Shown one piece after another: positions 1-64,000 of a stretch of 64,000 nucleotides of DNA. The notes under the pieces were generated by a model. The model did not search any database, was not told the DNA's origin, and saw nothing but the letters and a program-made list of their open reading frames with translations. A program made the position numbers and the translations under genes. The DNA lies in the NCBI RefSeq assembly GCF_014174395.1, contig NZ_JABEQD010000001.1, positions 1 through 64,000 of the forward strand. The letters run 5' to 3'. Numbering within the stretch: the stretch's first letter is position 1; every line of letters begins with the position of its first letter. Source of the stretch: Gluconacetobacter aggeris (lineage in GTDB: Bacteria > Pseudomonadota > Alphaproteobacteria > Acetobacterales > Acetobacteraceae).

Positions 1-283
1 TGCTCCGCCCTGGCCGCCAGGTCCGGCATTTCCGAGAAGACGCTCCGCCGGCACCTGCCCACCGTGCCGGGGCTGACATGCGTTCGGTTGGGCCGCGCCA
101 TCTATTGAGGCTGACGTCCAACTGATCGAGCGGGCGCTTCGGCAGCCTTATCCGGGGTCGATCGCGGCGACGCCGGTTCGAACCACGGTGCGTTCTAGCG
201 CAGCTCAGCGGCCTATGCAGGAGGCCGTGCAAGCTAGGCAGATGAAATCGTTGGCGCGGCCAAGGGGCGAATGTCTCGACTGA
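1..283 (+). pseudogene. Helix-turn-helix DNA-binding protein, 3' part, probably frameshifted
   Basis: The open frame enters from the left edge and stops at 106-108. Its residues LAARSGISEKTLRRHL form a clear helix-turn-helix, followed by CVRLGRAIY, the pattern of small excisionase/AlpA-like proteins found beside tyrosine integrases. A second frame picks up immediately (ADVQLIERALRQPYPG) and runs to a stop at 281-283. That is the kind of tail such proteins usually have after the RAIY segment. I infer one frameshift near 104-110, so the gene is probably dead. Without the frameshift it is simply a partial gene ending at 108. The integrase further right suggests both belonged to one integrated element. 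Confidence 0.5.
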
Positions 284-482
284 GCAGACTTGCTGGCTGA
301 CCGAGAAACCTATCTGATCGACCCTTCTGGATCGGGGGCAGATAAAAAAGCAGGATTGACCCTACATCAAACCCTTGGGACGCTAACTGTGGAATAATCG
401 TCGAATCGTCGTGAGCGCTGGATCGGAAATAAGCAATTTCAGATTCTTGACGAAGTAGCTTTCTTTACGCGGAGACTGAACA

Positions 483-1256
483 TTGTATCTGTTATTTGTT
501 GACGAAAGCGGCACACCGCAAAAGGAAAATGCCAAGGACATAGGTTATTTTGTCATGGCTGGTTTAGTAATTCCAGAAAATAGATGGTCTGGAATGAGAG
601 ATAAATTGGTGGGGCTCAAGAGAAGAACAAAATATAAAGGAGAAATAAAATGGAGATATTTTGCACCAAACAATAAAGATGATGAAAATCCCATGAAAGA
701 TTGGGATATTCCAGCTAGAAACAGTATGCGAGCAGAAGTGTTTTCGATTATAACAGAAACAAAATCATGCAAAATTATAGCGGGTGTATCAGAATCGACT
801 ACAGCTTACGCATTGAGGAACTGCAATTCTCAGGATGATTTGTATTTTATGACCTACAAGCCTGTAACGGAAAGATTTCAATATTTCCTACAGGACATAA
901 ATAGAGAGGCTGGAACAGACTCGATGGGTATTATTGTAGCCGACCATCGAGGTCGCGGCGATGATGATAGCATGCGGCACAGGCATGAACGTCTCTTGCG
1001 CGAGACAGGAAATTATACTTCATCATATCCAAATTTCATTGAAGGTCTTTTTTTCTCGCCGTCTCATCTGAGTATCGGGATACAATTAGTAGATATGGTT
1101 GCTGGGGCCATTTGGCGCGCGCAAGCCTATAACGACAGGACATGGTATGACGTTTTAAAGCCCGCGATGCGATGCTGCCCCAGAACCGGAAAAATCGACG
1201 GATTTGGGATCGCTCGGGTGCCGAAAGCGAACTGGCAGGGGAATATTTTAAATTGA
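483..1256 (+). CDS. DUF3800 domain protein
   Basis: A 257-residue protein that opens with the DUF3800 signature LLFVDESGTPQ. Near the C-terminus it carries the second family motif, IQLVDMVAGAIWR (about residues 200-212). The conserved acidic residues suggest a nuclease-like metal-binding fold, but the biochemical role of the family is not established. The start is TTG at 483: an in-frame stop lies at 477-479, and a GGAG sits about ten bases upstream. The gene is markedly AT-rich compared with everything around it except some intergenic DNA, which fits recent horizontal transfer. It lies between the HTH remnant and the integrase. DUF3800 genes are common on phages and defence islands; a defence role here is only a possibility. 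Confidence 0.8.
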   Translation: MYLLFVDESGTPQKENAKDIGYFVMAGLVIPENRWSGMRDKLVGLKRRTKYKGEIKWRYFAPNNKDDENPMKDWDIPARNSMRAEVFSIITETKSCKIIAGVSESTTAYALRNCNSQDDLYFMTYKPVTERFQYFLQDINREAGTDSMGIIVADHRGRGDDDSMRHRHERLLRETGNYTSSYPNFIEGLFFSPSHLSIGIQLVDMVAGAIWRAQAYNDRTWYDVLKPAMRCCPRTGKIDGFGIARVPKANWQGNILN

Positions 1257-1930
1257 CGCCGGGCGAGACCGTAGTCTCAACGTGCAATGTGACGCACTCC
1301 CGGCGGAAATTTCGTATCAAGATTCGTCTCCAGAGTCAAGATCTATCACAGCTTCTGTGTTCGATTGATCTTGCCTGTAGGGGAAAATTGAGGCGAAATA
1401 GTCAGAACTGGCTCTCAACTCGCGATCGCGGCGCACTCGCCAGCATCGTCCGCACAGCAAATGCCCCGATCATCGCCGCCTCCGCCCGGCCATCGTCCTT
1501 CTTCCGCCTGAACAGGTCGGCGCAGGTTGGGAGATCTGCATGGCGCGGGTCCGGACGATAGAAATTTCCCTTGACAAACATATTGTTGAAAGGTATCATG
1601 CGCCCGATTTTTACACCTCAGCCTTGGTGCAACTGGGCTTTCGTGTCGAAAATGCCAGACCGTGGTTGTTGGGTTCCTGGCTCCTTATTGACTGGCTGAT
1701 ACAGGCCGGCATCTTAGGAGAAGGAGGTTTCATGCATACTGCGTTCAATATGGGTATGGACACCCTCGCGTTCCTGTGGGTTAGGGGTCCAATGACTACG
1801 CTGGCGCGGACGATACAGAACCAGTCACCGCAATGAGAGGCGCGCGAAAGGGGTCGTCCCCCTTTACCCATCCCAGTTTTCCCAGTGACAGCAGCAGAGA
1901 GCAAGTTGCTGAAGTTAACATTGGCGACAA
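1257..1930. other. Gap with no recognisable gene
   Basis: Between the DUF3800 gene and the integrase end lie about 670 bases of mixed composition. The longest plausible plus-strand frame, 1540-1836 (98 residues, ATG start), matches no family I know and has no convincing ribosome binding site. It contains a hydrophobic stretch (PWLLGSWLLIDWLIQAGIL) that could be a membrane segment. I do not call it a gene. Confidence 0.4.
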
Positions 1931-3181
1931 CTAAATGCTCAACAGAGCAGGATACCCTATTCGGCGCCCCTCTGTTGCGACTGGAGAGATTATCCAAGCT
2001 ACCCAATCTTCCATCATTTGCCGGCGCTTCTCGAACAGATCCCCGCGGCGGTAGGCTGCCTCCACCTTGTCGCCAATCGCGTGCGCTAGGGCCATCTTGG
2101 CCACCTCGCGCGGGTAGTCGGTTTCCTCGGCCGCCCAGTCGCGGAAGGTGGACCGCAGCCCATGCACGGTGACGTCCTTGGTCCCTGCGGCAAGGTGCAG
2201 GGCCTTGGACAGCGCCACATCAGATAGCGGCTTGGTGCGCTTCTGACCGGGGAACACAAGATCCCCAGCCCTCGAGTCTCGGAGCGGCTCGACCTCGCGC
2301 AGGATGGCCAGCGCACCGTCGGTCAGTGGAACCCGATGCTCCTTGCCGGCCTTCATCTTGTGTGCCGGCACGGTCCAGGTCCCTTCGATCAAATCGATCT
2401 CCGACCACACAGACGCCCGCACTTCGCCGGACCGGGCCGCCGTCAGGCAGGTGAACCGGACGGCCTTCGCGGCTAAACCGCCGGACGCGGCCAGAGCCGC
2501 CATCACCTTCCCGATGTCCTTTCGGTCAATTGCGGCGTGATGCTCGACCTTCGCTACAGCAGAGGGCTTCGGCAGGATGGCAGCAAGGTGGCCCTTCCAC
2601 CGGGCTGGATTTTCGCCTGCTCGCCAGCCATGGGTCCGCGCGTAGTCGAGGATGCGCTCCATCCGGCCGCGCACGCGACTGGCCGTCTCCGTCTTGCTCG
2701 TCCAAATGGGGCGCAGCACCTCTAAAACGGTATCCGTGTCCATGTCGGCCACCGGCGTAGCCCCACAAACCGGAAAGGCATTCAACTCGAGTGATGCCAT
2801 CCAGGTCGCTGCCGACCGCTTGTCCCGCCACCCAGGCGACTGCTCGGCAATATATCGCTCTGCCACCTGTTGGAAGGTCAGACCCAACTCACGCTTGGCC
2901 GCCGCCTCTTCCGCACGCCGCTGCTCCAGAGGATCGATGCCATCGGCCAAAACACGTCGGCAGTCTGCGGAACGCTTGCGGGCCTCCACCAGGCTGACGT
3001 CCACGGCCGAGCCCAGCCCCATTTCCCGGCGCTTGCCTGTCTTCGGGCTTGTATAGCGGAAGGTCCATACCTTGGATCCGCCCCTGGCAACGACCCAGAG
3101 GTTGCCGCCGTCTGCCAGCGCGCCATCCTTCAACGCGGCGATTTGCCGCACAGTCAACTGATGTGGTGAGCGCCGGCTCAT
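1931..3181 (-). CDS. P4-type tyrosine recombinase/integrase
   Basis: A 416-residue integrase. Residues 1-90 form the DUF4102-type arm-binding domain typical of P4-like prophage and island integrases. Residues 100-190 are the SAM-like core-binding domain. The catalytic domain (about 215-390) shows the full set of residues: R250 in TAARSGEVR, H340 and R343 in HGLRSTFRDWA, H367 in LAHAIGD and the nucleophile Y377 in EAAYRRG. It would insert and excise the island carrying the DUF3800 gene. The length is normal (about 400). The last 18 or so residues after the usual end look like read-through into non-homologous sequence, but the active site is complete. The 5' end faces a possible tRNA-like att core at 3334-3345. 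Confidence 0.93.
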   Translation of the reverse strand: MSRRSPHQLTVRQIAALKDGALADGGNLWVVARGGSKVWTFRYTSPKTGKRREMGLGSAVDVSLVEARKRSADCRRVLADGIDPLEQRRAEEAAAKRELGLTFQQVAERYIAEQSPGWRDKRSAATWMASLELNAFPVCGATPVADMDTDTVLEVLRPIWTSKTETASRVRGRMERILDYARTHGWRAGENPARWKGHLAAILPKPSAVAKVEHHAAIDRKDIGKVMAALAASGGLAAKAVRFTCLTAARSGEVRASVWSEIDLIEGTWTVPAHKMKAGKEHRVPLTDGALAILREVEPLRDSRAGDLVFPGQKRTKPLSDVALSKALHLAAGTKDVTVHGLRSTFRDWAAEETDYPREVAKMALAHAIGDKVEAAYRRGDLFEKRRQMMEDWVAWIISPVATEGRRIGYPALLSI

Positions 3182-3325
3182 GTCGTTGTGTACCCCTCTT
3201 TGTACCCATCTTAGAAACCGGGCTTTCAGGGGTCAACCAGGGACGCCCAGAGACAATGCGCCACCCAATATCCTATTTATCCTATGAAATATGGGACGCC
3301 TAGGAACGGTGGGGGACATGGATTA

Positions 3326-3345
3326 GGCGGACACTCTCTCCGCCA
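3326..3345 (+). other. Possible att site: tRNA-Ser 3'-end-like core
   Basis: The bases CTCTCTCCGCCA at 3334-3345 look like the acceptor end plus CCA of a bacterial tRNA-Ser. They lie about 150 bases upstream of the integrase start, where P4-type integrases usually have their att site. No tRNA body precedes them, so this would be the duplicated core only. The same bases can also form a 6-bp hairpin (GGCGGA...TCCGCC), so the tRNA reading is tentative. Confidence 0.3.
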
Positions 3346-3549
3346 CCCCGCTCACTCATCATGTCGCATATAGGCTACAGGCCGCAGCTCCCGCCCATTT
3401 TCCACGTGACGCGTGTGGCCAGCCGCAGCCCGAACGAACCATGCAATGTCATCGGTTTGGGGGTATCTTCTAGGAGTTCCAAAGCTTGCCCAGGCATGGG
3501 CACGGGCGACAATGTCCCGCGCAGCCCGAAGATAGGAAGATAGACAGTC

Positions 3550-3999
3550 CTAATCCCGAGGCCTTTCGACATCCCCCTGCCGGCCCTGCGACGCATCGCC
3601 GCTGGGCGGCGCATGCTTCAGCCGCTTCGTCGCCTCCTCGTGCGACAACGGCACGACCTTGCAACCGGCCTTGGTAGGGCACGGAGCCCGAGGCGTCGGC
3701 GAAACCTGGTCACGCTTCAGTTGCGGCCAGTCCGGCAGCTTTTCCGAAGGCGGCACCTTCTTGTCTTTCTGCAGATAGCCACCGCTGGAGGGCGGCTCCG
3801 GGGCCGATGGCGAACGGGGCGCCGCAGGCGGAATGCCCGCATCCTGCGTCGATGCCGAGGCCACCGGTGCCGCCATAATGACCGCCAGCGCAATCCATGT
3901 GCCCGCAAGAGACTGTCTACAAAACCGCCCTGCTGGCCCTCCTGCCGGGCGGCCGCTCACCGAACTCGCATCATGGCAGCGATCTGGAAAATTATGCAT
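3550..3999 (-). CDS. Small secreted proline-rich hypothetical protein
   Basis: About 149 residues, unrecognised. A hydrophobic segment (GTWIALAVIMAAPVASAS, around residues 32-50) looks like a signal peptide that starts late. The mature part is rich in Pro, Lys and Ser with several Cys (PCPTKAGCKVVPL). I chose the ATG at 3999 because GGAAGGG lies six bases upstream; longer starts at 4014 or TTG 4026 have no such site. The gene stands alone. The composition is low-complexity, so it could be a spurious frame in GC-rich DNA, but the signal-like segment and ribosome site favour a gene. Confidence 0.45.
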   Translation of the reverse strand: MHNFPDRCHDASSVSGRPAGGPAGRFCRQSLAGTWIALAVIMAAPVASASTQDAGIPPAAPRSPSAPEPPSSGGYLQKDKKVPPSEKLPDWPQLKRDQVSPTPRAPCPTKAGCKVVPLSHEEATKRLKHAPPSGDASQGRQGDVERPRD

Positions 4000-4467
4000 G
4001 GCATACCCTTCCATTGCATGTGCCAAGGTAACACGACCGCCGCCGCGAGGTTCCGAATACCGTCAGCAGCCGCGCGCCACAAGCGACAGGATGGAACATC
4101 CACCCTGGCGGCTCTACGAAAAAATGCCGCCATTACAGGAAACAAAATAAGACACCCTCCAGCCCCGCAACACGGCACCCCACCAGAAACCCGATCGCGG
4201 AAGAATTTTGTCCGATCCGCAACCCTATAGGCACAGCCGCGTAGGTTCAGACATGCCTCCCGACGGGGGAGCACCACGGATGGCGCTCTCGAGGCAGCCC
4301 CGGCGGATGAACCTCCCCGTCCACGACCGACCGGCAGCCCACGAGCACCGCCCCACCCAGCCAAGAAAACGCAGGCGTGAAGACGGTCTTCCCGGGGCAC
4401 AAACCGGCGTTCGCGCGGATGAATCCGCCGAGGCTCCGCGTCCCCTTGAAACGGAAAGGAATTCATC
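4000..4467. other. Intergenic region without a supported gene
   Basis: About 470 bases between the divergent secreted protein and the ferritin-like gene. Long frames exist on both strands, but they lack family resemblance and good ribosome sites. It presumably holds both promoters; no clear operator was seen. Confidence 0.4.
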
Positions 4468-4974
4468 ATGCCAATCCAGGAAAAGACCCTGTCCGACGCG
4501 TTCTATGAGACGCTGAAAGACGTCTATTTCGCCGAAAAGCAGATCCTGAAGGCCCTCAAGAGGTCGGTCCGCGCCGCCCACGCGCCGGACCTCAAGGAAG
4601 CGTTCGAAACACACGCCGGCGAAACCGCCCACCATGTCGAGCGACTGAACGAGATATTCGGATTGATCGGCAAGGCGCCGCGCTCCAAGACCTGCGAAGC
4701 AACGCAGGGTATTCTGGCCGAAATGGAAGAAGATCTCGAAGATTTCGGCTCGACCGAAGCGGCGGACGCGGTGCTGATCGGATGCGCCCAGTCCATCGAA
4801 CATTATGAAATCTCCCGGTACGGCACGCTGAAGGCATGGGCCGCCACCCTCGGCCTTACCCAGGCCGAAAAACTTCTCGGCGAAACATTGGAAGAAGAGA
4901 AGCGGACCGACGCCCTCCTGACCGAAATCGCCGAGCGGGAGTGCAATCCGGAGGCCATGCTCCGGGCCAGCTGA
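4468..4974 (+). CDS. YciE/YciF-type ferritin-like protein (DUF892)
   Basis: A 168-residue four-helix-bundle protein of the DUF892/YciF family. The family signature near the start, LSDAFYETLKDVYFAEKQIL, is complete. The helices carry the expected Glu/His ligands: E in the first helix, FETHAGETAHHVERLNEIF around residues 45-65, and QSIEHYEISRYGTL around 110-123. Family members are general-stress proteins induced by osmotic or oxidative stress. The start ATG follows GAAAGGA at good spacing. A strong hairpin follows at 4985-5013. Confidence 0.92.
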   Translation: MPIQEKTLSDAFYETLKDVYFAEKQILKALKRSVRAAHAPDLKEAFETHAGETAHHVERLNEIFGLIGKAPRSKTCEATQGILAEMEEDLEDFGSTEAADAVLIGCAQSIEHYEISRYGTLKAWAATLGLTQAEKLLGETLEEEKRTDALLTEIAERECNPEAMLRAS

Positions 4975-4984
4975 CCCTCGTCCC

Positions 4985-5013
4985 GGCGCCCTCCGGAAAA
5001 CCCGGAGGGCGCC
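4985..5013 (+). terminator. Strong GC-rich hairpin after the yciF-like gene
   Basis: GGCGCCCTCCGG and CCGGAGGGCGCC form a perfect 12-bp stem with a five-base loop, eleven bases after the stop codon. There is no following T-run, so termination may not be purely intrinsic. The decayed isochorismatase gene converges from the other side. Confidence 0.6.
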
Positions 5014-5062
5014 GCCCGCTCTCGCCTGGCGCTGTCGGCTCCGACACCGCGCCAGTTGTCCG

Positions 5063-5410
5063 TCACCACCAGACAGCCGGAATCTCGTCAGCGGTCGCGG
5101 TTTCGACCTGCTGCCCATACCGCGCGTAATAGACGTGCCGCGACGCGTCATGGACGGAATCCGAAGAACTGCAGAGCGCATCAATCGCAATGACAACACG
5201 GTGGCCAGCACGCAGATATCGGTCTCACCACCCGAGATGATCAGCGTCTCCGTTCCACGCCGGACAAGCCGTGATTGAAGATCCGTCTTCATCCAGGGCG
5301 AATAGACATGCTTGGCCACCATTTCCGCCGGCGGCACGAAGCGTGCGTAATTCCGGCATCAGTTCCACCATGTCCATCCCGATCCGCTCCAATAGCGGAG
5401 AGCGTTCGAC
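5063..5410 (-). pseudogene. Isochorismatase-family cysteine hydrolase, decayed
   Basis: Pieces of one isochorismatase-like protein appear in order but in different minus-strand frames. MDMVELMPEL comes first, then FVPPAEMVAKHVYSPW, then TLIISGGETDICVLATV with the family's catalytic-Cys region, and last a shifted segment VIAIDALCSSSDSVHD ... YGQQVETATADEI ending at 5063-5065. The usual loop of about ten residues between CVLATVL and the next strand is missing. At least two frameshifts are needed, near 5335-5370 and near 5195, so it cannot make a functional enzyme. It lies head to tail with another decayed gene upstream. Confidence 0.75.
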
Positions 5411-5427
5411 ACGTGGCCCGGCCCGCT

Positions 5428-5751
5428 TCAGGCAGGCAGACCATCCGGCCGGCGGGATGTCACCAGCCGGCCGTCCATCACCACCTCCTCATCCACCCAG
5501 TCCGCCCCAGCGTTCAGCCGGTCGGTCCGCAGGGATGGCCAGGAGGTCATGCGATGGCCCGCCCCCCCCCCTGGCCTCGATCAATGTCCACGCACCATGG
5601 CAGATCGCCGCGATCGGCTTGCCGGCCTCGACAAAATGCCTCACGAACGCGCGCCCGTATCCCGCGGTACCTCGCCCGGCGTGACGCGCTCCACTTCCTC
5701 CACACCATCGGTTGCCGGAATGGCAATGGCTCGCCCGCTCAGTTGCGCCAT
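5428..5751 (-). pseudogene. DJ-1/PfpI family protein (YhbO-like), decayed
   Basis: The frame at 5751 begins MAQLSGRAIAIPATDGVEEVE, the usual PfpI/YhbO N-terminus. It then leaves frame and jumps to [21 protein letters not shown], the nucleophile-elbow region with the catalytic Cys (AICHG). About 60 residues between these are missing. A run of consecutive G bases (minus strand, near 5563-5571) then shifts frame again before [20 protein letters not shown] and the C-terminal [12 protein letters not shown]. The stop is at 5428-5430. One large deletion and two frame changes make it a clear pseudogene. Confidence 0.8.
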
Positions 5752-5771
5752 CTCCTTTCTCCTTCGGCCGG

Positions 5772-6338
5772 TCAGTCACGCATGATGGGAAGAGCGCGTG
5801 CCATGCGCAGATGTTCTTTCAGGGTGGGAAGCGCATGCATGGCAAAATCCCGCAACGCCTGGTCCTCCTTGCCCTCGCTGTAGCGTGTGAAGAGCGACAC
5901 GGCATCCTCATGCGCCGCGATCTGCTCGGTGCGATACTGCCGATCGAAGCCAGGCCCTTTGAGGTTGCGCAGTTGATTCAGCTTCGTCTCATGCGCCTGG
6001 TCCAGCGCGGTAGGCGGCGCCTTGATGCCGGCGCGCCCGCCAATGGCCTCCTTGAGCTGCACTGTCGTCGCCTGATGGTCCTTCAGCATCCGGTCGGCAA
6101 AAGCCCGCACAGAGGCATTCATGCTGCGCTCCTGCGCCAGTCTGGCCGACTGGATCTCGAACATGTCGCTCAACGCCACCGTCCGCACAAAATCGTCGGT
6201 CGAGGGGCTGACCCCCAGCAGCGAATTGACGCCGGACCGTTCGCCGACCGATTGCGCTTGCAAGGGGCCAGCACCCGCCAGCAAGACAAGTACCGCCGCG
6301 CCGGTCGCGGCCAGGGCGGCACGATATGTCATGAACAT
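5772..6338 (-). CDS. DUF4142 periplasmic protein
   Basis: About 188 residues. A signal peptide spans residues 1-28 (AALAATGAAVLVLLAGAG then QAQ). The rest is the helical DUF4142 domain with its ferritin-like pattern: FVRTVALSDMFEIQSARLA, then RAFADRMLKDHQATTVQL, then an LKGPGFDRQY motif and a final HLRMAR helix. Many Acetobacteraceae carry several of these; the function is not established, with envelope or stress roles suspected. The start at 6338 is preceded by GAAGGAAG. The longer open frame upstream (to 6446) has no signal peptide at its start and is unlikely. Confidence 0.88.
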   Translation of the reverse strand: MFMTYRAALAATGAAVLVLLAGAGPLQAQSVGERSGVNSLLGVSPSTDDFVRTVALSDMFEIQSARLAQERSMNASVRAFADRMLKDHQATTVQLKEAIGGRAGIKAPPTALDQAHETKLNQLRNLKGPGFDRQYRTEQIAAHEDAVSLFTRYSEGKEDQALRDFAMHALPTLKEHLRMARALPIMRD

Positions 6339-6797
6339 GACGACTTCCTTCGGCTGAATGATTGGGTTTCCTGCTCTGATTCGCAGCAGGACACAGACAG
6401 GTGCTCCGTGGCACGCCGCTGTCGCTTGCGCGCGCCGGGACAACACCGCACGGCGTCACGCAGAATCAAAAAGTCTTTAACAATGAATAAGTTTTTTAAA
6501 TATGCCTACACCTGTTTGTGAGAACGCACCGCGAGGGGTTTCAGCACCCGGGCACGGGAAACGCGCATCCGGCCGCCGCCGGCGCGCGCTTGCGGACAGG
6601 CACTCAGCCAATCCCCCTTCCACCCGTGACGCCATAGACCTCGCCATCGATAAGCAGGCACCCGACTGACGTCTGCCAGCCGGGTGCCCAAGGACGCTTA
6701 TCGGTTAGACAAAGTTGCAGGCAATTTCATCATGATCCGTCGCGCGCCCATCACGGCCACGCATGCCGCATGCTGCCGACGCCCTTATGAACCGCCC
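6339..6797. other. Intergenic region, no gene recognised
   Basis: About 460 bases. It includes an AT-rich segment near 6465-6510 that probably promotes the DUF4142 gene. An 8-bp inverted repeat (GGCACCCG...CGGGTGCC, about 6658-6690) could be a weak terminator for a lost gene. I see no complete reading frame here. Confidence 0.4.
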
Positions 6798-7187
6798 TTA
6801 TGAACCCTTGTGGGACGCATGGCCGCCCTTGCGGCCCGCTTCCGCTGCCTTTTCGGGATCGTCAGCAAAATTTCCGCTCTTCTTCTCGGCACTGCCGGTA
6901 CTATGCTCCGCGCTGCTCCCATGGCCTCCGTGGCTGTACTGACCTCCCTTGCGCCCTGCCTCGGCCGCCCGTTCGGGATCGTCGGCAAAATTTCCCCCCT
7001 TATGTTCGGGGTTGCCGCTGCCATGTGCGGCAGTCCCGCCATGGCTGTGCTGGCCTCCCTTGCGGCCAGCCTCGGCCGCCCGTTCATGATCCTGCGCAAA
7101 ATTGCCCGGATTATGCCCGGCACCCCCGCCCCCACGGCTATCCGCCGCATGCACGAGAGACGAATGATATTTTTCCAGTAAGATCAT
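6798..7187 (-). CDS. KGG-repeat stress protein (Con-10/YciG-like)
   Basis: A 129-residue hydrophilic protein with three near-identical repeats of the form GNFADDPERAAEAGRKGG, separated by His/Gly/Ser-rich linkers, and a first variant copy GNFAQDHERAAEAGRKGG. This is the KGG motif of Con-10/YciG-like general-stress proteins. The members are small and probably disordered, and associate with desiccation or stationary-phase stress. The open frame extends to 7451, but the ATG at 7187 has AGGAG six bases upstream and starts where the family-like sequence begins. A YciF-like protein lies 2.3 kb away; yciE, yciF and yciG are linked in enterobacteria. Confidence 0.88.
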   Translation of the reverse strand: MILLEKYHSSLVHAADSRGGGGAGHNPGNFAQDHERAAEAGRKGGQHSHGGTAAHGSGNPEHKGGNFADDPERAAEAGRKGGQYSHGGHGSSAEHSTGSAEKKSGNFADDPEKAAEAGRKGGHASHKGS

Positions 7188-7745
7188 GGAATGCTCCTGT
7201 TTTCTTGAAAATCGAACCGCGCATCGCGCCGCAGCCTCACGGACCTGCCCGGCTCCTGCCTCCCAATACACCAGTTGGAACAAGTTTATAAAATTTTCTT
7301 TTATAAAAAGGATATTTTCAAACGCATATGAAATGAGCCAACCGATTGATGTGGCGGAAAGATTCCCCTCGAAACCACCAATCACCCACTCGTGAACTCC
7401 ACGCACAACATACTGAGACCGCAGGAAATAATTTCCATATTTCCCGTTCATTTCATAATTTTTTCAATTCCTGCGTTCTCGCGGGCAGCCGGCCATCGGC
7501 ACCACCTCATCCCCTGGCGCAACACCGGCCTCGCCATTCCCACGCACACATGAACCACCCAGCATGAAGAAGACGGAACGGGGCTATGCCCTCCGGGCTC
7601 CACACGACGAGCCATGTCCGCGCAGGCCCGAAAGGCCGTCGCGATGAAAGCCGCAACCCGCAGCGACTGGCCGCGTTGCACGCACCGGCCGCTCCAAGGC
7701 CGGTGCGTGGCCATTCTTCTGTCCGGCGTGGGAAGGAAAGCTGCC
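7188..7745. other. AT-rich intergenic region
   Basis: About 560 bases between the divergent KGG-repeat and MAPEG genes. Bases 7260-7470 are conspicuously AT-rich and probably hold the promoter of the KGG gene. No gene is supported. The open frame on the plus strand from 7614 is only an upstream extension of the MAPEG frame. Confidence 0.45.
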
Positions 7746-8132
7746 ATGACGTCCGAACTCTGGGCCCTGCTCTGGTCCGCCATCCTCTGCCTGGCGCTGC
7801 CCGTGCTCTACGGGCCCCTCTATTCCCGCCAGATCGGACAGGCCGGCGTGATCGGCAACCGCGAAGGCGTCCCCGAGCCCAGGGGGGCGGCAGGGCGGGG
7901 CCTGCGGGCGCACCGCAACCTGGTGGAAAACCTGCTCCCCTTCGCCATTGTCGTGCTGATCGCGCACGCCGCCGGCATCTCCAACAGCATGACCGTGCTG
8001 GGCGCATGGCTGTTCCTGGGGGCGCGGGTCGTCCATGCCGCGAGCTACATCGCCGGCATTACCGGCATCCGCACGCTGGCATGGCTGGTGGGCGCGGCCG
8101 GTATCGTGCTGATCATCGTGCAGATCTTCTGA
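7746..8132 (+). CDS. MAPEG family membrane protein
   Basis: A 128-residue membrane protein with four hydrophobic helices: residues 4-22, a segment around 58-75 (LLPFAIVVLIAHAAG), 80-100 and 108-128. The motif RAHRNLVENLLPF is the MAPEG signature, an Arg/Asn/Glu segment in helix 2 that binds glutathione in eukaryotic members. Bacterial members are of unknown or glutathione-transferase-like function. The start is ATG 7746, with GGAAGGAAAG just upstream. It converges on poxB with only 18 bases between the stop codons. Confidence 0.88.
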   Translation: MTSELWALLWSAILCLALPVLYGPLYSRQIGQAGVIGNREGVPEPRGAAGRGLRAHRNLVENLLPFAIVVLIAHAAGISNSMTVLGAWLFLGARVVHAASYIAGITGIRTLAWLVGAAGIVLIIVQIF

Positions 8133-8150
8133 CCGCCACCGCGCCCCGAT

Positions 8151-9887
8151 TCAGTGTTTCAGAAGATTGGTCTTGGCCAGATCGAGAATCTCATCCCCCC
8201 GGCCGCTCATGATCGCACGGAGCACATACAGGCTGAACCCCTTCACCTGCTCGGCCTCGAGCGTAGGCGGCAGCGAAAGCTCCTGGGTCGCGGTCACCAC
8301 ATCCAGCAGCGCCGGCCCGTCATGGGCCAGGATTTCGGCCACAGCCCCCGGCAGGTCACCCGGGTCCTCGACGCGCAGGGCATGGATGCCCATCGCCCGC
8401 GCCATCGCCGCGAAATCCGGATTCTTCAGATCGACGCCGACATCGACAAAGCCCGCGGCCTTCATTTCCAGCGCGACGAAACCCAGCACGCCATTGTTGA
8501 AGATCACGATCTTCACCGCCAGGTCCTGTTGCGTCAGCGTGATCAGGTCGCCCATCAGCATGGTAAAGCCACCATCGCCCGAAAGCGACACCACCTGCCG
8601 CCCCGGCTGCGCGGCTTGGATGCCGATCGCATGCGGCATGGCATTGGCCATGGAACCATGAACCCAGGACCCGATCAGCCGGCGCCTGCCATTCATCTTG
8701 ATGTAACGCGCGGCCCAGATGGTGGGCGTACCGACATCCGCGGTAAAGACAGCATCCTCCGCCGCCGCCTCACTGACCAGCTTCGCCAGATATTGGGGGT
8801 GGATCGGCCTGCGCCCGGGCGTGCCGGTCGCCAGATCATCCAGCCCTTCCCGGGCCTTGGCATAATGGTCCAGGCTGTCGTCCAGATGCGTCCGATCCGC
8901 CTTCACCGTCAGTTTCGGCAGCAAGGCGGCGATCGTCGCCCCCACATCACCGACCAGCCCCAGATCCAGCTTGCAGCGCCGCCCCAGATTCTGCGCCCGG
9001 ATATCGACCTGTGCGATCCGGGCTTCGGCCGGCAGGAACTGCTTGTAGGGAAAATCGGTTCCCAGCATCAGCAGAACGTCGCACGCCTTCATGGCGGCAT
9101 AGCCGGACGAAAACCCGATAAAGCCCGTCATCCCCACATCGTAGGGATTGTCATATTCCACCCATTCCTTGCCGCCCAGCGCATGCACGATCGGACTCTT
9201 GAGCGCCTCCGCCAACTGCAGCAGCAGCCCATGGGCCCCCGCGCAGCCCCGACCGCAGAACAGGGTGACACGCCCGGCACCGTTCAGCAGTTCCGCCAGC
9301 GCGCCCAGTTCGGCCTCCGCCGGCCGCACCAGCGGCACCGGCGGCAGCAGCCCCCGGCGCGCCGCATGGGCGCCAGGCGGCGCCGGGCGCAGTGCGACAT
9401 CCCCGGGAATGACCACCACAGCCACGCCGCGCAGCCCCACGGCAGCCCGAATGGCATTTTCCAGCACATAGGGCAGTTGGGACGGATCGGAGACAAGCTC
9501 GCAATAATGACTGCATTCCCGAAACAGGTTCTGCGGATGCGTCTCCTGGAAATAGCCGCCGCCAATTTCCCCCGAGGGAATATGCGCGGCAATCGCCAGC
9601 ACCGGCGTCCGGCTGCGATGGGCATCGAACAGGCCGTTGATAAGGTGCAGGTTGCCTGGCCCGCACGACCCCGCGCAGACGGCAAGCTGGTTCACGATCT
9701 GCGCGTCTCCAGCCGCCGCAAAGGCCGCGACCTCCTCATGACGCACATGCACCCACTCGATGGCCGGCCGAACCCGCAGCGCCTCCGTCAGGGCGTTGAG
9801 ACTGTCGCCCACAACGCCGAATATGCGTTTCACGCCCGCTTCAACAAGCGTATCCGCGATCAGGTCGGCAACGGTGGCGGCAGGCAT
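8151..9887 (-). CDS. poxB: Pyruvate dehydrogenase (quinone), PoxB
   Basis: 578 residues, close in length and sequence to E. coli PoxB. It decarboxylates pyruvate to acetate and CO2 with ThDP and FAD and passes electrons to ubiquinone at the inner membrane. The PYR domain has the catalytic Glu in [12 protein letters not shown] (E51), followed by [20 protein letters not shown]. The middle FAD domain contains [20 protein letters not shown]. The PP domain holds the ThDP motif starting [12 protein letters not shown] and ending IVIFNN. The C-terminus [19 protein letters not shown] matches the membrane-binding, autoinhibitory tail of PoxB, which separates it from acetolactate synthases. It stands alone and gives a direct route from pyruvate to acetate. 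Confidence 0.95.
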
Positions 9888-9901
9888 CCACTCTCTCCCG
9901 A

Positions 9902-10477
9902 ATGCATCATGGAATCGACCATCGCCTGAAGGGACGGATCAGCCGCGCGCGGCCCCGTCGAGGCGATCGGCATGGACGGGTCGGCACGACCCGTCCATTG
10001 TCATGTGCATCGCTACGGGTGGACGTCCCGAAAGTTCCCCCGGCCGACATCCGCACGGCCTGCGACCGGCTCAGCTACGCCCGCGCCCTGGTGGCCAATG
10101 TGGGGCTGAAGAACGGGCGCCTCCTCTCCCGGCTGAACGCGACGGCGGCCCGCTGGATGGATGACGGCCGCTACCTGTTCCGCTGGATCAATCCCGGCGG
10201 CTGCGCGCACGACAATCCGGATGACGCGCCGTTCCACTGCCATCGCCAGATGCACATGGATTACGGATTCATGCAGATGATCCGTTACAGCCGGGGCGCG
10301 TCGAGCCTGTCTGGACCCGGCCCCGTCATGACGGAGATTTCGCCCTGCCCCGGCCGGGCTTCTTCTTCCCCGCCGGTTCGAACATCGCCCGGCAGCGCGG
10401 CGAAAGCTGGTCGACCTTCTTCTTCATGCAGGCGGTTACCTTGTCTTCGTTCGGAATGGCGAAGGTGCACAGCTTGA
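9902..10477 (+). other. Unassigned open frame, possible gene remnant
   Basis: The plus-strand frame contains a protein-like middle from a GTG at 10019: VDVPKVPPADIRTACDRL, then WMDDGRYLFRWINPGG and CHRQMHMDYGF. I recognise no family. The 3' third runs antisense through the secreted cysteine protein at 10326-10607 and is not credible. The real part, if any, would be about 10019-10310. No good ribosome site is seen. Otherwise this 440-base interval holds only the poxB promoter. Confidence 0.2.
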
Positions 10478-10607
10478 TCGCATCCCCCCGGCAGGCCGCG
10501 CTCTGCTCCTCGCGCGACGCGGCATGGGCCGCACCCGGGGAAAAGGCGGCAAGGGAAAAGGCGACGAGGGCGAACGCGGCGAATGGAGCGTATGCTGAAA
10601 GTCTCAA
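10326..10607 (-). CDS. Small secreted four-cysteine protein
   Basis: 93 residues. The signal peptide covers residues 1-29 (FAAFALVAFSLAAF ... AHAAS). The mature part has four Cys in the spacing ACRGDAIKLC ... VTACMKKKVDQLSPRC, followed by a basic Lys/Arg tail. This resembles the short Cys-rich-repeat-like periplasmic proteins common in alphaproteobacteria, whose function is unknown. It is presumably folded by disulphide formation in the periplasm. The start is ATG 10607. It stands alone. Confidence 0.75.
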   Translation of the reverse strand: MRLSAYAPFAAFALVAFSLAAFSPGAAHAASREEQSAACRGDAIKLCTFAIPNEDKVTACMKKKVDQLSPRCRAMFEPAGKKKPGRGRAKSPS

Positions 10608-10785
10608 GGTCGCTTCTCCTCAATTGCCGGGGGCTCCGCAGCCGTTCGATGGGATGAGGCGGGGCGCGCCGGCGGCTCCCACAAACATCACATTTTTCAA
10701 CGCATTCCAGACCCGATGGTTCACGCCGGCCGCGGCACAGCCCTATCTCAGCCCCACGTCGCCAGCCGCCTCCTGAGCGGCCCGG

Positions 10786-11256
10786 TCACGAAGCCGGCTC
10801 CCCTCCCCGGCGCCGGAACCGCGTGGAGAGGATGATCGCCGATGTCGTGCGCTCCACCCCGTCCAGCATGCCGATCCGGTCGATAACCCGGTTGATGGTC
10901 TCGGTCGAGCCCGCGCCGACAATGGCGATCATGTCCACCATGCCGCTGACGGCGTGGAGTTCGCGGATTTCCCGGATCGGACGCAGCGACGCCTCGACCG
11001 AGGCCGCCTGGCGCGGCGTGACCGTGATCATGACATGCGCCCGCACCGCATCGGCGTCATGGGCCGGGGTGACGGTCGTATAGCCCGCAATCAGCCCGGC
11101 CCGCTCCATCCGCTCGATCCGGCTCTGCACCGTCGTGCGCGACAGGCCGACACGGCGGGCCAGCGCGACGGTGGAAATCCGCGCATTGCCCTCCAGCAGG
11201 GCCAGCAGGGCCTTGTCCGTCTCATCGGGTTGCATAATGCCGATCATATCCGACAT
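10786..11256 (-). CDS. Lrp/AsnC family transcription regulator
   Basis: About 156 residues. The N-terminal winged helix-turn-helix (DKALLALLEGNARISTVALA, then RVGLSRTTVQSRIERMERAG) is followed by the RAM ligand-binding domain, with REIRELHAVSGMVDMIAIV around residues 85-105. Such proteins sense amino acids. It is divergent from a saccharopine/lysine-dehydrogenase-like gene, and a 17-bp palindrome lies between them, so it probably regulates that gene and itself. Three in-frame ATGs (11256, 11247, 11235) are possible; none has a strong ribosome site. I took the first after the divergent promoter. Confidence 0.9.
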   Translation of the reverse strand: MSDMIGIMQPDETDKALLALLEGNARISTVALARRVGLSRTTVQSRIERMERAGLIAGYTTVTPAHDADAVRAHVMITVTPRQAASVEASLRPIREIRELHAVSGMVDMIAIVGAGSTETINRVIDRIGMLDGVERTTSAIILSTRFRRRGGEPAS

Positions 11257-11326
11257 TCTGCCGAAAGAAAGCGCCGATCGCGCGTCACTCCGCCCATTGT
11301 ATCCGACCGCGTTCCTTCGTTCCATT

Positions 11327-11343
11327 TCCGTATCGCATACGGA
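11327..11343. promoter_or_regulatory. Palindrome between Lrp gene and its divergent neighbour
   Basis: TCCGTAT CGC ATACGGA has perfect 7-bp arms around a 3-base centre. It ends just before the ribosome site of the dehydrogenase gene at 11359. Its position and symmetry fit an operator for the neighbouring Lrp/AsnC regulator; this is inference. Confidence 0.55.
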
Positions 11344-11358
11344 TCAGGAACGATGGGC

Positions 11359-12450
11359 ATGAAGAAGATACTCGTTGCCGGCGCCGGCAAGATCGGCTCC
11401 ACGATCGCGGATTTCCTCGATGCGACCGGCGATTACGCCGTCACGCTGATCGACCGGGACCAGCCGGGCCTGGACCGCGCCGATGTCGGCCCCCAGGTCC
11501 GCCGCCTCCGGGCCGACATCGCGCAGCCCGACGCCCTGGCCCCGCTGATGGCGGGCCACGACGCCGTCCTCTCCGCCGCACCCTACCATCTCACGACCGC
11601 GATCGCCTCCGCCGCCGCCTCGGCGGGCATCCACTATCTGGACCTGACCGAGGACGTGGCCAGCACCCGCGCGGTGCGCGAGCTGGCGGCCGGCGCATCC
11701 TCCGCCTTCATCCCGCAATGCGGCCTGGCCCCCGGCTTCGTGTCCATCGTCGCCCACGACATCGCCCGGCGCTTCGACCGGCTGGACACGATCCACCTGC
11801 GGGTCGGCGCGCTGCCCGAATTCCCTTCCAACGCGCTGGGCTACAACCTCACCTGGAGCACCGACGGCGTCATCAACGAATATATCGAGCCCTGCGAGGC
11901 CATCGTGGAGGGTCAGCGGCGCATGGTGCCGGCGCTGGAAGGGCTGGAAACGCTGGGCGTCGACGGCGTGACCTACGAGGCCTTCAACACCTCGGGCGGC
12001 CTGGGCTCGCTGTGCGAGACCTATGCCGGAGCAGTGCGCGAGCTCAACTACCGCACCATCCGCTATCCCGGCCACGCCCAGGCGATGAAGCTGCTGCTGC
12101 GCGACCTGCGGCTGGCCGAACGGCGCGAGCTGTTCAAGGATATTCTCGAATACGCCCTGCCGGTGACGCAGCAGGACATCGTGCTGGTCTTCGTCACCGT
12201 GTCAGGCTGGCGCGACGGCCGGCTGACGCAGGAAAGCTTCGTCCGCCGCATCTATGGCGAGACCGTCAACGGCCGCCCACGCACCGCCATCCAGATCACC
12301 ACCGCCGGCGCCATCTGCGCCGTGCTGGACCTGCTGAAGGACGGCCGCCTCCCCGCCCGGGGCCTCATCCGCCAGGAGGATATCGCGCTGGACGCCTTCC
12401 TCGAAAACCGCTTCGGGCGCGTCTATCAGGGCCGCCGCCCCGCCGCCTGA
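11359..12450 (+). CDS. Saccharopine dehydrogenase / lysine 6-dehydrogenase-like oxidoreductase
   Basis: About 363 residues. The N-terminal Rossmann fold starts at once (ILVAGAGKIGSTIADFL, with GxGxxG). It is followed by the saccharopine dehydrogenase-type C-domain with QCGLAPGFVSIVAHDIA, NALGYNLTWSTDGVINEY and YEAFNTSGGLGSL. These motifs are shared by saccharopine reductases and bacterial lysine 6-dehydrogenases, so oxidation of lysine or a derivative is likely. An Lrp regulator is divergent, and a pipecolate/2-oxoadipate pathway sits 9 kb away. ATG 11359 has AGGAA at eight bases; ATG 11353 is in frame but too close to that site. Confidence 0.82.
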   Translation: MKKILVAGAGKIGSTIADFLDATGDYAVTLIDRDQPGLDRADVGPQVRRLRADIAQPDALAPLMAGHDAVLSAAPYHLTTAIASAAASAGIHYLDLTEDVASTRAVRELAAGASSAFIPQCGLAPGFVSIVAHDIARRFDRLDTIHLRVGALPEFPSNALGYNLTWSTDGVINEYIEPCEAIVEGQRRMVPALEGLETLGVDGVTYEAFNTSGGLGSLCETYAGAVRELNYRTIRYPGHAQAMKLLLRDLRLAERRELFKDILEYALPVTQQDIVLVFVTVSGWRDGRLTQESFVRRIYGETVNGRPRTAIQITTAGAICAVLDLLKDGRLPARGLIRQEDIALDAFLENRFGRVYQGRRPAA

Positions 12451-12625
12451 CAGTCCGACGGGGCATGCACCCATTGCGTGGCACAGGGAAAGGCCCCGCT
12501 GAATGTGATCTGGTTCCCCCATGCCCACACGCCTACACAATAAGGCGTCAGGCGACCCTGCCGGAGGCAATCTCCGGCGGGCGACCGCACTGAGTCTCTT
12601 CCAGGTCGATCTTGGAGCGTGTGTC

Positions 12626-13117
12626 ATGACCAATCCAGTATGGATGGCTGGTATGGCGCCTATGGAAGCCAACCCGGCAAAGCCGGCAACCCGACAGCAG
12701 ACTTCGAAAGCAACGTCCCCCCACCATCGGGCCCGGCTCATCGGGGCCGGACTGCTCATCCTGGCAGGATTGGCGCCGTCCCTGGCACCCCTGCATTCCG
12801 CCCGGGCCCAGGCCCGCGGCCCCCAGTCCGAAGAGATCACCGCCGAGGGCCAGGGCATGGGCGATGAAGAGGTCCAGCGGATACCCGTTACCTTTTACCG
12901 GGCCGATCTGGCGACCGCTCCGGGGGCCCGGGACCTTGTGGCCCGGATAGACCGCGCGGCCCTGACGGTCTGCGGCGACAGTACCGCCATCGGTTCGGAA
13001 CTCCGCCGTGCGATCGAACGCTCGGACTGCCGGCGCGACGCCGTGATGCGTGCGGTCAGGGATGTGAATGACCTCAACGTGGATTACGCCGCAGGCCAGT
13101 ACGACCTGGAGGATTAA
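12626..13117 (+). CDS. UrcA family secreted protein
   Basis: About 163 residues. An N-terminal cytoplasmic stretch of 35 residues precedes a hydrophobic signal or anchor (LIGAGLLILAGLAPSLAPL). The C-terminal half fits the UrcA pattern: VTFYRADLATAPGARDLVARI, then a helix ending in TVCG and DCRRDAVMRAVRDV, with two Cys. UrcA proteins are small secreted alphaproteobacterial proteins of unknown function. ATG 12626 has GGAG about nine bases upstream; the open frame extends further up without support. Confidence 0.75.
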   Translation: MTNPVWMAGMAPMEANPAKPATRQQTSKATSPHHRARLIGAGLLILAGLAPSLAPLHSARAQARGPQSEEITAEGQGMGDEEVQRIPVTFYRADLATAPGARDLVARIDRAALTVCGDSTAIGSELRRAIERSDCRRDAVMRAVRDVNDLNVDYAAGQYDLED

Positions 13118-13129
13118 CGCGGTCCCACC

Positions 13130-13171
13130 GCTCCCGGAGGCGCGGCCATGCCTGCGCCGCGATCCGGGAGC
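13130..13171. terminator. Hairpin between convergent urcA-like and MFS genes
   Basis: GCTCCCGG (13130-13137) pairs with CCGGGAGC (13164-13171), enclosing a second GC-rich partial stem. It lies between two converging genes, where a two-way terminator would be expected. There is no T-run. Confidence 0.4.
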
Positions 13172-13186
13172 CCCAGGATCTTCCCC

Positions 13187-14476
13187 CTATCGCGCCCCTG
13201 CCGGAACAGTAGCGCGCACGGGCGCACGGCCGATGCCCAGCGCCATCAGCGCCGCCAGCACGCCCGCGCAGCCGGCCAGCACCAGCATGTCCCGATAGCT
13301 GCCCTGGGCCTGGCGCAGCAGCCCTGCCAGCGACGCGGCACAGGCCGCGCCGATCTGGTGCCCGAACACCACCCAGCCGAACACCATGGGCGCCGCACGC
13401 TCGCCGAACGCCACATTGGCCAGGCGCAGCGTCGGCGGCACGGTCGCGATCCAGTCCAGCCCGTAGAAGATGCCGAACACCGTCAGGCTGCCCGGCGAGA
13501 AATCGCAGAACGGCAACGCCACCAGCGACAGGCCACGCAGCCCGTAATAGGAAAACAGCAGCCAGCGCGCGTCCATCCGGTCGGTCAGCCAGCCCGACAG
13601 CGTGGTGCCGAACAGGTCGCACAGCCCCATCATGGCCAGGTACCCCGCCGCCGGCACCTCACCGATCCCATGATCGGCGCAGATGGCGATGAAATGCGTG
13701 CCGATCAGCCCATTGGTGGTAAACCCGCACACGAAAAACGTCAGGAACAGAAACCAGAAATCGCGTTTCGGCACCGCATCGCGCAACGCCCCCACCGCCA
13801 TGTGCAGCGGGTTGCGGTCGGGCGGCGGGGGCGGCACATAATCCGGCGGCGCCCCATGCGGCAGAAGCCCGAGCCGCTCGGGATGTTCGGGCAGCAACAG
13901 CGCCACCAGCGGCGCCAGAGCCAGGCAGGCAATGCTCACCGCCAGCACCGGCGCGCGCCAGCCATGGTCATGGGCCAGCGCCGCCAGGGCCGGCAGGAAG
14001 AACAGCGATCCGGTGGCCGTGCTGGCCGCCAGCAGCCCCATGACGGTGCCGCGCCGGGCCACGAACCAGCGATTCACCACCGTCGCCCCCAGCACCATCG
14101 CCACGGCCCCGGTCCCCAGCCCGGTCAGCATCCCCCAGGTGACGAAGAACTGCCAAGGCTGCGTCATGAACAGGGACAGGAAACTGGCCCCGCCGATCAG
14201 CAGCAGCGCGCCGACCAGCGTGCGGCGTATCCCCACCGCCTGCATCAGCGCCGCCGAAAACGGGCCGACAAAGCCATAGAGGAAGATGCCGAACGCCGCG
14301 GTGGCGGAAATCCCGGCCCGGCTCCAGCCCAGATCCATCTGCAACGGCATCATCAGCACGCCCGGCGTGGCACGCACCCCCGCCGACACCAGAAGCGACA
14401 GAAAGGTCAGCCCCACCACCCCCACAAACGCGTAGGCGGGCCGGGAAACCTTGCGGGAAACAGGGGGCGGGCTCAT
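13187..14476 (-). CDS. MFS transporter (oxalate/formate- or monocarboxylate-type)
   Basis: A 429-residue membrane protein with twelve predicted hydrophobic segments and a central hydrophilic loop around residues 195-225. The motif GIRRTLVGALLLIGG is the MFS loop 2-3 region. NRWFVARRGTVMGLLAASTATG matches the NxWFxxRRGxAxG pattern of the monocarboxylate/oxalate-formate group. The substrate is unknown. It is divergent from a TetR regulator, and a 14-bp palindrome lies four bases upstream of the start codon, so repression by that TetR protein is likely. Confidence 0.85.
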   Translation of the reverse strand: MSPPPVSRKVSRPAYAFVGVVGLTFLSLLVSAGVRATPGVLMMPLQMDLGWSRAGISATAAFGIFLYGFVGPFSAALMQAVGIRRTLVGALLLIGGASFLSLFMTQPWQFFVTWGMLTGLGTGAVAMVLGATVVNRWFVARRGTVMGLLAASTATGSLFFLPALAALAHDHGWRAPVLAVSIACLALAPLVALLLPEHPERLGLLPHGAPPDYVPPPPPDRNPLHMAVGALRDAVPKRDFWFLFLTFFVCGFTTNGLIGTHFIAICADHGIGEVPAAGYLAMMGLCDLFGTTLSGWLTDRMDARWLLFSYYGLRGLSLVALPFCDFSPGSLTVFGIFYGLDWIATVPPTLRLANVAFGERAAPMVFGWVVFGHQIGAACAASLAGLLRQAQGSYRDMLVLAGCAGVLAALMALGIGRAPVRATVPAGAR

Positions 14477-14479
14477 ATG

Positions 14480-14493
14480 ACTGACCGGTCAGT
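14480..14493. promoter_or_regulatory. TetR-type operator 1
   Basis: ACTGACCGGTCAGT is a perfect 14-bp palindrome four bases before the MFS start codon, in the MFS/TetR divergent region. The CCGG-centred form is typical of TetR operators. Confidence 0.7.
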
Positions 14494-14514
14494 TCAAGAT
14501 CGCGCCACGTTACG

Positions 14515-14526
14515 TACCGATCGGTA
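14515..14526. promoter_or_regulatory. TetR-type operator 2
   Basis: TACCGATCGGTA is a perfect 12-bp palindrome 22 bases upstream of the tetR start, in the same divergent region as operator 1 but of different sequence. It may be a second site or belong to another regulator. Confidence 0.5.
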
Positions 14527-14548
14527 ACATCGTCAAGCGGATTTCCCC

Positions 14549-15148
14549 ATGCGCTCCTCGCCCGCCCCGCGCCCTCCCCGACGTCCGACGGCGGCCGACA
14601 GGCTCCGCCAGTCGGCCCGCGACCTGTTCTACCGCCAGGGCATCCGCGCCGTGGGGGTGGAGGAGATCGTGCGGAATGCGGGCGTGACCAAGCCGTCGCT
14701 CTATCGCGCCTTCGCCTCCAAGGACGGGCTGGCCACGGCCTTCCTCGCCGACTACCAGCAATGTTTCTGGGACCGGATCGCCCTCGTCCGCGCCGAACAT
14801 CCCGACGACGCCCGCGCCCAGCTCCTGGCCTATTTCGACGGGCTGGCCGAACGTTCCGCCGCCGCCGACTATCGCGGCTGCGCGCTGACCAACGCCATCC
14901 TCGAATATCCCGACCGCGCGCACCCGGTGCGGCAGGAAGCCGCCCGCCTCAAGCATCAGGTACGGGACTGGCTGGTCGACCGCGCCCGACAGATGCGCGC
15001 CACCAATCCGGAACGGCTTGCCGACGGCCTGATCCTGCTGATGGAAGGCGCCTCGGTCGTGGGCCAGGCCTTTCCGCCGCCGGGGCCGGCCGCGCAGGTG
15101 GGCGCATGCGCGCGCCTGCTGATCGACGCCCAGTGCGGGCCGGGCTGA
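14549..15148 (+). CDS. TetR family repressor
   Basis: 199 residues. The N-terminal helix-turn-helix has the TetR pattern: RLRQSARDLFYRQGIRAVGV, then EEIVRNAGVTKPSLYRAFASK. The C-terminal domain contains RGCALTNAILEYPD, seen in TetR proteins that sense small organic compounds. It most likely represses the divergent MFS transporter and itself. A MITE-like hairpin begins at its stop codon. Confidence 0.92.
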   Translation: MRSSPAPRPPRRPTAADRLRQSARDLFYRQGIRAVGVEEIVRNAGVTKPSLYRAFASKDGLATAFLADYQQCFWDRIALVRAEHPDDARAQLLAYFDGLAERSAAADYRGCALTNAILEYPDRAHPVRQEAARLKHQVRDWLVDRARQMRATNPERLADGLILLMEGASVVGQAFPPPGPAAQVGACARLLIDAQCGPG

Positions 15149-15205
15149 GAACCTGTTTGGAAATGCGCGCTGGTGGCGATCCGACGCGCGTTACCAAACA
15201 GGCTC
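15149..15205. repeat. MITE-like imperfect inverted repeat (about 57 bp)
   Basis: ACCTGTTTGGAAATGCGCGC (15151-15170) and, inverted, GCCTGTTTGGTAACGCGCGT (15184-15203) match at 16 of 20 positions. They look like the two ends of an IS5-type element brought together with nothing between. It begins directly after the tetR stop and could act as its terminator. Sequences like the left arm recur at 37877 and 53874. Confidence 0.65.
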
Positions 15206-15224
15206 TGACCGCGCGGCCCGCCGC

Positions 15225-15410
15225 CTATCGGCGGCTCAGGTCACAAAGCGCGTCGATCTTGTCCGCCAGGGCGGCGATTCCCTGACGCAGACTGTCGGGC
15301 ATCTGCGGGACGGATTGCGCGCGCCTGTTCAACTGCTCCACATCCGACTGGATTTCGGCCAGAAGCAGGCCGGCTTCCGAAACGATGCCATCTTCATCAC
15401 GACGCCGCAT
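15225..15410 (-). CDS. Small coiled-coil-like protein (61 residues)
   Basis: Begins MRRRDEDGIVSEAGLLLAEI and is mostly amphipathic helix (SDVEQLNRRAQSVPQMPDSL, then IAALADKIDALCDL). I recognise no family. ATG 15410 has GAAAGGG seven bases upstream. Same strand as the yceI-cybB-yceI operon, 110 bases further down, so it could be co-transcribed. Confidence 0.5.
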   Translation of the reverse strand: MRRRDEDGIVSEAGLLLAEIQSDVEQLNRRAQSVPQMPDSLRQGIAALADKIDALCDLSRR

Positions 15411-15519
15411 GCCCGACACCCTTTCCCGACCGGATAACGCCATCCTGCGACCGACTATGGCTGAAAGCAGGGCATGGCGATACCCGCGCCCTCCACACCA
15501 TACCATAATCGAAACGTCT

Positions 15520-16098
15520 TCAACCTCCCTTGCGGGCCGAGAGGTCGACATCCACCCCGACCGCCAGCGCAACCCACTGGCCACTCGCCCACGGCCCCTG
15601 CCCGACATTGAAGGCGGAACGGACCAGGTCCAGATGCCCCCTGGCATGCGCCGTATCACCGCTGATCTCCAGCGTGAACGGCAGCGTTTCCGGCCGGCTG
15701 ACACCATGGATCGTCAGCGAACCGATGGCCTGGTAGCCATTGCCTCCCGTCGCCACAAAGCGCGTGGCCTCGAAAGTAGCGGTGGGAAAGGCCGCGACAT
15801 CGAACCAGTCGCGGCCGGGCATCGCCCCGTCGCGCTGCCGGTCGCCGGTCACGGCACTGGCGATATCGATGGTGATCAGGGCATGGCCCGCCTCGGGATG
15901 CGCCGGATCGAACGAGATCGTGCCGCCGAATTTGCCGAAATGCCCGCTGAACGGGCTGCCGGTCTGCATGCCGGAGAAACCGACCGTGCTGTGGGCGGCA
16001 TCGATCGTCCACTCGGCCGCCAGCGAGGGCCGCGCGAGGAACAGAGCGGCCGCGACGGCCGCGAAGGCCGCGAAGGCCGTCCTGTTGGGAAAAGACAT
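15520..16098 (-). CDS. YceI family periplasmic lipid-binding protein (second copy)
   Basis: 192 residues with a signal peptide (AFAAVAAALFLARPSLAA). The mature part is the YceI lipocalin-like beta-barrel: WTIDAAHSTVGFS at the start, then FGKFGGTISFDPAHPEAG, DWFDVAAFPTATFEA and GSLTIHGVSRPETLPF. YceI proteins bind isoprenoid or quinone-like lipids in the periplasm. It is the last gene of a three-gene operon, four bases after the cytochrome b561 gene. That pairing suggests the lipid ligand takes part in electron transfer with the cytochrome. Confidence 0.92.
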   Translation of the reverse strand: MSFPNRTAFAAFAAVAAALFLARPSLAAEWTIDAAHSTVGFSGMQTGSPFSGHFGKFGGTISFDPAHPEAGHALITIDIASAVTGDRQRDGAMPGRDWFDVAAFPTATFEATRFVATGGNGYQAIGSLTIHGVSRPETLPFTLEISGDTAHARGHLDLVRSAFNVGQGPWASGQWVALAVGVDVDLSARKGG

Positions 16099-16102
16099 CG
16101 GA

Positions 16103-16711
16103 TTACTCTCCCTGGCGCAGGGTACGGCGGCCGAAGGCCGGCAGCATCTGTCGCAGGACGTTGTCGTGCAGGATAACATGATGACGCAGAGCAGCCGCCA
16201 CATGCAACATGATCAGCGCCAGCAGGCTCCAGGCCGCCCAGTGATGAACGATCTTCAGCGCCGCCTCGGCCGGCGCCTTGTCGGCCAGCGTGGACAGGAC
16301 CGGCAGGTCGGGCCACGGCACGACGGAAAACAGCACGGTCGGAATGCCCAGCACCGAAGCCGAGACCAGCGCCCAGCCACTGAGCGGCAACAGAAGCTGC
16401 AACCCATACAGCGCGGCATGGGTCAGATGCGCCGCCCGCCGCTCCACCGGCTTCATGCTCTCCGGCAGGCCCGGCGCCGCATGTGCCAGGCGCCAGCCCA
16501 CACGCAGCACGATCAGGAACATGATGGTGATGCCGATGGATTTATGAAGCTGGTAGAGCTGGAAGACCCGCATCGGGGCAAGCGGCAGATGGTCCATCAC
16601 CAGCCCCATCGCGATCAGGACCAGGATGCCCAGCGCGATCGCCCAATGCAGGACGATCGCGACGGCCGTATACCGCGTGGCCCCGCCGCCTTCATGCGCG
16701 GCTATGGCCAT
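16103..16711 (-). CDS. cybB: Cytochrome b561 (CybB-like)
   Basis: 202 residues with four membrane helices of the bacterial cytochrome b561 family. The expected haem-ligand His residues are present: VAIVLHWAIALGIL (helix 1), LYQLHKSIGITIMF (helix 2) and HHWAAWSLLALIMLHVAAA (helices 3-4). These proteins bind two b-haems and move electrons between quinol and periplasmic acceptors, including superoxide in the E. coli member. Here it lies between two yceI genes, five and four bases from its neighbours. Confidence 0.92.
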   Translation of the reverse strand: MAIAAHEGGGATRYTAVAIVLHWAIALGILVLIAMGLVMDHLPLAPMRVFQLYQLHKSIGITIMFLIVLRVGWRLAHAAPGLPESMKPVERRAAHLTHAALYGLQLLLPLSGWALVSASVLGIPTVLFSVVPWPDLPVLSTLADKAPAEAALKIVHHWAAWSLLALIMLHVAAALRHHVILHDNVLRQMLPAFGRRTLRQGE

Positions 16712-16716
16712 GACGG

Positions 16717-17325
16717 TCAGTCCTGCTTTTCGAAGGCGCCGGCAATGCGCAGCGTGACCTCGTCGCTGACATAAGGCACATACTTGCTCACGCCGAAATC
16801 GCTGCGCTTGACGGTGCCGGTGGCCTCGAAACCGGTGGTGTATTTCTTGTCGAGCGGGTTCACGCCGGCGCCGATGAAATGCACCTTCAGCGTCTCGGGC
16901 TTCGTCACGCCATGGATCGTCAGGTTCCCCGCGACGACGGCATCACTTTTGCCGGTCAGCTTCACGCTGGTCGAGACAAAGGTGGCGTTGGGGAATTTCT
17001 CGGCGTCGAACCACTCGGCACCTTTCAGCTCGCCATTCAGCACGTCACTGGTGGTCTGCACCGAGGCCACGGGGATCGTGACCGACAGGCTCGACGCCGC
17101 CGGGTTCTTCGCATTCAGCTCCAGCGTGCCCGACACGTTGGAGAACACACCCGCATAATTGGTGAAGCCGAAATGCAGGACCGAGAACCCGACCTGCGTA
17201 TGGCCGGGCTCGACCGCATAATGGCCCGACTGAACCTCGGCCGGACTGCCCGCCGCCTGGGCGGCAACAGGCAGGCTTGCGGCAATGGCCAAGGCCGTGA
17301 AAAGCGAATAGGCGCTGCGCTTCAT
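16717..17325 (-). CDS. YceI family periplasmic lipid-binding protein (first copy)
   Basis: 202 residues. Signal peptide residues 1-24 (SLFTALAIAASLPVAAQA). Mature YceI barrel: YAVEPGHTQVGFSVLHFGF, then VFSNVSGTLELN, GAEWFDAEKFPNATFVS, NLTIHGVTKPETLKV and a C-terminal YVSDEVTLRIAGAFEK. First gene of the yceI-cybB-yceI operon. The frame stays open to 17460, but ATG 17325 starts the signal peptide. The two YceI copies are clearly diverged, so this is not a recent duplication. Confidence 0.93.
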   Translation of the reverse strand: MKRSAYSLFTALAIAASLPVAAQAAGSPAEVQSGHYAVEPGHTQVGFSVLHFGFTNYAGVFSNVSGTLELNAKNPAASSLSVTIPVASVQTTSDVLNGELKGAEWFDAEKFPNATFVSTSVKLTGKSDAVVAGNLTIHGVTKPETLKVHFIGAGVNPLDKKYTTGFEATGTVKRSDFGVSKYVPYVSDEVTLRIAGAFEKQD

Positions 17326-17485
17326 GGGAAACAACTCCAAAATCAGGACAGATGCACACCGAACACCCGGACCACCCGGCCCGAACCGTTCCGCTGCATC
17401 CAGACATAGCGGAGGTCCTGAAATACAATAACAAAAATGACGGAAACGGATCGTTTCCATTTTCGCACCCGGCTATGCTGCCCCC

Positions 17486-17917
17486 ATGACCGACAGCACA
17501 CCCCCCGCCCCCCTCCTGCCCCGCGTCGGCTGCGGCGCCGCCATCATCGAGGACGGCAAACTCCTGCTGGTCCTCCGCCGAAAAGACCCGGAAGCCCAGC
17601 ATTGGGGCCTTCCCGGCGGCAAGCTCGACCTCTACGAGACCGTCGCCGACGCCACCATCCGCGAAATCGCCGAAGAACTCGGCATCACCATCACCCTCAC
17701 CAGCCTGCTCTGCATCGTCGACCAGATCGACCGCCCCCGCGCCAGCCACTGGGTCGCCCCCGTCTTCCGCGCCACCATCCAGACCGGCACCCCCGCCATC
17801 CAGGAACCCCACGCCCTCGCCGACTGGGGCTGGTTCCCCCTCACAGCCCTGCCCACCCCGCTGACCGAGGCGACCCGGCAGGCACTGGCGATGCTGAGGA
17901 CGGGAGCCGCCCGCTGA
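17486..17917 (+). CDS. Nudix hydrolase
   Basis: 143 residues. The Nudix box is complete around residues 47-69: GGKLDLYETVADATIREIAE followed by ELGI, matching GX5EX7REUXEEXGU. The preceding CGAAIIEDGKLLLVLRRKDP and following SHWVAPVFRA are the usual core strands. Such enzymes hydrolyse nucleoside diphosphate derivatives; the substrate cannot be assigned. It is a single gene divergent from the yceI operon. Confidence 0.93.
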   Translation: MTDSTPPAPLLPRVGCGAAIIEDGKLLLVLRRKDPEAQHWGLPGGKLDLYETVADATIREIAEELGITITLTSLLCIVDQIDRPRASHWVAPVFRATIQTGTPAIQEPHALADWGWFPLTALPTPLTEATRQALAMLRTGAAR

Positions 17918-18406
17918 GCAGGCCAGTTTACGAACGGCTTCAGACAGCGATTCCCCGAGAGGCGGCAGACGACGCGGCCTCTCCCGTCCGTCGTCGGAGA
18001 CGCTCCAATGCGCCGGCGGCCATAAGGGAAACTTTATTAGCCGAGGCACCAGCCGCCCCTCCCTCGGCCTTCCAGCCAACACCAGCAATGTCCCGACCGC
18101 CCCGCCAATGCGGGGAGGAATGATGATACGAAATCAAACATGGTTTCATTATTGCCATTCCTGGAAAACAATATTAAGAACGAAGTTCATTATCTTGATA
18201 TTAATCCACTCATTAATATTCTATTAAAACAAAAACCCAAACCCTAAACACACATCGGCCAGACTGGTCAAGATACCCCTCCATGAATATTTCATCTTTT
18301 CTTGAATTGGACATAAATTAAACGAACGTTAACTTTTTTGTCTCGGGCGGGACGATAATGTCGCGACGCCAATATTTCCAATCCCGAGATTTGACGAAAC
18401 CGCCCC
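17918..18406. other. Long, partly very AT-rich intergenic region
   Basis: Bases 18120-18400 are strikingly AT-rich for this genome. They lie just upstream of the 806-residue repeat protein and presumably hold its promoter. No gene is supported; frames on the plus strand before 18120 are continuations of GC-rich shadows. Confidence 0.45.
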
Positions 18407-20827
18407 ATGTCCATTCGAATTTTTGACGATATCAGCGCCAGCCCGAAAATATTATTCAATACCGGAACGGTTCTTGACGGCGCAGAGCAATATCAATCGC
18501 AGCTTCCGTCGGTCTCCGGTGCCGACAATACAGATTGGAGCCTGACCCAATGGGGCACACCGGCCTCTGAAATATTCGACCCCTCATCTCCCGTTGTCGG
18601 CGCATCCCAGGACGATGACAGCCTGTTGGGGGCGGCCGACTATTCGTGGCACACCGGGCAGCCATCCGGTGCGTCATCGGGTCTCGTCGTCTATGGAACG
18701 CCTGGCCAGTATACGTATCGGCTGAGTGCGGCCGGCGGCAATGTACGCGACGTATTTCTGCAAACAGCCGCACCCGCGACGCAGCCGGCCTATACTTTCG
18801 ATAAATCGATGACCTTCTCGGCCGATGAGAGAGTACCCTCCGTCGCTCCACTGGACGGTGTCGGCTATGTGGGCAACGATTTCACGGTGACCTTCAACGC
18901 GACCAACAGCGCACATCATGATCCGTCGCTTCCGACATTCGGGATCTTTCTACAGGTCCCGATTACCGACACGCGCGGACAGCCGCAGCCCTATTCAACC
19001 CTCAGCTACGACAGCATGACCGGCACCTGGGCCGGCATGTTCAACGTAAGCGGAAACGCCGGCACGGATAATCCCGTCGCCTACCTTCCGGCCGTCACCG
19101 ATAGCGGTCCCCTGCACACTGTCACGATCGATCTGAATGCCGCCATCGACCAGATGATCGCCTCGATGGTCGGCCAGGGTACCGACAAGAACAGCGCCAC
19201 ACTCGAAAATCTCGCGAACTGGTCTCTTTCCGGCATGTTCATCGGGCCGGAATCCGTCGCCGGAACGCAGCCGTCAGGGGGCGCCATCTCGTTCGATGTC
19301 CGTGACCCCAACGTGTCTCATGACGACACGCTCTCCCGCTCCTATGACGCCGATCTACAAAGCATCGTCACGATCTCCGGCCAGGCCACGACAACCTCTC
19401 CAGCACCATCCATCGTCACATCCGCAACCCAGGTGGTGACACAGGCAGGAGACGGGGTAGCTCTTACCCTCACCAGCACGGCATCGTCCGTCGATGTTTC
19501 CAGCAACGCCAACGATAGGATCGAATCCTCGACATCGGCGCGGATCGCCCTGCATGCGAATGCAGATATTACCGATGCGGTGATCGGCAACGGGCACGCC
19601 CGGTCAGTCGACGGCACCGGCGGCGTGACGACTTCCGGCGCGTTCTCCACTATCGCCATCGAGAATTCCGGCACATCGACGATCGACGGAACGCTATCCG
19701 GTGCCGACTCGATCATCGACAATGCGAATGCCGATTTCAATCTTCTGTTGTCGGGCACCAACAGCCTGCATGTCTCGGCCGGCCACGGCACGATCGACAG
19801 CGCATCGTCCAACGCGAATCTGCTCGTCTTTACCAATAACAACGACATGACGGCCAGCAATACCGCTCGCGCCGTCGAAGTGATCGTGTCTGATCCCAAT
19901 GGCCCGACGGATCATACGCTGACGGTCGATGGCGGCGGCGTCCAGCAGGTCTGGAACGGCGATCAGACTCTGATCTTCAATGCCGGGACCGATACCGGCG
20001 GGCCCTCGATGTTCTCCCCTTTCGGCACCGACACCCCCCAAGCCTATCTTGGCATTCAAGGCGGCAACAATACGGTCAACCTCAACCTTCAGAAGACCAC
20101 CGTCTGGGCGACCGGGGGCGTGACAACCGTAAACGGAAGCCACAATGCATCGGCCGCCGATCTTCTCGTCACCGATGGCGGGCAGATCGACGTCACGGGC
20201 GACGAGGGCGTCTTCGATCTGGTGGCGTTCCATTCCCAGGGCATCACGGATACCATCTCGGGCGGAAACGACAACGAAACGCTGTTCGCGGATTCCGTGA
20301 ACCTGCTCGTCAAGGCGTCGGACACATTCTCCGGGGTCCAGACGATCGTGGCGTCGATGAGCGCTTCGGATAATGAGGGCACGACGGCGACTATCGATGG
20401 CGGCGCCACGCAGCAGAATATCTATACCGGGGTGAAGGATTTTGTCGTCAACGCCTCGCAGGGCATTTCCGGCAATCATATCATGCTGGCCGTCCAGGGC
20501 GGGCACGCGACCTTCAATGGCGGACTGGAGGGCGCGACCATCCATGATTGGGGCGGCGACCTGGATGCGTATTTCGGAACCGAAACCGGAATCACGACGC
20601 TCGACGCGGATATGTCCAGAATAGGCCATCTGGGACTCTATGGCTTCAATCCCGGCCAAGAAACCGTCACCCTGACCGGCATCGGCAATATCGCCGACAT
20701 CAAGATTTCAACATCCCAGGGAAATACCGATATTTTCGTGTCCGGACAGAGCAGCCACGTCACCCTTTATGGAACGACCGGCATCGACATACACAATGCC
20801 GGAGCCTCCTCCGTCCTGCTGTCCTGA
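18407..20827 (+). CDS. Large repeat protein, probable surface or exported beta-rich protein
   Basis: 806 residues, very rich in Thr, Ser, Asn, Asp and Gly and almost free of Cys. There is no N-terminal signal peptide. Residues 1-330 form a non-repetitive head. From about 340 on, the sequence is a chain of short strands with Asn/Gly/Asp turns, like a beta-helix or the passenger of a large adhesin. Two related units start near residues 502 (LTVDGGGVQQVWNGDQTLIF) and 659 (ATIDGGATQQNIYTGVKDF). Each leads after 35-50 residues to a LGIQGGNNT or LAVQGGHAT segment. The C-terminus is DIHNAGASSVLLS. I do not recognise the family; type 1 secretion is possible. No transporter lies nearby, but a secreted DUF2501 protein follows. 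Confidence 0.8.
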   Translation: MSIRIFDDISASPKILFNTGTVLDGAEQYQSQLPSVSGADNTDWSLTQWGTPASEIFDPSSPVVGASQDDDSLLGAADYSWHTGQPSGASSGLVVYGTPGQYTYRLSAAGGNVRDVFLQTAAPATQPAYTFDKSMTFSADERVPSVAPLDGVGYVGNDFTVTFNATNSAHHDPSLPTFGIFLQVPITDTRGQPQPYSTLSYDSMTGTWAGMFNVSGNAGTDNPVAYLPAVTDSGPLHTVTIDLNAAIDQMIASMVGQGTDKNSATLENLANWSLSGMFIGPESVAGTQPSGGAISFDVRDPNVSHDDTLSRSYDADLQSIVTISGQATTTSPAPSIVTSATQVVTQAGDGVALTLTSTASSVDVSSNANDRIESSTSARIALHANADITDAVIGNGHARSVDGTGGVTTSGAFSTIAIENSGTSTIDGTLSGADSIIDNANADFNLLLSGTNSLHVSAGHGTIDSASSNANLLVFTNNNDMTASNTARAVEVIVSDPNGPTDHTLTVDGGGVQQVWNGDQTLIFNAGTDTGGPSMFSPFGTDTPQAYLGIQGGNNTVNLNLQKTTVWATGGVTTVNGSHNASAADLLVTDGGQIDVTGDEGVFDLVAFHSQGITDTISGGNDNETLFADSVNLLVKASDTFSGVQTIVASMSASDNEGTTATIDGGATQQNIYTGVKDFVVNASQGISGNHIMLAVQGGHATFNGGLEGATIHDWGGDLDAYFGTETGITTLDADMSRIGHLGLYGFNPGQETVTLTGIGNIADIKISTSQGNTDIFVSGQSSHVTLYGTTGIDIHNAGASSVLLS

Positions 20828-21037
20828 TGGACGCGACGCACAAGGCCGGCATGCAATATATCGGCCGCGCGTCTCGCCCCCTCTGCCCCCGCGCAAGACC
20901 ACATGACACATATGAAAGTAATGCATGACGAAAAAGAAACGCTTCTCTCCAGATCATGAATAACTGTTTGCCATCTTGATGCGTTGTGCCGCGCACGCCG
21001 AGCGCACAACATTGGCGGAGGATAAAAGGAGTCTTCA

Positions 21038-21454
21038 ATGATCCGTTTTTCTCTGCGGGCAGTCGCCATCCTTGCCGCCGCTATCGGCTTCGCGACGCAA
21101 TCCCTATCGGTGCGCGCGGCACATGCCGAAGACAGGGCACCGATCGTCAACGATTTCGCACCCGTCACCGCCGCTGCGGTCGGCGCCATCACGCCGGTCA
21201 ATCTCGCAGGCGTTCTGAATTATTGTATCGAGACCAATCTCGTCTCGCATCAGGATGGCGATGCCGTCCAGACGTCTCTCAACGCCAAAACCCATGCCGT
21301 CCCGCCCGGCCAGACCGGTCACGTCGACTACGCGGTCGGGTCGGCAGGGCAATTCATCGTCGGCAACACGATTTCGACAATCACCAGACTGGATGCAAGC
21401 GGCCAGGCAAAGACCTGCTCGGCGGTTCTGGCCCGCGCGAAATCGGCGATTTAA
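21038..21454 (+). CDS. DUF2501 (YjjA-like) periplasmic protein
   Basis: 138 residues. Signal peptide residues 1-30 (VAILAAAIGFATQSLSVRAAHA). The mature part has the DUF2501 pattern: NLAGVLNYCIETNLVS, an internal helix, and KTCSAVLARAKS, so one disulphide is likely. The function of the family is unknown. RBS GGAGGATAAAAGGAG precedes the ATG. It lies 210 bases after the 806-residue gene on the same strand. Confidence 0.85.
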   Translation: MIRFSLRAVAILAAAIGFATQSLSVRAAHAEDRAPIVNDFAPVTAAAVGAITPVNLAGVLNYCIETNLVSHQDGDAVQTSLNAKTHAVPPGQTGHVDYAVGSAGQFIVGNTISTITRLDASGQAKTCSAVLARAKSAI

Positions 21455-21495
21455 GATCGCCGCATTTTCGGACGCACGAAGCAGGTCTTTTGAAC

Positions 21496-21518
21496 GGTCG
21501 GGGCCTGTCGCCCCGACC
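21496..21518. terminator. Bidirectional hairpin terminator
   Basis: GGTCGGGGC CTGTC GCCCCGACC is a perfect 9-bp stem with a five-base loop, between the convergent DUF2501 and aldehyde dehydrogenase genes (stops at 21454 and 21526). Confidence 0.6.
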
Positions 21519-21525
21519 TGCCATA

Positions 21526-23046
21526 TCAACCGATGTCGAACGTGACGCCCTGCGCCAGCGGTAGCGTGCGGCCGTAATTGATCGCATTCGTCTGCCGCCG
21601 CATATAGGCCCGCCACGCGTCCGATCCGGATTCCCGGCCACCACCGGTCTCCTTCTCCCCGCCAAAAGCCCCGCCGATTTCCGCACCGGACGGCCCCATA
21701 TTGACGTTCGCAATCCCGCAATCCGAACCCGCGCCCGACAGAAACTGCTCGATCTCCCGCAGATCGTTTCCAAAAATGGAAGAGGAAAGCCCCTGCGGCA
21801 CATCGTTCTGCAACGCGATCGCCTCATCCAGCGCGCGGTATTTCAGAACATACAGGATCGGCGCAAAGGTTTCCTCACGCACCGGCCCCACCTGCCCCGG
21901 CATCTCCACCAGCGCTGGGCGGGCATAGAACGACCCGTCCCCATTCACGTCGACCCGCTCGCCACCATGCACGATGCCGCCATGGGCCTTGGCATCGCGC
22001 AGGCTGGCCTGCATCGCCTCGAACGACGCCCCGTCGATCAGCGGCCCCACCAGCGCGTCACTCTCGATCGGACTGCCAACCGCAATCCGGTGATAAACCT
22101 GCGCCAGACGCGGCACCAGCGCGTCATAGACATCTTCATGCACGATCAGCCGGCGCAGCGTGGTGCAGCGCTGCCCGGCGGTGCCCATCGCCCCGAAAGC
22201 CACCGCGCGCAACGTCAGCTCCAGATCGGCCGAGGGCGTGACGATCGAGGCATTGTTCCCGCCCAGCTCCAGGATCGACTTGCCAAAGCGCCGCGCCACG
22301 CGCTCGCCGACAATGCGCCCCATGCGCGTCGAGCCCGTCGCCGAAACCACCGGCACCCGCGCATCGTCCACCAGCAGCTCGCCAATCTCCCGCCCGCCAA
22401 TCAGCAGCGTGCCGAGATTGGCCGGCGCGTCATCGCCAAACCGCGCCACCGCCCGGTCGAACAGCGCCTGCACCGCCAGCGCGGTCAGCGGCGTCTTCTC
22501 CGACGGCTTCCACACCACCGGGTCGCCGCAGACGAACGCCAGCGCCGCATTCCACGACCACACTGCCACCGGGAAATTGAACGCCGAGATCACGCCAACC
22601 ACACCTGCCGGATGCCACTGCTCCGTCAGCCGGTGATCGGGCCGCTCCGACTGGATCGTCAGGCCGTACAACTGGCGCGACAGCCCCACCGCGAAATCGC
22701 AGATATCGATCATTTCCTGGACCTCGCCCAGGCCCTCGGACACGACCTTGCCCACCTCCAGCGTCACCAGCCGGCCCAGCGCCGCCTTGCTCGCGCGCAG
22801 TTCCTCGCCCAGCAGGCGCACCAGCTCCCCCCGGCGCGGCGCGGGCACCCGGCGCCAGGCCGTGAAGGCCTCCACCGCCGCGCCGATCGTACCCCGCGCA
22901 TCATCCGGCGTGCTCTCGACCACCCGCGCAATCTCCTCGCCGGTCACCGGCGAGCGCACGGCCAGCGTACCGCCCGTAAACCGCGCGGCCGGCACGCCCA
23001 GGCGCACCAGCAGGTCATGCACTTCGGAAGCTATCAGGTTTGTCAT
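21526..23046 (-). CDS. amaB: L-piperidine-6-carboxylate / alpha-aminoadipate semialdehyde dehydrogenase
   Basis: 506 residues, an ALDH7-type aldehyde dehydrogenase. It has the NAD-binding WHPAGVVGVISAFNFPVAVW, the general-base region SILELGGNNASIV and the catalytic Cys in MGTAGQRCTTLRR. The ALDH7-like C-terminus contains GGGRESGSDAWRAYMRRQT. In lysine/pipecolate catabolism this enzyme (AmaB/Pcd) converts piperideine-6-carboxylate to 2-aminoadipate with NAD+. Upstream on the same strand are a pipecolate oxidase-like gene and hglS, which support this. ATG 23046 fits homologue length; ATG 23070 is also in frame. Confidence 0.9.
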   Translation of the reverse strand: MTNLIASEVHDLLVRLGVPAARFTGGTLAVRSPVTGEEIARVVESTPDDARGTIGAAVEAFTAWRRVPAPRRGELVRLLGEELRASKAALGRLVTLEVGKVVSEGLGEVQEMIDICDFAVGLSRQLYGLTIQSERPDHRLTEQWHPAGVVGVISAFNFPVAVWSWNAALAFVCGDPVVWKPSEKTPLTALAVQALFDRAVARFGDDAPANLGTLLIGGREIGELLVDDARVPVVSATGSTRMGRIVGERVARRFGKSILELGGNNASIVTPSADLELTLRAVAFGAMGTAGQRCTTLRRLIVHEDVYDALVPRLAQVYHRIAVGSPIESDALVGPLIDGASFEAMQASLRDAKAHGGIVHGGERVDVNGDGSFYARPALVEMPGQVGPVREETFAPILYVLKYRALDEAIALQNDVPQGLSSSIFGNDLREIEQFLSGAGSDCGIANVNMGPSGAEIGGAFGGEKETGGGRESGSDAWRAYMRRQTNAINYGRTLPLAQGVTFDIG

Positions 23047-23083
23047 CGTTTCTCTGCTTTCTCGCTTCATGCGCCTGGTTTCT

Positions 23084-23205
23084 GTTCTTTTTTGAAAAAA
23101 AGAACCAAAAAACTTTTGATTCGTTCAGGAATTTTGTGCTGGGGACACGCGATGGCCCAAGACGGATAAAAGTCTTTTTGCTTCTTTTTCGTAAGACAAA
23201 AGAAG
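23084..23205. repeat. Two A/T-rich hairpins between amaA and amaB
   Basis: GTTCTTTTTT (23084-23093) pairs with AAAAAAGAAC (23096-23105), and CTTCTTTT (23181-23188) with AAAAGAAG (23198-23205). The whole AT-rich patch stands out in an operon of GC-rich genes and looks like an inserted intergenic repeat. It may weaken read-through from amaA into amaB. A related short patch (CTTTTTGAAAAGAG) occurs near 45779. Confidence 0.5.
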
Positions 23206-23215
23206 AAACCTCCCC

Positions 23216-24511
23216 CTATACCCTTGCACCAACCAGATGCGCGGCGGCCGAGCCATACTCATACACCGCCTCCCGCACCCGCCGGGCACGTGCCGGCACC
23301 ACATCGCTCACCGGCAACGGCAATTCGGCCTCGGATACCACACCGCGCACGAAATCGGCCAGCACGCGGCCAAATACCGTGCCGGGCGCAATACCCCGCC
23401 CATTATAACCACTGATGGACACGACATTCTCCGCCAGCCGGTGCAGGCGCGGCAGGTCGTCGACCGTCATGCCGATGCTGCCGAACCATTCGCTCTCGAA
23501 CCCGATCCCCGCCAACTGGGGATAGATCCGTGCCAATGCCCGCGCCGCCCATTGCCGATGCACGGACAGGCCCGCCCCCCGCAACGCCCCCACGCTGCCG
23601 ATCACCAGCCGTCCCGCCCGGTCGAGCCGGAAAGAGGTCAGCACCTCCTTCGTATCCCACGCCCCCTGCTTCTGCGGCAGGACGGAGCCCAGTTGCGCCG
23701 CATCGAGCTTTACGGTGGCGATATTGAAATAGGGCAGATGAATCAGCTCCGCCCGGATCTCGGGCCACAACGCGCCGGCATGCACGGTCGTATAGGCGTT
23801 GGTCGCCACGATCACCTTCGCCGCACGCACGCTGCCCGCTTCGGTCCACAACCGCCAGCGGCCGCCCTCCTGCCGGGCGGAGACAACCGGGCTCGCCGTA
23901 TGAATCCGCGCCCCCGCCGCCAGCGCTGCCGCCGCCAGCCCACGCGCATAGGCCAGCGGCTGGATCGTGCCGGCCCGCGCATCCAGCAACGCCCCGGCAT
24001 ACACGCCACTGCCCACATTCTCACGTGTCTCATCCGGGTCCAGCAGCCGGACCGGCGCGCCCAGGCGCCGCCACTGGCGCTCGCGCTCCTTCAGGCTGGC
24101 CAGCCCCGCGTGGCCGACCCCGCAATGCAGCGTGCCCTTATGCTCGGCCTCGCAGGCAATCCCATGCCGCCCGACCAGATCGAACACCATTGACGGCGCA
24201 TCGCCCAGCAGCCGAAGAATGCGCGGACCATGAACCGGCCCCAGCCCGTCGACCACATCCTCCGGCATGACCCACAATCCGGCATTGACCAGCCCGACAT
24301 TCCGCCCGGACCCGCCGAACCCGATCTCCACCGCCTCCAGCACCACCACCGAAACCCCGGCCGCGGCCAGATGCAGCGCGGCCGACAGGCCGGTATAACC
24401 GGCACCGACAATCACCACATCGGCGTCGATATCCCCAGCCAGCGCCATGGTGACGGGCGCGGGCGGGGCAGACAGTTCCCACAATCCATGGCTGCGCGGA
24501 TCGTTTCTCAT
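23216..24511 (-). CDS. amaA: FAD-dependent oxidase, probable L-pipecolate oxidase
   Basis: 431 residues, a DAO-family flavoprotein. The FAD-binding Rossmann motif DVVIVGAGYTGLSAALHLA is at residues 28-46. The substrate domain follows, then a C-terminal SGYNGRGIAPGTVFGRVLADF that closes the FAD site. The preceding IGMTVDDLPRL also fits the GlyOx/DadA group. In the AmaA role it oxidises L-pipecolate to piperideine-6-carboxylate, the substrate of the downstream amaB product. The assignment rests on its place between hglS and amaB; a related amino acid could be used. The start ATG 24511 is inside an open frame reaching 24541. Confidence 0.8.
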   Translation of the reverse strand: MRNDPRSHGLWELSAPPAPVTMALAGDIDADVVIVGAGYTGLSAALHLAAAGVSVVVLEAVEIGFGGSGRNVGLVNAGLWVMPEDVVDGLGPVHGPRILRLLGDAPSMVFDLVGRHGIACEAEHKGTLHCGVGHAGLASLKERERQWRRLGAPVRLLDPDETRENVGSGVYAGALLDARAGTIQPLAYARGLAAAALAAGARIHTASPVVSARQEGGRWRLWTEAGSVRAAKVIVATNAYTTVHAGALWPEIRAELIHLPYFNIATVKLDAAQLGSVLPQKQGAWDTKEVLTSFRLDRAGRLVIGSVGALRGAGLSVHRQWAARALARIYPQLAGIGFESEWFGSIGMTVDDLPRLHRLAENVVSISGYNGRGIAPGTVFGRVLADFVRGVVSEAELPLPVSDVVPARARRVREAVYEYGSAAAHLVGARV

Positions 24512-24551
24512 CGCGTGCTCTTTTCCTTGCGGGTGACCCAACGGCCTTCAA

Positions 24552-25919
24552 TCACGCGGCAGTCGCATCACGCAGACATTGCCGGACATCGGCGATGGAT
24601 CGGTCCTGAAGCGCCGCGTACAGCGCGCACTCATCCAGCACCTCGGCGCCCAGGGCGGCCTCGAACCCCGCGCGGTCGGCGCTGGCGGCATACTCCGCCC
24701 CACCCGAACCACCCAGATTGGAGCGAAAGATCCCCGCCGCGCTCACCGGCAGAAAATCCTCGTACGTAATCGGCGTGGCCACCACCACCCCAAACCGCAC
24801 CAGATCCCCGATCGGCGCCTCGGCCGACAGGCCGGGCGGCAGCGACGCACCACCCGTCAGGTCGTAGCGGAAATAGGCCAGGTCCTGCCCGCGCAGCTCG
24901 TCCTCGGTATCGGGAAACCGCGCAAAGGCCCGTTCCAGCCGCGCCCCATACGGCACATCCTCCGGCCCGTCGTCACGCGCCACGCGCAGCAGGCGGTCAT
25001 ACAGCGCCCGCCCTTTCGGGGTCAGCGCCATGCCACGCTGCTCGATCTCGCCGAACCGGGCGGTATGGCGCCCGTCCTCGCCCGCATCGCCCGCCCCGAG
25101 AAACAGGATCGGCTCCTCCAGCGCGGCGAAACTGGTCTGGCGCAGCAGGATCGGACACGCCCGGCGGGGCGGCCCCTCGATCACGTCCTTGGCCCGCATG
25201 CCGTAGAGCGGCATCTCGGCCTGCGCCGCATCGATATCCAGCGTGCGCGGCGTCAGATGATTGATATGCGGCCCCTTGAAGCACACCACGTCCGCAATCA
25301 GCCGATGCGCGTCATGCAGGCGGCGATAGGTGGCGGCACTGACCGTTGCCTCGCGATGCCAGCGGAACGTCTCCAGCGCCTCGCGGACAAACCGGTCCGC
25401 CTGCGCGTCCCCAAGCCCACCCTCGGCCTCCCACTGCCCGATCAGCGCCAGCACGCCGGGCGTGAAGATCCGCCGCGCCGCCAGAATGCGCTCGGCCTCG
25501 GCGCGCAGGGCCACGTCCGCGATCAGGTCCAGCCGCAGCAGCGAGGTAAAGACACGGAACGGATTGCGCCCCAGCGCCGCCTCATCGACCGGCCGGAAGG
25601 CAGTGGAATGCACCGGAATGCCCGCAACCGACAGATCGTAATATCCGACCGGCGCCATGCCCATCACGGCAAACAGCCGGCGCATGGTCGCCAGTTCCGC
25701 CGCCGTGCCCAGCCGGATCGCACCGTGCCGTTCCACATCCAGCCGCGCCAGCGCGCCGGTTGCCTCCAGCCGGGCCTTCAGGGCCGGGTCGTCCCGCAGA
25801 ACCTGCGCATTCACCCGCGCGACCAGCTCCGTCAGGGCGCCATACTGGGGCACCTCCTGGCGATACATCTCCGACATCGCCCGCGCGAAACGGGCCCGGA
25901 TCTCATCCGCGCCGATCAT
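24552..25919 (-). CDS. hglS: 2-oxoadipate dioxygenase/decarboxylase (HglS, DUF1338)
   Basis: About 455 residues. It shows the metal-site motifs of the DUF1338/HglS family: VHSTAFRPV, GPHINHLTPR and FGEIEQRGMALT. The family N-terminus EMYRQEVPQYG also matches. HglS uses Fe(II) and O2 to turn 2-oxoadipate into D-2-hydroxyglutarate and CO2, joining lysine/2-aminoadipate breakdown to central metabolism. Here it is the first gene of hglS-amaA-amaB and divergent from a LysR regulator. A 2-aminoadipate aminotransferase is not in the block. The start is uncertain: ATG 25919 gives family length, but GTG at 25937 or 25934 follows a purine-rich GGTGGGGA. The frame stays open to 26093. Confidence 0.9.
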   Translation of the reverse strand: MIGADEIRARFARAMSEMYRQEVPQYGALTELVARVNAQVLRDDPALKARLEATGALARLDVERHGAIRLGTAAELATMRRLFAVMGMAPVGYYDLSVAGIPVHSTAFRPVDEAALGRNPFRVFTSLLRLDLIADVALRAEAERILAARRIFTPGVLALIGQWEAEGGLGDAQADRFVREALETFRWHREATVSAATYRRLHDAHRLIADVVCFKGPHINHLTPRTLDIDAAQAEMPLYGMRAKDVIEGPPRRACPILLRQTSFAALEEPILFLGAGDAGEDGRHTARFGEIEQRGMALTPKGRALYDRLLRVARDDGPEDVPYGARLERAFARFPDTEDELRGQDLAYFRYDLTGGASLPPGLSAEAPIGDLVRFGVVVATPITYEDFLPVSAAGIFRSNLGGSGGAEYAASADRAGFEAALGAEVLDECALYAALQDRSIADVRQCLRDATAA

Positions 25920-26101
25920 CCCGGTCTTGTCCACCACACGTCCCCACCCTGTCGGGCGCCCCTGGCGCGGCCTGTTATTCCGATTCCATATCATTCGCGA
26001 CGACGGCCCGCCTTTCAAACGATAAAGGAAACTGACATCATGCGGATCTGGAATGACCGCGCACTCCGCGCGCCATTCCCCCTTCGCATCCACGGGCTGA
26101 C

Positions 26102-27007
26102 ATGGCGACCCCGCGACGTTTCCTGCCCCCCACCCTGCTCCTGCATTCGTTCGAGGCCGCGGCCCGGCTGGAGAGCTTCACCGCCGCCGCGCGGGAACTG
26201 CACCTGACCCAGAGCGCGATCAGCCGCCACATCCGCGCGCTGGAACAGCAATTGGGCGCCGACCTGTTCGTCCGCGACCGCCAGACGGTGCGCCTGACCC
26301 TGGCGGGCGAGGCCTATGCGCGCGAGGTCCGCGAGGCCCTGCGCCATATCGCCACCGCCACCCTGGGCTTTCGCGCCAATCCCACCGGCGGCGCCGTCAA
26401 TCTGGGCGTGCTGCCCACCTTCGGCAGCCAGTGGCTGGCCCCCCGCCTGCCGGATTTCATGCGCGCCCATCCCGACATCACCGTCAACCTGATGTCCCGC
26501 CCCCTGCCCTTCGATTTCTCGGGCGACACGCTCCATGCCGCCATCCATTTCGGCGCGGCCGAATGGACGGGCGCGGACATGGATTTCCTGATGCCGGAAC
26601 AGGTCGTCGCCACCTGCAGCCCCACCCTGCAGTCCCGCCACGCCTTCCGCACCCCGGCCGACCTGCTGGGCGCTCCGCTGCTGCACCTGGTCTCCCGCCC
26701 CGATGCGTGGGAGCGATGGTTTGCCGCCCAGGGGGTGGAGGCGCTGAAGGTCCACGGCATGCTGTGCGACCAGTTCACCTTCATCGCACAGGCCGCCGCA
26801 GCCGGGGCCGGCGTCGCCCTGCTGCCGCGTTTTCTGGTATCAGACCTGCTGCGGAGCGGCCGCCTGGTCGAACTGCCGGGCGGCACGCTCCATAGCGACG
26901 GCGCCTACTACCTGGCCTACCCCCCGAACCACGGCAGCTACGGCCCTTTCCAGGCCTTCCGCGCCTGGCTGCTGGAAACCGCCGCCCGCGACAACGGAAC
27001 CGATTGA
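26102..27007 (+). CDS. LysR family regulator (GcvA-like)
   Basis: 301 residues. The N-terminal winged helix has the LysR pattern SFEAAARLESFTAAARELHL then TQSAISRHIRALEQQLG. The effector domain contains VNLGVLPTFGSQWLAPRLPDF and AAAGAGVALLPRFLV. It is divergent from hglS and most likely controls the pipecolate/2-oxoadipate operon in response to a pathway intermediate. No strong ribosome site precedes ATG 26102. Confidence 0.9.
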   Translation: MATPRRFLPPTLLLHSFEAAARLESFTAAARELHLTQSAISRHIRALEQQLGADLFVRDRQTVRLTLAGEAYAREVREALRHIATATLGFRANPTGGAVNLGVLPTFGSQWLAPRLPDFMRAHPDITVNLMSRPLPFDFSGDTLHAAIHFGAAEWTGADMDFLMPEQVVATCSPTLQSRHAFRTPADLLGAPLLHLVSRPDAWERWFAAQGVEALKVHGMLCDQFTFIAQAAAAGAGVALLPRFLVSDLLRSGRLVELPGGTLHSDGAYYLAYPPNHGSYGPFQAFRAWLLETAARDNGTD

Positions 27008-27136
27008 CCCCATCCCGCCCTACGGGCGAGTTCCAGCCCCTCGAAAGCAGCCTATTCCGTTCCGGTGTGGGGAATGCCAGAAAGATTTGCAGGAATCGAC
27101 GCTTTTCCGCAATTTCCGTATGCGAAACAGGTCCCC

Positions 27137-28330
27137 ATGCTTTTCAAGACCCTGCCGACCAGCGCGGTGATCGGCCTCTGGGCATTGTTTGCCTGCACCT
27201 TCACGGCCCTGACCAGCGAAGTGGCTCCCGTCGGCATCCTGATCGAGATGGCGCAGACTTTCCATATCCCGGAAGGCCATGCCGGGCTGGCCGTCAGCGC
27301 CTTCGCCCTGATGGTGGCGCTCGGCGCGGTACCGCTCACGATCATGACCGCCCATATCGACCGCAAGCGGCTGATGCTCGTCTCGCTGTCGGGCTATGTG
27401 CTGTCCAACCTGCTCGTGGCGCTGGCGCCCACCTTCCTGCTCGTATGCGCCGGCCGGCTGATCGGGGGGCTGGCGCATGCGCTGCTGATGTCGATCACGT
27501 CCGCCTATGCGGCGCGCCTGGTACCCCAGAACATGACCGGACGGGCCATTTCCTTCGTCTATGGCGGCACCTCGCTGGGCGCGATCCTGGGCGTGCCGGG
27601 GGCGGCGGCGGTGGGGCACGTGGCAAGCTGGCGCGTCGCCATGTTCATCATGACGGCCCTGGCGGCGGTACTGACATTGTGCATCGCGTTTTTCCTGCCG
27701 CCGGTCTCCTCGCCCCCGAATGTCCGCAGCAGCCTGCCCGGCATGGCCTCCCGCAGGGTGATGCGGATCTTCCTGATCGTGGTGGCGGTCGATGCCGTGT
27801 TCTTCTTCGCGCACAACCTGCTCTACACCTATGTCGCGCCGCTGCTGCTCGACCATGGGCTGACGGCGGGCACCCTCAGCATCGCCCTGCTGCTCACGGG
27901 CGGCGTCAGCATCCTCGGCCTGTGGGGGGCCGGGCAGTTTGTCGACCGCAACCCCGGCGCCGGCCTGCTGGGCAGCGGCCTGGCCATGCTGATCGGCATG
28001 GGGCTGATGTATGGGCACATCCTGTCCGGCTGGGCGGCGGTGGGCGCCGTGGGGCTGTGGTGCATCGGCTATTCGGCCATCATCCTCTTCGTCATGTCCG
28101 GGGCCATCCGCGCCCGCGCCACCCGCCCCGACGTGGCCGGGGCCGCGATCAATGCCGCCAGCAACGTGGGCATCCTGCTCGGGTCGGCGGCCGGCGGCCA
28201 GGTGCTGACCCATGCCGGCTTCGGCGTCCTCACCCCGCTGGCCATCGCGGTGGCCTTCGGCGGCATCCTGCTGGGCTTCTTCAGCCCCGCCGCCTTCCCG
28301 CACAGCCTTCCCCCCGCCGAACAGGACTGA
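27137..28330 (+). CDS. MFS transporter, DHA1/AraJ-like
   Basis: 397 residues with twelve hydrophobic segments and short loops, as in sugar-efflux/AraJ-type members of the drug:H+ antiporter-1 family. The N-terminus has FTALTSEVAPVGILIEMA and the loop motif AHIDRKRLMLVSLSGYV. It probably exports a sugar or small drug-like compound. ATG 27137 begins the protein just before helix 1; the frame is open from 27065. It follows lysR on the same strand after 130 bases and may be in the same transcript. A strong terminator lies about 100 bases downstream. Confidence 0.88.
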   Translation: MLFKTLPTSAVIGLWALFACTFTALTSEVAPVGILIEMAQTFHIPEGHAGLAVSAFALMVALGAVPLTIMTAHIDRKRLMLVSLSGYVLSNLLVALAPTFLLVCAGRLIGGLAHALLMSITSAYAARLVPQNMTGRAISFVYGGTSLGAILGVPGAAAVGHVASWRVAMFIMTALAAVLTLCIAFFLPPVSSPPNVRSSLPGMASRRVMRIFLIVVAVDAVFFFAHNLLYTYVAPLLLDHGLTAGTLSIALLLTGGVSILGLWGAGQFVDRNPGAGLLGSGLAMLIGMGLMYGHILSGWAAVGAVGLWCIGYSAIILFVMSGAIRARATRPDVAGAAINAASNVGILLGSAAGGQVLTHAGFGVLTPLAIAVAFGGILLGFFSPAAFPHSLPPAEQD

Positions 28331-28427
28331 AAACGGGCGGCCCCGCTTACATCACGACGTAATCATTACTTCACAATCATCGCGTCCGACAATCGGATAA
28401 GAGCAACCCGCTGTGCAAAACCCCCTC

Positions 28428-28455
28428 GGCCGGGCCTTCGGGTCCGGCCTTTTTT
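28428..28455 (+). terminator. Rho-independent terminator after the MFS gene
   Basis: GGCCGGGCC TTCG GGTCCGGCC is a 9-bp stem (one G-T pair) with a stable TTCG loop, directly followed by TTTTTT. This is the clearest intrinsic terminator in the window. Confidence 0.88.
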
Positions 28456-28555
28456 ACAGCGCCTCCTCCCGCAACCGGCCCGAACACACGGGCGCGGGAA
28501 CAAACCGGGAAGAACAGGGCAAGGCCCCTCGGATTCAAGCCTCAGCTCCATCCGC

Positions 28556-28600
28556 CCACAGAGTTATCCAGAGGGGTATCCCCGGAATCTGTGGATAATC
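28556..28600. repeat. 45-bp DnaA-box repeat, copy A
   Basis: Identical to copy B (28841-28885) at 43 of 45 positions. It contains TTATCCAGA (28564-28572, one mismatch to the DnaA box) and, facing it, TGTGGATAA (28590-28598, a perfect box on the other strand). The centre GGGGTATCCCC can fold into a small hairpin. Confidence 0.75.
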
Positions 28601-29199
28601 CTCGCCGCCCCACGACGGGACAGCATCGTGAAAATGGCGGTTTTCCGCCGATTTCAGCATGATTGCATCCACCCCTGAAAAGGGTCTTGATTCCATGTCA
28701 ATTTTATGACTGCCCCAGGCAGCAAATCATTCACAGCCGATCGAAAAAAAACGGGAAACCATCCGGCACCACCCGCCACGCCGGAACAAACCAAGAAAAG
28801 CGGGATTCGTCGCGATCACGCCTGTTTCCGGACAAGCAATCCACAGAGTTATCCAGAAGGGTACCCCCGGAATCTGTGGATAATCGCCGGCGGCGGGTCA
28901 TCGCCCCCCATCAAAAAAAACCCGGTCTTCCGCCATTTATGCGCCGTCAAGAGCGGCAACGCCGAATCTCCGTGATTCTACCGTACTGTCACATGGCGCC
29001 ATCGGCCCAAACAATTCACAGCTCGACGACGATTCACGCTTGACTCCATGCAGGCGGCCGATGGCGCTGGAGTCCTGCCGAATCCGTGCAGCCCGGCCCG
29101 TGCCCGGAACGGCCGGCAGGCTTTCATTTCGGGTTTCGGCGATATCCGTATAGAATCCGGCTACGGACCCAAAGCGATAGAGGAATGCGGAAAGGCATC
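28600..29199. other. Non-coding region around the DnaA-box repeats
   Basis: From the MFS terminator to 29199 there is no supported gene (about 750 bases). Short plus-strand frames at 28663-29043 lack family resemblance. The AATTCACAG and TCCACAG words around the 45-bp repeats suggest protein binding or an origin-like role rather than coding. Confidence 0.45.
28841..28885. repeat. 45-bp DnaA-box repeat, copy B
   Basis: Second copy, 285 bases from copy A and in the same orientation. TTATCCAGA lies at 28849-28857 and TGTGGATAA at 28875-28883. Between and around the copies the DNA has A-runs (28745-28752, 28913-28920) but no gene. Confidence 0.75.
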
Positions 29200-29748
29200 A
29201 TGGCAACCGCGAAACCATTCGTTATCCCGCCTCTGGCCGTCCTGCTGCTCGGCCTCCCCTTCTCCTCCCCCGCACGGGCGGACGACCCGCCGGCGCCGCC
29301 AGCCGCCTGCACGCCGGACAAGCCGGCCCTGCCCGACGATCTGCGCGGATGGGCATCCCCATCTCACCTCGCGGCCGCCGGCACAGTATCCGCGCTCGAC
29401 CATGCCGTCCTCCCGCCAGGGCAGGCCGTGCTGGTGGCCCTGCGACCAACGCCGGATGTCAGCTACGCCCTCCGCCCCGACGAGCCCGGCGGCTCGGTCA
29501 GTTCCGGCGGAATGGTCGCCTTCGACGCCCCGAAGGCCGGCACCTACCGGATCATGCTCGGCACCCGCGCGTGGCTCGACCTGGTGCACGACGGTGCCGC
29601 CGTGGGCTCCACCCACCACGAGCGTGGGCCGGCCTGTAGCGGAATCGGCAAGATGGTCGATTTCCCGCTGCCGGCCGGGCGCGCCATCATCCAGCTCAGC
29701 GGCAGCGGCAAGCCCGAAATCGAAATCATGGTGGTGCCGGTTCCGTGA
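29200..29748 (+). CDS. Small periplasmic beta protein
   Basis: 182 residues. Signal peptide residues 1-28 (PPLAVLLLGLPFSSPARA). The mature part is beta-rich, with LRPDEPGGSVSSGGMVAF, YRIMLGTRAWLDLVHDG and PACSGIGKMVDFPLPAGRA. Similar short proteins in acetic acid bacteria are, as far as I recall, often labelled homogentisate 1,2-dioxygenase. That seems wrong: at 182 residues it is less than half the length of that enzyme, and I see no metal-ligand set. Two Cys could form a disulphide. ATG 29200 has GGAAAGG upstream; ATG 29185 is an alternative. It stands alone. Confidence 0.8.
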   Translation: MATAKPFVIPPLAVLLLGLPFSSPARADDPPAPPAACTPDKPALPDDLRGWASPSHLAAAGTVSALDHAVLPPGQAVLVALRPTPDVSYALRPDEPGGSVSSGGMVAFDAPKAGTYRIMLGTRAWLDLVHDGAAVGSTHHERGPACSGIGKMVDFPLPAGRAIIQLSGSGKPEIEIMVVPVP

Positions 29749-30055
29749 CCCGCCCCCGGGCATGGCGGCCCCTCGCCGCATTCTGGCTTCCCGCCCCCGC
29801 AATACCCGATACCGACACTCCCGAAGCCCTGGCTCCGGGAGTGTTCGTGTTTTTAGCTCCCTGACCGCGTGAGGCGGCGAAATCCAATAGCGTGCCCAGT
29901 TTGCCCTGCAGCGTGGCGTGCATTTCGCCCCGACCCTTGCCTGGATGGAGCACGATCTTCTCGATCAATGCGCGGATGGCCTCGGAGGCTTCCTGCCTGT
30001 CCTCGGGATAGTTCAGGGTTTTCGCCAGAGGCTTTCGCTCAACACGCCAGCAAGG
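29726..30055 (-). pseudogene. Large serine recombinase, C-terminal fragment
   Basis: The minus frame reads LAKTLNYPEDRQEASEAIRA, then LIEKIVLHPGKGRGEMHATL and QGKLGTLLDFA. That is the C-terminal end of resolvase/invertase-type large serine recombinases, after the zinc-ribbon. The N-terminal catalytic part is absent, and the sequence breaks off at about 30056 where IS5-type sequence begins. It is a remnant of an element unrelated to the tyrosine integrase. Confidence 0.75.
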
Positions 30056-30091
30056 CATACAGCAACCCACAGACCCTAACTCAGAACTGAG

Positions 30092-30522
30092 GGCATGTTG
30101 CGGGCAAGGTCAGACGCAAGCGGCATATTGCGACCGACACGCTGGGTCATGTCGTGGCGGCTGTCGTGCATCCCGCCGACGTTCAGGATCGTGACGGCGC
30201 GCCGCTGGTAGCGACCAGGATACGCTCATTGTTCCCCTGGCTTCGCCATCTGATCGGTGACGGAGGGTATGCCGGCGAGAAGTTGCGTGGTGCGCTGGCT
30301 GAACTCGGCCGATGGACGATCGAGATCGTCAAGCGTAGCGATCGGGCCGAAGGCTTCGTCGTCCTGTCCAAACGCTGGATCGTGGAGCGCAACTTTGCAT
30401 GGCTCGGGCGCTGCCGCCGTCTCACGAAGGATGTCGAGGCAACAATCTCGTCATCCCACGCATGGTTGATGATCGCCCATATCCGCAGAGTTCTGCGGAA
30501 AATCAATCAGACCGCTTTCTGA
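30092..30522 (+). pseudogene. IS5-family transposase, 5'-truncated
   Basis: About 143 residues of the C-terminal DDE domain: KRHIATDTLGHVVAAVVHPA, then LIGDGGYAGEKLRG with the second catalytic Asp, and WIVERNFAWLGRCRRL with the catalytic Glu. The ending SSHAWLMIAHIRRVLRKIN is normal. The N-terminus with the first Asp is missing, with a stop in frame at 30089-30091. CAGGCTCTGA just after the stop resembles the terminal repeat also seen at 15198-15207. Confidence 0.85.
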
Positions 30523-30651
30523 TTCAGGCTCTGAGTCTGGCGCGTCCGTTCGTACGGGAAGCGCGGCGCGTTCCGGTTCCACCCGTGGCGTAGGTCGCGG
30601 GCGTGTCGCGTCCTTCGTTCGTGCGCGCGGATCGCCGGCTGGCGGCATCAG

Positions 30652-30966
30652 GTGTCCGGTGCCCGGCGTGTGACCGTGAAGGCGCAGGTGGTGCGTCAGG
30701 CCGGGAAGGGAGGCGGGGTCGCCGCGCACCTGCGTTACATCCAGCGCGAGGGCACCTCCCGCGATGGCGAGCGTGGCGTCCTGTATGGCGCGGAAACCGA
30801 CCGCGCCGATGCGAAAGCCTTCCTCGAACGTGGCGCCGAGGACCGGCATCAGTTCAGGTTCATTGTCTCTCCGGAGGACGCCGACCGGATGGAGGATCTG
30901 ACAGACTTCACGCGCGAGCTGATGACGCAGATGGAAGCCGATCTCGGCACACGGCTGGAGTGGGTG
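30652..30966 (+). pseudogene. Relaxase/mobilisation nuclease fragment (VirD2/TraI-like)
   Basis: The frame reads VTVKAQVVRQAGKGGGVAAH, LRYIQREGTSRDGERGVLYG, HQFRFIVSPEDADRMEDL and LMTQMEADLGTRLEWV. These are internal motifs of the DUF3363-type relaxases of plasmids and conjugative elements. It is cut by the IS on the left. On the right it ends at LEWV, just before the expected HxH metal motif, and continues as unrelated sequence to 31032. It is a dead remnant of a mobilisable element. Confidence 0.8.
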
Positions 30967-31110
30967 AGCTTCCAAAGCCCCATCCAGTTCGAGAAAATGG
31001 CGGCTAATCGAACCAACGTCTCTCCGTTTTAACGGGGCAAGTCCACTGGCCAGCCGCGCGGGTGTGGTGGAGGCTCTGATGGCGCTGGGGATCGGGCGCG
31101 GCAGATCTCG

Positions 31111-31130
31111 TTATTCATACCCATGAATAA
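31111..31130. promoter_or_regulatory. 20-bp inverted repeat upstream of the catabolic cluster
   Basis: TTATTCATACCCATGAATAA has perfect 8-bp arms around ACCC, about 70-90 bases before the MHS transporter start. A good operator candidate. Confidence 0.55.
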
Positions 31131-31151
31131 AATTACGATGACACATCGAGT

Positions 31152-31165
31152 CCATATCGATATGG
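31152..31165. promoter_or_regulatory. 14-bp palindrome upstream of the catabolic cluster
   Basis: CCATATCGATATGG is a perfect palindrome 32 bases before the transporter start codon and 21 bases after the 20-bp inverted repeat. Both lie in an AT-rich promoter-like stretch. Confidence 0.55.
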
Positions 31166-31197
31166 CAATAATTGAAGTATGATGAAAAGGCACCGAT

Positions 31198-32502
31198 ATG
31201 ATTGGCAACATGATGACCGTCGCCGAAGCAGAGGTCACAGACCTCCGAAGCAGGTCCTCCGCGACGTCATCAATCGGCACCATTATCGCGATTGTACTAG
31301 GAAACGCCCTGGAAGTTTATGATTTTACCGTCTATAGTTTTTTCTCCACCTATATCGCGCGGGCATTCTTTCCTGACGGCAGCGAGCTGCTCTCGTTGCT
31401 CGTCGCGCTGGCAACGTTCGGCGTGGGTTTCTTTGCCCGGCCGTTCGGCGCCGCGATCATCGGCCATTATGCCGACCGCCATGGCCGCAAGCCGGCTCTG
31501 ACATTGACGATCGGCCTGATGGTTGTGGGAACCGCCGCCATCGCGTTCGCGCCGGACTATGCGCAATTCGGCATCGCCGCGTCGCTGCTGGTCGTTATCG
31601 GGCGTCTGCTTCAGGGCTTTTCGTCGGGGGGCGAGATCGGGACCGCCACGACTTTGCTGCTTGAGAGCGCCAGTCGTGACCGTCGGTGCGAGTTGGTGAG
31701 CTGGCAGGCGGCAAGTCAGGGCGGGGCCGCGCTTTTCGGCGCCCTGGTCGGTGTATCGGTACATGGACTGATGTCCGAAGCCTCTATGCAGGCCTGGGGC
31801 TGGCGCGTTCCGTTTCTGATCGCCCTGCTGATCGGGCCGCTCGGCCTTTATATTCGCAGCACCCTGCGCGAATCGGCGCCTCCCGCGGAGGCTGTCCCCG
31901 TCCGCTGGTCGGGCATCTTCGTCAGCGAATGGAAGACGTTGTTGCAGGGGATTCTGCTGATGGCCGGGAGTACGGTGTCCACCTATATCATGATCTATTA
32001 CATGCCGGTTTATCTGGTGCGTTCGCTCGGTTTTTCCCAGACCATCGCGTTTTCCGTGCCCTGCATCGCCGGGTTGGCCATCCTTGTCGTCGGACCGCTG
32101 GGTGGGCGCCTCGCCGATCGGCTGGGGCTGCGCAAATCCTTGCCAATGGGGCTTGGGGTGTTCCAGATGCTGCTGATCTTTCCGCTGTTTCACCTGTTGG
32201 CATCGGGAGCGTCGCCATTCATTATTCTCTCAGTCATGGCGTTATTTTTTGCAACGGGGGCCATCGGAACGGGAGCGGGAACCGCCCTGATGATCGAAGC
32301 CTTTCCCTGTCGCCACCGGGCTGCCGGAATGTCCATATCCTATAGTTGCGGCGTGACGATTTTCGGCGGGTTCGCCCCCATGATCGTCACCTGGCTGATC
32401 GCCGTCACCCACAATGTCATGGCCCCCGCCTGGTATCTGTTCGCGGCCATGATGGTCAGTATGATGACGGTCATTTTCTTTCCGTCTGAAAATACGGAAT
32501 AG
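31198..32502 (+). CDS. MFS transporter, metabolite:H+ symporter (MHS/ProP) type
   Basis: 434 residues with twelve hydrophobic segments. Family motifs include LGNALEVYDFTVYSFFSTY in helix 1, the loop GHYADRHGRKPALTLTIGLM, and GRLLQGFSSGGEIGTATTLL in helix 5, typical of MHS proteins that import organic acids, betaines or shikimate-like compounds. First gene of a five-gene same-strand cluster, so it probably imports the substrate or the product released by the amidase or M20 enzyme. ATG 31198 has AAAAGG eight bases upstream. Codon use and GC are lower than in the flanking core genes. Confidence 0.92.
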   Translation: MIGNMMTVAEAEVTDLRSRSSATSSIGTIIAIVLGNALEVYDFTVYSFFSTYIARAFFPDGSELLSLLVALATFGVGFFARPFGAAIIGHYADRHGRKPALTLTIGLMVVGTAAIAFAPDYAQFGIAASLLVVIGRLLQGFSSGGEIGTATTLLLESASRDRRCELVSWQAASQGGAALFGALVGVSVHGLMSEASMQAWGWRVPFLIALLIGPLGLYIRSTLRESAPPAEAVPVRWSGIFVSEWKTLLQGILLMAGSTVSTYIMIYYMPVYLVRSLGFSQTIAFSVPCIAGLAILVVGPLGGRLADRLGLRKSLPMGLGVFQMLLIFPLFHLLASGASPFIILSVMALFFATGAIGTGAGTALMIEAFPCRHRAAGMSISYSCGVTIFGGFAPMIVTWLIAVTHNVMAPAWYLFAAMMVSMMTVIFFPSENTE

Positions 32503-32550
32503 AAATCAAAAACGAATATAATAATTCTACGATAGCTTCAGGAAATTGAG

Positions 32551-33960
32551 ATGTACGATACATGTACGACCGGTTCGCCGGCCGAACTGAGTGCTGCTTG
32601 CCTGGTGGAACGGTATCGCAGCGGCGCGCTTTCGCCCGTCGAGGTGGTTCGCTCGGTGCTGGAGCGGATCGAGGCATGGGAGCCGGCCCTTCACGCCACC
32701 TATGCCATGAGCGCCGATGCCGCGTTGGCGGAGGCGCGCGCCTCCGAGGCCCGCTGGCGCGATCATGCGCCGCTGGGTCTGCTGGATGGCGTGCCGGTCA
32801 CCGTGAAGGAAAACATCGCCAGCAAGGGCGTGCCGTCCCCGCTGGGCAGTGCGGCGACGGACTTGGTGCCGGCGACGCAGGATGCGCCGCCGATGGCGCG
32901 GCTGCGGGAAGCCGGCGCCATTCTGGTTACCAAGACCACCATGCCGGATTTCGGTCTGCTGGCGGCCTCGCCGTCCAGCTTCCATCCGCTAACGCGCAAC
33001 CCGTGGGATCCGAGCAAGACCCCTGGCGGCTCCAGTTCCGGTGCCGCCGCCGCCGCCGCCGCTGGGTACGGTCCGCTGCATGTCGGTACCGATATCGGCG
33101 GCTCGATCCGTATTCCCGCCGGTTTCTGCGGCGTATTCGGACTGAAGCCGAGCTGGGGGCGCGTGCCGCACCTGCCGCCCTATTTCTTTCGTGTCACGGG
33201 CCCCATCACGCGGGATGTGGCCGACGCGGCGACCATGATGCAGGTGATGTCCTTGCCGGATGACCGCGATTACATGAGCCTCCCTTTCCAACCTGTGGCC
33301 TGGAGCGATCTGGCGCATGCCAGCCTGAAGGGGTTGCGTCTGGGCCTGCTTCTGGACCCCGGCAGCGGCCTGTGCCTGGACCCGGAGGTGGAGGCGGCCG
33401 TCACGAGCGCCGCCCGAACCTTTGAGGCGCATGGTGCCGATGTGGAACTGGTCGAGAACTGGATCGAACCCGCCATGCGCGACGGGTTCAGCACCTTCAT
33501 GCATATCCGGGCGGCGGTAGATCTGGAGGATCTGGCACCAGAACAGCAGGCGAGGTTACACCCACAGCTTCGCGAAGCCCTCCTGAAACAGCCTGCTATC
33601 GGCGGAAAGGCGTTCTATCGGGCCTACCAAAACGTCCTGGCGATGCGCCAGCGCACGGCGCAGGTGACCGGCCGGTTCAATTTCGTCCTGTCCCCCGTTT
33701 CGCCCGTGCCCGCATTTGCCGCTGAATCCTGGTGTGCGAACCCCGAGTCCGGGCTGATGTACGATATCGCCTACACCTGCGTTCATAACGTCTCGGAACA
33801 GCCAGCGGCCGCGATCAATTGTGGCTACACGCAAGCCGGCCTGCCTATCGGCCTGCAAATTGCCGGGCGCCGGTTCGACGATATCGGCGTGCTTCGCCTG
33901 GCACGCGCCTGGGAGTTGATGCGGCCAGCACAACACGCCTGGCCCAAACCGCCCGCCTGA
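32551..33960 (+). CDS. Amidase signature family hydrolase
   Basis: 469 residues. The amidase-signature triad is visible: Lys in GVPVTVKENIASKG, the cis-Ser in TPGGSSSGAAAAAAAG and the nucleophile Ser in GTDIGGSIRIPAG, followed by FCGVFGLKPSWGRVP. It hydrolyses a carboxamide or arylamide bond. No signal peptide, so cytoplasmic. It follows the MHS transporter after 48 bases and precedes the receptor gene. The family includes indoleacetamide, nicotinamide and peptide amidases; the substrate cannot be named. Confidence 0.92.
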   Translation: MYDTCTTGSPAELSAACLVERYRSGALSPVEVVRSVLERIEAWEPALHATYAMSADAALAEARASEARWRDHAPLGLLDGVPVTVKENIASKGVPSPLGSAATDLVPATQDAPPMARLREAGAILVTKTTMPDFGLLAASPSSFHPLTRNPWDPSKTPGGSSSGAAAAAAAGYGPLHVGTDIGGSIRIPAGFCGVFGLKPSWGRVPHLPPYFFRVTGPITRDVADAATMMQVMSLPDDRDYMSLPFQPVAWSDLAHASLKGLRLGLLLDPGSGLCLDPEVEAAVTSAARTFEAHGADVELVENWIEPAMRDGFSTFMHIRAAVDLEDLAPEQQARLHPQLREALLKQPAIGGKAFYRAYQNVLAMRQRTAQVTGRFNFVLSPVSPVPAFAAESWCANPESGLMYDIAYTCVHNVSEQPAAAINCGYTQAGLPIGLQIAGRRFDDIGVLRLARAWELMRPAQHAWPKPPA

Positions 33961-34056
33961 ATCGCCGCAGAGCTTCGCTCGGCTCCATTCACCAGATCAT
34001 TCGGATCATCTCGTTTTCGGGGATTGCGAAACCTCGCTAAGGGTAAAGGATAGGTC

Positions 34057-36393
34057 ATGTCTTCGCGACAAAGCGCCGCTATTTTCTGCATGCTGTTCGG
34101 CTGTACGATCATGTCGGATATTTCGGCACGGGCGGCAGCGGGACCGAAAAAGCCGGTTCGCTCTGCCCACCCTTCCACCACAGCACCTGGGCGCCAGCCG
34201 ACCGTCGTCGCACGAGCAAAGGCCCGGGATACCCGCCTGCCGGTCGCGGTGGGCGAGACGGTCGATGTCAACGGCGCGCGCCGGGCCTTCCGCTTTTCCC
34301 AGGCGCAGCATAGTGCGGATTCCGCGACCCGCATCACCGCCGAGGAACTGACCAACCGCAATGTCGTCACCATCGCCGACTTGCAGCAATTGCTGCCGAA
34401 CGTGACGATCCAGAGCATGAACGGAACCTCGACGATCAATTACCTGCTGCGCGGCGTCGGCATGAACGATTACACGCAGAACGCCATGTCGTCGGTCATG
34501 ACCTATATCGACGGTGTTGCGTTTCCGCTGGGGCAGATGAGCAATGGCATGATGTTCGACCTTGCTTCGGTCGACGTCACGCCCGGTCCGGTCGGAACGG
34601 AACATGGCCAGACCGATACTGGCGGTGAAATCAACATCCACACCGCTGATCCCACGGCGACATGGCATGGCGGGCTGTCGGAAGACATTGCCAGCTACGC
34701 GCGCAACCGCACGAATTTCCATGTTTCCGGTCCACTGTCGCGCACCGTCTCATTCCGCATTGCCGGGCAGGCACAGCAGGGCGGTGGATGGCAGAGCATG
34801 CCGCTGGATGGATCGCACTTGGGAGATGCCAACGAAGGGGCGCTGAGGGCGAAACTGAGATGGCAGCCGGACGAGAAGACCGACATCATGCTGACGGGCC
34901 ATTGGGTGCAGGACGACTCCCAGGTTGTAACGGGAAAGCCGTTCCTGAACGTCCAACCGGTCGGGCCGAGCCCGAATATGGGGTTCTACCAGGCCGAATG
35001 GGACCTGCGCCCGCAATTCGCCGCCCTGTTCGGGCGTTCAGCCAGTATCAAGCCTTCGGAACATAACACGTTCTGGGGCGCCGACCTGAAGATGTCGCGG
35101 CAACTCGGCTTTGCCACGCTGAGCAGCATCAGCGCGTTCGAGACCGAGCGGATCGGCGAGTATACCGACCAGGATGCCACGCAATATGCGACCGGCGACC
35201 AGTACCGCAACGTCGTGTCCAACACGTTCTCGCAGGAACTCAGCCTGAAATCGGCGCATCAGCAGAGCCCCTTCCATTGGAGCATCGGGGCTTATTACGA
35301 TCGCGTCCGCATGGCGCAGCAATTCTTCATGGACTTCACGCAATATCTGCCGCAGCGCGGCTATTTGTCCGAAACCTCGTACCAGCAGAACCAGCAGACA
35401 TTTTCGCAGTTTGCGCATCTTTCGTACAGATTTCCGCATAACGTTACCCTGTTTGGCGGCATCACGCATGAGGCAGACGACCGGCAGCTTCTGGGACTGG
35501 CCACGAGGCATTTCGGGATCAGCACTCTGAACTTCAACAATGAAGCGACGTCTGCTAACCAGTTCAGCGGCGTTGTTGGCGTGCAGTGGCAGCCTGTCTC
35601 AAACCTGATGGCCTATTTCAAGGTCAGCAAGGGGTTCAAGCCCGGAGGGTTTACCGCGAACAATACCGTGATCCAGGCGCAACTTGCACCCTATAAGCCA
35701 GAAACGCTGCTGGCTTATGAGGTGGGCTTCAAGAGCGATATCGTTCCGAATGTCTTTCGCCTGAACGGGGCCGCATTCTATTACGACTACCACGACCAGC
35801 AGGTGCTGACGACGCTCCTCGTACCGAATTACGGGCCGTTGGGAATGTTCATGAACGCGCCAAAATCACAGATCTGGGGGATTGAACTGAATACGGAAAT
35901 CCATCCTTTCAGGCATATCTTCCTTAGTGGAAATCTTGGTTACCAGCGTGGAAACTACCAGATATACCAGACGCTTAACACGACGGCCGTCGCCGCATAT
36001 GCTCAGACCCACGGTGGTGTGTGGCAGGCCTTCTATACCGACTATTCCGGGACCGATACCGGCATGCCGAAACTTTCCATGAGTGGAACGGCAGAATACC
36101 GGTTCAATCCGTTGAACGGATATGAATGGGTCACCGCCGTCGACGGCAGTTATCGCGGCGCGCAGGCAATGTCGCCCGGCGTGACCTCCGGCATGTTCCT
36201 GATGCCGTCATATTTCCTGCTGGGTGCGCATATGACGTTCCGGCCTGCTTCCGGCCGCTGGTCGGTGACCGCCTATGCCTCCAACATCCTGCAGCGCCAT
36301 TACGAGGTAAGCGCGGGCATGGAAACCACCACCTATTACTACATGCCTTCTCCACCGCGCTTCATCGGCGGCCGGTTCGGATTCAATTTCTGA
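34057..36393 (+). CDS. TonB-dependent outer-membrane receptor
   Basis: 778 residues. An N-terminal signal sequence (IFCMLFGCTIMSDISARA) precedes a linker. The plug domain starts near residue 90 (ITAEELTNRNVVTIADLQQL then LPNVTIQSMNGTSTINYLLR). The 22-strand barrel follows, with FKVSKGFKPGGFTAN and YKPETLLAYEVGFKS late in the sequence. The C-terminus FIGGRFGFNF ends in Phe, as outer-membrane barrels do. The pattern is that of receptors used by sphingomonads and relatives for organic substrates rather than ferric siderophores. With two hydrolases around it, uptake of a bulky amide or conjugate is likely. Confidence 0.92.
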   Translation: MSSRQSAAIFCMLFGCTIMSDISARAAAGPKKPVRSAHPSTTAPGRQPTVVARAKARDTRLPVAVGETVDVNGARRAFRFSQAQHSADSATRITAEELTNRNVVTIADLQQLLPNVTIQSMNGTSTINYLLRGVGMNDYTQNAMSSVMTYIDGVAFPLGQMSNGMMFDLASVDVTPGPVGTEHGQTDTGGEINIHTADPTATWHGGLSEDIASYARNRTNFHVSGPLSRTVSFRIAGQAQQGGGWQSMPLDGSHLGDANEGALRAKLRWQPDEKTDIMLTGHWVQDDSQVVTGKPFLNVQPVGPSPNMGFYQAEWDLRPQFAALFGRSASIKPSEHNTFWGADLKMSRQLGFATLSSISAFETERIGEYTDQDATQYATGDQYRNVVSNTFSQELSLKSAHQQSPFHWSIGAYYDRVRMAQQFFMDFTQYLPQRGYLSETSYQQNQQTFSQFAHLSYRFPHNVTLFGGITHEADDRQLLGLATRHFGISTLNFNNEATSANQFSGVVGVQWQPVSNLMAYFKVSKGFKPGGFTANNTVIQAQLAPYKPETLLAYEVGFKSDIVPNVFRLNGAAFYYDYHDQQVLTTLLVPNYGPLGMFMNAPKSQIWGIELNTEIHPFRHIFLSGNLGYQRGNYQIYQTLNTTAVAAYAQTHGGVWQAFYTDYSGTDTGMPKLSMSGTAEYRFNPLNGYEWVTAVDGSYRGAQAMSPGVTSGMFLMPSYFLLGAHMTFRPASGRWSVTAYASNILQRHYEVSAGMETTTYYYMPSPPRFIGGRFGFNF

Positions 36394-36435
36394 ACATTCT
36401 TTAAAAAAGAGAAAATACTGGAAGGAGAATATGTC

Positions 36436-37878
36436 ATGAGCGACAATTGCGAGACGATCTGGAGGCTGGTCGATGCCGGCAGCCAGCGCTTTACCGCCCT
36501 CAGCGACGCCGTGTGGGAGGCGCCGGAACTCAATTACAAGGAATACCGGTCGGTCGCGCTGCACAAGCGGCGGCTGGAGGAAGAAGGCTTCCGCGTTACC
36601 ATCGATGTGGGGGGACTGCCGACTGCCATCATGGCCGAATCTGGGGAGGGCGGGCCGGTCATTGCCTTTCTTGGGGAATATGACGCGCTGCCGGGACTGA
36701 GCCAGCAGGCGGGCGCGACGGAACGCAAGCCCCTGTCGGGTGATGGCAACGGTCATGGGTGTGGACATAATCTTCTGGGTGCTGGCGCCGCGCTGGCCGC
36801 GAATGCCGTCAGGGAGTGGCTGGCGACCACCGGCACGCCCGGCCGGGTACGGTATTATGGGTGCCCGGCGGAGGAAGGAGGCGCCGGAAAGGGGTTCATG
36901 GTGCGTGAGGGCGTGTTCGATGACGTCGATATCGCGATCTCGTGGCATCCGTTCTGGATAGCGGGCGTGGCACCCGCCGCATCGCTGGCCTCGCAGCGGA
37001 TTGATTTCACGTTTGTCGGGCGGGCCGCCCATGCCGCCGCCGCTCCCTTTCTGGGCCGGTCGGCACTGGATGCTGCAGAGTTGATGAATATCGGGGTGAA
37101 TTACCTGCGTGAACATATGCTGCCGACATCGCGGATCCATTATGCCTATGTGGATGCGGGGGGCACCGCGCCGAATGTCGTGCAGTCCCGCGCCGTTCTG
37201 GCCTATTCCGTCCGCGCCACGGAACTGGACGAAATGCTGAAATTGGCCGGAAGGGTACGGAGAATCGCGGAAGGAGCCGCGATGATGACGGAGACGACGA
37301 TGTCGTCGCGCGTGATCAGCGGCATGGCGGAGCTGCTGCCCAACCGCCCGCTGGAGCAGGCGATGCAGCGATGCCTGGAGCGCCTGGGGCCGCCGCCGTT
37401 CTCGGAGGCCGATCGCGCTGTTGCCCGAGAGATGCGGAAGACCTTCTCGGAAGGTGAATTGCAGACCGCTCGCCGGCTGCTCGCGCCCCTCGTCCGGGGG
37501 AGCGAAGAACTGGTGGTCTGTGACGTGGTGCCGCCCCTGCTGCCGGAGGGGCAGTCGCCCGGCGGGATGATGGGGTCAACCGACGTCGGAGATGTGAGCT
37601 GGCAGGTGCCGACCGTGCAGGCCCTCGGCGCGACCTGTGCCATCGGGACGGCGCTCCATTCCTGGCAGATGGTGGCCCAGGGAAAATCCTCGCTTGCGCA
37701 TACGGGGATGATCCATGTGGCGAAACTGATGGCTGCCACCGCCATCGAGGTGCTGACCCAGCCCGGCCTGCTGGAGGCGGCCCGTTCGGCTCTGGCGGAC
37801 AAGCTGCGTAGGGCCTCTTATGTCTGCCCGATTCCGGCGGATGTCTCGCCGTCGCTCGACCTGGTTCCCGAAGTATGA
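36436..37878 (+). CDS. M20 amidohydrolase, AbgB-like (aminobenzoyl-glutamate hydrolase type)
   Basis: 480 residues, the length of AbgB rather than of the shorter hippurate/IAA-amino-acid hydrolases. The metal site is visible: GDGNGHGCGHNLLGAG, the catalytic Glu pair in YGCPAEEGGAGK, ISWHPFW, and a C-terminal His in ALHSWQMVAQGKSS. The dimerisation domain begins at FTFVGRAAHAAAAPF. Such enzymes cleave the amide bond of N-acyl amino acids. ATG 36436 follows GGAAGGAGAATATGTC, 42 bases after the receptor. With the amidase and receptor it suggests use of an amino-acid conjugate. It need not be folate-derived. Confidence 0.9.
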   Translation: MSDNCETIWRLVDAGSQRFTALSDAVWEAPELNYKEYRSVALHKRRLEEEGFRVTIDVGGLPTAIMAESGEGGPVIAFLGEYDALPGLSQQAGATERKPLSGDGNGHGCGHNLLGAGAALAANAVREWLATTGTPGRVRYYGCPAEEGGAGKGFMVREGVFDDVDIAISWHPFWIAGVAPAASLASQRIDFTFVGRAAHAAAAPFLGRSALDAAELMNIGVNYLREHMLPTSRIHYAYVDAGGTAPNVVQSRAVLAYSVRATELDEMLKLAGRVRRIAEGAAMMTETTMSSRVISGMAELLPNRPLEQAMQRCLERLGPPPFSEADRAVAREMRKTFSEGELQTARRLLAPLVRGSEELVVCDVVPPLLPEGQSPGGMMGSTDVGDVSWQVPTVQALGATCAIGTALHSWQMVAQGKSSLAHTGMIHVAKLMAATAIEVLTQPGLLEAARSALADKLRRASYVCPIPADVSPSLDLVPEV

Positions 37879-37971
37879 GACCCTGATTGAAAATGCGGGC
37901 TGGTGGCACGGTCGCCTTTTCCGTCCGGTCGTGTCTTGTGACATGGTCTTCGGGCCTTTAGGGTTCTGTTA
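37877..37971. repeat. IS-end-like repeat after the M20 gene
   Basis: GAGACCCTGATTGAAAATGC (37877-37896), continuing GGGCTGGTGGC, is about 80 percent identical to the left arm of the MITE-like element at 15149. A poorer inverted match (AGGGTTCT) lies near 37962-37971, so about 95 bp could be a decayed miniature element. It lies between the M20 gene and lysR. Confidence 0.4.
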
Positions 37972-38037
37972 CGCTCCCGGCGGCTTGTCGTGTCGTCGCG
38001 GGAGCAGGGCAAGCGATGCGACCGAGAGGAGGGCCAG

Positions 38038-38955
38038 GTGAAGCTGCACCATTTGCGCGCACTCGTCGCGCTGGCCGAAACCGGGAGCTTCAATGCCGCG
38101 TCCGAGACGCTGAATATCACCCAGGGCGCGCTGAGCAAGGCGATCAAGGAACTGGAATCGTCACTGGGCATCGCGCTCTTCGAACGATCGAACAAGGGGG
38201 CGCGTCTGACGTCGCAGGGGCAGCGGCTGGTCATGCATGCCCGCTTCATCAATGAAAGCGTGCGCCGGGCGAAGGACGACCTGCTGGAAGCGGAGGATTC
38301 CGGGAACATCACGACGACGATCGGTATCACCCCGGTCGTTTCGATCATGAAGGAAGTCGGTGACTGTATCATAGAATTTCGCCGACGTAATCCGAAGATC
38401 CGTCTACGGGTTCTGGAAATGCGTCCCAGCCAGCTGATGCAGGAACTGCGCGACGGTACGCTCGATTTCGCCCTCAGTTCACAGATGCCTGCCTATAGCC
38501 GGCCAGACGAGTGTGTGCTGCTACGGCATATTCCCTCTTTGCTGGCCTGCCGCAAGGGGCATCCGCTGCGTGAGGCGCGGTCGATGCGTGATCTGCTGGA
38601 CCAGGAATGGGTGGTCCACGATCCGCGCGACGATGTGACCGCGCCGTTCCACCGCTTGTTTACCCAGGAGAGGCTGCGCTTTCCCGAACGGGTGACGGAA
38701 TGTACGGCCACGGTGACGGCGCATCTCCTGACCGTGAACACCGACAGCGTGACGATGTTGACCAGTGCGTCGTTCACGCATCGCGCCATTGCAGAGACAT
38801 TGGTGCCGATTCAGGTTCGCGAGATGCTGCCCGCGCGAGAACTGGTGCTGGTCGCCCGCAACCGGCATGTCTTTACCGCGCCGGTGCTACAGCTGTATGA
38901 GACGGTTCGGAAATCGCTTTCAGATCCGACCCTGTTGCCGTCACATCACCTGTGA
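38038..38955 (+). CDS. LysR family regulator of the amidase cluster
   Basis: 305 residues from GTG 38038, chosen because GAGGAGGG sits four bases upstream; the longer frame to 37990 has no such site. The winged helix is HHLRALVALAETGSFNAASE followed by LNITQGALSKAIKELESSLG. The effector domain follows (TTTIGITPVVSIMKEVGD). It resembles CbbR/GbpR-type regulators of catabolic genes. It is the last gene of the cluster on the same strand, so it would act on the promoter at 31111-31165 rather than a divergent one. It ends 60 bases before the IS5 debris. Confidence 0.9.
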   Translation: MKLHHLRALVALAETGSFNAASETLNITQGALSKAIKELESSLGIALFERSNKGARLTSQGQRLVMHARFINESVRRAKDDLLEAEDSGNITTTIGITPVVSIMKEVGDCIIEFRRRNPKIRLRVLEMRPSQLMQELRDGTLDFALSSQMPAYSRPDECVLLRHIPSLLACRKGHPLREARSMRDLLDQEWVVHDPRDDVTAPFHRLFTQERLRFPERVTECTATVTAHLLTVNTDSVTMLTSASFTHRAIAETLVPIQVREMLPARELVLVARNRHVFTAPVLQLYETVRKSLSDPTLLPSHHL

Positions 38956-39014
38956 CTGATCCGTGGGTTTGCGAGAACCTGATGCGATCAAGATGGCCCA
39001 GGTCCTGTCTGCCT

Positions 39015-39117
39015 TCAGCGTAGCCAGATCATGGCGCATGCGAGATGGGTGAAGCCCATGATGGCGGTGAGTGTCTTTTCGCATCGCAGGGCGATCCGTC
39101 GGAAGCGTTGGAAAGGC
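39015..39117 (-). pseudogene. IS5-family transposase, C-terminal scrap
   Basis: The minus frame reads FQRFRRIALRCEKTLTAIMG then FTHLACAMIWLR and stops at 39015-39017. This is the usual C-terminal end of IS5-type transposases. Nothing of the rest of the gene precedes it. Confidence 0.75.
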
Positions 39118-39230
39118 TCGTCCTCCATCGGCAACCCTGAATCTGAACTTCAATTCAAAAGAAGTCCCTGAATGCAGACAGGACGTAGACTGAAATCGCC
39201 CGTGCGCAGTATTGCGAGGACAATCTGGAG

Positions 39231-39440
39231 TATGCAAGCGACCTGCGCGATGCGGAATGGGCGCTGCTTGCGCCACTGATGCCCGAGCGGAAACGACTGG
39301 GGAGGCCGCGACGTACTGATTTGCGCCGCGTCATGGAGGTGATCCTCTATATCGTCACGACCGGTTGCCAATGGCGGCGCTTGCCCAGGCACTTTGACCG
39401 TGCAAGGCTATTCCCATCGGTCTTGTCATCCGCGCATGGT
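39231..39440 (+). pseudogene. IS5-family transposase, N-terminal scrap with frameshift
   Basis: The plus frame reads YASDLRDAEWALLAPLMPER then RTDLRRVMEVILYIVTTGCQ and WRRLPRHF. That is the N-terminal domain of an IS5-type transposase. After the PRHF segment the family sequence continues only in the next frame (LTVQGYSH) and is lost by about 39440. With the opposite-facing C-terminal scrap on its left, this is a rearranged scar, not an intact IS. Confidence 0.75.
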
Positions 39441-39447
39441 TGGAAGA

Positions 39448-39837
39448 TTACAATTCACCCGTCACAAACTGGGCACGACCGTTACCAAAAGACCAGTCAT
39501 CGTCGGTATTCTGGACAAACGAGATCATAACGTCCGACGGTGCGATTCCACATTTGTCCTGCCATTCGGCACAGAGGATCTCGTAGAAAGCCAGCTTGGC
39601 CTCGCGGCTGCGTGGCCGCGAGACGACTTCGAGCAGGACGAATTTCTCGGTTCTCGGGATATCGAGGCCGGTATCCAGCGCGCGCAGATGCGTGGGCTCG
39701 TGTTCGACCAGGATCTGATAGCGGTCTCGGGCCGGTACCTTGAACGCACGCAGCATCGCCTCATGGGCGGCATCGAGAAGCTGATCGATCTCTGCCGGTG
39801 TCCGTCCCTTCAGGACGTGGAATTTCATCAGGGGCAT
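39448..39837 (-). CDS. Tautomerase family protein
   Basis: 129 residues. It starts MPLMKFHVLKGRT, so Pro-1 would be exposed after Met removal, as in the 4-oxalocrotonate tautomerase superfamily. The length and the stretch YQILVEHEPTHLRALDTGL fit the longer tautomerase_2 type (malonate semialdehyde decarboxylase or cis-CaaD-like) rather than the 60-residue 4-OT. It would isomerise or dehalogenate/decarboxylate a keto or enol acid. AAAGGAACGCCT precedes the ATG. It lies 43 bases after the aminotransferase gene on the same strand, so the two are co-transcribed. The 3' end abuts the IS scar. Confidence 0.85.
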   Translation of the reverse strand: MPLMKFHVLKGRTPAEIDQLLDAAHEAMLRAFKVPARDRYQILVEHEPTHLRALDTGLDIPRTEKFVLLEVVSRPRSREAKLAFYEILCAEWQDKCGIAPSDVMISFVQNTDDDWSFGNGRAQFVTGEL

Positions 39838-39880
39838 AGGCGTTCCTTTCGTGTGAATGACGTTGACGAAGGCTTCTCCG

Positions 39881-41215
39881 TCAGGCAGCGCGGGTGATTA
39901 CGTCGCCGAGAATCGAGACAATGGTATCGATATGATCCGTCGTGACGATCAGGGGCGGAGAGAGGGCAATGATGTCGCCGGTGACGCGGATGAGCAGGCC
40001 CTTGCGGAAGCAATCGACGAAGACGTCATAGGCGCGCGCTCCGGGCGCGCCGTCGCGCGCGGCCAGTTCGATTGCGCCGACCAGTCCGAGATTGCGGATA
40101 TCGAGGACATGCGGCCGGTCGACCAGGCTGTGCAGGGCGTCCTGCCAATAGGTGGCGAGTTCGGCGCCCCGCGTCAGGAGTCCATCTTCGGCGTAGACGT
40201 CGAGTGTCGCCAGACCCGCCGCGCAGGCGACCGGGTGGCCGGAATAGGTGTAGCCGTGAAAGAGTTCGATCTGCTGTTCCGGCCCGGTCATGAGACCATC
40301 ATAGACCTTGCGGCTGGCAAAGACCGCGCCCATCGGAATGGTACCGTTGGTCAGGCCCTTGGCGGTGGTGACCAGATCGGGGACCACGCCGAAATAATCC
40401 GTCGCGAACGGGGTGCCCAGCCGCCCGAAGCCGGTAATGACTTCATCGAAAATGAGAAGAATGCCGTGCTGGTCGGCGATGGCGCGCAGCCGCTCCAGAT
40501 AGCCTTTAGGCGGCAGGACGACACCCGCCGATCCCGACATCGGTTCGACGATGACGGCGGCGATGGTCTCGGCGCCGTGCAGCGCGACCAGACGTTCCAG
40601 ATCCTCCGCCAGTTCGACCCCATGCCGCGGCAGCCCCTTCGAGAAGGCATTGCGCGGGATGTCGAGCGTATGGCGTAAATGAGCGGCGGGAATTTGGGGA
40701 AAGACCCGGCGGTTGTTCACCAGCCCGCCGACCGAGATACCCCCGAAGCCGACACCATGATAGCCCTTTTCCCGACCGATGACGCGGGTACGTGTGCCCT
40801 GGCCGATGGCCCGCTGATAGGCGATCGCAATTTTCAGCGCCGTTTCCACGGATTCCGAGCCGGACCCGGTAAAGAACACGCGGTCGAGCCCGGCCGCCGG
40901 GCCGCCAGGGGCGATCGCGGCCAGCCTCTCGGCGAATTCAAAGGCGATCGGATGGCCCATCTGGAAGGTCGGGGCGAAGTCCAGCGTCGCAAGCTGGCGG
41001 GTGACGGAGTCGGTGATCTGCCGACGGCCATGGCCCGCATTGACGCACCACAACCCCGCGGTACCGTCCATGACCCGATGGCCATCGACGTCGGTATAAT
41101 ACATGCCTTCGGCACCGGCCAGGAGGCGCGGCGCCGCCTTGAATTGCCGGTTCGCGGTAAAGGGCATCCAGAAATTATCCAGAACGGGCATATTCGTTTT
41201 CGCGGTCGGGCTCAT
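39881..41215 (-). CDS. Class III aminotransferase, omega-amino acid:pyruvate type
   Basis: About 444 residues. It has DNFWMPFTANRQFKAAPRLL at the start, typical of beta-alanine/omega-amino acid:pyruvate aminotransferases. Then FFTGSGSESVETALKIA, the PLP-phosphate region KGYHGVGFGGISVGG, LLIFDEVITGFGRLG with the PLP-ring Asp, and the Schiff-base Lys in LVTTAKGLTNGTIPMGAV. It would transfer the amino group of beta-alanine or another omega-amino acid to pyruvate. ATG 41215 has GGGAG six bases upstream. A tautomerase that can act on semialdehyde or keto acids follows, and an XRE-cupin regulator is divergent. Confidence 0.9.
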   Translation of the reverse strand: MSPTAKTNMPVLDNFWMPFTANRQFKAAPRLLAGAEGMYYTDVDGHRVMDGTAGLWCVNAGHGRRQITDSVTRQLATLDFAPTFQMGHPIAFEFAERLAAIAPGGPAAGLDRVFFTGSGSESVETALKIAIAYQRAIGQGTRTRVIGREKGYHGVGFGGISVGGLVNNRRVFPQIPAAHLRHTLDIPRNAFSKGLPRHGVELAEDLERLVALHGAETIAAVIVEPMSGSAGVVLPPKGYLERLRAIADQHGILLIFDEVITGFGRLGTPFATDYFGVVPDLVTTAKGLTNGTIPMGAVFASRKVYDGLMTGPEQQIELFHGYTYSGHPVACAAGLATLDVYAEDGLLTRGAELATYWQDALHSLVDRPHVLDIRNLGLVGAIELAARDGAPGARAYDVFVDCFRKGLLIRVTGDIIALSPPLIVTTDHIDTIVSILGDVITRAA

Positions 41216-41357
41216 GCCGGGCTCCCATGAATGAGCCTGTGGGATCAACGATTCCGGCCGTGTGAACAAGTCCTTTTCTCCTCGCGCGCAACCTCTTGAA
41301 TTGGCGTGAGCGTCATGCCTAGATTTGCGATATATTCAACACCGGGAACGGAACAAG

Positions 41358-41906
41358 ATGTCGGTCGATATCGGCAATCGTCTGCGCCATTTTCGCTTGG
41401 CCCATAATCTGTCGCAGCGGGAACTGGCCAAACGGACAGGCGTCACGAATTCGACGATCTCACTGATAGAGTCCAACTCGTCGAACCCGTCCGTGGGTGC
41501 GCTGAAGCGCATTCTTGATGGAATTCCGATCGGACTGGCCGAATTCTTTGCTCTTGAACCCGATCGTCCCAGGAGGGTGTTCTACGCATCGGAGGAATTG
41601 ACGGAAATCGGCAAGGGGACGATTTCATACCGACAGGTCGGCGACAATCTGTTCGGTCGCAGTCTTCAGATGCTGAAGGAATGCTATCAGCCGGGCTCGG
41701 ATACAGGGAAGGTCCCCCTGATTCATGACGGAGAAGAGGGGGGCATTATTCTGTCGGGCCGACTGGAGGTCACGGTCGACGATGAACGCAAGATCCTTGG
41801 GCCGGGCGATGCCTATTATTTCGAAAGCCGTCGTCCGCATCGCTTTCGTTGTGTGGGGTCGGAAGCGTGTCAGGTCATCAGTGCCTGCACGCCCCCGAGC
41901 TTCTAA
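41358..41906 (+). CDS. XRE-cupin regulator (PuuR-like)
   Basis: 182 residues. The helix-turn-helix is RLRHFRLAHNLSQRELAKRT then GVTNSTISLIESNSSNPSVG. The C-terminal cupin domain has HDGEEGGIILSGRLEVTVDD and GPGDAYYFESRRPHRFRCVG. This layout is that of PuuR-type regulators next to polyamine or omega-amino-acid degradation genes. It is divergent from the aminotransferase gene and probably represses it. ATG 41358 follows GGGAACGGAACAAG. Confidence 0.9.
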   Translation: MSVDIGNRLRHFRLAHNLSQRELAKRTGVTNSTISLIESNSSNPSVGALKRILDGIPIGLAEFFALEPDRPRRVFYASEELTEIGKGTISYRQVGDNLFGRSLQMLKECYQPGSDTGKVPLIHDGEEGGIILSGRLEVTVDDERKILGPGDAYYFESRRPHRFRCVGSEACQVISACTPPSF

Positions 41907-42143
41907 CAGAAATTAGCGTGAGAGGCGCTGAATGCCAAGCTCAGGGCGGCCGAGAAAGAATGGATCGCGAGCCTATCCTGAATTTATGGAATGGTCCGCG
42001 CTTTCATAAAACTCGGTATTATACCAATTTGGCTTTACTTCGACAAATGATGCGGGTTCGTGGGGTAACATGAGAGGCGCAATGTGATTCATGAGGATGG
42101 GCAAGGCGCTGGTGTTTCGTGACGATTATGGTGCTGAGACCCT
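41907..42143. other. Non-coding stretch before the IS relic
   Basis: About 240 bases after the XRE-cupin gene hold no supported gene. The minus frame 42019-42300 runs through the end of the IS relic and is not a separate gene. Confidence 0.35.
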
Positions 42144-42617
42144 TCATGTTCTGGCTCGGGCGACGAAACAGACAGCGCAGTCGCGCCGGCTTCTGGCCTT
42201 GTGGCGATCTATGATGTGCCTCACGCAAGGACGGACCCTTTCTCGTAGGTGAAGGCATGTTTGACGCCAGAACGGGCCAGTGCTTCGCGAAAACATCCAT
42301 ATCGTGTTCGCATCCGGAACCGGCTCAGAGAGACCAAGGCCCAGGAAGCGCATGAACGACAGGCGGTCCTTGATCAGAAATTCTGTCCGTTCGTCCGACA
42401 GCGAGTGGTTCGCCTGCAAGATCAGGACCATGAACATGAAAACCAGATCGTAGGGCGGTCGGCTGCTCTTGCTTCCTTCCTGGCGCGGGATCGCCGGGAT
42501 CAGGGGACGAAACCGTTCAAAATCAACAATGACATTTAAACGTTCCAGTGCGTCGCCCTTTGCAGACAGCGCCTCCAGCCGATCGTCAACCTCGAAAAAT
42601 CCCGGCTGGCTCGCCAT
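42144..42617 (-). pseudogene. IS5/IS1182-like transposase (DUF772 N-terminus), broken
   Basis: The frame starts MASQPGFFEVDDRLEALSAK and reads VIVDFERFRPLIPAIPRQEG, DLVFMFMVLILQANHSLSDE, TEFLIKDRLSFMRFLGLGLS and PDANTIWMF, a full DUF772-type N-terminus. At about 42275 one extra T breaks the frame; the next frame continues REALARSG and soon stops. The whole catalytic DDE part is missing. This scar lies directly upstream of the truncated peroxidase gene. Confidence 0.85.
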
Positions 42618-42893
42618 CGCTTATCCCCACCATTTCACCATCAGTTCACCATCACTTCACCATAGCTCACGCCAAACAGAGAAGTTCTTAGAGGTGTTCA
42701 AATGGTAGAATTCCATTGGAGGCGATCAATCTATCGAACGATGTTCTTTATTGGGTGGAGTGAGGTAGTTTACTATGGGTTATTCTCAACATATTTCCAA
42801 TCATAGAATCATATTGAGATGTAGAGTGAATGTTGGTGTCGGCCAGATCCTGCCCGGGCAACCACTCCCTCCCTGACAGCGCAGGAAGCCGGC

Positions 42894-43691
42894 GTGCAGC
42901 TCGGGCGCCGGCTGTTCTATGACGCCGACCTGTCGGCGGATGGCAGCATGTCCTGCGCCACCTGCCACGCCCAGCGCCACGCCTTCGCCGACGGCAACCG
43001 CACCCATCCCGGCGTGACCGACCAGCCGGGCGTACGCAACGTGCCGTCACTGGCCAATGTCGGCGCGTTTTCGACCCTGACCTGGATCGACCAGCACGTC
43101 ACGCGCCTTGATCGGCAATTCTTCATCCCCGTGATAGGCCATCATCCCGTGGAAATGGGCATGCCCGACCGCGCCACGCTGGTCGGGCGCATCGCCGGCA
43201 ACGTCTGCTACCGCCACCTCTTCGCCCGAGCATTCCCCCGCGCCCAGGGACGCATCGACGCCGTCTCCATCGCAACGGCGGTCGCCCTCTTCGAACGCAC
43301 GCTGGTCTCGCGCGACAGCGCGTGGGATCAGGCCCGGCAGGGCCAAGCCAGGCTGGAGCCGGAGGCCGCGCGCGGCCAAGCCCTGTTCTTCGGGCGCGAA
43401 CACTGCGCCGCCTGCCACGCTGGCGCCCTGCTCACCGACATGCGGTTCCACACAATCGACCCAACCCATCCGGCCCGGATCAGAACCCCCTCCCTGCGCA
43501 ACGTGGCGGTCACTGCACCCTATCTGCATGACGGCACGGCTCCCACATTGCGTGCGGCCATCGCCGCCCACGGACAGGCGCTCCCGGATGACGACGAAGC
43601 GGCTCTGGAATCCTTCCTGCGGGCGCTGACCGACGCGCATTTCCTGCACGACCCGGCCCTCGCCCTGCCCCCCGAATCCTGCCCGGCCTGA
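42894..43691 (+). pseudogene. Dihaem cytochrome c peroxidase / MauG-like, 5'-truncated
   Basis: The remaining 265 residues include both haem c sites, SCATCH near residue 24 and CAACH near residue 172. The His and Met surroundings (HHPVEMGMPDRATL, RIRTPSLRNVAVTAPYLHDG) fit the CcpA/MauG family. No signal peptide exists: upstream of GTG 42894 the frame gives TPSLTAQEAG, and the leader-like GQILPGQPLPP lies in another frame. Without export to the periplasm haem c cannot be attached, so I judge it dead. The IS relic immediately upstream is the likely cause. Confidence 0.65.
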
Positions 43692-43707
43692 TCAGCCCGT
43701 CAGCCTC

Positions 43708-44094
43708 TCAGTGATCGTCCACTTTCTTCGGCCCCAGCATCGCTTCAACGGTCTGGGCATCGAGCGCATCCTGATAATGATTGCCGAAATGGGTCCGCAC
43801 GTAATTCACCACGGACGCGATCTGCGCGGGCGAGAGAATGTCGGAAAACCACGGCATGCCGCCATGCCCCTGCGCCACGATGGTCGCCGGATAGGCCGCC
43901 ACCGCCAGGCGGGCATTATGCGCCAGCGCCGGCACCCTGCCCGCCCCGATCGCGCCCGTTCCGCCCTGCATGTGGCACGCCTGGCAGATCTGCCGGTAGA
44001 TCTCGCCCCCATCGGCCGACGGCGCCTGCGCCCGCGCCGGGCCGGCCGCGCCCCAGGCGCAGGCCAGCAGCAGGGCCAGAACCAACCGCCTCAT
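43708..44094 (-). CDS. Small c-type cytochrome
   Basis: 128 residues with a signal peptide (residues 1-22, LVLALLLACAWGAAGPARA). One haem site, IYRQICQACHMQGGTG, and the distal Met region GGMPWFSDILSPAQIASVVN are standard for class I cytochromes c, followed by YVRTHFGNHY. Its ATG overlaps the stop of the flavoprotein gene by four bases, so the two are translationally coupled. It probably takes electrons from that enzyme in the periplasm. Confidence 0.92.
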   Translation of the reverse strand: MRRLVLALLLACAWGAAGPARAQAPSADGGEIYRQICQACHMQGGTGAIGAGRVPALAHNARLAVAAYPATIVAQGHGGMPWFSDILSPAQIASVVNYVRTHFGNHYQDALDAQTVEAMLGPKKVDDH

Positions 44095-45680
44095 ACGGCC
44101 GTCGCACGATGATGAAGTTGCCGGATGGCGTCGAGCGATGACAGCAAGGCCCCCTCCTGCCAGCCTGCCATGTAAGAGGCATGATCACCGGCCAACACGA
44201 TCCTTCCTTCCATGGACACCAGATTCTGGTAATGCGCGGCCCGGTCGGCCTCGCTCCAGCGCGCGCGGCACCCCAGCATCCACGGCACGCGGCTCCACGC
44301 CACGGAGGCACCGCTCAGGAATTCCTTCCGATATTGCGGATGGATCTTCTCGCCCTGTTTCAGCGCAGCCTCGATCCGCTCTTCCGGCGTCATCCCCGCC
44401 AGGTCATATCCCCCGCGCCCCAGGGCAAACGCCCCCAGCAGAACCGCCGGTCCCGCGGCATGGAAATTGTCATTGGGGTAGGATACCAAAGCGATTTCCT
44501 GATCCGTGAAGCTGATGCCGCCATAGATCGCCTCATCCTCCTCCCAGAACCGCCGGCGAAATTCCAGCCCGATCTTCGCGTGCGACGCATACGGCACGGC
44601 GCTGATCGCAGCCTTCTTGGCCGCCGACACCTGAATATCGATCTGCGAGAGGATACTGAGCGGCAGCGTGCATACGCACCAATCCGCCTTCGTTTCATGC
44701 ATCTCGGCCGACCGCGTGTCGGCCCAGCGGACCGTCACGCCGTTTTCGTCCTGCGCAATACCCGTCACCTTGGCATTCAGGGTGATCTGGTGCGACAGGC
44801 GACTGGCAAAGGCCTTGCCGATCATGTCCATCCCCCCTACGGGCTGGAACATGGTCGGCTGCATGTCATAGCTGGTGAAGAACGTCATGCTCTTCCACAC
44901 CACCGGGTCCAGCACGTCATGAAACGGCAGCAGGTCCGAAGGCAGCGGCGCGCCATCGGCCCCGGCCCCCGGCGGCCGGGCATAGCCGCGGTGCCCCGAC
45001 ACAGGCAGCCCCTTGCGATAGGCGAGAGAGTCGTCCAGCGCCCCCCACCCTTTCAGGGCCTCCAGCAGCCGTTCTCGATCCTCCTGCGTCACGGCGTGGT
45101 CGAGCCCGCCGGTATTGACCGCCGTGGCCAGAAGCGACGCCACATTGCCGTGGAAATCCGCCGCCACCTCCCGGTAGCGCTGCGGCCTGCCGCCGAACGC
45201 ATGCGTGGAATGGACGAACGCATTGTTGTTGAACTGAATGAACGGCTCCAGCCGCACATTGAAGGCCCGGCAATAATGCAGGATGGCACGATGATGGTGC
45301 GAAATCCGCCACGGACCGGGATTGAGGTAATTCCCCGGCGCAAACCGGACCGTCTGCGTCGCACCGCCCAGCTCGGTATAGGTGTCGCCCCCACGCAGGG
45401 TCCAGTTCCGCCCACCCGGACGGTTCTGGTATTCCAGCACCTGCACCGCATAGCCGGCCCGTTCCAGCTCATACGCCGCCAGCAATCCTGCAAGGCCGGC
45501 GCCCAGCACCACCACCTTCGCCCCCCGGGGCGCCCCGGACAGGTCGGGCGCGCCGGTAAATTGCGATTCCGCCGCGTGACCAAGCGCCGTCATGGCCTGG
45601 TACATCGCCCCCGCACCCGCGATCAGGCCAATGGCCCGCAGCATGTCCCGCCGCGTGAAAGCAGTCTGGCCCGTCGTCAT
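44091..45680 (-). CDS. Tat-exported FAD amine-oxidase-like dehydrogenase
   Basis: 529 residues. A twin-arginine signal (FTRRDMLRAIGLIAGAGAMY) leads to the flavin-containing amine oxidase fold. The FAD motif is VVVLGAGLAGLLAAYELERA, followed by EYQNRPGGRNWTLRGGDTY and the C-terminal VLAGDHASYMAGWQEGALLS. Such enzymes oxidise amines or amino acids. Export folded through Tat together with a coupled cytochrome c suggests a dehydrogenase that passes electrons to the respiratory chain rather than to O2. The substrate is unknown. A truncated MauG-like gene lies on the other side of the cytochrome. Confidence 0.88.
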   Translation of the reverse strand: MTTGQTAFTRRDMLRAIGLIAGAGAMYQAMTALGHAAESQFTGAPDLSGAPRGAKVVVLGAGLAGLLAAYELERAGYAVQVLEYQNRPGGRNWTLRGGDTYTELGGATQTVRFAPGNYLNPGPWRISHHHRAILHYCRAFNVRLEPFIQFNNNAFVHSTHAFGGRPQRYREVAADFHGNVASLLATAVNTGGLDHAVTQEDRERLLEALKGWGALDDSLAYRKGLPVSGHRGYARPPGAGADGAPLPSDLLPFHDVLDPVVWKSMTFFTSYDMQPTMFQPVGGMDMIGKAFASRLSHQITLNAKVTGIAQDENGVTVRWADTRSAEMHETKADWCVCTLPLSILSQIDIQVSAAKKAAISAVPYASHAKIGLEFRRRFWEEDEAIYGGISFTDQEIALVSYPNDNFHAAGPAVLLGAFALGRGGYDLAGMTPEERIEAALKQGEKIHPQYRKEFLSGASVAWSRVPWMLGCRARWSEADRAAHYQNLVSMEGRIVLAGDHASYMAGWQEGALLSSLDAIRQLHHRATAV

Positions 45681-45798
45681 CCTGTCGTGTCTCTCCAGCC
45701 GGCTACGCTGTCAGTGCGATACCGTTATGACAGGCAGCGGCGAGGATTGTCAAAATCACGTGTGCCGGGCGTTTCCGTCTTTTTGAAAAGAGAAATCT

Positions 45799-46341
45799 TC
45801 AAACGCCATCCGGCAGTTTCGACCGCATCATCTCCCGCCGGTCGATCCGCTGCCCGTCCACGACGAAGGTGCCGTCGCCGATGGCATGGATCGTCCGCCG
45901 CTCCTGCCGCGCGGCATCCATATGGGCCGCGACCCCCTCCAGCACCACGATGCTGTAGCGTTCGATGAAATCGACCACCCGGCACTCGATATGCGCCAGA
46001 CATTGCCCGATCAGCGGCGCGCGAACCCGATGGGCCTGCTCACGCATCAACCCGAATGTCGCGAACTTGTCGATATCCTGCCCCGAACAGGTCCCGATCC
46101 CCACGACGGTATCGATCATGTCCACCGTCGGAATCGCGATCACGCATTCCTTCGTGCGCTGCAACGCGGCGAAGGAATAATTCCACGGCCCCGTCGTGAT
46201 GGCGAAGGAGGCCGAGAAATCCAGCACCATGGTCCAGGAAATGGTCATCACATTGTCCCGGTGGCGGTCATGGGTCGTGACCAGCACCACCGGCCCCGGC
46301 TCCAGCAGCGTGAATGCCTTGCTGATCGGCAGATCGTCCAT
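45799..46341 (-). CDS. Flavin reductase-like FMN-binding protein
   Basis: About 180 residues with the split-barrel flavin reductase pattern: GPVVLVTTHDRHRDNVMTIS at the start, FAITTGPWNYSFAALQRTKE, CVIAIPTVDMIDTVVGIGTC then SGQDIDKFATFGL. Members reduce flavin for a monooxygenase or act as NAD(P)H:FMN oxidoreductases; no monooxygenase is adjacent. ATG 46341 is chosen because GGAAGG lies nine bases upstream; it touches the ATG at 46350. Confidence 0.88.
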   Translation of the reverse strand: MDDLPISKAFTLLEPGPVVLVTTHDRHRDNVMTISWTMVLDFSASFAITTGPWNYSFAALQRTKECVIAIPTVDMIDTVVGIGTCSGQDIDKFATFGLMREQAHRVRAPLIGQCLAHIECRVVDFIERYSIVVLEGVAAHMDAARQERRTIHAIGDGTFVVDGQRIDRREMMRSKLPDGV

Positions 46342-46490
46342 GGCGGCCATCCTTCCGCGTCAGTTGGAGGATAGCATGTTTTCCCCAGGCCAGCGGCGCA
46401 CGAACCCGTCTCCGCTGTCGCATTTTCGCGATCATGTTGTTATCCCGTCCGGACCGGCCTCTCCCGCAGGGGCCCACACCAGTGGAGACC

Positions 46491-46886
46491 ATGATGACGT
46501 CGGCGATGCTCATTCTTGTCGGATGCCAGCTTCTGGGCGAATTGCTGCGCGCCACGTTTCAGCTCCCGATCCCGGGCCCGGTCATCGGCATGTTCCTGCT
46601 GGCCCTCGCACTCGGCCTTCGGGCCCGGCGCACCGGCAATGACCGGACACCCGCGCCGCTGAAACCGGCGGCCGAGGGGCTGATCGCCAATATGGGCCTG
46701 CTGTTCGTGCCCGCCGGCGTCGGAATCATTGCCGAGGCCGGGGTCATCCGCAAGGAATGGCTGCCGATCCTCGTCGCCGTGGCCGGCTCGACCATCCTCA
46801 GCCTGATCGTGACCGCGCTGGTCATGCACTGGACCCTGCGCCCCACCCACGCGCACGATACCGATCGCCAGGGACGCGCATCATGA
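46491..46886 (+). CDS. lrgA: LrgA/CidA family holin-like protein
   Basis: 131 residues with four hydrophobic segments. CQLLGELLRATFQLPIPGPV then IGMFLLALALG is the LrgA/CidA signature, followed by GLLFVPAGVGIIAEAGVI. These proteins work with LrgB in murein hydrolase control or in export of organic acids such as pyruvate, an idea that fits a pyruvate-oxidising acetic acid bacterium. It overlaps lrgB by four bases (ATGA). Confidence 0.92.
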   Translation: MMTSAMLILVGCQLLGELLRATFQLPIPGPVIGMFLLALALGLRARRTGNDRTPAPLKPAAEGLIANMGLLFVPAGVGIIAEAGVIRKEWLPILVAVAGSTILSLIVTALVMHWTLRPTHAHDTDRQGRAS

Positions 46887-47602
46887 ACGCCGCTCTCCAT
46901 CATCTCTGGACGCCCCTTTCCGCCACCCCGCTGCTCTGGCTGGTGGTCACGCTCGCGGCCTATGTCATCGGCCGCCAGGTGCAGAAAGCCTGCGGGGGCT
47001 CGCCCTTCGCCAGCCCGGTGCTGATCGCGATCCTGATCGTGGGGGCGACCCTGCTGGGCACGGGCACGTCCTACGACACTTATTTCGCCGGCGCGCAGTT
47101 CATCCATTTCCTGCTCGGCCCCGTGACGGTGGCGCTGGCGGTACCGCTGGCCGAGAATTTCGCCCTGGTCCGCCGCCATCTCTCCAGCATCGGCCTCGCC
47201 CTGCTGGCCGGCTCGCTCACCTCGGTCATCAGCGGGGTGGGCATCGTCTGGCTGCTGGGCGGGTCGCGCAGCGTCGCGCTGTCCATGGCGCCCAAGGCCG
47301 TCACCACGCCGATCGCCATGGCGGTGTCCGACCAGATCGGCGGCGTGCCCGCGCTCACCGCCTCGCTGGCAATCCTGGGCGGCATCCTGGCGGCCATCAT
47401 CGGCCGGCACATGCTCGCCCGCTTCCAGATCGACGACTGGCGGGCACACGGCCTGGCTGCCGGCGTCGCCGGCAGCGGTATCGCGGCCGCCCAGGTCGCA
47501 GCCCTCGACGAGGTCGGGGCGGCCTTCGCCGCCCTGGGCATCGGGCTGAACGGCCTGCTGACCGCCCTGCTGGTGCCGCTCCTCGCCGCATTATGGCGTT
47601 AG
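46883..47602 (+). CDS. lrgB: LrgB family membrane protein
   Basis: 239 residues, six or more hydrophobic segments. Family motifs: FLLGPVTVALAVPLAENFAL, SMAPKAVTTPIAMAVSDQIG and HGLAAGVAGSGIAAAQVAAL. It acts as the integral partner of LrgA. ATG 46883 overlaps the lrgA stop, so the two are coupled. Confidence 0.93.
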   Translation: MNAALHHLWTPLSATPLLWLVVTLAAYVIGRQVQKACGGSPFASPVLIAILIVGATLLGTGTSYDTYFAGAQFIHFLLGPVTVALAVPLAENFALVRRHLSSIGLALLAGSLTSVISGVGIVWLLGGSRSVALSMAPKAVTTPIAMAVSDQIGGVPALTASLAILGGILAAIIGRHMLARFQIDDWRAHGLAAGVAGSGIAAAQVAALDEVGAAFAALGIGLNGLLTALLVPLLAALWR

Positions 47603-47663
47603 CGCCCGTTCGACATGCGCGCCGGCGATCACCCGCCGCGCGCTGCGCGGATCGACACCCAAC

Positions 47664-47678
47664 TAGACGACCGGTCTA
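47664..47678. promoter_or_regulatory. TetR operator upstream of the tetR-yqhD pair
   Basis: TAGAC GACCG GTCTA, an inverted repeat with 5-bp arms 20 bases before the tetR start. It resembles the TAGACCGGTCTA-type operators of alphaproteobacterial TetR proteins, so autoregulation is likely. Confidence 0.65.
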
Positions 47679-47698
47679 ATTCAGGATAGCCTCCCCTC

Positions 47699-48298
47699 AT
47701 GAACGCAGCATCCGTCCATCACGATGTCCGCCGCCATATCCTGGACACGGCACGGCCGATCATCGGCAGCAAAGGCTTCTCGGCGGTCGGCCTCAACGAG
47801 ATCCTCTGCGCGGCAGAGATCCCCAAGGGCTCGTTCTATCATTACTTCGCCTCGAAGGAGGCCTTCGGCGAGGCGCTGCTGGAGCAGTATTTCACCACCT
47901 ATCTCGCCCGGATCGACGCGCTGCTGGACCAGCGCGACGGCACCGCCGGCCAGCGTTTCATGACCTACTGGGCCCAGTGGCGCGATGCGCATATCGCGGG
48001 CACGGTCCACGACCATTGCCTGGCCGTCAAACTCGGCGCCGAGGTCTGCGACCTTTCGGAGCGGATGCGCCTGATCCTGCAGGACGGCGCCACCGAAGTC
48101 GTGGACCGTCTGGCCCGCTTCATCGCGGCCGGCCAGCAGGACGGCTCGCTGCCCGTGACGCAGGATGCCCGCCCGCTGGCCGCCGCCCTCTACCAGCTCT
48201 GGCTGGGGGCGACGCTGCTGGCGAAATTCACCCGCGACCGTCAAGCGTTCGACGACGCCATGACGGCCACCCGTCGGATGCTCGGCCTGTCCGCCTGA
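47699..48298 (+). CDS. TetR family repressor
   Basis: 199 residues. The helix-turn-helix SAVGLNEILCAAEIPKGSFY then HYFASKEAFGEALLEQYF is typical of the AcuR/YqhC-neighbour type of TetR. The C-domain contains CLAVKLGAEVCDLSERMRLI, with Cys residues that could sense electrophiles. It lies 40 bases upstream of yqhD on the same strand, so it probably controls yqhD as one operon from the operator at 47664. Confidence 0.92.
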   Translation: MNAASVHHDVRRHILDTARPIIGSKGFSAVGLNEILCAAEIPKGSFYHYFASKEAFGEALLEQYFTTYLARIDALLDQRDGTAGQRFMTYWAQWRDAHIAGTVHDHCLAVKLGAEVCDLSERMRLILQDGATEVVDRLARFIAAGQQDGSLPVTQDARPLAAALYQLWLGATLLAKFTRDRQAFDDAMTATRRMLGLSA

Positions 48299-48338
48299 CC
48301 CGATCTTCCGCCGGCCACGCCGACGGCAAGGAGACACC

Positions 48339-49496
48339 ATGCAGAATTTCGAATTCTACAACCCGACCCGCATCATCTTCGGCAAGGACACGATCGCCCA
48401 GCTTGCCGACCATGTTCCGTCCGAAGCGCGCGTGCTGGTCTTGTATGGCGGCTCCAGCGCCGAGAAGAACGGCACGCTGGCCGAAGTCCGCGCAGCCCTG
48501 GGCACGCGGACGGTGCGCGAATTCGGCGGCATCGAGGCCAACCCCACCTACGAGACCCTGATGCGCGCGGTCGCCACCATTCGTGCGGAAGGGCTGGATT
48601 TCCTGCTGGCGGTCGGCGGCGGATCGGTGATCGACGGCACCAAATTCGTTGCCGCCGCCGTGGACTACAAGGGCGACGCGTGGGACATCCTGCGCACCCA
48701 TGGGGCGGATGTGACCGGCGCCCTGCCCTTCGGCAGCGTGCTGACGCTGCCCGCCACGGGGTCGGAAATGAACAGTTTCAGCGTCATTTCCCGCACGGAA
48801 ACCCGGGAGAAGCTCGCCTTCGGCAGCCCCCACGTCTTCCCGCGCTTCTCGGTGCTGGACCCCACCAAGACCTACACCCTGCCGGTGCGGCAGGTCGCCA
48901 ACGGCGTGGCCGATGCCTTCACCCACATCATGGAACAGTATCTGACCTACCCGGCCGGCGGCATGGCGCAGGACCGTTTCGCCGAAGGGCTGCTGCTGAG
49001 CCTGATCGAAATCGGGCCGAAGGTCATCGCCAGCCCGCATGATTACGATCTGCGCGCCAACCTGATGTGGATCGCGACCCTGGCGCTGAACGGGCTGATC
49101 GGCGCCGGCGTGCCGCAGGACTGGGCGACGCACATGATCGGCCACGAACTGACGGCGCGCCACGATATCGACCATGCCCGCACGCTGGCCATCGTCCTGC
49201 CCGCCATGCTGCGGGTCCGCAAGGACGCCAAGCGCGGCAAGCTGCTGCAATATGCCGAGCGGGTCTGGAACCTGCGCGACGGCACCGAGGACGAGCGGAT
49301 CGAAAGCGCGATCGCGCGCACCAGCGCCTTCTTCGAAAGCCTGGATATCCCCACCCGCCTGTCCGCCTACGGGCTCGGCACCGAGACGATCGACGGCGTG
49401 ATCGGCCAACTCGCACAGCACGGCATGACCGCACTGGGCGAACATCAGGACGTAACGCTGGAAGTCAGCCGCCGCGTTCTGGAAGCCAGCCTCTGA
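48339..49496 (+). CDS. yqhD: NADPH-dependent aldehyde reductase, YqhD-type iron-containing alcohol dehydrogenase
   Basis: 385 residues, aligned end to end with E. coli YqhD by eye. The NADPH-binding AVGGGSVIDGTKFVAAAVD and the metal ligands are present: VADAFTHIMEQ (Asp and His), then MIGHELTARHDIDHARTLAI (two His). It reduces short-chain and toxic aldehydes such as methylglyoxal, acrolein or furfural. AAGGAG precedes the ATG. Control by the upstream TetR gene would allow induction by aldehydes. Confidence 0.94.
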   Translation: MQNFEFYNPTRIIFGKDTIAQLADHVPSEARVLVLYGGSSAEKNGTLAEVRAALGTRTVREFGGIEANPTYETLMRAVATIRAEGLDFLLAVGGGSVIDGTKFVAAAVDYKGDAWDILRTHGADVTGALPFGSVLTLPATGSEMNSFSVISRTETREKLAFGSPHVFPRFSVLDPTKTYTLPVRQVANGVADAFTHIMEQYLTYPAGGMAQDRFAEGLLLSLIEIGPKVIASPHDYDLRANLMWIATLALNGLIGAGVPQDWATHMIGHELTARHDIDHARTLAIVLPAMLRVRKDAKRGKLLQYAERVWNLRDGTEDERIESAIARTSAFFESLDIPTRLSAYGLGTETIDGVIGQLAQHGMTALGEHQDVTLEVSRRVLEASL

Positions 49497-49506
49497 AAGC
49501 CAGGGA

Positions 49507-51006
49507 CTAGGCTGAAAAAGGAGCCGAATCCCGCACATGCTGGCGATCCCACCGCCGCGTCAGCGGCAGTAATGCCGCGAACAGGATCACGATCGTGCCG
49601 GCGGCAATAGCCAGGGTCAGGAACAGGCCGGCATAGGCCTCCGCCCCCGCCGCCGGATGCGCGGGGGCACCGGCCGCCAGGTTGGCGACCATGCTGCCGA
49701 CATACATCGCCACCCCCATCGACAGCAGGTACGACCCCATCATGAACCCACCCATGGCAGCGGGCACATAGCGCGCGATCACCGCCAGCCCCAGCCCGCC
49801 GACCAGCAATTCACCCACCGCCAGGGCACAATAGGCCGCAATCATGAACCAGGGCGAAACCAGCCCCGCCCCACCCGACAGCGCCCCCAGCCACCAGATC
49901 ACGAAGGCCAGCGTCACCAGGCTGTATCCCAGCACGAACTTCCGCGCGATCGGCAGGTCGCGCCCCCGCTGGGCCAGGCGCCGGTAGAGAAAGGCCAGGA
50001 TCGGACTGGCCACCATGATCCAGATCGGATTCAGGGCCTGGAACTGGCCGGCCGACATATGGAACAGCGTCACCCCGCCCAGCGTCACGTCACCACGCAC
50101 CGCACGCAAGGCAAACAGGGTCAGCGAGGTCACGATCTGCTGGTAGAATACGAAATAGATCATGCCCTGGATCGACAGCATGTAGGCCATCCGCAACCCC
50201 GGCCGCTGCGCCGGCACCGCCCGCCGATAGATCATCGCCCAGATACCCAGGACCGACAGCGCGGCCAGCCACACACAGGCCCGCGCCACCGCCGGCCGAT
50301 CCAGAATCAGGTGCAACCCCACGATCGCCCCCACCATGCCCAGCAGCAACCCACCCACCGGCCCTGCGGCCAGCGGCGCAAAATCGGGCGCCGAACCGAC
50401 ATGGCGCAACCGACTGCGCAGGACGGCATAGACGCACAGACCGAACGCCAGCCCGGCGGAACAGGTGGCGAACGACGCCGCAGGGCCGAAATGGTCCTGC
50501 AACAGGGGCGTCAGCAGGATCGACGCGGTCGAGCCGACGTTGACGGCCATGTAATAGAGCGTGAAGGCGGAATCGAGCGCCGTATCATCGCCCTCATAGA
50601 TCCGGCGCACCAGGTTGGCGGCATTGGGCTTGAAAAATCCGTTGCCGGTCGCGATCAGCGCCATGGCCACCGTCATCAGCCCGACATGCACCGTCGCCAC
50701 CGCCAGCGCGGCATAGCCGCCCATCATGCAGGTAGCCCCCAGCAGCATGGTCCGGCGCGTCCCCAGCACCCGGTCGCCTACCCACCCCCCACCCACCGGC
50801 AAGGCATAGGCCATGGCCGCGAAGGCCCCCATCAGCAGATTGGCCCGCGCATCCGCCATGCCGAGCTGCCGCACCATGAACAGCAGCAGAACAGCCTGCA
50901 TGCCGTAATAGCCGAACCGCTCCCACAATTCGATCGCAACCACGACAGCGAAGGACGAAGACCGCGTGATGGGCCGCGACGATATGGAAGTAAGGGCAGA
51001 TGGCAT
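49507..51006 (-). CDS. POT/PTR family proton-dependent oligopeptide transporter
   Basis: 499 residues, fourteen hydrophobic segments. The POT signature is clear: IELWERFGYYGMQAVLLLFM in helix 1 (ExxER-like), PVGGGWVGDRVLGTRRTMLL, and GNGFFKPNAANLVRRIY in helix 4. A later FYQQIVTSLTLFALR matches the helix 7 region. It imports di- and tripeptides with protons. ATG 51006 is preceded by AGGAAG; the frame stays open to 51225 without support. It converges on yqhD and is divergent from the hydrolase gene. Confidence 0.93.
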   Translation of the reverse strand: MPSALTSISSRPITRSSSFAVVVAIELWERFGYYGMQAVLLLFMVRQLGMADARANLLMGAFAAMAYALPVGGGWVGDRVLGTRRTMLLGATCMMGGYAALAVATVHVGLMTVAMALIATGNGFFKPNAANLVRRIYEGDDTALDSAFTLYYMAVNVGSTASILLTPLLQDHFGPAASFATCSAGLAFGLCVYAVLRSRLRHVGSAPDFAPLAAGPVGGLLLGMVGAIVGLHLILDRPAVARACVWLAALSVLGIWAMIYRRAVPAQRPGLRMAYMLSIQGMIYFVFYQQIVTSLTLFALRAVRGDVTLGGVTLFHMSAGQFQALNPIWIMVASPILAFLYRRLAQRGRDLPIARKFVLGYSLVTLAFVIWWLGALSGGAGLVSPWFMIAAYCALAVGELLVGGLGLAVIARYVPAAMGGFMMGSYLLSMGVAMYVGSMVANLAAGAPAHPAAGAEAYAGLFLTLAIAAGTIVILFAALLPLTRRWDRQHVRDSAPFSA

Positions 51007-51302
51007 GAGCTTCCTGACAGATGACAAGAGCAAGGAGGGACCCTTGCGGCCCCTCCAGGCGCGAAAATGGTTATAGATTTCTGTTTTCAATAGACTGTTC
51101 ACCCAGCCGGACAAGCATGTCCGGCCAAGGCCTGCTTCACGAGCATGTTTTAGGCGTTTCGATATCGAGCGGAAGCGGTACGCCGCCCATTCGGCGCAGG
51201 AACGCAAGCGATGCGTCGCCGCCACTGGCCCACCCGATCCGATATCGGCATGTTGACGCCACTAGGCCGGAACACCCATGGCACGAGCGGAAAGGATCAG
51301 GG

Positions 51303-52223
51303 ATGGAACAGAGCCACGACGACGCATCAGGTTCCACCGAGCATGTGGTGGGCTATCGTGGCCTGACGCTGCATGATGAGGTGCAGGACGCGGCGATCGA
51401 ACTGGCGATCCTCTATCCCACCACCGGCACACCATATCCGCGCCGCTTCGGCCCCTATCGCCTACCCCTCGCCGAAGGACCGGTCGCGGGCCATGCTCGG
51501 CCGCTGGTCGTGCTGTCTCATGGCAATGGCGGATCGCCCTGGGTCTATCGTGACCTGGCAATGGCCCTGGCGTCGCGCGGCTTCGTGATCGCCATGCCGA
51601 AACACCCCGGCAACAGCCTGAACGACGACGCGCTGGCCCGCACACTGGCCAATCTGGAAAACCGCCCCCGGCACGTGTGCCTGAGCATCGCCGCCGCCTT
51701 CGCCGACCCGGTGGTCGGCCCCGCCCTGCGGCCGGAGCGCGTGGCACTGATAGGCCATTCCCTGGGCACCTACACGGTACTGGCAGCGGCGGGAGGGCAG
51801 CCATGGAGCGGCGGACGCAGCCCGGACGATCCGCCACGCCGCATCGCCATCACGCATGACCGGCGCGTTCACGCGCTGGTGCTGCTGGCCCCGGCCACCG
51901 GGTGGTTCCGCGGTCCCGGCGCCCTGTCGACGGTCCGCTGTCCGATCCTGATGCGCACGGCAGCCAAGGACGACGTCACCCCGCCGGCGCTGGCCGATAT
52001 CGTCATGCAGGGCGTGCCGGACCCGGCGCTGATCGATAATCGCTGCGTGCCCGGCGCGGGACATTTCTCGTTCCTCAGCCCCTTCCCCGCGAACATGGTA
52101 CGCCCGGATTTTCCGCCATCGCAGGACCCGCCGGGCTTCGACCGCACCGGCTTTCAACACGTCATGGCGGATGAGATCAGTGCCTTCCTGCACCGCACGA
52201 TGGCGGACCAGCCGTCCGCGTGA
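51303..52223 (+). CDS. Alpha/beta hydrolase (dienelactone hydrolase/PAF-acetylhydrolase-like)
   Basis: 306 residues. Oxyanion region PLVVLSHGNGGSPWVYRDLA, nucleophile elbow VALIGHSLGTYTVLAAAG (Ser), an acid region RTAAKDDVTPP and the catalytic His in PGAGHFSFLSPF. No signal peptide. The substrate is unknown, probably an ester. ATG 51303 has AGGATCAGGG just upstream; the open frame back to 51021 is not supported. Confidence 0.9.
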   Translation: MEQSHDDASGSTEHVVGYRGLTLHDEVQDAAIELAILYPTTGTPYPRRFGPYRLPLAEGPVAGHARPLVVLSHGNGGSPWVYRDLAMALASRGFVIAMPKHPGNSLNDDALARTLANLENRPRHVCLSIAAAFADPVVGPALRPERVALIGHSLGTYTVLAAAGGQPWSGGRSPDDPPRRIAITHDRRVHALVLLAPATGWFRGPGALSTVRCPILMRTAAKDDVTPPALADIVMQGVPDPALIDNRCVPGAGHFSFLSPFPANMVRPDFPPSQDPPGFDRTGFQHVMADEISAFLHRTMADQPSA

Positions 52224-52239
52224 CAGCCTGCGCGATCGC

Positions 52240-53775
52240 TCACTCCGTCCGGATCAGGGCCAGCTTGGGCTTTTGCCGCGGAAATGCAGGCCGCATGTCT
52301 CTGCCGGACAGGACGAACCCCGCGACCATTCGCGTCAGTTCGTCGGATGTTGCCACCAGATTGCGCACCGCCGAGGCACTTTCCTCAGCGACGGCAGCAT
52401 TTTTCTGGGTCGTCTGTTCCAACCCGCCCATGGCGATATTCAACTGGCTGATGCTGGCAGACTGCTCCTGTGCCGAATCCGAAATGGTCGACACGACATC
52501 GTTGATCTGCTGCACCTGCGACATGATACGCCGCAACGCATCACCGGCCTCATGCACCAGCGTCACGCCGGATTTCACCTGTCCGCCCGACAGACTGATC
52601 AACGCCGAGATTTCCCGGCCTGCATCGGCCGAGCGCTGCGCCAGCGCGCGGACCTCGCTGGCCACCACGGCAAAGCCACGGCCCACATCCCCAGCCCGTG
52701 CTGCCTCGACACTGGCATTGAGGGCCAGAATATTGGTCTGGAACGAAATTTCGTTAATGATCCCGATAATGCCTGCCATTTCCCGGGATGATTTCTCGAT
52801 CTCCGAAATCGCTGCGATCGTGCCACGGACGACGCTGCCCGCATGCTCGGCATCGTCGCGCGCCATGTTGGCCATCTCGTTGGCCTTCCGGGTTTCCTCG
52901 GCCGTCTTCGCGACCCGTTGCGTGATCTGGCTCAGCGCCACCGACATTTCCTCCTGGGTCGCTGCCTGCTGTTCGCTGCGGCGAGCAAGATTCTCGGCCC
53001 CCTGGCGAATCCCGTCGGTGTTCGACACGATATCGGTCGCATTCACCGCGATCTTGGCCAGGCTGTGTTCCAGCGTCTCGGCCGTCAGGTTGAAATGCTG
53101 CTTCAGCGCATCCAGGCGCTCCGGTATCCGGCCGCTTTCGATGCGATGGGTCAGGTCACCATTGGCCAACGCCGTCAGGGCGCTGCCGATAATCTCAATC
53201 ACCTCACGATCTTCCTGAGCACGGCGGTCCTGTTCCGCCTGCATCGCGACGCGCGCCTTGTTGAGGTCATCCAGATACGACGACACCGTCAGGTCGATCT
53301 CCATCAGCACCGCCTTGCACAGGCTGCCGATCACATCCCCGAGGTTCCGCGCCACCCGTGATGAGGTCCGGGAAAGGAAACCACGATGCGAGAGCATATC
53401 GCCGGTGACGGACTGAACGAGATGGTTCAGAATGATCCCATAACCACCGATATACAGGCTCGGATCCAACCCGATGCGGGCGTGTACCGAACCGATCGCC
53501 TGGACCTTTTTGACATATTCATCGTCGAACTGCGCACCGGAAATCCGTTTCCAATGCGTCCGCTGGGCATGTTTCGCATGCTCGATCTGTGATTCGGAAG
53601 AAAAGAAACTCCGCGCCTTCGGCGTCTGACGAACCTGGGCATAAAATTTGTCAAGCGCGACCGGTACTTCTCGATCAATGAGAGCCTGAACAGATCGGAT
53701 GGAACGAAAATCACTTTCGTTCATCGAAACGAAATCTTGCCTGGATTTGAAGTCAGACAAATCATGATTGTTCAT
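52240..53775 (-). CDS. Globin-coupled methyl-accepting chemotaxis protein
   Basis: 511 residues with no membrane helix. Residues 20-180 are a protoglobin/globin sensor with the proximal His at about 98 in GSVHARIGLDPSLYIGGYG, the diagnostic globin-coupled-sensor motif. A short HAMP-like linker (TALANGDLTHRI) leads to the cytoplasmic signalling domain, whose tip FQTNILALNASVEAARAG is complete, followed by DVGRGFAVVASEVRALAQRS. It should bind haem and sense O2 in the cytoplasm, passing signals to CheW/CheA. No che or fla genes are in the window. The start is ATG 53775 in an AT-rich region. Confidence 0.93.
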   Translation of the reverse strand: MNNHDLSDFKSRQDFVSMNESDFRSIRSVQALIDREVPVALDKFYAQVRQTPKARSFFSSESQIEHAKHAQRTHWKRISGAQFDDEYVKKVQAIGSVHARIGLDPSLYIGGYGIILNHLVQSVTGDMLSHRGFLSRTSSRVARNLGDVIGSLCKAVLMEIDLTVSSYLDDLNKARVAMQAEQDRRAQEDREVIEIIGSALTALANGDLTHRIESGRIPERLDALKQHFNLTAETLEHSLAKIAVNATDIVSNTDGIRQGAENLARRSEQQAATQEEMSVALSQITQRVAKTAEETRKANEMANMARDDAEHAGSVVRGTIAAISEIEKSSREMAGIIGIINEISFQTNILALNASVEAARAGDVGRGFAVVASEVRALAQRSADAGREISALISLSGGQVKSGVTLVHEAGDALRRIMSQVQQINDVVSTISDSAQEQSASISQLNIAMGGLEQTTQKNAAVAEESASAVRNLVATSDELTRMVAGFVLSGRDMRPAFPRQKPKLALIRTE

Positions 53776-54127
53776 AAATAATTCTCTCTTATATCATGAT
53801 TGAAAGTTGCCGGACAGGAGCATTATACTTTGACGGGCACAAACTTAATATTCAGATAACGGAAACCTATTAAGATTCTGTTTGGAAATATGGGCTGGTG
53901 AATGAGCGCAGCCCGGCATGGGTCGCGTCATGCTATTAATTATCAGCATCCCTCCAAACCCGCTTGTCCCAGGACCCTGTTCCGCGTCCCGAAAAGATAC
54001 AACCCCCGCTAACGCCAGAGCGCCACCAAGGATTCGCACGATGCCGGCCTTTCCAGCAGGAAGGCCGCTGCAGATCAAGCGGCAGAATGCGAACCCCAGG
54101 GCGCTCCAGCTCCTCGCGCGGGCCGCG
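53776..54127. other. Intergenic region with IS-end-like repeat
   Basis: GATTCTGTTTGGAAATATGG (53874-53893), continuing GCTGGTGA, is a relative of the MITE-like left arm at 15149 and of 37877. No clear right arm is seen. On the minus strand 53845-54078 reads IVRILGGALALAGVVSF, like a membrane-helix fragment of an EamA-type permease, too short to call. The AT-rich part 53790-53875 is the promoter of the chemoreceptor gene. Confidence 0.4.
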
Positions 54128-55045
54128 TCAGTAGCACGCGGGAACGATCATCGCATCCGGGGTCGGCTGCCGTTCGTAATCGGGATGATAGACGCGTTCG
54201 GGCAACACCACATCCGGCTTCGGCACCGGCCCGTAGGGTACGAGCGAGAGCAGATGGGCGATGCAGTTCAGACGCGCACGCTTCTTGTCGACCGCCTGCA
54301 CCACCCACCACGGCGCTTCGTCGATGCTGGACCGCTCGAGCATCGTCTCCTTCGCACGGGTATAATCCTCCCAGCGGCGACGGCTTTCCAGATCCATCGG
54401 GCTGAGCTTCCACTGTTTCAGCGGATCTTCGATCCGCGCGCGGAAGCGGGCCTCCTGCTCGTCATCTGTGATCGAAAACCAGAACTTGACAATCTGGATG
54501 CCGCTGCGGACGAGCATCCGCTCGAATTCTGGCACCGAACGGAAGAACTCCTCATATTCATCCTCGGTACAGAAGCCCATGACGCGTTCGACCCCCGCAC
54601 GGTTGTACCAGCTCCGGTCGAACAGGACGATCTCACCCGCCGCAGGCAGATGGGCCACGTAGCGCTGAAAATACCATTGCGTGCGCTCGCGATCATTGGG
54701 TGCCGGCAGGGCGGCGACGCGGCACAGGCGCGGATTCAGCCGCTGGGTGATCCGCTTGATCGCGCCGCCCTTCCCGGCGGCGTCTCGCCCTTCGAAAATC
54801 ACGACCAGGCGATGGCCGGTCGCCTTCACCCAATCCTGCAGCTTGATCAGTTCGCCCTGAAGACGAACCAGTTCGCGGAAATAGACGCGCCGAAACGCGC
54901 GCTCGGACGCGTCGAGGGTTCCACCGATGGCCTCTTCCTCCAGGGAGAGTTCGAACTCCTCGTCCAGATCGTCGATGAGCTCGCGGCGCATCTGCACGCG
55001 CTCGCGTTCTTCCACCGACAGGCTCTTCAGATCCTCATCGTCCAT
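54128..55045 (-). CDS. ppk2: Polyphosphate kinase 2
   Basis: 305 residues, one PPK2 domain. Walker A VIFEGRDAAGKGGAIKRIT (about 82-100), Walker B EIVLFDRSWYNRAGVERVMG, and the lid region ITDDEQEARFRARIEDPLKQ with its basic residues. It moves phosphate between polyphosphate and nucleotides, mostly making GTP or ATP from polyphosphate. Downstream of the PiT permease and porin on the same strand, with about 100 bases between it and the porin, so it likely forms part of a phosphate module. Confidence 0.95.
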   Translation of the reverse strand: MDDEDLKSLSVEERERVQMRRELIDDLDEEFELSLEEEAIGGTLDASERAFRRVYFRELVRLQGELIKLQDWVKATGHRLVVIFEGRDAAGKGGAIKRITQRLNPRLCRVAALPAPNDRERTQWYFQRYVAHLPAAGEIVLFDRSWYNRAGVERVMGFCTEDEYEEFFRSVPEFERMLVRSGIQIVKFWFSITDDEQEARFRARIEDPLKQWKLSPMDLESRRRWEDYTRAKETMLERSSIDEAPWWVVQAVDKKRARLNCIAHLLSLVPYGPVPKPDVVLPERVYHPDYERQPTPDAMIVPACY

Positions 55046-55148
55046 TGTCGCTGCCTTCCATGCCGCGCACCATGCGCCGTACCGGCCGAAGTAGGCCTTT
55101 CCACAGGAAAACGCTTTGAAATTTTCATGAATCCCTGCGATCGAGTCT

Positions 55149-56618
55149 TCAGAACGTGGTGGTCATGTTCACGCCCAGCACGGCACCGTTACCGATGGGC
55201 CGCCCCGTCTGCGGGTCGAACGACGTGCCGCCGACATGCCAGAAATATTGAAAATCGGGCTGGATGATGAGGTACGGGGTCACGGCTGCCTGATAGGTCA
55301 CCTCGATATGCTGCTCGGGCTTCAGCGCGCCTGCCAGGCTGGTGCCCAGACGCATGGCATCGCGCGCATTGTCGATTGCCCGGCTACCATAGAAACCAGT
55401 TCCCCAGGCGATGCCGATCGTGTCGTCAGTCCGGCCCGGGACCATCCCGTCGAACGTCACGCCGCCCTGGATCTCGGTGGAGAACCGGTTGCGCGAGCCG
55501 TCATTGGCGGTGGCACGCACGAACAGGCTGATCGTCTTGCTCGACCCCGGTGCCGCCCGCCAGATCATCTGGTCGGCCACCATGTAGATCATCCAATTAT
55601 CACGATGGTAGCGCGGCTGGCCCGTACTGTCCGGTGCTGCCAGCAGGCCGCCGTGATCGTCGTATCGCTGGTCGGGGAAGCGGCCGGTGTCGTAAAGGCC
55701 GCCGAGCTTCCACGTTCCCGACAGGCTGGGGGTCGCTTGATCGGCTATCCTGCGGGCGACATCGATTGAAAGCTGGGCCTCACCGATGAACAGCGTCCCA
55801 CCGCTGGTCGAAAATGCGGTGCCCGACGGGTCGCGCTGCGTGGGCGCGATGGCGCTGTAGAAGGGGCCGCGCGTCGGGTTGTCGTCGGTGACAGCGCCCA
55901 TCAGCACCAGTTGGTCGATCGGCGTCCATTTCGCCCGCACCCCCAGGGCCGAGAAGGGCCAGGACGGCCCTCCGGAATACAGGTTACTGGAGGTCGAGAG
56001 CGGCCAGCCGAAACTGGAATTGAGGAAGAATGAGGCGTTCTGACTGACCAAAAACTCGGTATCGAGGTCGATCGACCCCACCCGGACATCCAGCAGGTTC
56101 GCGAAGAAGCCCTGGCCGTACCAGAGTTCGAACAGCCGGGTCGAGCGCCCGGCATCGTAGCCACTGACGGCATTCACCGCCCCGAGCCGCTCGCCCGTCA
56201 ACGACCGGCCGCGGATCTGCAACGCGCTGACATTCAGCAACCCGTCGGGCCAGCCGAAGCCACGCTCGGTGTCGAACATCAAGGTCACGGCCGTCATGCC
56301 GTCATAGGTGGGTCCGGTATGCAGGCCGCCTGAAGCGAGGCCCCATAATTCCTCGACATCCTGCATGTTGATCCGGATGCCGTGGCGGGCCAGCCAGGGC
56401 CGCGCGCCCCCGGCCTCTCCCAGAAGTTCGCTACCCGGGTCTTCGGGCGGCTGCACTTCCACCGGCGTCGGAGGGGGCAGCGGCACGCCTGAAGGCAGGA
56501 CATCGGTGACCAGCGGCGGGGTGGCGGCCAGAATGCCGTCCCCCATCGTCAAGGGGTAGAGTGCCGCCAGAAGGCCCGCCACGCGGCGCAGGGCCGGGGC
56601 GGGTCGTTCGGCTTTCAT
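55149..56618 (-). CDS. OprB-type carbohydrate porin
   Basis: 489 residues. An N-terminal signal (VAGLLAALYPLTMGDGILAA) precedes a Pro-rich spacer. The OprB barrel follows, with YDGMTAVTLMFDTERGFGWP, LFELWYGQGFFANLLDVRVG and the C-terminal YLIIQPDFQYFWHVGG. It ends in TTTF, the usual terminal Phe. Family members pass sugars through the outer membrane. Here it follows the phosphate permease gene after nine bases and precedes ppk2, so it may admit phosphate or a phosphorylated compound instead; that part is inference. Confidence 0.9.
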   Translation of the reverse strand: MKAERPAPALRRVAGLLAALYPLTMGDGILAATPPLVTDVLPSGVPLPPPTPVEVQPPEDPGSELLGEAGGARPWLARHGIRINMQDVEELWGLASGGLHTGPTYDGMTAVTLMFDTERGFGWPDGLLNVSALQIRGRSLTGERLGAVNAVSGYDAGRSTRLFELWYGQGFFANLLDVRVGSIDLDTEFLVSQNASFFLNSSFGWPLSTSSNLYSGGPSWPFSALGVRAKWTPIDQLVLMGAVTDDNPTRGPFYSAIAPTQRDPSGTAFSTSGGTLFIGEAQLSIDVARRIADQATPSLSGTWKLGGLYDTGRFPDQRYDDHGGLLAAPDSTGQPRYHRDNWMIYMVADQMIWRAAPGSSKTISLFVRATANDGSRNRFSTEIQGGVTFDGMVPGRTDDTIGIAWGTGFYGSRAIDNARDAMRLGTSLAGALKPEQHIEVTYQAAVTPYLIIQPDFQYFWHVGGTSFDPQTGRPIGNGAVLGVNMTTTF

Positions 56619-56627
56619 GGCCTCGTG

Positions 56628-58238
56628 TCAGAAGACATGCCTCAGGATAAAGAACAGCGCACCGCTGATCAACATGGCAGCGGGCAGTGTGATCACCCAG
56701 GCCATGGCCATGGTGCGCAACGTTCGCCATTGCAGGCCCGAGCCCGCCGCCGCCATGGTGCCCGCCACGCCGCTTGAGAGGATATGGGTGGTGGAGACCG
56801 GCAGGCCATAGCCCTCGGCCAGGCCGATCGTCCCCATCGCGACCAGTTCCGCCGAGGCGCCCTGCGCGTAGTTCAGGTGCGTCTTGCCGATTTTCTCGCC
56901 CACGGTGACGACGATGCGTTTCCAGCCGACCATCGTGCCCAGACCCAGTGCCACCGCGACGGCGACCTTGACCCAGGTGGGGATGAAGCGCGTGCCCGCG
57001 TTGAGCTGGCTCATGAAATTCTTGAGGCCGACGGCCTCGGTGCCTTCGAAGGCATTGGTCTTGCCAAGCACGCGGATCGCATCCGATACCAGATACATGT
57101 CCGTGCGGACGTTCGGCACCTGGGCGGCGGGGATGGCATTGAGGCTGCGATATCCCTTGACCGAGCCCGCGATGTCGTCCGACAGCACGGCCAGCGCGCC
57201 ATAGACCCGGCCATCGGCGACCGCCTTGTCGCGCAGCGCCGCCGTCACGCGCGCGCGGGCCGCCGCGATGTCGTCGGCCTCGGTGCCCGTCATGTGATGG
57301 CGGAAGATGCCTGCGGCGTCCCCGGCCGACTGAACGAAGGCCGGCATGGCCGATTCCGGCATGGCGCGATTGAGCGCATAGGCGGTGGGTGCCGCGCCGA
57401 TCAGGATGAGCATGATCAGGCCCATGCCTTTCTGCCCGTCATTGCCACCATGGAAATAGGAGACGCCGGTGCAGGTGCCGATCAGCAGACCGCGAATCCA
57501 CAGGGGCGGGGGCTTGTGTCCCGCGGGCGTCTCGAACAGCGTCCGGTTGCGCACCAGCACGCGGAACAGCCAGAACAGCATCATGGACAGCGCGAAGCCG
57601 CAGAGCGGGCTGAACAGTAGCGCGCTGAAAACCTTCGAAACCTGCGACCAGTCGACGCCGTAGGTCGCCGCCCCGGCAGGCGCCATTAGCTGGTTGGCGA
57701 TACCCACTCCCATGATCGAGCCGATCAGGGCGTGCGAGGAACTGTTCGGCACGCCCATCGCCCACGTTGCGAGATTCCATACAATGGCGGCGATCAGCAG
57801 GGCGAAGATCATCGCGTATCCCGCGCCACTGCCCACCTGGAGGATGAGTTCGACCGGCAGCAGCGTGACCACGCTGTAGGCGACGGCACCGGATGAGACC
57901 AGCACGCCCAGTAGGTTCCACACGCCCGACCATACGACGGCCACCATGGGAGGCATGCTGTTCGTATAGATCACGGTCGCGACGGCGTTCGCCGTGTCGT
58001 GGAAGCCATTGACGAATTCGAAGCCCAGCGCGATCAGCAGCGCCAGCGCCAGCAGGGCGAACGCCCCGACGGCCAGCCCTTGCTCGCCCGCCGCCTGCAG
58101 ATCGGCCAGAACACTGTAGCCGACGAAGCCCAGCGCGCATGCCAGCACGGCCAGGAAGAAGATCCTGAATGCGGGGGTTCCCCCGCTGTCCATTCTAGGA
58201 CGCAGAAAATGACTGCGCGGTACGGTTGTCTCCGACAA
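56628..58238 (-). CDS. pit: PiT family low-affinity inorganic phosphate transporter
   Basis: 536 residues. Both PiT signatures are present: GFEFVNGFHDTANAVATVIY near the start and GYGLPVSTTHILSSGVAG near the end. The middle contains VPNSSSHALIGSIMGVGIAN and FHGGNDGQKGMGLIML. A long cytoplasmic loop separates the halves. It imports phosphate, usually as a metal-phosphate complex, by proton symport. TTG 58238 is chosen as start because GGGAGGGGATGCC lies just upstream; ATG 58280 is the next upstream option. First gene of a pit-porin-ppk2 run. Confidence 0.92.
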   Translation of the reverse strand: MSETTVPRSHFLRPRMDSGGTPAFRIFFLAVLACALGFVGYSVLADLQAAGEQGLAVGAFALLALALLIALGFEFVNGFHDTANAVATVIYTNSMPPMVAVVWSGVWNLLGVLVSSGAVAYSVVTLLPVELILQVGSGAGYAMIFALLIAAIVWNLATWAMGVPNSSSHALIGSIMGVGIANQLMAPAGAATYGVDWSQVSKVFSALLFSPLCGFALSMMLFWLFRVLVRNRTLFETPAGHKPPPLWIRGLLIGTCTGVSYFHGGNDGQKGMGLIMLILIGAAPTAYALNRAMPESAMPAFVQSAGDAAGIFRHHMTGTEADDIAAARARVTAALRDKAVADGRVYGALAVLSDDIAGSVKGYRSLNAIPAAQVPNVRTDMYLVSDAIRVLGKTNAFEGTEAVGLKNFMSQLNAGTRFIPTWVKVAVAVALGLGTMVGWKRIVVTVGEKIGKTHLNYAQGASAELVAMGTIGLAEGYGLPVSTTHILSSGVAGTMAAAGSGLQWRTLRTMAMAWVITLPAAMLISGALFFILRHVF

Positions 58239-58351
58239 GGCATCCCCTCCCTTGGCCAAAGGCGCTATGACAGCGCACACTCAGCGGAAAGCCCGGGGCA
58301 AAAACAGTGAAGTTATTTTGAAAGAGAAACTGCCGTGCGCTTCATGAAAGG

Positions 58352-58696
58352 ATGCAGACCCCGATGCCAGAGCCCCCAGGACACATCGTCGAAACCGACC
58401 GGCTGCGGCTGACGCTGCACGAAAGCGCCGATTTCGGCCCCCTGGCCGAGATGTGGAGCGATCCGGCCGTCGTCCGGCATATCAGCGGCAAACCGGCCAC
58501 GGCGCAGGAAAGCTGGGCGCGACTGCTGCGCTATCGGGGCCTGTGGCCGGTGCTGGGGTTCGGCTACTGGGCGGTCTGCCTCGTGGCCCCCGATAACCGC
58601 CCTTCGCTCCGTGTGGCGGAAAAGACTGGTTTTCTGCCCGTCGGTCCCATTCGCATGGGGAGGGAACAGGCCGTGCTGCTGGAACGCCGGACATAG
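58352..58696 (+). pseudogene. GNAT acetyltransferase with internal deletion
   Basis: 114 residues where the family (RimJ/RimL type, ETDRLRLTLHESADFGPLAE) normally has about 170-180. The first half runs to VLGFGYWAV. The sequence then jumps straight to CLVAPDNRPSLRVAEKTGF, the C-terminal beta-strand and the helix before the end. The central part with the acetyl-CoA pyrophosphate loop (Q/RxxGxG/A) is missing, about 60 residues. The frame is kept, but the protein cannot bind acetyl-CoA, so I call it a pseudogene. It is divergent from pit. Confidence 0.75.
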
Positions 58697-58700
58697 CAGG

Positions 58701-61373
58701 TCAGACGGACACCAGCACATCCAGCGGTGCCGCGTCGGCCAGCATGGCCAGGTCCAGCATCGCCGCACGGTCGAGAAGGCGGCCCGGGTAGAGCAGCGAG
58801 CGCCATGGGCCGGCCGGGGCGTCGTCCCAGTCCAGCGCCGTGCCGCGCCAGAGCATGGCGGGGCAGGACAGGTCGCTGGAGTCCGGCATCAGGGCGGCGG
58901 GCAGGCGCGGTGCGATCACCAGCATCGTCACCCCTGCCGTGACGCGGGCGAAGGCGGCCAGATGCTGGCGCCGGGTGCCCCTGACCCTGACGGGCCGGTA
59001 CGCCCCCTCGGCGAACAGGTCGGGATGAGCGGCCCAGAACCGCAGTACTGCCGCGATCAGCGCCTGTTTCACCCTGCCGTCGCGCCAGTGCGGCAGCAGC
59101 GATCCGAAATCGGCGCCCTCGGCCAGCGCCGCCATGCGGGCCGCGAAATCGACCGGCCGGCGATTGTCGGGATCGACCAGGCTGAAATCCCAGAATTCGC
59201 AGCCCTGATACAGGTCCGGCACGCCGGGGCTGGTCAGGCGCAGCAGTGTCTGCGCCAGCCCGTTCAGCGCGCCCGCCGGGGCGATCTGGTTGACGAATGC
59301 ATCCAGCATCCGGGGAAACCGGTTTTCGGGATGGGGGGAGAGCAGGCCGTCGAGGAAGGCCCCGCAGGCCTGCTCATAGGCGGGTTCCGGGTCGATCCAG
59401 CTTGTGTGGCGTTTGGCCTCGCGCAGGGCCTTGACCTGCCAGGCCGCCACGCGATCGCGGAATTCCGCCGTGATCCTGTGCTCGAGCGGGCCGTCCCCGA
59501 CCGGCCAGGCGCCCAGCAGCGTCTGGTAGAGAATCAGTTCGTCCGCGCGGTCGGGCGCGGCGCAGGGGCCTGAGCGGGTCGTGATCCGCTGGCGTAGCGG
59601 GGCGTTGAAGGTGCTCCAGCGTGTGGCGACGCGCACCCATTCCTGGGCCAGTTCGGACAGCACGGCCAGGCGCGCGCGGGCGTCTTCGCCGCGCTTGTGG
59701 TCGTGGGTGGCGGTGGCCAGCATGGCGCGGGGCCAGTCGCGGCGGCGCACGATATTGGCGGCGTGAAAGGCGGCGACGGTGCCGCCGAACTGGCCGGGAT
59801 GCGTGCCGACATCGTTGCGCGACAGCAGGCGGCCATAGCGATAAAATGCTGTATCTTCAACGGCTTTGGCAGCAAGCGGGGCCGTGAGGTGCGCGAAGCA
59901 GGCGATGGCGCCGGCGGCATCTTCCGGGGCTTGCGGGCCGAGTTGCCGCTCCAGCCAGTCCAGCACCGGTTGCTGTGCCGGCACCAGCCCGGCGCGCACG
60001 GACTGGCAGACCGTGTGCAGCACTTCGCCGCCATCGCCTTCATAGGTCCGGTAGACGGGAAAGCGGATGAGGAGGCGGCGCAGTACGCGTTCCAGCGCGG
60101 CGGGCGTGAAGTCGCGGGCGCGCGGGTCGCGGCGTGCCAGGGTGGCCAGGGCGTGGACCAAGCGGGCCAGGTCGGCGGCCAGCGTGCCGTCCAGCACCGC
60201 CTCGCGCGCGGCTTCCTGCTCCGCATGGAAGCTGGTGGCGCCGCCCGCACCCCATACCCACAGATCGTCCAGCGCGTCCGCGCCGCGCTGGTCGTGGAGC
60301 AGCAGGTCGACCTGTTCCAGGAAATCGTAGCCGGTGGTGCCGTCGACCGCCCAGCCGGTGGGGAGCACCTCCTCCACGGCCAGAATCTTCTCGACATAGA
60401 GGGGGGTGCCCGATGGGGCGCCGGGCGGGCGGGCCGAGGCGGCAGCGGCGAGGGCGCGATGCAGGCGCGCGGTATAAGCGCCCGGTTGGGTCAGCCCGTC
60501 GATATGGTCGACGCGCACGCCGTCGATCAGCCCGTCGGCATACAGGCCGATGATCGTGCGATGCACGGCGTCGAACACGTCGGGATGCTCGACGCTCAGC
60601 CCGGCCAGGCCGGTGATGTCGAAGAAACGCCGCCAGTTGATCAGGTCGGAGGCCGTGCGCCACCAGGCCAGCCGGTAATGCTGGCGCTCGAGCAGCGCAT
60701 GCAGGCGGGGCCGTCCCTCGGGCCCGGCCATGCGCGCCAGCGCGCGCGCGACGGCGGCCGCGCCCCGGGGCGTGCGCGCCCAGTCCGCCAGACCGTCGGG
60801 CGGCGGCGTGTCTTCGGCCTCGAACAGGTCTGCATAGTGATCGGGGCAGATCGGGAAACGGTGTTCGTAATGCCAGCAGGCGAAACTGCCCTCGGCCGCG
60901 TCGTAACGCAGTTCCAGCGTGCCGTTTTCCAGGCAGTCGCCGTAGGGATCGGCCAGGAAGGGCAGCAGCACGCGGCCGCGCAGGCTGTCGTCGGGCGGAG
61001 ACCAGTCGATGTCGAACATAGGGGCGCACCGGCTGGCCCGCCCCCAGGCCAGCACATCCTCCCACCACGCATTGCCACTGCCGCCCACCGCCATGTGGTT
61101 GGGCACGATATCGAGGATCAGCCCCATGCCGTGCGCGCGCAGCCGCGCCACCAGACGGGCCAGGGCCTCGCGCCCGCCCAGCTCGGGGTTGATGCGGCTG
61201 TAATCCAGCGTGTCGTAGCCGTGGGTCGAGCCCGGGCGGGCGGCCAGCAGCGGCGAGGCATAGAGATGGCTGATCCCGAGACCGGCGAAATACGCGACCA
61301 GCGGGACCGCGTCATCCAGCGTGAAGCCGGCGTGGAATTGCAGGCGGACGGTCGCGCGCACGCCCGCCGTCAT
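58701..61373 (-). CDS. treY: Malto-oligosyltrehalose synthase
   Basis: 890 residues. GH13-type residues are visible: the conserved ILDIVPNHMAVGGSGNAWWE, GVRVDHIDGLTQPGAY with the nucleophile Asp, LYVEKILAVEEVLPTGWAVD then GTTGYDF with the acid/base Glu, and TATHDHKRGEDARARLAVL. The last motif, with the third Asp, is typical of TreY. It converts the reducing end of malto-oligosaccharides to a trehalose linkage. ATG 61373 overlaps the malQ stop (ATGA), so it is the last gene of treZ-malQ-treY. The C-terminus is complete. Confidence 0.95.
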   Translation of the reverse strand: MTAGVRATVRLQFHAGFTLDDAVPLVAYFAGLGISHLYASPLLAARPGSTHGYDTLDYSRINPELGGREALARLVARLRAHGMGLILDIVPNHMAVGGSGNAWWEDVLAWGRASRCAPMFDIDWSPPDDSLRGRVLLPFLADPYGDCLENGTLELRYDAAEGSFACWHYEHRFPICPDHYADLFEAEDTPPPDGLADWARTPRGAAAVARALARMAGPEGRPRLHALLERQHYRLAWWRTASDLINWRRFFDITGLAGLSVEHPDVFDAVHRTIIGLYADGLIDGVRVDHIDGLTQPGAYTARLHRALAAAASARPPGAPSGTPLYVEKILAVEEVLPTGWAVDGTTGYDFLEQVDLLLHDQRGADALDDLWVWGAGGATSFHAEQEAAREAVLDGTLAADLARLVHALATLARRDPRARDFTPAALERVLRRLLIRFPVYRTYEGDGGEVLHTVCQSVRAGLVPAQQPVLDWLERQLGPQAPEDAAGAIACFAHLTAPLAAKAVEDTAFYRYGRLLSRNDVGTHPGQFGGTVAAFHAANIVRRRDWPRAMLATATHDHKRGEDARARLAVLSELAQEWVRVATRWSTFNAPLRQRITTRSGPCAAPDRADELILYQTLLGAWPVGDGPLEHRITAEFRDRVAAWQVKALREAKRHTSWIDPEPAYEQACGAFLDGLLSPHPENRFPRMLDAFVNQIAPAGALNGLAQTLLRLTSPGVPDLYQGCEFWDFSLVDPDNRRPVDFAARMAALAEGADFGSLLPHWRDGRVKQALIAAVLRFWAAHPDLFAEGAYRPVRVRGTRRQHLAAFARVTAGVTMLVIAPRLPAALMPDSSDLSCPAMLWRGTALDWDDAPAGPWRSLLYPGRLLDRAAMLDLAMLADAAPLDVLVSV

Positions 61374-63406
61374 ACGCGGTTCCGGGCGGTGCGCAGCAGG
61401 TCCAGCCGGCGGGCCGCGTCCGGCCGCTCCAGCACCGGCGGGCCGGGCGGGTAGCGCTGCTGCCAGTTGGGGTGGCCGGAGATGGTGCCGGGCAGGTTGG
61501 GCTGCTCGGGCAGGCCCAGCGCATCTTCCAGCGGCAGGATCGCCAGTGCCGAGGCGGCGGTGCCGACGAAGCGCGCCGCCGCATCGACCACGCGGGCCGC
61601 GCCGTCGGGCGTGACGGGCGGCGGATCGGGCGCGGCCGGCGGATGCAGCGCCGCCCACAGCGCAGTACGGTCATGCGCGCGGGCGGCCAGCGCGTCCTCG
61701 GCCTTCGTGCCGCGCGCCAACTGGCGCAGGCTCTTGCGCCAGCCGATGTCGGTGGCCTGCCACCAGCCGGCTACCGTGGGCAGGTCGTGCGTGGTCGTCA
61801 TGGCCACATCGTTCGCTCCCCATTTGTCGGGCGGCAGGAACGCGCCCTGTGCATCGCGCTGGAACCATAGCACGTTCATGCCCATGATCGACCGCCGGGC
61901 CGCGCGGGTGCGAAAACCCGCGGGCACGGTGCCCAGATCCTCGCCGATCACCACCGCCTGGTGCCGGTGCGATTCCAGCGCCACCAGCCGCATCAGGTCC
62001 CGCCCCGGGAAGGAGAGATAGGCCCCGTCGGCGGCCGACGCGCCCTCGGGGATCACCCACAGCCGTTCCAGCCCCATCACATGGTCGATGCGCACGCCGC
62101 CCTGGCGCGTGAGCGTGGCGCGCAGCGTGTCGATGAAGGCGCGGTAGCCGTGGGCGCGCAACGCGCCGGGGGAGAAAGTGGTCAGCCCCCAATTCTGTCC
62201 CAGCGGGCCCAGCGGGTCCGGCGGCGCGCCGACCGAGCCGCCGATCAGGAAATCATCCTGGTTGGCCCAGCACTGGCTGCCGGCCGGATCGGTACCGACC
62301 GCCAGGTCCGCGATCAGGCCGATGCGCATGCCGCCGTCGCGCGCCGCCTGGCCCGCGCCGTGCAGGCCGCGCGCCGCCAGCCATTGCAGGAACAGGTGGA
62401 AGCAGACGTCGTGATGGCGTTCCTCGGCGAAGCGCGCGACCTCGGGGCTGGCGGGATCGCGCAGCGCGGTGGGCCAGGCGCGCCAGTTGCCGCCGCGCGG
62501 GCCGCGGCCGAGCTGATGCGCCTGCAACGCCTCGAACACCGCGTGGCAATGCAGCGCGCGGCCATGGGCGGCGACGAAGGCCGTCAGTTCGGCCGGCGGC
62601 GCAGGGCGGATGACATCGTCATACAGGCCGCGCAGCATGCGCAGCCGCAGCTCGGCCGCCTGCGGCCAGTCGATCAGCGGCGCGTCTTCCAGCGCCCGCG
62701 CGGCCTGTGGCGAGATGCGCAGCCGGCGCATCGTCGCCCCGATATCGTGCGTGGAAAACCAGCTTCGCATATCGGCGAGCAGCACGTTCAGGAACAGCCG
62801 GCTGGAAGGAGAATAGGGGCTGAACTGCGCGGGCCGGGCGCTGAACATGGCATGGACCGGGCTGATGGCCAGCGCGTCGGCGCCGGCCGCGGCGGCCTGG
62901 CGCGCCAGATCGGCCAGGGCCCCGAAATGGCCGATCCCGGCATCATGCCGCGCGCGCAGGGCGTGGAGCTGCACCGACAGCCCCCAGCCGCGCGCGCCGC
63001 CCGTGGCGTCGGCCACCGTGCGGCAGCGGGCCGGCGCGATGGCCAGCACCGTGCGCCTTCCCGCGATTTCCAGCCTGTGATAGCCGAGATCCGAAATGGC
63101 GGGCAGCCTCGGGCAGCCGTCGCGCGCGTGGCCGGCCTGGCCCGTGATGACGCTGCCATCCTCGCATTCCAGCCGGAAGGCCAGCCGTTCGGACGACGGA
63201 CGCAGCGGCAGCACCGTGGCCACGCCCGCCTGCCCCACCACCATCGGCGGCAGCGCATCGTCCTCCAGCCTCGCCCCGTCTTCCAGCACGCGCAGCAGGC
63301 CGCGCAGCGTATCGGCCCCGACACGGTGCGAAACGCCGGCGGCATCGCGCCATGCGGTGGCCAGCCCGGCCTTGCGTGCCCGCATGCGCAGGCTGCGGTC
63401 ATTCAT
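61370..63406 (-). CDS. malQ: 4-alpha-glucanotransferase (amylomaltase)
   Basis: 678 residues, GH77. The N-terminal domain of about 130 residues precedes the catalytic barrel. Key parts: FSPYSPSSRLFLN, GGVRIDHVMGLERLWVIPEG with the nucleophile Asp, VVIGEDLGTVPAGF with the acid/base Glu, and TTTHDLPTVAGWW with the third Asp. It remodels maltodextrins and so supplies chains of suitable length to TreY. ATG 63406 overlaps the treZ stop by eight bases. The GC-rich frame extends far upstream in the treZ gene but is a shadow. Confidence 0.95.
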   Translation of the reverse strand: MNDRSLRMRARKAGLATAWRDAAGVSHRVGADTLRGLLRVLEDGARLEDDALPPMVVGQAGVATVLPLRPSSERLAFRLECEDGSVITGQAGHARDGCPRLPAISDLGYHRLEIAGRRTVLAIAPARCRTVADATGGARGWGLSVQLHALRARHDAGIGHFGALADLARQAAAAGADALAISPVHAMFSARPAQFSPYSPSSRLFLNVLLADMRSWFSTHDIGATMRRLRISPQAARALEDAPLIDWPQAAELRLRMLRGLYDDVIRPAPPAELTAFVAAHGRALHCHAVFEALQAHQLGRGPRGGNWRAWPTALRDPASPEVARFAEERHHDVCFHLFLQWLAARGLHGAGQAARDGGMRIGLIADLAVGTDPAGSQCWANQDDFLIGGSVGAPPDPLGPLGQNWGLTTFSPGALRAHGYRAFIDTLRATLTRQGGVRIDHVMGLERLWVIPEGASAADGAYLSFPGRDLMRLVALESHRHQAVVIGEDLGTVPAGFRTRAARRSIMGMNVLWFQRDAQGAFLPPDKWGANDVAMTTTHDLPTVAGWWQATDIGWRKSLRQLARGTKAEDALAARAHDRTALWAALHPPAAPDPPPVTPDGAARVVDAAARFVGTAASALAILPLEDALGLPEQPNLPGTISGHPNWQQRYPPGPPVLERPDAARRLDLLRTARNRV

Positions 63407-64000
63407 GGGCAGCTCCCGCAGGCGGCCGGGGCTCGGCCAGGTGGACGACCACGCCATGCGACGGCAGGGGCCCCTGCCCGCCCGGCTGCGGCGGGTCCTG
63501 GTACAGGATCGGGCCGGCCACCCAGTCCGGCAGGTCGACCGCATCCGGCCCGAGATTGAGGCCGATCGACAGGATCGCCCCGTCGCCCATCCGCCAGCGC
63601 GCGGCCACCGCGCCCGGCCCCACGACCCGCGCGCCCAGGGCCCGGGCGCCGGGCAGGCGCGGCGTGATGCGGGCGTGGCGCAGGCGCAGCAGCGTGGCGA
63701 AGAAACCCTGCCATGCCCGCCCCTCGGCTGAGCCTGCCTCGTCGGCCAGGGGGACCGACGCGGCAAAGGTGTCGGGGTGGTTGGGATCGGGGATCGTCTC
63801 GCGCCGGGCCGGGTCGCTGAAATGCGCGAAGGCGGCGAATTCGCGCCTTCGGCCGTCGCGCACGATATCGCCCAGGATGGGCGGATGGCTGGTGAAATAG
63901 AGGAACGGCCGGCGCGAGCCCCATTCCTCGCCCATGAACAGCATCGGGATCTGCGGCGACAGCAGCAGCAGCCCGTAGGCGGCGCGCAGCGCCTGCGGCG
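63399..64000 (-). CDS. treZ: Malto-oligosyltrehalose trehalohydrolase, C-terminal part
   Basis: About 200 residues, cut by the right edge; the frame enters at 64000. It reads LRAAYGLLLLSPQIPMLFMG then EEWGSRRPFLYFTSHPP, the typical (beta/alpha)8 end of TreZ. FARFSDP-like FAHFSDPARRETIPDPN and the C-terminal beta domain follow. TreZ cleaves trehalose from the end of TreY products. The catalytic residues lie outside the window. It overlaps malQ by eight bases and is upstream in the same operon. Confidence 0.92.
   Translation of the reverse strand, partial: PQALRAAYGLLLLSPQIPMLFMGEEWGSRRPFLYFTSHPPILGDIVRDGRRREFAAFAHFSDPARRETIPDPNHPDTFAASVPLADEAGSAEGRAWQGFFATLLRLRHARITPRLPGARALGARVVGPGAVAARWRMGDGAILSIGLNLGPDAVDLPDWVAGPILYQDPPQPGGQGPLPSHGVVVHLAEPRPPAGAAHE

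What the first reader, a model, noticed from the sequence alone, without database searches (positions are those of the whole stretch)
31111..41906. Acquired catabolic block for an amide-linked or amino-acid-conjugated substrate
Seen: MHS symporter, amidase, TonB-dependent receptor, AbgB-like M20 hydrolase and LysR lie on one strand with short gaps. After an IS5 scar come a tautomerase, an omega-amino acid aminotransferase and a divergent XRE-cupin regulator. Relaxase, serine-recombinase and IS5 debris lie on the left, more IS5 relics on the right. Known: these families import, cleave amide bonds and remove amino groups. Inference: the block imports a bulky conjugate, cuts it in two steps and channels an omega-amino acid such as beta-alanine onwards. 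I know no described system with exactly this set.
Basis: partly seen in the sequence, partly recalled or inferred. Interest (0 to 1): 0.8.

Follow-up and report, generated by a model that had tools for sequence, protein, structure and literature searches.

The report
Beta-alanine decarboxylation island in acetic-acid bacterium
A recently transferred 11-kb DNA island in an acetic-acid bacterium joins genes to import and cut an amide-linked compound with a beta-alanine pathway that appears to end in an enzyme known mainly from pesticide breakdown, suggesting a natural job for that enzyme.

Summary
The genes are as described, in an acetic acid bacterium (probably Gluconacetobacter). Key correction: the "tautomerase" (39448-39837-) is a malonate semialdehyde decarboxylase (MSAD) homolog (PDB 2aag, E 9e-41; all eight checked residues kept), 43 bp behind AptA, a beta-alanine:pyruvate transaminase. 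The right half reads beta-alanine to malonate semialdehyde to acetaldehyde + CO2, with a divergent XRE-cupin regulator. In some other XRE-AptA loci MmsA follows; this genome has none over the cut-off.

Support: 21 of 30 MSAD loci (50% identity or more) in acetic acid bacteria lie within about 7 kb of genes for beta-alanine, myo-inositol or pyrimidine breakdown, which all yield malonate semialdehyde. Within 1.5 kb, 14 of 41 closer homologs have a partner, 0 of 16 distant ones.

The left half (MHS-amidase-TonB receptor-AbgB-LysR) resembles a recurrent amide-nutrient module. The block (31092-42275) is 98% identical at another site in a congener, where one core region gives 78-86%: recent transfer.

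Flow from conjugate to beta-alanine is plausible, unproven: ancestry and regulators differ, and an IS piece separates the halves. A congener's analogous cluster of other sequence families supports it. Substrate unknown. New variant of a known kind.

The parts
31092..42275 (.). whole mobile block shared with congener G011
   Evidence: blastn: 31092-35242 98.4%, 35240-42275 98.2%; nothing else of the window matches the fetched 35 kb of G011 except one 41-bp hit; flanks differ
31198..32502 (+). MHS-type metabolite:H+ symporter (inner membrane uptake)
   Evidence: PF07690/PF00083; TIGR00883 E 7e-100 but under its cut-off
32551..33960 (+). amidase-signature hydrolase
   Evidence: PF01425; NF005450 635 bits over cut-off 458; 77% to Endobacter copy
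34057..36393 (+). TonB-dependent outer-membrane receptor (interrupted in G011)
   Evidence: PF00593, PF07715; 74% to Endobacter copy
36436..37878 (+). M20 hydrolase, AbgB homolog
   Evidence: 44% identity to E. coli AbgB over 481 columns; TIGR01891 over cut-off
37990..38955 (+). LysR regulator (31% to AbgR over 281 columns)
   Evidence: PF00126, PF03466
39189..39446 (+). IS4/5-family transposase remnant between the two halves
   Evidence: PF13340 E 4e-19
39448..39837 (-). malonate semialdehyde decarboxylase homolog (MSAD)
   Evidence: PDB 2aag E 8.9e-41; P1, D37, R73, R75, W114, F116, F123, L128 all kept
39881..41269 (-). AptA, beta-alanine/omega-amino acid:pyruvate transaminase
   Evidence: NF052567 712.7 bits over cut-off 500; PDB 4b98 E 9.6e-141
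41325..41906 (+). XRE-cupin (PuuR-like) regulator, divergent from AptA
   Evidence: PF01381, PF07883; XRE homolog beside AptA in 11 of 29 loci of the class scan

Best explanation
The block is a horizontally transferred catabolic island made of two modules. Right module: AptA moves the amino group of beta-alanine to pyruvate, giving malonate semialdehyde, and MSAD decarboxylates that to acetaldehyde and CO2. The acetaldehyde would be oxidised to acetate by the cell's ordinary dehydrogenases. MSAD takes the part that MmsA (CoA-acylating dehydrogenase) plays in some related XRE-AptA loci; the XRE-cupin protein is the likely regulator. Left module: the TonB-dependent receptor and MHS symporter import an amide-linked compound, and the amidase and AbgB-like M20 enzyme hydrolyse it. 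Whole-island reading: the compound releases beta-alanine (or a beta-alanine amide), which the right module degrades. Shown: gene identities, conserved residues, recurrence, transfer. Inferred: catalysis, direction, substrate. Least certain: the coupling of the halves.
For: MSAD identity and residues; AptA identity. AptA-MSAD directly adjacent in 8 loci of acetic acid bacteria (window, G011, G002, G008, G009, G253, G218, G267) and in G536 outside the family. On the AptA tree the MSAD-paired genes fall in two separated clades: the window groups with an XRE-type gene of G613 (SH-aLRT 100; quick search) and the others form a clade whose loci mostly carry a MocR homolog, so the pairing most simply arose more than once. 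21 of 30 family loci with at least 50% identity lie near a malonate-semialdehyde-making pathway, one of them at 7 kb; within 1.5 kb, 14 of 41 closer versus 0 of 16 distant homologs (Fisher p 0.006). MmsA follows XRE-AptA in 3 of 9 re-fetched loci, directly in one; no MmsA over the cut-off in G000, G002, G011. Core AptA paralog beside a carbamoylase-family gene in 12 of 14 genus loci. Left module: of 23 receptor loci found by receptor alone, 8 have AbgB, 4 amidase, 10 MHS nearby. G005 has M20-AptA beside LysR, TonB receptor, SSF-like permease, MSAD and amidase.
Against: No assay or expression data. The halves differ in nearest relatives among fetched loci (left: Endobacter 72-77%; AptA/XRE: G613; MSAD: G983), have separate regulators and an IS piece between them. 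None of 23 receptor loci has MSAD or an AptA above 31% nearby. 9 of 30 MSAD loci have no recognised partner; the nearest MSAD (G983, 77%) sits beside glycerol kinase. 6 of 9 re-fetched XRE-AptA loci show no MmsA. AptA is common in the class (190 of 385 genomes) while MSAD is rare (5 of 385). MSAD does not replace MmsA at family level: 11 of 19 MSAD genomes also have MmsA, versus 99 of 249 overall; genus-level complementarity is only p 0.07. No AbgA partner in the block.
Confidence: 0.55

Rival explanations
1. Two independent catabolic modules merely brought together by IS elements: an amide-nutrient uptake module with a substrate unrelated to beta-alanine, and a stand-alone beta-alanine degradation pair that also drains malonate semialdehyde from pyrimidine breakdown.
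For: IS4/5 remnant exactly between them; opposite strands and separate regulators; left-type modules stand alone in L028, L030, L031, L041, L060; the genome has a second AptA beside a carbamoylase-family gene that would make the same aldehyde.
Against: G005 has an analogous cluster with receptor, permease, MSAD and amidase on one strand next to M20-AptA; the two halves moved together as one 98% block.
Confidence: 0.4
2. The MSAD homolog is not a malonate semialdehyde decarboxylase in vivo but a tautomerase or hydratase acting on another acid; the gene pairing reflects a different aldehyde acid.
For: Tautomerase-superfamily members are catalytically varied (PMC5818174, passages seen); several MSAD loci lack any related pathway.
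Against: Eight checked positions are kept in all 28 distinct family rows of at least 50% identity in the alignment, while distant rows vary; linkage to three different pathways whose shared intermediate is malonate semialdehyde.
Confidence: 0.1
3. The left module is a p-aminobenzoyl-glutamate (folate breakdown product) utilisation system like E. coli AbgABT.
For: M20 44% to AbgB; LysR 31% to AbgR.
Against: No AbgA in the block, MHS instead of AbgT, plus an amidase and a TonB receptor that the E. coli abg locus lacks; AbgB-type genes occur in this family in other settings.
Confidence: 0.08

Closest known systems
AptA-MmsA beta-alanine catabolism (beta-alanine to malonate semialdehyde to acetyl-CoA; pathway recalled)
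   Same: homologous transaminase and, in XRE-type loci, the same divergent XRE-cupin regulator
   Different: an unrelated decarboxylase instead of MmsA, so the predicted product is acetaldehyde rather than acetyl-CoA; no MmsA over the cut-off in this genome
MSAD of Pseudomonas pavonaceae 170 (1,3-dichloropropene degradation; passage of PMC10606566)
   Same: same family, all eight checked residues kept
   Different: no dehalogenase recognised among the block's genes; context is a beta-alanine transaminase, and in relatives inositol or pyrimidine catabolism
IolK of Lactobacillus casei BL23 (MSAD family; named in a passage of PMC10606566; its place in an inositol operon is recalled)
   Same: decarboxylase with an inositol pathway, as in 11 family loci here
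   Different: here paired with a beta-alanine transaminase
E. coli abgABT/abgR
   Same: AbgB homolog and a LysR regulator
   Different: no AbgA, no AbgT; TonB receptor, MHS and amidase instead

Membership tests
malonate semialdehyde decarboxylase (MSAD) | N-terminal catalytic proline, Asp37, Arg73/Arg75 and the W114/F116/F123/L128 pocket (roles recalled) | tested here: met
   alignment to 2aag and 57-row alignment
malonate semialdehyde decarboxylase (MSAD) | decarboxylation of malonate semialdehyde to acetaldehyde | not testable with these tools
   needs enzyme assay
AptA beta-alanine:pyruvate transaminase | curated equivalog score NF052567 | tested here: met
   712.7 bits over cut-off 500
AptA beta-alanine:pyruvate transaminase | activity on beta-alanine | not testable with these tools
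   needs enzyme assay
AptA-MmsA operon | MmsA (TIGR01722) present | tested here: not met
   no match over the cut-off in G000
AbgABT p-aminobenzoyl-glutamate utilisation | AbgB homolog | tested here: met
   44% over 481 columns
AbgABT p-aminobenzoyl-glutamate utilisation | AbgA partner and AbgT transporter in the same locus | tested here: not met
   only MHS, amidase, receptor, one M20 and LysR in the left half
TonB receptor-MHS-amide hydrolase module of acetic acid bacteria | receptor with MHS symporter and amide hydrolase nearby | tested here: met
   window, and 9 of 23 receptor loci with both MHS and a hydrolase

The most novel reading that the evidence does not exclude
MSAD, known mainly from xenobiotic degradation, is a native terminal enzyme of malonate-semialdehyde-producing catabolism in acetic acid bacteria, shared by beta-alanine, inositol and pyrimidine routes; and in this island it ends a complete pathway that imports a beta-alanine conjugate through a TonB receptor, hydrolyses it and yields acetaldehyde. 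That set of functions was assembled at least twice in the genus from different gene families.
Probability: 0.4. Interest if true: 0.75.

Novelty: new variant of a known kind. Interest (0 to 1): 0.58.

Why it matters
MSAD was characterised from breakdown of the soil fumigant 1,3-dichloropropene, so its natural role is largely open. Here it is repeatedly placed beside three pathways that share its substrate, which makes a direct test simple. For acetic acid bacteria an acetaldehyde-producing route fits a physiology built on ethanol and acetaldehyde oxidation (established knowledge). The island also shows a recurrent receptor-MHS-amide hydrolase module whose nutrient is unknown.

Tried and rejected
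- Plain Abg system: rejected, since AbgA and AbgT are missing.
- Simple replacement of MmsA by MSAD across the family: not supported. 11 of 19 genomes with MSAD at 50% identity or more also have MmsA, against 99 of 249 overall. In the 14-genome genus no genome lacks both (6 MSAD only, 4 both, 4 MmsA only), but one-sided Fisher p is 0.07.
- Substrate from the M20's nearest solved structure (Xaa-Arg dipeptidase, E 7e-38; beta-alanyl-lysine dipeptidase activity is recalled): kept as a lead only. AbgB is far closer (44%), and the lysine/pipecolate genes next door lie outside the mobile block.
- Receptor ligand from solved relatives: one hit to the pesticin receptor (E 3e-19) and six weak ones to siderophore receptors; not informative on the ligand.
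- Core M20 as a yardstick of G000-G011 divergence (77%): dropped, because the two copies may be paralogs; only the pyrimidine-operon region (78-86%) is used.
- Rows left out: the near-identical G011 AptA from the AptA tree and 16 of 57 distant rows from the MSAD tree. In the 1.5-kb comparison only homologs that came with loci were used; the 41 "closer" ones run down to 39% identity although the script label says 43%, and the partner list was chosen after seeing the loci.
- Literature: MSAD with beta-alanine 0 papers; MSAD with inositol 1, unrelated by title and abstract start; MSAD alone 10; name variants 14, mostly unrelated by title; further combinations 4, 5, 2 and 13 papers, nothing on this pairing in titles and abstract starts. 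Only passages of PMC10606566 and PMC5818174 were seen. The library holds open-licence papers only.
- No structure prediction was run.
Full report
What is there. The window is the start of contig C1 of a 4.3-Mb genome. Domain searches confirm MHS symporter, amidase, TonB-dependent receptor, M20 hydrolase and LysR on the plus strand, then an IS4/5-family remnant, a 129-aa tautomerase-superfamily gene and a class-III aminotransferase on the minus strand, and a divergent XRE-cupin regulator.

The tautomerase is a malonate semialdehyde decarboxylase homolog. Its best solved relatives are MSADs: 2aag (E 8.9e-41; from Pseudomonas pavonaceae, recalled) and the FG41 enzyme 3mjz (3.9e-22). Positions P1, D37, R73, R75, W114, F116, F123 and L128 are all kept (roles recalled). 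The aminotransferase matches the AptA equivalog (712.7 bits, cut-off 500) and beta-alanine:pyruvate transaminase 4b98 (E 9.6e-141). AptA makes malonate semialdehyde from beta-alanine, which is MSAD's substrate (pathway knowledge). The two genes are 43 bp apart on one strand.

Comparative test of the pair. MSAD homologs at E 1e-10 occur in 36 of 249 family genomes and 10 of 14 genus genomes; at E 1e-20 in 5 of 385 genomes of the class and 18 of 398 of the phylum. I took all 30 distinct loci with at least 50% identity from the family and genus scans (21 and 9), leaving out one fragment at a contig edge (G145). AptA is directly beside MSAD in 8 (window, G011, G002, G008, G009, G253, G218, G267), and 7 kb away in G005. 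Eleven lie in or beside myo-inositol genes (G007, G021, G069, G074, G107, G113, G153, G176, G218, G253, G271; fragmented in G153). One (G051) lies between PreT-PreA-carbamoylase and dihydropyrimidinase. So 21 of 30 are within about 7 kb of a pathway that makes malonate semialdehyde. Nine have no recognised partner: G066, G124, G204, G128, G013, two in G006, G022 (4.4-kb contig) and G010 (contig break). With equal 1.5-kb flanks and strict partners, 14 of 41 closer loci (39-100% identity) against 0 of 16 distant ones have a partner (p 0.006). These loci are related and the partner list was chosen after seeing them, so this p-value is only a guide.

G536, outside the family, has MocR-AptA-MSAD followed by a DadA-like gene, and G613 has a DadA-like gene behind AptA. 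DadA could recycle alanine to pyruvate (inference).

Independent pairing. On a tree of 51 AptA rows, the window's gene is sister to that of G613, of a different family of the class (SH-aLRT 100; quick search, no bootstrap). The other MSAD-paired genes form a separate clade, and the pyrimidine-operon paralogs another. Counts of changes cannot tell gain from loss, but two gains are the simplest reading. The window's MSAD is sister to that of G983 (bootstrap 99). An XRE homolog lies beside AptA in 11 of 29 top AptA loci of the class scan. Of 9 such loci re-fetched, 3 carry MmsA downstream, directly in G298 and about 1.4-1.5 kb on in G619 and G336; 6 show none. The window has MSAD instead, and the genome no MmsA over the cut-off. 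Against a simple swap: at family level MSAD and MmsA often coexist (11 of 19, versus 99 of 249 overall). AptA itself is common (190 of 385 genomes of the class), so pairing with MSAD is the exception.

The left half. The M20 protein is 44% identical to E. coli AbgB and 31% over a part to AbgA. Starting from the receptor alone, the genome-contig scan gave 23 loci. MHS lies nearby in 10, AbgB in 8, amidase in 4, and both MHS and a hydrolase in 9 (L042 and L047 are fragmented and counted). Several loci are from one genus, Asaia, so these are not all independent. Compact examples are LysR/receptor-MHS-AbgB in Swaminathania (L041) and receptor-MHS-M20-AbgB-M20-amidase in G022 (L060). Apart from G011, the closest fetched relative of four of the five left genes is Endobacter L028, LysR-MHS-amidase-receptor, 72-77%. 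This looks like a recurrent amide-nutrient module of the family.

Mobility. Window 31092-42275 matches G011 at 98.2-98.4% DNA, with unrelated flanks on both sides. The one core region compared (around the pyrimidine-operon AptA) is 78-86% identical. The block therefore moved recently, with both halves and the IS piece inside it. In G011 the receptor is interrupted by about 1.16 kb, so the import step may be lost there.

Are the halves coupled? For: co-transfer, and the G005 cluster, where M20-AptA lies on one strand and LysR, receptor, a 105-aa frame, an SSF-like permease (weak Pfam match), MSAD and amidase on the other, from other sequence families (receptor 36%, AptA 53%, MSAD 58%, amidase 26%). 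G010 has the same pieces on two contigs, except the M20, which would lie past a contig end. Its AptA is nearly identical to that of G005, so the two count as one case. Against: different ancestry, separate regulators, the IS piece, and 0 of 23 receptor loci with MSAD nearby. I put coupling at about even.

Verdict. An ordinary set of families in an unusual combination. The beta-alanine to acetaldehyde reading of the right half is well supported by sequence and context (about 0.85); the whole-island reading is 0.5-0.6.

Noticed in passing
21526-26093: Lysine/pipecolate catabolism genes left of the block: L-piperidine-6-carboxylate dehydrogenase (804 bits over 730), L-pipecolate oxidase-like (438.8, under cut-off 600), 2-oxoadipate dioxygenase HglS (710 over 550), then a GcvA-like LysR and an MFS transporter.
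   Followed up: partly
18407-20827: 806-aa open frame in a low-GC stretch without a Pfam match at E 1e-4.
   Followed up: no
44091-45680: Flavin amine oxidoreductase of a family that in four fetched loci (L053, L066, L067, L068) lies near an AbgB-like M20 gene.
   Followed up: partly
L203 4296-7369: In G005 a receptor-MHS pair is followed by a gamma-glutamyltransferase-family gene, another amide-cutting enzyme in the same kind of module.
   Followed up: no
L145 4616-8333: The MSAD closest to the window's (77%, G983) sits beside glycerol-3-phosphate dehydrogenase, glycerol kinase and a copper-type ATPase, with no visible link to malonate semialdehyde.
   Followed up: no
L051 13914-15077: The receptor gene of the G011 copy is interrupted by about 1.16 kb, while amidase, M20, LysR, MSAD, AptA and XRE give full-length matches.
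   Followed up: partly
52240-53775: Chemotaxis-type sensor with a protoglobin domain.
   Followed up: no
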